DNA of 20,407 nt from a virus, in IMG/VR virus record IMGVR_UViG_3300030107_006028, positions 1 to 20,407 of that record. The stretch is one strand, 5' to 3'. A program made the position numbers and the translations under genes. Positions 1 through 20,407 of the stretch are shown here, piece after piece; position 1 is the stretch's first letter; each line of letters starts with the position of its first letter. Below the pieces are notes generated by a model that saw only the letters and a list, made by a program, of their open reading frames with translations, ran no database searches and had not been told where the DNA came from.

Positions 1-270
1 GATGCAGATTTATTTTTAAGATATGATTATGAGAGTGGTGATGCACCTAGACCTGCAGCATATCCTTTTGACTCATCAAAAGTTGTTGCAGTTTATGGAA
101 CATCAACATATGGCACAGGTACATATGGTGGAACATCACAACCCCTTGTTCGTCAACCAGTTGAAGGTTCAGGGTTTGCAGTTGCATTAAGAGTAAACGA
201 TGGTGGCACAACAGCACCATATTCATTAAAAGGTTTTGGATTAGAATATCAAGTAGGAGCAAGAAGATAA
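1..270 (+). CDS. Phage tail protein, C-terminal fragment (tail tubular protein B / stabilisation-protein-like)
   Basis: The frame is open from base 1 to a TAA at 268-270 and gives the last 89 residues of a protein that begins outside the window. The fragment is rich in Gly, Thr, Tyr and Ser, as expected for beta-structured tail proteins. It ends with GFGLEYQVGARR, a kind of ending I associate from memory with the tail tubular or stabilisation protein of marine podoviruses. The fibre gene starts on the base right after its stop, so the two are almost certainly co-transcribed. In T7-like phages the tail tubular B (nozzle) gene also lies near the fibre and internal virion genes, which fits this position. 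Too little is present to be sure of the family; another tail or adhesin protein is possible. Confidence 0.55.
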   Translation, partial: DADLFLRYDYESGDAPRPAAYPFDSSKVVAVYGTSTYGTGTYGGTSQPLVRQPVEGSGFAVALRVNDGGTTAPYSLKGFGLEYQVGARR

Positions 271-3159
271 ATGGGAGCAACGTATACAAGACAGTCCACG
301 TATACTGACGGTGACGTTATACAGGCATCCGATACTAATGACGAGTTTAACCAGTTATTAGCCGCCTTTGCCGCAAGTACAGGACATACACATGATGGCA
401 CTACTGCTGAAGGTGGTCCTATAACTAAAATGCTTGGAACATCACTTACGCTTGGTGATGGCACAGCAGGAACAGATATTACTGTAACCTTTGATGGTGA
501 AAGTAATGATGGTGTTCTTAAATGGATGGAAGATGAAGACTACTTTGAGTTTAGTGATGACATCTTAGTTGCTTCAACAGAAAAGTTACAATTCAGAGAC
601 ACTGCAATATACATTAATTCATCTACAGATGGACAATTAGATTTAGTTGCAGATACAGAAATACAGATTGCGGCCACAACTGTTGATATAAATGGTAACG
701 TTGATATATCAGGAACACTTACAATAGGTAGTGCAGGTATATCAGAAGCAGAATTAGAAATACTTGATGGTGCTACAGTTACAACCACTGAGTTAAATAT
801 AATGGATGGTGACACATCTGCTACTTCAACTACGTTAGCTGATGCTGATAGGGTAGTGGTAAATGATGCTGGCACGATGAAACAAGTTGCATTAACTGAT
901 TTTGAAACATACTTTGAAGGTGCGTTAGATACCTTTAGTTCAGCCATAACTGCTGATGCAGGAGTATCTATTGATAATATTACAATAGATGGCACAGAGA
1001 TAGATTTATCTTCTGGAGATTTGACAGTAGATGTTGCAGGAGATATTAGTCTTGATGCAGATGGTGGTGACATATTTTTTAAAGATGATGGCACAACATT
1101 TGGTAGTGCAACTAATACATCTGGTAACTTAATAATTAAATCAGGAACAACAACAGCATTAACATTTAGTGGTGCTAATGCTACAGTTGCAGGAAATTTA
1201 ACTGTATCAGGTGACTTAACTGTATCAGGTGATGACCTAACTATGGGTACAAACACCAGTGGTCATATTATGGTTGCAGATGGAACTAATTTTAATCCTG
1301 TAGCAGTATCAGGTGATGTAACTATAGCATCAAATGGTGCTGTAACAATAGCAAATGGTGCAGTAGAAACTGCAATGGTAAATGCAAATGTTATTACAGG
1401 ACAAACTGCTGAAACATCTCTTGATACATCTAATGACGTAATACTAATACACGATGCAAGTGCAAGTGCTTTAAGAAAAACTACACTAGCATCTATATCA
1501 TCTGCTCTTGGTGGTATCACAGATGTTGTTGCTGATACTTCACCACAGTTAGGTGGTAATCTAGATACTAACTCACATAATATACTTATTGATGATGCAC
1601 ATTTTATTGCAGACGAAAATGGTAATGAACAGATTATATTTCAAACTACAGCATCTGCTGTCAATCAGATTGATGTAACAAATGCTGCAACAGGTAATTC
1701 ACCTGAAATATCTGCAACAGGTGGTGATACAAACATTAGTTTAAAACTAACACCAAAAGGTTCAGGTCAAGTTTTACTAGATGGTAATGTGGGTATTGAA
1801 TCAGGTACTATTGATTTAAAGAACTCAGGTTCAAGGTCTAAAATTAATTTTTATTGTGAGTCAGGCAATGCTCATGCACAGGCACTTCAAGCTGCACCAC
1901 ACTCAGAAAGTGCATCAAATACTTTAACACTACCAAGTACAGGTGGTGACGTTGATTTAGTTTCAACAGCATCAACTGCTACACTTACAAACAAAAGTTT
2001 AACAGCACCTATTCTTACAGGGTCATCATCTGCAGCAGGTTCAATACTGTTTAAAGAAGATACTGATAATGGAACAAATGCCGTAACTCTTATTGGTCCT
2101 GCATCTACTGCTGATGTAACTGTTACTTTACCAAATTCTGCAGGTACAGTTGCTCTTACCTCTGACATTCCATCTAGTGGTATATCAAGTGGAAATGTGG
2201 CTACTTTTACAAGTGGTGCAGTAGATAATGATTTTTTACGTATTGACGGAACTTCAATAGAAGGTCGTTCTGCAAGTGAAGTATTAAGTGATATTGGTGG
2301 ACAAGCATCATTAACATTTGGAATCAGTAATACCAATGCCGTTAAAATAGACAGCAGTTCTGTAGCTGATGACGAGTTTGCTAGATTTACAGCTAACGGA
2401 TTAGAAAGTAGAAGCACTTCTGAAGTTAGAAGTGATATAGGATTAGGTACGGCAGCCGTATTAGATACTGGAATATCCAATACGAATGTTGCCAAGTTTA
2501 CAACTGGAGTTGCTGATAATGATTTTCTAAGAGTTGACGGTACATCTATTGAAGGTCGTAGTGCTTCAGAAGTTCTTTCTGATATTAGTGCTGCACCTGC
2601 CGCAGGTGATTCAAATATACTAACTGTAGGTGCTTTGGATAGTGGGTCAATTACATCAGGGTTTGGTAGCATTGATATTGGTTCAAGTGCTTTATCAACA
2701 ACAGGTTCTGTAACATTAGGTGCAACATCTTTTGGTGATAATAATATTACAAATGTTGGTAGTATTGCTTTAGATAGCATTGCATCTGATGCAGGAACTG
2801 GAACGGCTATAACATTTAGTGCAGGTAATGTTCCAAACACACAGACAGCAGGGTCACAAACAGGAAACATAACACCTGACTTTTCACAGTATACTAATTT
2901 TATTTTAACGCTTACAGGCAACATTGTATTGCAAGACCCCGGAGATGAAGTAGCAGGACAATCAGGTATCTTTGTATTTATTCAAGATGGAACTGGTAGC
3001 AGAACATTATCTCACGCAGACGATAGATATTTTGTTGCAGGGGGTACATCTATAACACTATCTACAGGTGCTAATGCCATAGATATTGTGCCGTACTTTG
3101 TACAGGCTGATGGCAAAATTCACTTAGGTGCTGCACAAAAAGCATTTGCAGAAGCATAG
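271..3159 (+). CDS. Repeat-rich tail fibre protein, 962 aa
   Basis: Large acidic protein rich in Ser, Thr, Gly, Asp and Ala, with almost no Cys, typical of extended beta-structured phage fibres. The N-terminus (about residues 1-45) has the pattern common at the virion-attachment end of marine phage fibres (GDVIQASDTNDEFNQL, then GHTHDGT). Residues 161-186 are two tandem 13-residue units with the pattern ELxIxDGxT, seen in many phage fibres. Residues 310-316 repeat TVSGDL. Beta modules at about 539-565 and 606-632 resemble each other (APxS/GPAS...VTLPxSxGxV). Residues 637-772 hold three copies of a roughly 39-residue unit ending in SxSEVxSDI. The final 110 residues (from about 853) form a distinct C-terminal domain with TGNIVLQDP and FVFIQDGTGSRTL. 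The ATG lies immediately after the upstream stop, with AGGAG at 255-259. Probable role: host-surface contact, or the shaft of the adsorption apparatus. Long antisense open frames here are by-products of repetitive codon use. Confidence 0.85.
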   Translation: MGATYTRQSTYTDGDVIQASDTNDEFNQLLAAFAASTGHTHDGTTAEGGPITKMLGTSLTLGDGTAGTDITVTFDGESNDGVLKWMEDEDYFEFSDDILVASTEKLQFRDTAIYINSSTDGQLDLVADTEIQIAATTVDINGNVDISGTLTIGSAGISEAELEILDGATVTTTELNIMDGDTSATSTTLADADRVVVNDAGTMKQVALTDFETYFEGALDTFSSAITADAGVSIDNITIDGTEIDLSSGDLTVDVAGDISLDADGGDIFFKDDGTTFGSATNTSGNLIIKSGTTTALTFSGANATVAGNLTVSGDLTVSGDDLTMGTNTSGHIMVADGTNFNPVAVSGDVTIASNGAVTIANGAVETAMVNANVITGQTAETSLDTSNDVILIHDASASALRKTTLASISSALGGITDVVADTSPQLGGNLDTNSHNILIDDAHFIADENGNEQIIFQTTASAVNQIDVTNAATGNSPEISATGGDTNISLKLTPKGSGQVLLDGNVGIESGTIDLKNSGSRSKINFYCESGNAHAQALQAAPHSESASNTLTLPSTGGDVDLVSTASTATLTNKSLTAPILTGSSSAAGSILFKEDTDNGTNAVTLIGPASTADVTVTLPNSAGTVALTSDIPSSGISSGNVATFTSGAVDNDFLRIDGTSIEGRSASEVLSDIGGQASLTFGISNTNAVKIDSSSVADDEFARFTANGLESRSTSEVRSDIGLGTAAVLDTGISNTNVAKFTTGVADNDFLRVDGTSIEGRSASEVLSDISAAPAAGDSNILTVGALDSGSITSGFGSIDIGSSALSTTGSVTLGATSFGDNNITNVGSIALDSIASDAGTGTAITFSAGNVPNTQTAGSQTGNITPDFSQYTNFILTLTGNIVLQDPGDEVAGQSGIFVFIQDGTGSRTLSHADDRYFVAGGTSITLSTGANAIDIVPYFVQADGKIHLGAAQKAFAEA
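751..828 (+). repeat. Tandem 13-codon repeat (ELxIxDGxT) in the fibre gene
   Basis: Two adjacent 39-bp units, 751-789 and 790-828, encode ELEILDGATVTTT and ELNIMDGDTSATS. They share the ELxIxDGxT core. Similar LDG-type repeats occur in many phage fibres, where they build the shaft. The nucleotide copies have diverged, so this is an old protein-level repeat and not a recent duplication. Confidence 0.75.
1198..1233 (+). repeat. 18-bp tandem duplication in the fibre gene
   Basis: Units 1198-1215 and 1216-1233 differ only at the last base and both encode LTVSGD. The near identity at DNA level suggests recent slippage or recombination that adds or removes one beta-strand repeat of the fibre. Confidence 0.85.
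2179..2586 (+). repeat. Three diverged ~120-bp repeats in the fibre gene
   Basis: Units at 2179-2295, 2320-2439 and 2470-2586 encode residues 637-675, 684-723 and 734-772 of the fibre. Each runs GIS(S/N)xN(V/A), a short variable part, a (D/E)F(L/A)R core, then the ending S(A/T)SEVxSDI. Units one and three are closest (NDFLR(I/V)DGTSIEGRSASEVLSDI in both). The middle unit has diverged (DEFARF, LESRSTSEVRSDI). Synonymous differences between units one and three are numerous, so the similarity is maintained at protein level. Confidence 0.85.
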
Positions 3160-3165
3160 GATAAT

Positions 3166-5697
3166 ATGACAGGTTCTAATTCATTTTGGTTTGCTAATCC
3201 ATCAACAGGGTTTTATCCTGAACAAATATCAAATTCGGTAAGATTAACTGGTGATGCTGATGATACAAAGTTTATTTACACTCCTAGTGGAGATGGCAAT
3301 AAAAAAACTTTTACTTTTTCTGTTTGGGTTAAAAGAACTACTTTTGATTCTAGTAATTCAATGGGTCTACTTAATTGTGATAAACACCCTTATGCACCTG
3401 TTCACCACTTATACTTTAATACTGATGATAAATTATACTATTATTGGGGTGATGGTGGTGCTAGTGGAAGTGAAAGTGGTGCTGTTTATGTAGATAGAGA
3501 GTTTAGAGATGTATCATCTTGGTATCACATAGTTTTAAATTATGATACTACACAATCTACTAAAACAGATAGAATTAGAATTTATGTTAATGGTGAAAGA
3601 CAAACTTTAGTTGCTTCTTATAATGGACCACATGGCGACCACTACCCCACAGAAGATTATGTATCTAGCAATGTTAATATGAATGAGGATGGAGTGCCAA
3701 TAATCTTTGGTGCTATGGGCAATGGTGGTTCTTATCTTCGGTTTTTTTCAGGTTATATGGCTGAATTAAATTATATTGATGGCACAAATTATGATGCTGA
3801 TAATTTTGGTCAAACCAAAGAGGGGGTGTGGATACCAAAAGAAATAAGTGGATTATCTTATGGAACACACGGATGTCGTTTAAAATTTCAAGATAGTTCT
3901 AGTTTGGGTGATGACACAAGTGGTGAGGGGAATGATAGAACAGCAAGTAATTTGGTAGCATCAGACCAAGTGCCAGATAGTCCAACTAATAATTTTTGCA
4001 CTTTAAATTCAATAGCACCAGTTATAGCTAATACACCAACATATTCTCAGGGTAATTTAAGAATACAATCAACTTGGGATTCAAATTGGCGAAGTGGTAT
4101 TTCTAATTTTAAGATGACATCTGGTAAATGGTATTTTGAATTTAGACCTATCGGTGGGTCATATCAAATTGTAGGAATAGCATCAGATGAATCAGATGCA
4201 ACTGCTACAAGTGCTACTCAATATTTAGGAAAAACTACTACTGGTTATGGCTATCAATCAAGTGATGGAACTGTTAATAATAATGCTTCTGCTGTTTATA
4301 CAGGTTCTGCTTATGGCACAAGTAATACTATTGGTGTAGCTGTTGATTTAGACAATAATAAACTATACTTTGCTGAAGATAATACATGGCAAAATTCAGG
4401 TGACCCAACTTCTGGTTCAACTGGAACTGGAGCAGTAAGTATAACAGATAAAGATGGTTATTTTATTGTGGTTAGTGTATATGAAACAAGTTCAATAGGT
4501 CAGTTAAATTTTGGTCAAGATTCAACTTTTAAAGGAACAATATCAGCAGGGAATAATGCAGATGGAAATGGTATAGGTGATTTTGTTTATGCTCCTCCGT
4601 CAGGATATTTAGCTTTATGTAGTAGCAATCTGCCAGAACCAACTATAGGACCTAATTCTATTGAACAAGCTGATGATTTTTTTGATATTGTAACTTGGAC
4701 TGGAAATGGGTCATCCCAAAATATTACATCTGCAAATTTTGCATCTGATTTAGTTTGGACAAAAACAACTTCAGGGGGTTCTGATGGTGTTGACCATAAA
4801 ATAATTGATAGTGTTAGAGGTGATACAAAAACATTAGAATCATCATCAACAGACCAAGAAACAACAGATAGTGGTTCAGTATCTAGTATAACATCTACTG
4901 GATTTTCAGTAGGTAATTATGCTGGAGTTAATGCAAGTAGTAGAGGATATATTGCTTGGCTATGGAAAGGTGGCACGACTTCAGGCATAGACACAACAGG
5001 ACAAGATATAACACCTTCTGGCTATACATTTAGTCAAGACGCTGGGTTTAGTATTGTTGCCTATACTGGGAATAAAACTGACCAACAAGGTGTTCCACAT
5101 GGTTTAGGTGCAAAACCTGATTGGGTTGTAATAAAAGATAGAGATAATGGAAGTACACAATGGGTTATAGCATTTCCCCAAATATCAGGAAATGATTATT
5201 ACTATTTTACAAGTGATGCAAAAAGCACGGATAGTGGCAATGTATTTTATTTTACACCAACAACGACAACTGTAGAAATATCTGACCATGATGAGGTAAA
5301 TAAAAATTCAACGAAATATATAATGTATTGTTGGAAAAATGTAGAAAATTATCAAAAAATAGGAACTTACGAAGGAAATGCAAGTGATGACGGCACTTAT
5401 GTTTTTTGTGGTTTTAAACCCAGATTCCTTTGGGTGAAAAATATAGATGCAACTGAATCTGGTGGTGCATCTTGGATTGTTTATGACACAACAAGAAGTT
5501 CAACCAATGTTATGGATGATAGATTATTTTTTAATGCTACTAATGACAATGCTACAAATGCAAACTATAAAATAGATTTTTTATCGAATGGTTTTAAAAT
5601 TAGAGATGGCTCTGCAAACTATGGATTTAACAATGCAAACACCTATGCATTTTATGCTGTAGCTGATCAACCATTTAAATACGCAAACGCAAGATAG
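3166..5697 (+). CDS. Receptor-binding / adhesin-like protein with LamG-like and SPRY-like domains, 843 aa
   Basis: Three regions can be read. Residues about 20-240 resemble a concanavalin A-like LamG domain (FTFSVWVKR, then WYHIVLNYD, then RIRIYVNGERQ). This runs into a block common in marine phage adhesins: an AELNYIDG segment, GVWIPKEISGL, then a region ending TNNFCTLN at 275-281. Residues about 295-490 look SPRY-like (SGKWYFEF, VAVDLDNNKLYFAED, a late LNFGQDSTF). Residues 503-843 hold three related units starting at about 507 (IVTWTGNG), 629 (SIVAYTGN) and 731 (KIGTYEGN). Each continues to a D/FLVWxK-like strand and ends in an aromatic stretch (YIAWLWKGG, YIMYCWKNV, YAFYAVADQP); this is the DUF7483-like pattern as I recall it. 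It starts 7 bp after the fibre gene with only a weak ribosome site. LamG and SPRY folds bind glycans or proteins, so a host-recognition role is likely but inferred. Confidence 0.85.
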   Translation: MTGSNSFWFANPSTGFYPEQISNSVRLTGDADDTKFIYTPSGDGNKKTFTFSVWVKRTTFDSSNSMGLLNCDKHPYAPVHHLYFNTDDKLYYYWGDGGASGSESGAVYVDREFRDVSSWYHIVLNYDTTQSTKTDRIRIYVNGERQTLVASYNGPHGDHYPTEDYVSSNVNMNEDGVPIIFGAMGNGGSYLRFFSGYMAELNYIDGTNYDADNFGQTKEGVWIPKEISGLSYGTHGCRLKFQDSSSLGDDTSGEGNDRTASNLVASDQVPDSPTNNFCTLNSIAPVIANTPTYSQGNLRIQSTWDSNWRSGISNFKMTSGKWYFEFRPIGGSYQIVGIASDESDATATSATQYLGKTTTGYGYQSSDGTVNNNASAVYTGSAYGTSNTIGVAVDLDNNKLYFAEDNTWQNSGDPTSGSTGTGAVSITDKDGYFIVVSVYETSSIGQLNFGQDSTFKGTISAGNNADGNGIGDFVYAPPSGYLALCSSNLPEPTIGPNSIEQADDFFDIVTWTGNGSSQNITSANFASDLVWTKTTSGGSDGVDHKIIDSVRGDTKTLESSSTDQETTDSGSVSSITSTGFSVGNYAGVNASSRGYIAWLWKGGTTSGIDTTGQDITPSGYTFSQDAGFSIVAYTGNKTDQQGVPHGLGAKPDWVVIKDRDNGSTQWVIAFPQISGNDYYYFTSDAKSTDSGNVFYFTPTTTTVEISDHDEVNKNSTKYIMYCWKNVENYQKIGTYEGNASDDGTYVFCGFKPRFLWVKNIDATESGGASWIVYDTTRSSTNVMDDRLFFNATNDNATNANYKIDFLSNGFKIRDGSANYGFNNANTYAFYAVADQPFKYANAR

Positions 5698-5706
5698 GAG
5701 AAAATA

Positions 5707-6264
5707 ATGCCGTGGAAATTAGGCAATACAGTAATTAAAGCAGGTAGCAGTTGGGTTGATGCTAGTAAAATAAGACACCCAAGTAATTGGTCTGTATGGT
5801 CGGATGACCAAAAGAAAGCTGTTGGTCTTGCATGGTCTAACCCATCACCACAAGATGCAGTATTTGATAATCGTTTTTATTCTGGCAGACAAGCAGATGG
5901 CACTTTAATAGAAAAAAGTTTAGCCGATACTCTATGGGTTGATGAAAGTGGTAATCCAAAAAATGACCCTTTAACAGGCAAACAAGGTGTAACAAAAGGA
6001 CTTAAAAATAGTTGGAAAGACAGTACCAAAAAATATGCCCATGCTCTTTTAGAAAAAACAGATTGGTATGTAACTCGCAAAGCTGAATCAAGTACAGCTA
6101 TACCAAGCGATATTTCTACCTACCGAGCCAGTGTTAGAACGGCTACTAAAACAATAGAAGATAAGATAGATGCTTGTGATACTCTTGCTAAATTTATAGC
6201 ATTGTTTGATGTGCCTTCAGGTGGTAAAGCACCGATATATGACTTTCCAGATGAGGTTAGTTAA
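5707..6264 (+). CDS. Conserved fibre-associated protein (possible tail fibre accessory or chaperone), 185 aa
   Basis: A strong AGGAG at 5696-5700 precedes the ATG. The protein starts with MPWKLGNTVIKAGSSWVDAS and IRHPSNW, and has a central motif DNRFYSGRQADGTLIEKSL. Next come DPLTGKQGVTKGLK, a helical stretch with DWYVTRKAE, and a C-terminal helix ending in a GKAPIYDFPDEVS tail. I recognise this layout from memory in marine phages, where it often lies right after fibre genes, but I cannot assign a biochemical function. The position suggests help with fibre folding or attachment, as small genes after fibres do in lambda and T4. That is analogy, not homology I can demonstrate. Its stop overlaps the next start (TAATG, 6262-6266), implying coupled translation. 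Confidence 0.8.
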   Translation: MPWKLGNTVIKAGSSWVDASKIRHPSNWSVWSDDQKKAVGLAWSNPSPQDAVFDNRFYSGRQADGTLIEKSLADTLWVDESGNPKNDPLTGKQGVTKGLKNSWKDSTKKYAHALLEKTDWYVTRKAESSTAIPSDISTYRASVRTATKTIEDKIDACDTLAKFIALFDVPSGGKAPIYDFPDEVS

Positions 6265-6494
6265 TGGAAATTAGTCCTATACTATTTTGGAATGGAATAC
6301 TTACTCTTGTAATAGCCCCTGTTATATGGGTCTTTCGTAGTGTCTTGACAGAAATCAAACGGCTGGATATACTATTAAATAAGACACGTGAAGAGTATGC
6401 CAAAAGAGATGACGTAAAAGAAGAAATGCATAATGTTATAGAACATTTGCAACGTCTTGAAGATAAACTAGATAAAATAATAATGAGTAGATAA
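6264..6494 (+). CDS. Small membrane-anchored coiled-coil protein (possible holin or spanin-like)
   Basis: A 76-aa protein with one hydrophobic segment at about residues 4-25 (SPILFWNGILTLVIAPVIWVF), followed by a highly charged helix (about 27-76) with heptad-like Leu and Ile spacing and many Lys, Glu, Asp and Arg. This is a single N-terminal membrane anchor plus coiled coil. Small proteins of this shape in phage late operons include holins, i-spanins and membrane-bound virion assembly factors. No endolysin is adjacent, and an overlapping o-spanin is not seen, so a lysis role is only a possibility. Its start overlaps the upstream stop and its stop overlaps the next start, both as TAATG, which ties its dose to the virion genes. 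Confidence 0.75.
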   Translation: MEISPILFWNGILTLVIAPVIWVFRSVLTEIKRLDILLNKTREEYAKRDDVKEEMHNVIEHLQRLEDKLDKIIMSR

Positions 6495-7861
6495 TGGCTG
6501 AAGAACAAGAAAAAGATGAATCAACAGTACCGTCTTACATAAATCCTAGAGGGGAGTTATCTAAAGTCATAACAGGTGATGTTGAATCTGTGCAAACAAC
6601 ACCGACTTTAATTCAAGGGGATACTCAAGAAACAACAATGCCAACCCAACAAACGTTGGGAACTATGGGGCAAGATCTTACAACTGGAACTGTTAACCAA
6701 CAAAATTTAAAAGTTACTCCTTCCGTACAAGATCAAAATTTAGGTCAAATTGCAAGCATTGAGTCTGTACTTGAAGATGTAGAAAATTTAGGGGGAGCAG
6801 ATTTTGTTACAAAAGAACAACCTTCTTACGCTATAGGGGATATACAAGGACAACTATCAGAGGGAGCTTTAGCTCAAGCCCAAACAGAAAATTTAGATCC
6901 TAGAGGAACAGTACGATATCAATTAGGTGAATTGATGGAAAGTCTTGAAGACGGTAAGCCACTACCTGCATGGGCTTCCCCTGCTGTAAGAAAAGTTACA
7001 GCGATAATGAACCAACGAGGTATGGGGGCATCATCTATGGCAGCGTCAGCCATGATACAGGCTGTAATGGAATCAGGTATACCGATTGCAAGTGCTGATG
7101 CACAAGCATATCAACGTATTCAGTTGCAAAACTTATCAAACAAACAAGCAACAGCGTTAAAAAATGCGGCAACAATTGCATCAATGGACACAGCTAATTT
7201 GAATGCTCGCTTAACAGGGGCTGTACACAATGCACGAAATTTTCTTGCGATTGATACTAAAAACATGGATAATGAACAAAAAGCAAAGTTGTTAAATTAT
7301 CAATCCCTTGTTCAAGGAGCATTTACGGATGCAGCACAAGAAAACACAAGAAAATCTATTAATGCAAAAACCGAAGCTCAAGTAGATATGTTTTATGATG
7401 AATTAGCATCACAAATTGAATCAGCTAACGCTAACAGAGTAGCGGCTATTGAGCAGTTTGAAATATCAGAGGGTAATGCTTTAAATCAGTTTAGTAGACA
7501 GATGGTTGATTCACGTGATAAGTTTGATGCAAATATGAAATTTGCTATTGATCAATCAAACGTTGTATGGCGAAGAGAAGTTAACACAGCTAACACGGCT
7601 GTTCAAAATGAAAGCAATAGAATAAATGTGCAAAATCAATATAATGCTATGCAAAGTGCTTTGAACTCTTTATGGCAATACTACAGAGATAACGCTTCTT
7701 TTAATTTTACTAAATCAGAAAACATAGAAAATAGAAAACACGCCGTAGGTCTTTTGGCTTTAGAAAATTCATACAATAGAGATATATTAAATGAACAAGA
7801 AAAAGGAGATCTAGTAGAACTTCTTGGTTCGTGGGTAATTAATTGGAGTAAGAGAGCATAA
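6494..7861 (+). CDS. Putative internal virion protein, 455 aa
   Basis: The first ~110 residues are low-complexity and rich in Thr, Gln, Gly and Glu, probably disordered. From about 130 the protein is helical. A segment KVTAIMNQRGMGASSMAASAM (about 167-187) is rich in small residues. It is followed by long Ala-, Asn- and Gln-rich helices (about 200-430) with little hydrophobic core, suggesting extended coiled-coil assembly. This composition resembles internal core or DNA-ejection proteins of podoviruses (compare T7 gp14, P22 gp7), but I see no diagnostic motif. It heads a run of five genes ending in two very large ones, which matches the layout of ejectosome gene clusters. The start is fixed by TAATG at 6492-6496; the ribosome site is weak, so coupling is likely. 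Confidence 0.75.
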   Translation: MAEEQEKDESTVPSYINPRGELSKVITGDVESVQTTPTLIQGDTQETTMPTQQTLGTMGQDLTTGTVNQQNLKVTPSVQDQNLGQIASIESVLEDVENLGGADFVTKEQPSYAIGDIQGQLSEGALAQAQTENLDPRGTVRYQLGELMESLEDGKPLPAWASPAVRKVTAIMNQRGMGASSMAASAMIQAVMESGIPIASADAQAYQRIQLQNLSNKQATALKNAATIASMDTANLNARLTGAVHNARNFLAIDTKNMDNEQKAKLLNYQSLVQGAFTDAAQENTRKSINAKTEAQVDMFYDELASQIESANANRVAAIEQFEISEGNALNQFSRQMVDSRDKFDANMKFAIDQSNVVWRREVNTANTAVQNESNRINVQNQYNAMQSALNSLWQYYRDNASFNFTKSENIENRKHAVGLLALENSYNRDILNEQEKGDLVELLGSWVINWSKRA

Positions 7862-8277
7862 TGGATAAAGCATTTAGTTTTTTAGAATCTCTACTTGGTG
7901 TTCCTTATCAAATATTTAAGGATACAACTGATGTAGTTTTTGGGGGCAAACAGTCCAAAGAAAATACTGTAAATTTTTTAGGAAGAACTTTGGGCGAAGC
8001 TATACAAAGCACAAGTGATAAGAATGTTGAGGAATCAGCAAAGTTATTAGATTCGGCTGCAACCCTAATTAAAAGCACACCATCAACAACAGCACAAATG
8101 GCACAAGGACAACCTCTTACATTCAATGATCCACGGTTAAGCACTGCTATGAGAAACCTTATAAATAAAACAAATAACAGAGAATTATTAGAAATTATCT
8201 CTCGTGCTAATTACACACCAAAAGCAGTACGACCTTCTAATCCTACTATACGAGTAACACCTACAAAATTTGGATAA
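7861..8277 (+). CDS. Hypothetical virion-cluster protein, 138 aa
   Basis: I do not recognise a family. The N-terminus (MDKAFSFLESLLGVPYQIF) could form an amphipathic helix. The middle is helical (GRTLGEAIQ, then KLLDSAATLIKS), and the C-terminus is basic and proline-rich (PKAVRPSNPTIRVTPTKFG). The start overlaps the upstream stop as TAATG (7859-7863). The next gene begins 6 bp later. Genes on both sides look like internal virion proteins, so a minor structural role is the simplest guess. Confidence 0.65.
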   Translation: MDKAFSFLESLLGVPYQIFKDTTDVVFGGKQSKENTVNFLGRTLGEAIQSTSDKNVEESAKLLDSAATLIKSTPSTTAQMAQGQPLTFNDPRLSTAMRNLINKTNNRELLEIISRANYTPKAVRPSNPTIRVTPTKFG

Positions 8278-8283
8278 AATATT

Positions 8284-8820
8284 ATGGCATTACCAACTAC
8301 AGACCAAAAAGCTGCGTTAGATTTATTAGCTACAGCACCACCGGGGATTTCCCTCACACAAGAAAACACCAACTATCCTTGGGGCAACCCCCCAAAGCAT
8401 TCTGATCCTGACAAAGCAATGACAGCAGCCATTGATTCGTTAGAAAATCCCACAACAAAAGCAAATCTTTTAAAACTGTTATTTGCAGGAGTATCAATTG
8501 AATCTTTAATTGAAGGCTTTATTCATGTTGGATTTGAAACTGGTAAGTTTTCTTTAGATACTGGGTTGCTTATAAAAGGTCCTTTAGGGTTGTATTTAGC
8601 CAATTTAGCTGAAGAAGAAGGTGTGCCATACAGGTTGTTTGAAAATGAGAATGCAATTGAAGAAGATGATTTGGATGATGCACATGTGTTAAAAATTATG
8701 AAAATGAATAATCCAGCTATGTTTCAAGTGCTTCAAAATAAAGTTAACCAATCACTCCGACAAGGTAAAAAATTACCTAAAGATGTTGATAAAGGTTTTG
8801 TTAATAAGGAGAGCAAATAA
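8284..8820 (+). CDS. Putative virion structural protein, 178 aa
   Basis: The N-terminal part holds a conserved-looking block: PPGISLTQENTNYPWGNPP, then a helix with DKAMTAAIDSLE, LLKLLFAGVSIESLIEG and a moderately hydrophobic stretch at about 80-110 ending in a LYLANLAEEEGVPY segment. The C-terminal ~70 residues are charged (acidic around 120-135, then Lys-rich). From memory, proteins with the PPGxSLTxE...PWxxPP start followed by an amphipathic helical region occur widely in marine podoviruses and T4-like cyanophages and are labelled virion structural proteins. I rely on that recollection only. The ribosome site before 8284 is weak. The stop overlaps the next start (TAATG, 8818-8822). Confidence 0.7.
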   Translation: MALPTTDQKAALDLLATAPPGISLTQENTNYPWGNPPKHSDPDKAMTAAIDSLENPTTKANLLKLLFAGVSIESLIEGFIHVGFETGKFSLDTGLLIKGPLGLYLANLAEEEGVPYRLFENENAIEEDDLDDAHVLKIMKMNNPAMFQVLQNKVNQSLRQGKKLPKDVDKGFVNKESK

Positions 8821-11447
8821 TGGCAGGGGGCATGAATTTTGTACGATTTATGAAGGGTGCTCTAAAGGGAGAAATAGCACACCAAGAAGCTGTTGCTAAA
8901 GCAGATGCTGATCGTAAAAAAAGAGAACAAGAGGCAGCCGATAAAAATAAAGAGTTTCTTCAAGGATTAATTTCAAGTATACCTTTTGAAAAAATAAAAC
9001 CAGAAAATGTTTCATTACTAGGAAATATTAAAACAATAGAAGATGTTGCAAACGTTTATAGCGATCTTGAAGAAAAAAACGATACTGAAGGTTTAACATT
9101 TCTAACAGAACAAATTTTTACTTTGGGCAAAGAGAACCCAAAAATATTTGAAAATATAAATTGGGAAAAGATAGGAAGTGTAACAGACATAAACAGTGCA
9201 TATGCTTATTTGGAGAATAATCCAGACTTATTTAAAAATATAAAAGGTAAAGACGAAGAACAGACACAAGAACAAAAAGATATTTTTAGTATAACTTCAA
9301 GTGCACTAAAAGAAATGAATAAATTATATGGTGAAGGTGTAACATTTAAAGGAGAAACCCCAGATTTTGCTAATCTTGATATGTACAAGCCAGAAACAAT
9401 TAATATACTTCAAGCTTTTCTTGAAACAGCCGTTCCTCCTAAAGATGACGAAACCCCACCAGAAGAAAAACCAGATAATTATATATTTCCTAATAATAAA
9501 GGAGAAATGGAGACACATTTATTTAAAGATTCAGGGAATGGTTACCAAGATATTTTATCAAACATGATTACAATGACAGACAAATTAATACAAAATGGGT
9601 ATAATTTTAAAGATAACGACCTTCAAGTAAGGTATTTAAATGAAATGAATAGACAATTTACGAGAGCAAGTCAACTTTACAGGGATAGAGAAAGAAATGA
9701 AGGGGTTATTGACGGAAATGAAGTGTTAGATATTTCATCTTACGTAGATAAATTTAACAATGATTCTGAATACCCTATGTTAAAATTTGCATCATCATTT
9801 TTTAAAAGTATGGAAAGGGGAACAAAATTTAAAGTTACTAGAATCATAAGTGAGGATGGTGAAACCTTAAAAAAAGAAGTTAAAAATAACCTACCTGTAG
9901 AAACAGAAAGCGAATTTAAAGATCTAGCTGCTACATTAAATGTAACACCAGAAACACTATATAAATTAAATGCACATCTTCAAGTTGATGAAAACGATAT
10001 AACCCTATTTACAAAAGCCCAAACACTAACACAAAATGTAAAAGGGTTGTTCCGAACTCAAAACGGTGTGGTAAAAAATAGGTTGGCTACTGAAGAACTC
10101 CCTAGAGAATTAAGAAAAAATTTATTTATACAATTAGAGAGTTTATTTGAAGGTACTACTGATGCAGAAATTGAAAATAAAATAGCTGTTTTACAAATTT
10201 TAAGTAATATTGCACCCCCTATTTTAAAAAGAGGACAAAGTTCATACGGTATTCCAGAACGCATGGAAAAGTATTTAATAAGCGTAGCGTCAAGTGTAAC
10301 AGATAAAAGTATAACCGATGTATCTACTGCTTTAGGATTGATCAATAAAAAGGCAGATATGGGTAAAAATATAATGGATTTAGTTGATTCCCAATTAAGT
10401 TTGTTTTCAGAAAATCCAAAATTTCCAACAGGTGCTGTCAAAGAGCTTATAATAGGTATAAGAGGGTTTATGTCTAGCGAAGGGCAACTTGATCAAATAA
10501 AAGATTTTCTTATGAATGGTTCTCAATCAACCCCAGCAAATAATATGTATTTGTTTAGAAGAGAAGCTTTTGAATCTGATAAAGATTTTAATGACTCAGT
10601 TGATCTTGCAGCAGAAATAATTGCAAAAAACAGTTACGATGACGATAATAAGTTTGATGTACAACTTGCACGTTCAGTAACAAATGAAGTTTTTTTAGCC
10701 TATGCAATAGCAAAGTTTAATGATGAGGGCGGCAGGCTGTCAAACCAAGATTACTCAATAAACGTAAGAGCAACTTTGGGTGGGGCTTTGAGTAATAGGG
10801 AGCAAGCACAAGGACATCTGTTAACTGTTAAAAAACGTTTTCAATATGACTACTTAAAATTTAAAAATCTTAGATTTAACTTAAGTAAATTAAATGTTAG
10901 AGATTATAGTTCAGCCACTCCTCAACAAGATGCTCAAGCTTATGCAAATCAGATGATAAGACGATTAGATGCAACAATGACGTACTACAATCTATATGAA
11001 ACCTCTGGAGCAAAAACTGCTGAACGAATAAAAAATTATAAAATAAATGTTACATTACGAAACAATGTGGATAAGTTGAAAGTCACTGACAAATTTATTA
11101 CTAATAAAAATTCTATATACTATGGACAGGGCAAAACCTCAATATTTCAAGTGCTTGATAAAAGATCAGGGCGACCAGTATTTGATGACTACGGTGGATT
11201 GTACGTTGTTAAAATTGACGACAATCGTTATAAAACAATACCACTTAGTGACGTTCCTTTTAGTGGGGGTTCTCAGGCTGAAGATACATCTTCCGAAATA
11301 TCCTCTACACAAACTGCACCAACATATAGAAAATTAGAAAATCCTGTTGGTTCTTTTGCATGGGAAGGAATTGACTCAAACGGTGATCCTTTTTACCTTA
11401 CACAAGAACAGTATGATGCTTTAAATATAAAAGAAGAGAAAAAATAA
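8820..11447 (+). CDS. Large putative internal / ejection virion protein, 875 aa
   Basis: A good AAGGAG precedes the start. Residues about 12-50 form a charged Ala-, Lys- and Glu-rich helix, likely a coiled coil. The rest is polar, Lys-, Asn- and Glu-rich and predicted mostly helical, with acidic low-complexity stretches near 205-220 (a DDETPPEEKPD run). The last 100 residues look more globular and end with SFAWEGIDSNGDPFYLTQEQ and a charged tail. I see no signal peptide, transmembrane segment or enzyme motif. Size and position (between small virion genes and a 1669-aa gene) fit the middle-sized ejection protein of podoviruses (compare T7 gp15), but this is by analogy only. TAATG links it to genes on both sides (8818-8822, 11445-11449). 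Confidence 0.75.
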   Translation: MAGGMNFVRFMKGALKGEIAHQEAVAKADADRKKREQEAADKNKEFLQGLISSIPFEKIKPENVSLLGNIKTIEDVANVYSDLEEKNDTEGLTFLTEQIFTLGKENPKIFENINWEKIGSVTDINSAYAYLENNPDLFKNIKGKDEEQTQEQKDIFSITSSALKEMNKLYGEGVTFKGETPDFANLDMYKPETINILQAFLETAVPPKDDETPPEEKPDNYIFPNNKGEMETHLFKDSGNGYQDILSNMITMTDKLIQNGYNFKDNDLQVRYLNEMNRQFTRASQLYRDRERNEGVIDGNEVLDISSYVDKFNNDSEYPMLKFASSFFKSMERGTKFKVTRIISEDGETLKKEVKNNLPVETESEFKDLAATLNVTPETLYKLNAHLQVDENDITLFTKAQTLTQNVKGLFRTQNGVVKNRLATEELPRELRKNLFIQLESLFEGTTDAEIENKIAVLQILSNIAPPILKRGQSSYGIPERMEKYLISVASSVTDKSITDVSTALGLINKKADMGKNIMDLVDSQLSLFSENPKFPTGAVKELIIGIRGFMSSEGQLDQIKDFLMNGSQSTPANNMYLFRREAFESDKDFNDSVDLAAEIIAKNSYDDDNKFDVQLARSVTNEVFLAYAIAKFNDEGGRLSNQDYSINVRATLGGALSNREQAQGHLLTVKKRFQYDYLKFKNLRFNLSKLNVRDYSSATPQQDAQAYANQMIRRLDATMTYYNLYETSGAKTAERIKNYKINVTLRNNVDKLKVTDKFITNKNSIYYGQGKTSIFQVLDKRSGRPVFDDYGGLYVVKIDDNRYKTIPLSDVPFSGGSQAEDTSSEISSTQTAPTYRKLENPVGSFAWEGIDSNGDPFYLTQEQYDALNIKEEKK

Positions 11448-14400
11448 TGGCTGAAGAGCTTCCACAAAATAACCAAGAAGATAACACTGCAATAGAGACT
11501 CCTGTAACAAAAACTATAAAGCAACAGGCTGATGAGCTAGTTACAGAAATAAAAGATATAGCTGTAGAGTCTCCAGAATCATCAGTTGCTCCTACCTCAA
11601 TAGGTGCAGCACAGTTAAAAGAGGAAGCTGAGGAAGATATAAAACAACAAACAACTCCAAAACCTGTTGTTGATTTAAATGAATTAATATCGTCCGATAA
11701 ACCTTTAACAGAATTTGAAAATGTTCCAGATGGCATAACAAAAGAAAATTTAAGCGTTGCACGATATTATTCACAAGCTAAAAAAAATAACGTAGAATTA
11801 GATCCAGAAAAAGAAAAGCAATATGCTAAAATTTTAAAAGGCATGATAGAAAAGGTAAATCTTGCAGAACAACAATCTCAATTAGATATCCCTCAATTTC
11901 CTATTCCCTTTGCAGATAAATTTGGTGATTTAAGATCAGAGTTTGATTATAACGTAATACCACTTATGCCAAACTCAAAAAAAGCACTTTATGAAAATAG
12001 AAAAAATTTAAAAAACTTTATGATTGCAATGAAAACGGTGGGCTCTGAAGGAGATATAGAAGTTACTAAAAATTTTTTAGAAACAAAACCTCTTGCTGCT
12101 GACGTTTTACAGAAACACTTTGTAACTGGTAAATTTTTTACAGAAATAAGACGTGAGTTTGCTGGTATGGCTAATGGACTTGATTCTATGGCTAATGCCA
12201 CTGGTCGCATAGGAAAAGATGCAATACAATCTTTTTTTAAATATATGAACGATAACGAACAGTTTCCTCATCCCCTTACTTTTTTTAAAAAAGAATCAAT
12301 AAATAGAAGACGTGAGCATTTGGATTGGTTGAGTGACGATAGATGGGTTGATAGTCATTACAAAAGATTAAATGATTATATTGAAAGAAAATTTATTGAA
12401 GATAATGGTCAAGAAGTTTTTGACAAACTTTCTCCTGAGCAAAAAAAACAATTAGTTGTAAGCCCTGAAGAAGCTACACAACTTTATAATTTTGCTTATG
12501 CAGATCAAAGTATGTTGGAGACTATTGGTAATGCTATAGTAGTTAACAGTGGTGTAACAACAGGATTTGTTGCTGGATCACGACTTTTAAAACTACCACT
12601 GCGTCTGTTAGGAAAAAATGAAACTCCTAGAGATTTTTATATACGAATGGATATGGAGAGAAGACGTGCAGGGCTTGTTAATTTACCCACAACAGAATAC
12701 ATAAAGTATATACATGGCACAGCCCTTGAAGGAACAACAAGTAATGTTTTTAAAAAAACATATTTATTTTTTAATAAAATGCGTCTTGATCAAAAAGGAG
12801 AAGTAGGGTTTTTTAGCACAATTAATCAACAAAAAAACATTAATCCTAAACTTATTGATGATTTAAAAGATGCAGAAATTAAATTAATAGATGCTAGAAG
12901 CACTCTTAGCAACAAATCAAAAATAAATATAGCTGAAAAAAATTTAACAAAAGCTGAAAATGATTATATAAAAGCTTTAGTAAGAGAAAACCCTATTGAT
13001 CCTTCTAATCTTATTATAATTCCAAAACAATATCTTGCAAAATTAACTGGTATGGAAGCATTTCCTTCAGCCATGCAGGGGATAGTATTTAATATGTTCG
13101 CTGACCCAGAAGACCCTGCCCAATTAGAAAACATGAGATTTATGTCATCATTAGCATACCTAACTTCAGCTACTGGAGTTGCTGGAGCTACAGGAAGATT
13201 CGGAGCAAACTTTTTGGGTAGATTTGAAGTTTTTAGTGATATTGGATATACGACAAAACAAATGATTGATACTATGACAGGAATGTTTGATCGTACAGGA
13301 ATAACAATTCCAAAATTAATAAATGCTAATATTGCTGAAATAAGAATATCTGATGTACCGGGTGGACCTAAACGAGAGTTAACGGCTAGTGAGTATAACG
13401 GATTTATGCAATTGCAACAAATATTTAGTAGGCTGTCTCCTGAAACTCAACTTCAATCTGAAAAAAATAGACAAGCATTAGCTTCACGTATAAAAAAGGT
13501 TAAAGCCATAGGTTTTAAAGATGAAGAAACAGAACAATTTATTTTAGAAAATTTAAAATTAAGTTTTGCTGAATCTAGTTCTGTTTTAGCATTTCACACT
13601 ACTGGTGTAAAAATTGCAACACATCTTGGATTTCGTGATGTTACAAAAGTATCTGAAAAATTATTAAATAGTATTAAACACACCGAAAGGGCTGAAAAAC
13701 GATTGTTAGCTCATACCATGATAATGGACGAATTGACTAAACAATTTACAACACGTAGTCCAAATCTTAGTGAAAAAGAACGAGAAGGGTTTACTGACGT
13801 TATTAATTTCATTAGGAGTGTAAACTCAGGTTTAGCAAGAAGTATTGAAGAGAAAAAACTCAATGATGCTGCAAGTTTAAGAGCTCTGAAGGAAACATTT
13901 GCAAGTTCAGAGCTTGTAGGAAAAAGCACAGAAGAGATAGTGGCTATAGCAGAAAATTTATTTAATGCACAAAAAGTTGTAGGATTGCTTGGGTTAAAAC
14001 AGTCATTATCTTTTGAAAATTTTATAAAGTTACAACAAGATAATTTAAATGGTTTAGCCACACTAAATAATGAACTTTTGGAAAATATTAGTAAAACAAT
14101 TGCTGGACATAATTTTAAAGGAGCTAATGTAGAATCCATAAGAAAAGTTGCATCCGATATATTTCAAGTAACCCATACCCATAAACAAAAAATGAATGAG
14201 GAATTGTACGGAACTCTTAATAACTTTGAAAAAGTTGACGCAACAGAAGTGTACAACGCTGTGCTTTCTTTACAAAAAAAATCTAGTTTTGCTGATGGCA
14301 TAGCCGTGGATAACTTGTTAAGAGATTTTGCCCCTGATTCACAATTTGCAAATAGCATTCAAGGCAAAAACCTTGTTAAATTTGCAAATGAGGGTGCTAA

Positions 14401-16456
14401 TAATGCCCTTATAGCATCTTTTTTACGAAATACAGATCCAGAACTTAGTCAGGTTGAAAGATTGGCTAAAGCAACAGAAGATCTTAATGATGTTAAAGCA
14501 GGCTTTAATGATATGGTTAGAGACTATCATAACATAAAAGATTTTGAAACTGTTGGCCCAATTCATTTTTATAATTATTTTAAAAATAATAAGATTGACG
14601 GACAATATTTAAATTTAGATACACTCCAAGTTTCAATAAAAGACATTGATTATATGTACAGAGATTTACGAGACAAGGGCACAGAACTATTAGACTCAGG
14701 AGATTCGGCAAAAGCAGCAAATGGATCAGCCTATTTGCAATTGGCTAACAGATTAAATAATATGATATTAGAACATCCGGGGGGAAAAGAATTAGGGTTT
14801 GTGCGGCTTGAACAATTTGCCTTTGTAGGAAATAAAAATAAAAAGGGAAGTTTTTTTGGGAAGTTTTTTAATTATAAAAAAGGGGATATAAAACGTAGTA
14901 AGAAAGACCTGATACTAAAAGAAGTTTCTGGAAATAACTTATTAAAAATTATAGGTAAAACTAAACGCACCGAAGATGATACGATTGATGCTCTTAATAA
15001 TTGGCGAAATAGTGTTGAAACTGAATTTGGTGTTCACGTGTTCCCACCACAATACGCTGACCCAAATGATTCAACACGTTTAAATAGAAATTTAAATTTA
15101 GATGAAATGCTAGATAGTGGAATAACAATAAGACAAGATATACGAGATAAATTAGAAAATGGAGAAATTCCATACGTGCTTGATACTTCAACAGAATTGG
15201 GGCAGGCTGGCATTAAAAACATGGAGATTGCTTTTCAACAATTGTTTAAAGAGTTAGGGTCATTTGAGCAACAATTTAAAGAAGTTGTAGGTCGAGTAAC
15301 AACAGACTTTGTAGGAAAAGAAGTGAAAGGTCCAAAAACGTTTTTTACAAGAGACGATGGAACTGGTTTACAAGCATTTAAAGATCTTCAAGAAGCTTTA
15401 ACATTCCGAACTAAAGATGGTACACCAATTACAGTTAATTTGGATGCATTTGTAAAAGCAGAGACAGATTTACGATTGATTTTTCAAACTGAAAAAAATC
15501 TTGTTAAACAATACAATAAACATGTAACAGACATAAATAATGATATAAAGATACTTGAGATAGACATTAAAGGAAAACAAAACACCGAAGCTCAAGAATT
15601 AAGAGATCAACATTATAGAATATTAAACCATGACCCAACAAAAGGGGGGTTGTTACAATCATACATAAAAGCATTACCAAAAGGCATAGACGATTCTGAA
15701 GCTGATATAAGTCGAGTTTCTTTATTTAAAGATGATTTACAACTAACAAAAGAAGTTTACAAAAAAAATCCAAACAATAAAGCGTCCGATCAAGAAATTG
15801 ATAAATACTTTGCAGGGGTTCTTCTTCAAGAAATATATGAGGACATTGGAGGGGCTGCACCAAAACTTATTAATGATATAAATGGTAATCAAAAAACAGC
15901 TAGAGTTATGGAAAACCCTGTTGCTGCGTTAGAAGTATTAGAAATGGCTACAACAAAAGCCATTTTCAAAGAGTTGGGAGTCACGGACGATCAATATAAC
16001 GGACTTTTAGCTGTTGTTGGACATGCAACTTACATGAAACATGTAGCCGAAAAAGGTTTGGGTGGAAACATCAACTTGCCTGAAGTGGGATTTACAGACA
16101 CAGGAATTATTTCTCGTGCATTCAACTATGCAAGGGGGCTAGTAAGTAAAGAGTATATACTTGTTGAAGCTGGATTTAGGATAATGAGAGATAACGATAT
16201 GAACATGTTAGATTTTATTTTAAATAATCCTGAAGGGGCTGAACTATTAACAGAGATATTACAAAAAAATGCTGACCCAAAAAAAGTTGCATTTCAAGCA
16301 AGTACATTTGCAACACAAATGCGATCATATATAGCAAGGCAGTTAGCATTCGCTGGAAATACGTTAATACCATATGAAATTAGTGACGAAAATCAAAATG
16401 AAGAAATTACTGAAGAAAACCAAATAGAGGAGAAGGACAATGAAAACTTACAGTAA
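11447..16456 (+). CDS. Giant putative internal / DNA-ejection virion protein, 1669 aa
   Basis: The largest gene of the window. The first ~100 residues are acidic and probably disordered. The body is helical, with many Lys, Asn, Glu and Leu. Two weakly hydrophobic regions stand out: about 355-382 (ETIGNAIVVNSGVTTGFVAG) and about 540-595, which includes FMSSLAYLTSATGVAGATG. Similar Gly/Ala-rich segments in ejection proteins can enter the cell envelope. The C-terminus is acidic (about 1640-1669). I looked for a lytic transglycosylase motif as in T7 gp16 and for zinc-peptidase or lysozyme motifs and saw none I could defend. The order small-medium-large internal protein matches T7 gp14-gp15-gp16, which supports an ejectosome role. 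The start is set by TAATG at 11445-11449. The 3' end overlaps the next small gene by 17 bp. Confidence 0.8.
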   Translation: MAEELPQNNQEDNTAIETPVTKTIKQQADELVTEIKDIAVESPESSVAPTSIGAAQLKEEAEEDIKQQTTPKPVVDLNELISSDKPLTEFENVPDGITKENLSVARYYSQAKKNNVELDPEKEKQYAKILKGMIEKVNLAEQQSQLDIPQFPIPFADKFGDLRSEFDYNVIPLMPNSKKALYENRKNLKNFMIAMKTVGSEGDIEVTKNFLETKPLAADVLQKHFVTGKFFTEIRREFAGMANGLDSMANATGRIGKDAIQSFFKYMNDNEQFPHPLTFFKKESINRRREHLDWLSDDRWVDSHYKRLNDYIERKFIEDNGQEVFDKLSPEQKKQLVVSPEEATQLYNFAYADQSMLETIGNAIVVNSGVTTGFVAGSRLLKLPLRLLGKNETPRDFYIRMDMERRRAGLVNLPTTEYIKYIHGTALEGTTSNVFKKTYLFFNKMRLDQKGEVGFFSTINQQKNINPKLIDDLKDAEIKLIDARSTLSNKSKINIAEKNLTKAENDYIKALVRENPIDPSNLIIIPKQYLAKLTGMEAFPSAMQGIVFNMFADPEDPAQLENMRFMSSLAYLTSATGVAGATGRFGANFLGRFEVFSDIGYTTKQMIDTMTGMFDRTGITIPKLINANIAEIRISDVPGGPKRELTASEYNGFMQLQQIFSRLSPETQLQSEKNRQALASRIKKVKAIGFKDEETEQFILENLKLSFAESSSVLAFHTTGVKIATHLGFRDVTKVSEKLLNSIKHTERAEKRLLAHTMIMDELTKQFTTRSPNLSEKEREGFTDVINFIRSVNSGLARSIEEKKLNDAASLRALKETFASSELVGKSTEEIVAIAENLFNAQKVVGLLGLKQSLSFENFIKLQQDNLNGLATLNNELLENISKTIAGHNFKGANVESIRKVASDIFQVTHTHKQKMNEELYGTLNNFEKVDATEVYNAVLSLQKKSSFADGIAVDNLLRDFAPDSQFANSIQGKNLVKFANEGANNALIASFLRNTDPELSQVERLAKATEDLNDVKAGFNDMVRDYHNIKDFETVGPIHFYNYFKNNKIDGQYLNLDTLQVSIKDIDYMYRDLRDKGTELLDSGDSAKAANGSAYLQLANRLNNMILEHPGGKELGFVRLEQFAFVGNKNKKGSFFGKFFNYKKGDIKRSKKDLILKEVSGNNLLKIIGKTKRTEDDTIDALNNWRNSVETEFGVHVFPPQYADPNDSTRLNRNLNLDEMLDSGITIRQDIRDKLENGEIPYVLDTSTELGQAGIKNMEIAFQQLFKELGSFEQQFKEVVGRVTTDFVGKEVKGPKTFFTRDDGTGLQAFKDLQEALTFRTKDGTPITVNLDAFVKAETDLRLIFQTEKNLVKQYNKHVTDINNDIKILEIDIKGKQNTEAQELRDQHYRILNHDPTKGGLLQSYIKALPKGIDDSEADISRVSLFKDDLQLTKEVYKKNPNNKASDQEIDKYFAGVLLQEIYEDIGGAAPKLINDINGNQKTARVMENPVAALEVLEMATTKAIFKELGVTDDQYNGLLAVVGHATYMKHVAEKGLGGNINLPEVGFTDTGIISRAFNYARGLVSKEYILVEAGFRIMRDNDMNMLDFILNNPEGAELLTEILQKNADPKKVAFQASTFATQMRSYIARQLAFAGNTLIPYEISDENQNEEITEENQIEEKDNENLQ
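16428..16432 (+). promoter_or_regulatory. Shine-Dalgarno for the 58-aa gene, inside the giant gene
   Basis: AGGAG lies 7 bases before the ATG at 16440, within the last codons of the 1669-aa gene. This strong, well-placed site is the main reason to treat the short overlapping frame as a real gene. Confidence 0.75.
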
Positions 16457-16616
16457 AAACTCATCCGTTAGAAAACCAATGATGTATGGTGGAAGCACAA
16501 GTACATCACCAAATACTTTTGGTAGTTCAATGGCTATGGGTATGCAAAAAGATAAAATGGATAAAAATATGGATATGATGATGTATGGTGGGAAACCTAG
16601 TAAACGAAGTCGTTAG
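16440..16616 (+). CDS. Methionine-rich 58-aa small protein ending the virion operon
   Basis: An open frame from ATG at 16440 to TAG at 16614-16616 gives a basic, Met-, Ser-, Lys- and Gly-rich peptide (12 Met in 58). It carries two related motifs: KPMMYGGS at residues 12-19 and DMMMYGGKP at 45-53, with MAMGMQKDKMDKNM between them. It ends in SKRSR. Marine phages often carry short proteins with Met-Met-(Tyr)-Gly-Gly motifs; I recall these as annotated only as hypothetical. Support: a strong Shine-Dalgarno, overlap of 17 bp with the upstream gene like other coupled genes here, and non-random repeated motifs. Function unknown; it could be a small virion or assembly component, given its place as last gene of the structural operon. 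Its end overlaps the convergent gene by 20 bp. Confidence 0.75.
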   Translation: MKTYSKNSSVRKPMMYGGSTSTSPNTFGSSMAMGMQKDKMDKNMDMMMYGGKPSKRSR

Positions 16617-16821
16617 ACTTATTTATCATCTCACTACCAGCTTTATTGAGATATTTTAAGAGAGATGCAACTTTGAACGTGCCCTCATATTCTGGCATGC
16701 CGTGTTCCATTATACGAATAAACTCTTCTGAATTAACGGATTCCATGCGTATATCTACTTTACCGTTTTGAGCAAGGTATGCTTTGAATGAAAACAGTTC
16801 AGCAAGTTTATTACTAGGCAT
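16597..16821 (-). CDS. Hypothetical protein, 74 aa, last gene of the minus-strand operon
   Basis: Small protein with a mixed pattern: SNKLAELFSFKAYLAQNGKV, a short strand-like DIRMESV, a helical SEEFIRIMEH and a final helix KVASLLKYLNKAGSEMI. No family is recognised. GGAG sits 9-12 bases before the ATG. The start overlaps the stop of the nuclease-like gene by 8 bp (16814-16821), so it is probably translated with it. The stop (TAG, complement of 16597-16599) lies inside the 3' end of the plus-strand 58-aa gene. Confidence 0.7.
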   Translation of the reverse strand: MPSNKLAELFSFKAYLAQNGKVDIRMESVNSEEFIRIMEHGMPEYEGTFKVASLLKYLNKAGSEMINKSNDFVY

Positions 16822-17293
16822 CTATACTCTCCAACATATTTATCTTAACGTTGTAACAATCAGCTTTAAAACGAAATTTGTTGTCAGGGTCAATGCTACC
16901 TTTTTTATGAAAGGTGGCTTTCTTAAAATACTCATCCTTAGTTATCTTTCCTAAAATCCAAGCCCTAGAAAAATCATTTAACACACGTACAAATACGTAC
17001 ATATCACATTTTTGTTTTGTGCCGTGTGCAGCTATACTGCAATCGTATGTATGCAAAGGAGCAGAGTTGCAACGCTTAGTCTTAACGTCAACACGTGTTG
17101 TATCATTTAACGTAAGATCGTAATCATAGGTATTATCTTCTTTCGCCCCAAGTTCGTCAGCGACAACAACTTCCCCAATAAACCCAGCTAAGTTGCCCCC
17201 ACCGTTTGTAATAGAGTTAGCAAGTCTGCCCATCTCTACGGCTTTCTGTCGTGCTCGTATGAGTTGACCACCTGTAACTTCTATTTCTTTCAT
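16814..17293 (-). CDS. PD-(D/E)XK nuclease-like protein, 159 aa
   Basis: The middle of the protein carries the signature of the restriction-endonuclease-like fold. GFIGE puts a Glu at 41 at the end of the first core helix, YDYDL gives Asp 57 and 59, and RVDVKTK gives Asp 69 and Lys 71 as the (D/E)xK pair. A hydrophobic strand follows (CDMYVFVRV, about 96-104), then AWILGKITKDEYF. Such nucleases cut or process DNA using divalent metal; the specific substrate cannot be told. The start (ATGA, 17290-17293) overlaps the ribonucleotide reductase stop, and AGGAG stands 7 bases upstream, so it is co-expressed with that enzyme. A role in host DNA breakdown or in phage recombination or packaging is possible. 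It could also be an inactive or structural relative, though the key residues appear intact. Confidence 0.8.
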   Translation of the reverse strand: MKEIEVTGGQLIRARQKAVEMGRLANSITNGGGNLAGFIGEVVVADELGAKEDNTYDYDLTLNDTTRVDVKTKRCNSAPLHTYDCSIAAHGTKQKCDMYVFVRVLNDFSRAWILGKITKDEYFKKATFHKKGSIDPDNKFRFKADCYNVKINMLESIDA

Positions 17294-19224
17294 CTTGAAA
17301 CTCCTATATCTACAACTTCACAAGCATCAGCACTGCATGCTAATTCCTTGTTGCCGTTTGTATGATCCTCTTTTTCATACTCTGATAACTTTGTAAAATC
17401 AATCGATTTTGGCATAGTCTCCAACGTTGCATCATACTCTTCCCTTGTACAATCTTGGTAGGGAGCTTGTTGATACACATGATCATCATAGGGTAAAAAG
17501 GATATTCCTGACACAATATCAAAGTTATCATATACCCATGCTCCTACAACCATCCATTCATTTTCTTTTACCGTTACCGTTATAGATGGTTTGTGTTCAC
17601 ACCAATGTTGAGCATATATTTTCCACAACTCCAACTGTTCAATAGCCGACACATCTTTTCGTGTAATCGCATCGTCCGGGGCTTTTACAGGAAATGAAAA
17701 TACCGATGTGTAGTTAGGCTTTGTAATGTCTGGTTCACAGAATATGTTTTGTGATTGTAAAAACTTTGTTAGTGGATCATTATTATCAGCACGGACTGTA
17801 CGGATATAGTATTGGCTATGCCTAGCATGGATACCACTAGATGCATCAACAAGTTGCGATACAGTACCTGAAGGTTTGACACAAGTTATGGCTGCACTCC
17901 GAGGGATGCCCAAAAGTGCCGCATACTCTTGGTTTGTCTCGACTGCCGTTTGTTTCATGTTTTTTAACCACCGTTCTGAGTCGGCTGTTTTTGATAGAAC
18001 GTTGTGATCCATAATACCTGTTAAGGATACGCCCAATAATCGTTCTTCTTCTGTATTGTCCTTCCATATTTTCCTCAAGTATTTAAAGTCTGTTAGCGTT
18101 GATTGAAACGTGCCAAGTATAGTTGCAACACGCACCTTTTTATTTAACGTTTCCAAAGTATCATCACTACGCACAACGACTTCCGATAGGTTGCAAAACT
18201 GATAGGGTCGAAGAATTATTTCCGAACACGGATTAGTTCCCCATTTATGCCCTGTCTCTCTACGTCCGTTCTTTGCAACTTGTTTGTCCGATGCTTCACG
18301 ATTAAACATGCCACGTTCACCAGACTTAGACTCATACAGTGCAAGCCATTCTCTCATATATGTTTCCATCTCTGGCTTGTTCTCATAAGCTATGCTGTTA
18401 TTCGACAAAGCTCGTTGTGTTTCGGTCTTCCACCAATCCCCAGACTTTGCGTGTCGCATTTGATCATCACTTAAATTAGAAAGACTGATGAGGGCTGATC
18501 GTCTGACCCCACCGACAACCACCACCTCACCAATCTTGCACATTAGGTCGTGACACTCGATAGGATAAAGTTTGCGACCTTTTGCCTTTTTAAATAGCTG
18601 TATAGCAAAACGATAAAGATCTACTAAAGGAGCAGGACCACTTGCTCTACCCCCCATAGTCTTTAACTTTGCCCCTGATGGTCTAACGTCCTCTACATCA
18701 AGTACAGGAACTTGCCCAACATATAACATAGCTATTAATTCTCTTAATGCCCTTGCCCATCCTGCTCTTGAATCAGCAACTCTAATAACAGTTGTGCTGT
18801 CTTCAAAATGCTCGTTAACGGATGGAAGCTTATTTACATTCTCTCGTTCAACTGAAAACCCTACACCTGTGCCACACATAAGTATGTACATACACTCATC
18901 AAATGCACGAGGACTATCAACAGGTATGTAACTACAGTTGTATCCACACACGTTGTCTTTGGACAGGGCATCTCCTGCCGTCATCATTGCTCTCATTGAT
19001 GGCATAGTTTTTAATTCAAGTATGTGTGCACGTAGTATACTATGTAAGTTCCCATAATCATTCATATTAAAATTAAATTTATTTTTTACGTGGTTTGACA
19101 TGTAATCCAAATACCTGTCCACTGTTTCTTCCCAAGTTTCTCTTCTGCCTTTTTTCTCATCCCAACGAGCATAGCGAGACTTGTGTATAAAATCTTGATA
19201 AGGAGTCGGAAGATTATTTGTCAT
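17290..19224 (-). CDS. nrdJ: Adenosylcobalamin-dependent (class II) ribonucleoside-triphosphate reductase, 644 aa
   Basis: Makes deoxynucleotides from ribonucleotides for phage DNA synthesis using a cobalamin-generated thiyl radical. Key residues are visible by comparison with Lactobacillus leichmannii RTPR. NPCSEIILRPYQFCNL gives the thiyl Cys 333, Glu 335 and disulfide partner Cys 344 (same 11-residue spacing as 408/419). NVCGYNCSYIPVD gives the other active-site cysteine, probably Cys 97. CMYILMCGTGVGFSVE, VADSRAGWARALRE and VKPSGTVSQLVDASSGIHAR are further core motifs. The C-terminal redox pair is Cys 630/Cys 635 (CSADAC). About 95 residues shorter than the 739-aa Lactobacillus enzyme. 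I chose the start at 19224 (MTNNLPTPYQDF) over an upstream ATG at 19359. It has AAGGAG at a usable distance, overlaps the preceding gene by only 11 bp as neighbours do, and the extra 45 residues look like out-of-frame coding. The next gene overlaps as ATGA. Confidence 0.95.
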   Translation of the reverse strand: MTNNLPTPYQDFIHKSRYARWDEKKGRRETWEETVDRYLDYMSNHVKNKFNFNMNDYGNLHSILRAHILELKTMPSMRAMMTAGDALSKDNVCGYNCSYIPVDSPRAFDECMYILMCGTGVGFSVERENVNKLPSVNEHFEDSTTVIRVADSRAGWARALRELIAMLYVGQVPVLDVEDVRPSGAKLKTMGGRASGPAPLVDLYRFAIQLFKKAKGRKLYPIECHDLMCKIGEVVVVGGVRRSALISLSNLSDDQMRHAKSGDWWKTETQRALSNNSIAYENKPEMETYMREWLALYESKSGERGMFNREASDKQVAKNGRRETGHKWGTNPCSEIILRPYQFCNLSEVVVRSDDTLETLNKKVRVATILGTFQSTLTDFKYLRKIWKDNTEEERLLGVSLTGIMDHNVLSKTADSERWLKNMKQTAVETNQEYAALLGIPRSAAITCVKPSGTVSQLVDASSGIHARHSQYYIRTVRADNNDPLTKFLQSQNIFCEPDITKPNYTSVFSFPVKAPDDAITRKDVSAIEQLELWKIYAQHWCEHKPSITVTVKENEWMVVGAWVYDNFDIVSGISFLPYDDHVYQQAPYQDCTREEYDATLETMPKSIDFTKLSEYEKEDHTNGNKELACSADACEVVDIGVSR

Positions 19225-19462
19225 TTTTCTTAGTCTCCTTTTCAGGTTCTGCTGGCTTGACAAAAAACTTTTGCAACATTTCAAGTTTATCGTGGTAGTC
19301 AGCAATTCTACCCAACTCAATCTCAATAACATTCTGTATATCTTGGTGTTCAGGTTCACCTATTCCTGTTGCTCTATTTAACAATACTTCAACATTAGCT
19401 ATGTGTTTGTTGATTACCCCGGTTAAATACGATATTTGTGCTTTAACTAATAATTCTCTCAT
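19214..19462 (-). CDS. Conserved hypothetical helical protein, 82 aa
   Basis: Nearly all-helical small protein: LLVKAQISYLTGVINKHIANVEV, a GIGEPEHQDI turn, then a second helix IEIELGRIADYHDKLEMLQKFF and a charged tail (PAEPEKETKKNDK). From memory, proteins with the order helix, GIGEhxD turn, ELxxIAxxxxKLExLxK helix recur in marine phages, including T4-like cyanophages, without known function. AAGGAG lies 6 bases before the ATG, a strong site. It overlaps nrdJ by 11 bp at its 3' end. Two helices joined by a short turn suggest a helical hairpin or dimer. A function tied to DNA metabolism is only suggested by its neighbours. Confidence 0.8.
   Translation of the reverse strand: MRELLVKAQISYLTGVINKHIANVEVLLNRATGIGEPEHQDIQNVIEIELGRIADYHDKLEMLQKFFVKPAEPEKETKKNDK
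19235..19240 (-). promoter_or_regulatory. Shine-Dalgarno that sets the nrdJ start
   Basis: AAGGAG on the minus strand, 10 bases before the ATG at 19224. No comparable site precedes the longer alternative start at 19359, which would also put 45 residues of nrdJ inside the neighbouring gene. Confidence 0.7.
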
Positions 19463-19475
19463 TTTTTCTCCTTTA

Positions 19476-19553
19476 CTAAAAATTTTTCTTCATAGGAACG
19501 CCACTAGAGGGGTGAAAATACATGTCCATGTGTGATTGTACCTTAAAAATCAT
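19476..19553 (-). CDS. Probable 25-aa microprotein between the DUF3310 and 82-aa genes
   Basis: A short frame from ATG (complement of 19551-19553) to TAG (complement of 19476-19478). The start overlaps the DUF3310 stop as ATGA, the same junction used by two other gene pairs of this operon. GGAG sits 7 bases upstream (within 19558-19565). The frame fills most of the only gap in the operon and stops 13 bp before the next start. The peptide begins MIFKVQSHMDMYF, contains HPSSGVPMKK and ends in Asn-Phe. Internal Met codons allow shorter forms (17 aa from Met 9). Too short to judge by coding statistics; it could be only a coupling leader that carries ribosomes across the gap. No function known. 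Confidence 0.5.
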   Translation of the reverse strand: MIFKVQSHMDMYFHPSSGVPMKKNF

Positions 19554-19780
19554 TCTACCTCTCCCTTGCGTTTCATTTCTTTAACAAGACGATCTAAGTA
19601 CCATTGAGCCTTTTTCAAGTCCTCAATAGGCTTATTCTTGTAACGATATCTCCAAAGGTACTTTAATATGACTCCTTGAAGATAAAATTCATACCCATCA
19701 CCTGTTGCTGCACTAATTACATCAATGCATTCGATGTTTGAGTTATTATAATGTGGTGGTTGGTTAACCATATCTGTCAT
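19550..19780 (-). CDS. DUF3310 family protein (phage nucleotide-kinase-like label), 76 aa
   Basis: The pattern is diagnostic of the family: NQPPHYNN at residues 6-13, IECIDVI at 16-22, a helix with GVILKYLWRYRYKN (36-49), then EDLKKAQWYLDRLV (53-66). DUF3310 proteins are common in phages of many hosts, usually near replication and nucleotide genes, and are sometimes named nucleotide kinases. That activity is not evident here: no P-loop is present. The length, 76 aa, covers essentially only the domain. The ATG overlaps the upstream stop (ATGA, 19777-19780). The ribosome site is weak, so coupling from the 111-aa gene is likely. Met 4 (19771) is an alternative start. It lies two genes before nrdJ, fitting a role in nucleotide or DNA metabolism. 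Confidence 0.9.
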   Translation of the reverse strand: MTDMVNQPPHYNNSNIECIDVISAATGDGYEFYLQGVILKYLWRYRYKNKPIEDLKKAQWYLDRLVKEMKRKGEVE

Positions 19781-20112
19781 TGTTTTTTTCCAAAATCTAA
19801 TTTTACAACATTGTCCAAAGTTTTTATAGCCTTATCTTTTAATTCTTCAGAAAATCTTTCATCTTCATCTATAGACTTACGATACTCTATGCGAGCTATC
19901 CCAGCTTCAAGTATAGTTTTAAAATCAACATCAAACAATTCTAATATTCCTTCCTGTGCAACTGCAGCAGAGCACGGATTCTTGTCATCAAATTTACCTG
20001 TTGTATCATATGCTGTCAAGGTAAATTCTTCCTGATTTACTTTTGTAAGTATAACATAATATCTGTCAGGCAACAGTGTGTGTTTTTCTATATCTGAGGA
20101 ATCTTTAACCAT
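19777..20112 (-). CDS. Hypothetical phage protein, 111 aa
   Basis: A mixed alpha/beta pattern: LPDRYYVILTKV and EEFTLTAYDTTGKF look like paired strands, followed by NPCSAAVAQEGILELFDVDF, then GIARIEYRKSI, and a charged C-terminal helix ending in LDFGKKQ. I believe similar proteins occur in marine podoviruses beside endonuclease and DUF3310 genes, but I cannot name a family. The start overlaps the stop of the endonuclease I gene by 8 bp (20105-20112), and the stop overlaps the DUF3310 start as ATGA. It is therefore firmly inside this early operon. The ribosome site is poor, again suggesting translational coupling. Confidence 0.75.
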   Translation of the reverse strand: MVKDSSDIEKHTLLPDRYYVILTKVNQEEFTLTAYDTTGKFDDKNPCSAAVAQEGILELFDVDFKTILEAGIARIEYRKSIDEDERFSEELKDKAIKTLDNVVKLDFGKKQ

Positions 20113-20407
20113 TTTTCAACCACTCTCTAGGCACTGACTTATCTGCCCAATCAAATCCGTGTTTACCACACCAATCGGCATACGTTGTCTTACTGCCCTT
20201 ATATAATTTGTTTTTGTAGTTAGCAAACACAAAACGAATATCATAGTCAGGGTTTTGTTGTTTTACTAAAATCATTTTCGTTCTGTCTTCTCTCGTAAGC
20301 TGACCTTTTGCTTCTATGTATATACCTGTCTCAGGAATATAAAAGTCCGGGGTGTAGTGTCTTTGCTTTGGTGTATAAGGTATTCTTATAGTTTCATACT
20401 CAAAGTT
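20105..20407 (-). CDS. T7-type endonuclease I (Holliday junction resolvase), C-terminal 100 aa
   Basis: Reading from the window edge, 100 codons end at TAA (complement of 20105-20107). The fragment matches the T7 gp3 pattern: FEYE, then YTPDFYIPETGIYIEAKG with the catalytic Asp 21, Glu 32 and Lys 34 of the fragment (T7 Asp55, Glu65, Lys67; one residue longer between the first two here). Next come VKQQNPDYDIRFVF, KLYKGSKTTYADWC, KHGFDWADK and PREWLKNG, all with clear T7 counterparts. The enzyme resolves branched DNA during replication and recombination and degrades host DNA, supplying nucleotides. The first ~35-45 residues, including the usual N-terminal Glu ligand (T7 Glu20), lie outside the window, so full activity cannot be confirmed. 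It is the first visible gene of the minus operon. Confidence 0.93.
   Translation of the reverse strand, partial: NFEYETIRIPYTPKQRHYTPDFYIPETGIYIEAKGQLTREDRTKMILVKQQNPDYDIRFVFANYKNKLYKGSKTTYADWCGKHGFDWADKSVPREWLKNG

Follow-up and report, generated by a model that had tools for sequence, protein, structure and literature searches.

The protein encoded directly behind the tail fibre gene of this aquatic phage is probably an exchangeable receptor-binding head of that fibre, plugged onto the fibre tip by its first peptide. The window, i.e. the whole stretch of 20,407 nucleotides that was analysed, is a complete virus record (20.4 kb) and apparently a fragment of a genome. What we observed comprises the anatomy of the locus, the folds and the C-terminal units of the head, a linkage in both directions between the head and a C-terminal domain of the fibre (FCT), a first head peptide whose similarity tracks that of the FCT, a drop in identity near the start of the head, and, at the start of other heads, similar peptides. 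From the sequences we infer that the first ~12 residues dock on the FCT; the head itself would bind the receptor. The parts of the locus are:

271..3159 (+), tail fibre, 962 aa; its N-terminal part resembles fibre starts in other phages
2860..3156 (+), fibre C-terminal domain (FCT, a label coined here), ~90 residues, about fibre residues 864-952; proposed head docking site
3166..5697 (+), putative head (receptor-binding protein, adhesin), 843 aa, LamG-SPRY-U1-U2-U3 (from ORF, Pfam and AlphaFold2)
3166..3201 (+), proposed docking peptide MTGSNSFWFANP, head residues 1-12
3211..3900 (+), LamG/pentraxin-like domain, head residues 16-245 (fold match 20-277)
3991..4647 (+), SPRY domain, head residues 276-494; lowest conservation of the domains among 61 homologues
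4672..5031 (+), U1, head residues 503-622, first of the C-terminal units; initial third of DUF7483
5032..5346 (+), U2, head residues 623-727, second of the C-terminal units
5347..5694 (+), U3, head residues 728-843 with PFKYANAR at the end, third of the C-terminal units; highest conservation of the five domains compared
5707..6264 (+), tail-fibre-assembly-like protein (PHROG 4912, E 6e-6, 43 residues); possible cassette chaperone

The head ORF spans exactly 3166-5697 (+) and is separated from the fibre ORF by 6 bases, in agreement with the initial annotation, which had placed a composite adhesin with a LamG-like head, an SPRY-like middle and three C-terminal repeats directly after the fibre. 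Both named folds were recovered by structure prediction. The AlphaFold2 model of the head alone reached a pLDDT of 87 and a pTM of 0.90, with residues 1-13 below pLDDT 50, and its confident parts were beta-rich. SPRY was found by Pfam (PF00622, E 6.6e-8, 33.1 bits versus a cut-off of 26.3), and the modelled domain (276-489) resembled the Ash2L SPRY domain 5f6k_B (Z 23.0, rmsd 1.8, 171 aligned). The LamG-like domain was recognised by its fold, there being no Pfam LamG match in the head sequence at E 0.1: modelled residues 20-277 matched 4dqa, a putative carbohydrate-binding protein (Z 19.9, rmsd 2.7, 202 aligned), and residues 21-274 matched C-reactive protein 1gnh_A (Z 17.5, rmsd 2.8, 195 aligned).

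The three C-terminal units were confirmed by profile-profile comparison (99.0, 98.7, and 97.8%; E 4e-18, 4e-16, and 9e-13), with less than 1% for any unit profile against the LamG and SPRY profiles; the starts proposed initially (507, 629, and 731) were right within a few residues. Within the window protein alone and with composition correction off, U1 matched U2 (E 7e-8) and U3 (E 4e-6), and U2 versus U3 was not significant (E 0.23). Pfam models the three units as one 330-position domain, DUF7483 (PF24299; head residues 503-836, E 7.6e-78, 262.4 bits versus a cut-off of 27). On the evidence of these sequence profiles, DUF7483 is a set of three repeats and not a single domain. The divergence between the units is old: the order LamG-SPRY-U1-U2-U3 was found in 75 of 128 ORFs and U1-U2-U3 alone in 21, the order of the trio being nearly fixed. 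A variable number of units as a receptor-switching device was not supported: all surveyed ORFs with units carried whole trios (CRP-406 a second one), with the sole exception of C72C1, which reads U1-U1-U2-U3-U2-U3, then SPRY and U1-U2-U3. No clear match to DUF7483 was found among solved structures (best Z 5.0, rmsd 4.7, 85 aligned, which is not proof of a new fold), by Foldseek (best E 3e-3), or with a DUF7483 sequence profile, for which the matches were marginal (kappa-carrageenase, E 0.0045).

The head family is already catalogued and common. It occurred in 68 of 50,697 phage records and in at least 588 IMG/VR stretches, and a scan of bacterial genomes gave 36 loci, mostly on MAG contigs and spread over many phyla. 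Marine-phage proteins of DUF7483 and of PHROG 19943, 24898, and 27411 have the same domain order as the window head. Single-gene forms in Roseobacter phage CRP-811, Methylophilales phage MEP301, and cyanophage SS120-1 were 31-36% identical to it over nearly the full length, whereas in Pelagibacter phages HTVC011P and Greip the LamG-SPRY-DUF7483 protein is split over two genes. These relatives are annotated as virion structural, hypothetical, tail fiber, lectin, or SPRY proteins, and in the records examined neither the DUF7483 triplication nor the FCT partner is mentioned. No paper using the term 'DUF7483' was found in open-licence PMC text, and no description of a fibre-head joint of this kind in the titles and abstract beginnings of the open-licence PMC papers listed. 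Against the phage collection, window bases 1-12000 gave just three short megablast matches, and tblastn at E 1e-5 found nothing for the protein of 1669 aa at 11447.

The FCT has no convincing Pfam match, and its sequence profile matched no solved structure at E 1; several PHROG families match it, many of them named tail fiber protein. In a Pfam search at E 0.1 the fibre had no match, to a T4gp10-like docking domain or otherwise. The domain lay 6-17 residues from the protein end in all 68 ORFs found. In a sample anchored on the FCT (82 ORFs, of which 16 were too short and 66 had at least 700 bp downstream), an SPRY/DUF7483 gene came next in 54 of 66 and, in six, an ORF that begins as LamG and is cut off by the contig edge, mostly within 3-22 bp; in the other six neither followed. 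Six contigs (8 ORFs) were common to this and the adhesin-anchored sample; without them, 52 of 58 FCT ORFs preceded the adhesin. Conversely, in 60 of 94 adhesin loci with upstream DNA the LamG gene had an FCT ORF ending no more than 700 bp away, and none was detected within that distance in 34. A short N-terminal head extension accompanied the FCT (62/72 versus 1/33 for other N-termini; loci anchored on the FCT were left out, as were genes starting less than 700 bp from the locus start), and ten heads had the extension without FCT. The type of N-terminus was assigned by profile offset, a regular expression having misclassified heads with SCRF, SARF, or SLMF. In a tree-aware version of this test, leaving out identical or short (<150) LamG cores, the seven supported independent pairs split into 2.3 the same way, 0 opposite, and 4.7 without difference, which is not significant and underpowered.

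What is new here is the FCT, with a similarity that tracks head residues 1-12 but not LamG, SPRY, or the units. Over 77 FCT-head pairs, excluding heads without an SPRY or unit match, FCTs below 80 residues, pairs identical in LamG+FCT, and N-terminal extensions shorter than 8 or longer than 45 residues, rho between FCT and head residues 1-12 was 0.51 (0/999 shuffles), versus 0.05 for residue 13 to LamG, -0.10 for LamG, 0.00 for SPRY, and -0.06 for U3. In the 49 adhesin-anchored pairs rho was 0.30 (0/999). The FCT also correlated with the downstream gene (0.33, n=57), not significantly once similar FCTs were removed. A correlation of SPRY with the downstream gene (0.31, 2/999) is not predicted by a clean two-block picture.

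Seven contigs carried an FCT 71-97% identical to that of the window next to head domains about 30-45% identical; where the FCTs were almost alike, identity broke near codons 9-19, DNA identity falling at 3190-3249. Compared with the window, (i) L110 had an FCT of 97% and LamG 43, SPRY 39, U1 45, U2 38, and U3 41%, with its fibre start (32%) and downstream gene (38%) diverged as much as the head; (ii) L114 had 84% in the first fibre block (155/300 residues aligned), 86 in the FCT, and 36 in LamG; and (iii) L116 had 78% in the fibre start (247/300), 83 in the FCT, and 36 in LamG. Three of the contigs, not all, had the fibre start and the gene ahead of the fibre in common with the window. Five further contigs bore other heads after the FCT, and the first 12 residues of these resembled the starts found on heads whose FCTs are closest. 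This likeness had been seen by eye before it was scored against 799 N-termini free of the adhesins: none of the background scored as high for four of the five, and for the head of L172 one did on mean score and three on best score. The heads of L162 and L169 are near-identical, hence the five represent four cases. The head in L160 is glycine-rich, with a weak match, below cut-off, to the gp38 adhesin family. Of the six FCT ORFs not followed by the adhesin, that of L186 had no adjoining head-like gene. The divergence of the head beside a retained FCT supports the earlier proposal that this gene is a candidate host-range determinant, within the 20.4-kb fragment; since the window is apparently part of a genome, another adhesin may be encoded elsewhere.

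Part of the FCT-peptide signal could come from linkage, as the FCT-encoding gene adjoins the peptide and the correlation faded gradually from residue 9 to 36, being zero by residues 29-36. The head would then be attached elsewhere, and its first codons would be similar merely by adjoining the fibre gene, with recombination entering just after them. Removal of similar FCTs weakened the signal as well (rho 0.17, n=30, 2/999; 0.19, n=17, 28/999). As the whole explanation we nevertheless regard linkage as unlikely: the windowed correlation peaked at residues 5-12 (0.54) and not at 1-8 (0.32; these residues carry less information because residue 1 is always Met), other heads retain the peptide after the FCT, and heads without a detectable upstream FCT often start directly at LamG or bear a different N-terminus.

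It had been suggested initially that receptor specificity lies in the three units, which would have diverged under selection for new receptors and bind at several sites. The units are real, U2 was the domain least like its homologues when only the window protein was compared (mean identity LamG 0.346, SPRY 0.347, U1 0.360, U2 0.286, U3 0.404), and single units weakly resembled lectin-like beta-sandwiches (galectin Z 4.7), although a Z below 8 may reflect merely a common arrangement. Among 61 fused homologues, by contrast, SPRY was the least conserved domain and U3 the most (mean pairwise identity U1 0.43, U2 0.41, U3 0.48, LamG 0.40, SPRY 0.33), the units being about as conserved as LamG or more so; SPRY was the lowest-identity domain in 1,214 of 1,829 pairs, U2 in 266, and U3 in 10. 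Per-domain identity thus gives no support to the units as the fastest-changing part and, together with the nearly fixed order of the trio, makes their role as receptor-switching part improbable. A virion structural protein without receptor role, e.g. a tail decoration under fast sequence drift, appears more improbable still. The name of PHROG 19943 (virion structural protein) would suit it, as would the weak, uncorrected host-label trends in 15 pelagiphages with stated hosts (permutations equal to or above the observed value out of 999: core 37, SPRY 56, U1 264, U2 61, U3 88; HTVC041P, with its host written HTCC1063, was left out, and for the three phages with two copies the best-matching copy was taken). 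It is at odds with the lectin-like folds, the position after the fibre, a head that diverges next to a conserved FCT, and the replacement of the head by other proteins, including the glycine-rich one of L160.

For the plugged-on head, the proposed working is as follows. The upstream-encoded fibre ends in the FCT, which would serve as a socket to which head residues ~1-12 may bind. The LamG-like and SPRY beta-sandwiches, borne with the conserved three-unit DUF7483 array, would touch the cell surface, probably at glycans or outer-membrane proteins, and the small downstream gene product may help assembly. Replacement of the head body with FCT and docking peptide kept would change host specificity and leave the joint intact. 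A broader idea, which we put forward tentatively, is a plug-socket code: FCT and ~12-residue peptide might let short- and long-tailed aquatic phages swap whole ~830-residue heads, including an unrelated gp38-like glycine-rich one, each keeping its own joint, so that cognate pairs and not head homology would decide which heads can be mounted. Few of the receptor-binding proteins that abundant ocean phages use are known to have been identified. Should the joint be real, a gene that follows a fibre ending in an FCT could be read, in many uncultured phages, as coding for the host-recognition head; the part that varies could be closely bounded, and exchange of host recognition could be tested from sequence.

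In under-recruiting islands of marine phages, the named genes found most often include those for lectin-like, carbohydrate-binding, and tail-fibre proteins (PMC3909814, excerpt), and a hypervariable region of Polarivirus skadi takes in a protein with a lectin domain and its uncharacterised neighbour (PMC10504331, excerpt); in these excerpts, no split into joint and head is described for this protein family. Like the proposed head, gp38 of T2/S16/PP01-type phages is a separate receptor-binding protein at the fibre tip (there on gp37), and, as in gp38 systems, the head gene immediately follows that of the distal fibre. The N-terminus of gp38 must match the fibre, PP01 gp38 being functional on T2 gp37 only with the N-terminal 113 residues of T2 (PMC12892980, excerpt), whereas for the window head the match to the fibre C-terminus is seen as sequence tracking. 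Furthermore, gp38 has polyglycine helices and its N-terminal part is longer, whereas the window head consists of LamG-SPRY-DUF7483 behind a proposed plug of ~12 residues; Pfam GP38 had no match in it at E 0.1, and it lacks the glycine-rich polyglycine-helix character. Similarly, in K1-5 and SP6 a second receptor-binding protein is attached via a short N-terminal peptide that is conserved and measures 7 and 11 residues, an attachment also proposed for the branched receptor-binding proteins of Klebsiella phages (PMC6872550, excerpt). The socket in those phages is a T4gp10-like domain or an adapter protein, whereas that of the window head would be the extreme C-terminus of the fibre itself.

The initial annotation named the product of the open reading frame at 3166–5697 (+) as the window's best candidate for setting host range. 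The frame, encoding 843 residues, was found as annotated, and a Pfam search detected both SPRY and DUF7483 (PF24299) in its product, the adhesin or head. In an AlphaFold2 model built from 61 sequences (pLDDT 87, pTM 0.90; pLDDT below 50 at residues 1–13 and 344–350), residues 20–277 resembled carbohydrate-binding and pentraxin folds (Z 17–20) and residues 276–489 SPRY domains (Z about 23) among solved structures, bearing out the annotated LamG-like and SPRY-like parts. The three proposed C-terminal units are real as well: U1, U2 and U3 (residues 503–622, 623–727 and 728–843; jointly DUF7483) matched one another with hhalign probabilities of 97.8–99.0%, as against less than 1% for LamG and SPRY profiles used as negative controls. 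The DUF7483 part modelled alone (pLDDT 88.7) drew structure matches in three stretches (501–602, 605–725 and 727–835 in protein numbering), in agreement with the three-unit division. No clear relative of this model was found among solved structures; the best match was a phage tailspike (Z 5.0, rmsd 4.7, 85 aligned), and a galectin gave Z 4.7.

The window spans an entire virus record (20,407 bases) and is apparently a fragment, since its ends are open. Two further features are:
11447–16456, +, open reading frame of a 1669-aa protein
17290–19359, −, B12-dependent (class II) ribonucleotide reductase, with an RNR-II insertion domain
A tblastn search of 50,697 phage records with the 1669-aa protein gave nothing at E 1e-5; by position and size we take it to be, probably, an internal virion protein. 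The reductase gene shares its opposite-strand block with genes for DUF3310 and phage endonuclease I.

The head belongs to an already known family. Relatives occurred in 68 of 50,697 phage records (by organism name, 26 Pelagibacter and 17 Synechococcus phages), and an IMG/VR profile scan yielded at least 588 among the 600 pattern-matched stretches listed, the best 80 of which formed our IMG/VR adhesin sample. The order LamG-SPRY-U1-U2-U3 was present in 75 of 128 ORFs examined, LamG-SPRY alone in 22 and U1-U2-U3 alone in 21. The two partial types adjoin in some phages, among them HTVC011P, Greip and HTVC103P; the trio of units can therefore be a separate protein. CRP-406 (3330–6740 of its locus) and C72C1 (249–4670) carry extra DUF7483 units in the interval between LamG and SPRY, in C72C1 as an irregular run U1-U1-U2-U3-U2-U3 before SPRY.

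Among 61 fused heads, mean pairwise identity was 0.40 for LamG, 0.33 for SPRY, 0.43 for U1, 0.41 for U2 and 0.48 for U3. SPRY was the least identical domain in 1,214 of 1,829 pairs and U3 in 10; for the 108 pairs more than 50% identical overall, SPRY was lowest in 63 and U1 in 28. SPRY also had the most gaps relative to the window protein (15%), which may inflate its apparent divergence. When homologues were compared with the window protein only, U2 was lowest (0.286; LamG 0.346, SPRY 0.347, U1 0.360, U3 0.404). The earlier suggestion that the units had diverged under pressure to change receptor is unsupported, because the differences between U1, U2 and U3 are older than the family. One pair of heads (L036 and L082) is 21% identical in SPRY, 80% in U3 and 54% in LamG, a possible exchange of SPRY alone.

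The preceding fibre gene (271–3159) ends in a domain of about 90 residues, here termed FCT, the proposed docking site of the head. The proteins in which FCT recurs C-terminally range from 73 to 1,030 residues in length, some being truncated at a contig end; FCT lies 6–17 residues from the protein end in all 68 ORFs found. Of 35 members compared, 26 matched PHROG 4757, to whose profile C-terminus the window FCT aligns, and many matched PHROG tail-fibre families; no convincing Pfam match was obtained (two families, one member each, E above 0.006). The fibre is 75% identical to a Pelagibacter phage HTVC115P structural protein over 22% of its length, in two pieces, and its residues 239–651 match HTVC008M (34%).

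FCT and head genes are linked from both directions. Of the 94 loci in the adhesin-anchored sample that include upstream DNA, 60 have an FCT ORF whose end is no more than 700 bp from the LamG gene; in about 10 of these the spacing was some 610–650 bp, filled in the loci inspected by a gene of about 200 residues. Conversely, an FCT-anchored scan of 80 loci gave 82 FCT ORFs, 16 of which had less than 700 bp downstream and were set aside. After the remaining 66, the next gene encoded SPRY/DUF7483 in 54 cases and neither SPRY/DUF7483 nor LamG in six. In the other six, the contig ends inside an ORF that starts with LamG; two of these open ORFs (537 and 753 residues) have a length at which SPRY could have been expected to match. 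Excluding six contigs (eight ORFs) that overlap the adhesin sample, the count was 52 of 58. The queries were eight FCTs from adhesin-linked loci, and the scan thus samples that branch of FCT. Two loci (L028 and L077) have two adhesin copies each, every copy preceded by its own FCT gene. These phages are near-identical, and their two full cassettes, with different heads, start about 4.3 kb apart.

In raw counts, the presence of FCT goes with the type of N-terminus of the head. With relatedness left uncontrolled, FCT lay within 720 bp upstream of 62 of 72 heads with a short extension, and upstream of 1 of 33 with other N-termini (none 19, SGVW-type 6, long extension 8), the sole exception (L095) having an over-called start. 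Extension-less heads come mostly from pelagiphages, and when pairs were drawn with the tree taken into account, 7 were supported (2.3 going the same way and 0 the opposite way), too small a number for a decision. Four same-family heads (L051, L053, L084 and L090) have an SGVW-containing N-terminus and no FCT detectable upstream, possibly a second docking type.

Across 77 FCT-head pairs, FCT similarity was correlated with that of head residues 1–12, the first peptide (rho 0.51, 0/999 permutations). No correlation was seen with residues 13 to LamG (0.05) or with LamG (−0.10), SPRY (0.00), U1 (−0.09), U2 (−0.17) or U3 (−0.06). In eight-residue windows the values were 0.32 (1–8), 0.54 (5–12), 0.18 (9–16) and 0.20 (13–20), dropping to 0.00 at 29–36. 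LamG and the three units showed mutual correlation (0.31–0.37 between LamG and each unit); the value for LamG and SPRY was 0.19. The first-peptide correlation was 0.30 (0/999) in the 49 adhesin-anchored pairs, and 0.17 (n = 30, 2/999) or 0.19 (n = 17, 28/999) once similar FCTs were removed. The gene after the head was correlated with SPRY (0.31) and with FCT (0.33, n = 57), the latter not significantly after the same removal.

Among contigs with nearly the window's FCT, FCT identity was 97% in L110, 87% in L112, 86% in L113 and L114, 84% in L115, 83% in L116 (one contig with L065) and 71% in L117; L111 is without head DNA. Head domains of these seven were 30–45% identical to the window's, save two short alignments (L115 U2, 50% over 36 residues; L116 SPRY, 48% over 23). 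In six contigs compared in 30-base bins, DNA identity was mostly 63–93% (few bins 50–56%) over FCT and the first eight codons, 60–70% at 3190–3219 and 43–56% at 3220–3249. FCT and first peptide are thus retained while the head body differs. Three of the contigs resembled the window in flanking genes as well: L112 (70% for the gene preceding the fibre, 57% for the fibre start), L114 (67%, 84%) and L116 (79%, 78%; small gene at 6264, 73%). L113 had the two downstream genes in common with the window (52% and 57%); in L110 the fibre start was not in common (32%) and the downstream gene was 38% identical. The fibre shaft is variable too, being poorly conserved among these contigs.

Five of six adhesin-less FCT loci (L127, L160, L162, L169 and L172) encode a different protein next; the sixth, L186, has no such protein. 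The L160 protein is glycine-rich with a weak GP38 match, and those of L162 and L169 are near-identical. In their first 12 residues (e.g. MPMFGSQWFANP and MTMFSSFWFLQE), these other heads are similar to the heads with the closest FCTs, a likeness spotted before it was scored. For four of the five, 0 of 799 background N-termini scored equally well; for L172, 1 of 799 did on mean score and 3 of 799 on best score. The gene that follows is tail-fibre-assembly-like in L172 (Pfam Phage_tail_APC and PHROG) and, by a weak PHROG 4912 match, in L127; in L169 it only weakly matches a PHROG of unknown function also matched by the window's gene.

The best-supported reading is a peptide-mounted, exchangeable fibre-tip head, which would sit on the fibre tip, held by a short peptide, its body being swapped between phages. 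Three points appear new from these comparisons: the proposed joint of FCT and peptide, the triplication within DUF7483, and the order of the domains by variability; no description of them was found in the open-licence literature searched. Earlier reports already place marine phage lectin-like and fibre genes in hypervariable islands (PMC3909814, PMC10504331) and describe host-recognition modules shared by distant Alteromonas phages (PMC10579305). In the gp37-gp38 tip, gp38 requires an N-terminus fitting its gp37 (PMC12892980), and the proposed mounting would work like that match. Neither sequence nor fold makes the head a gp38. The mounting would also resemble the way in which branched receptor-binding proteins dock by short peptides (PMC6872550).
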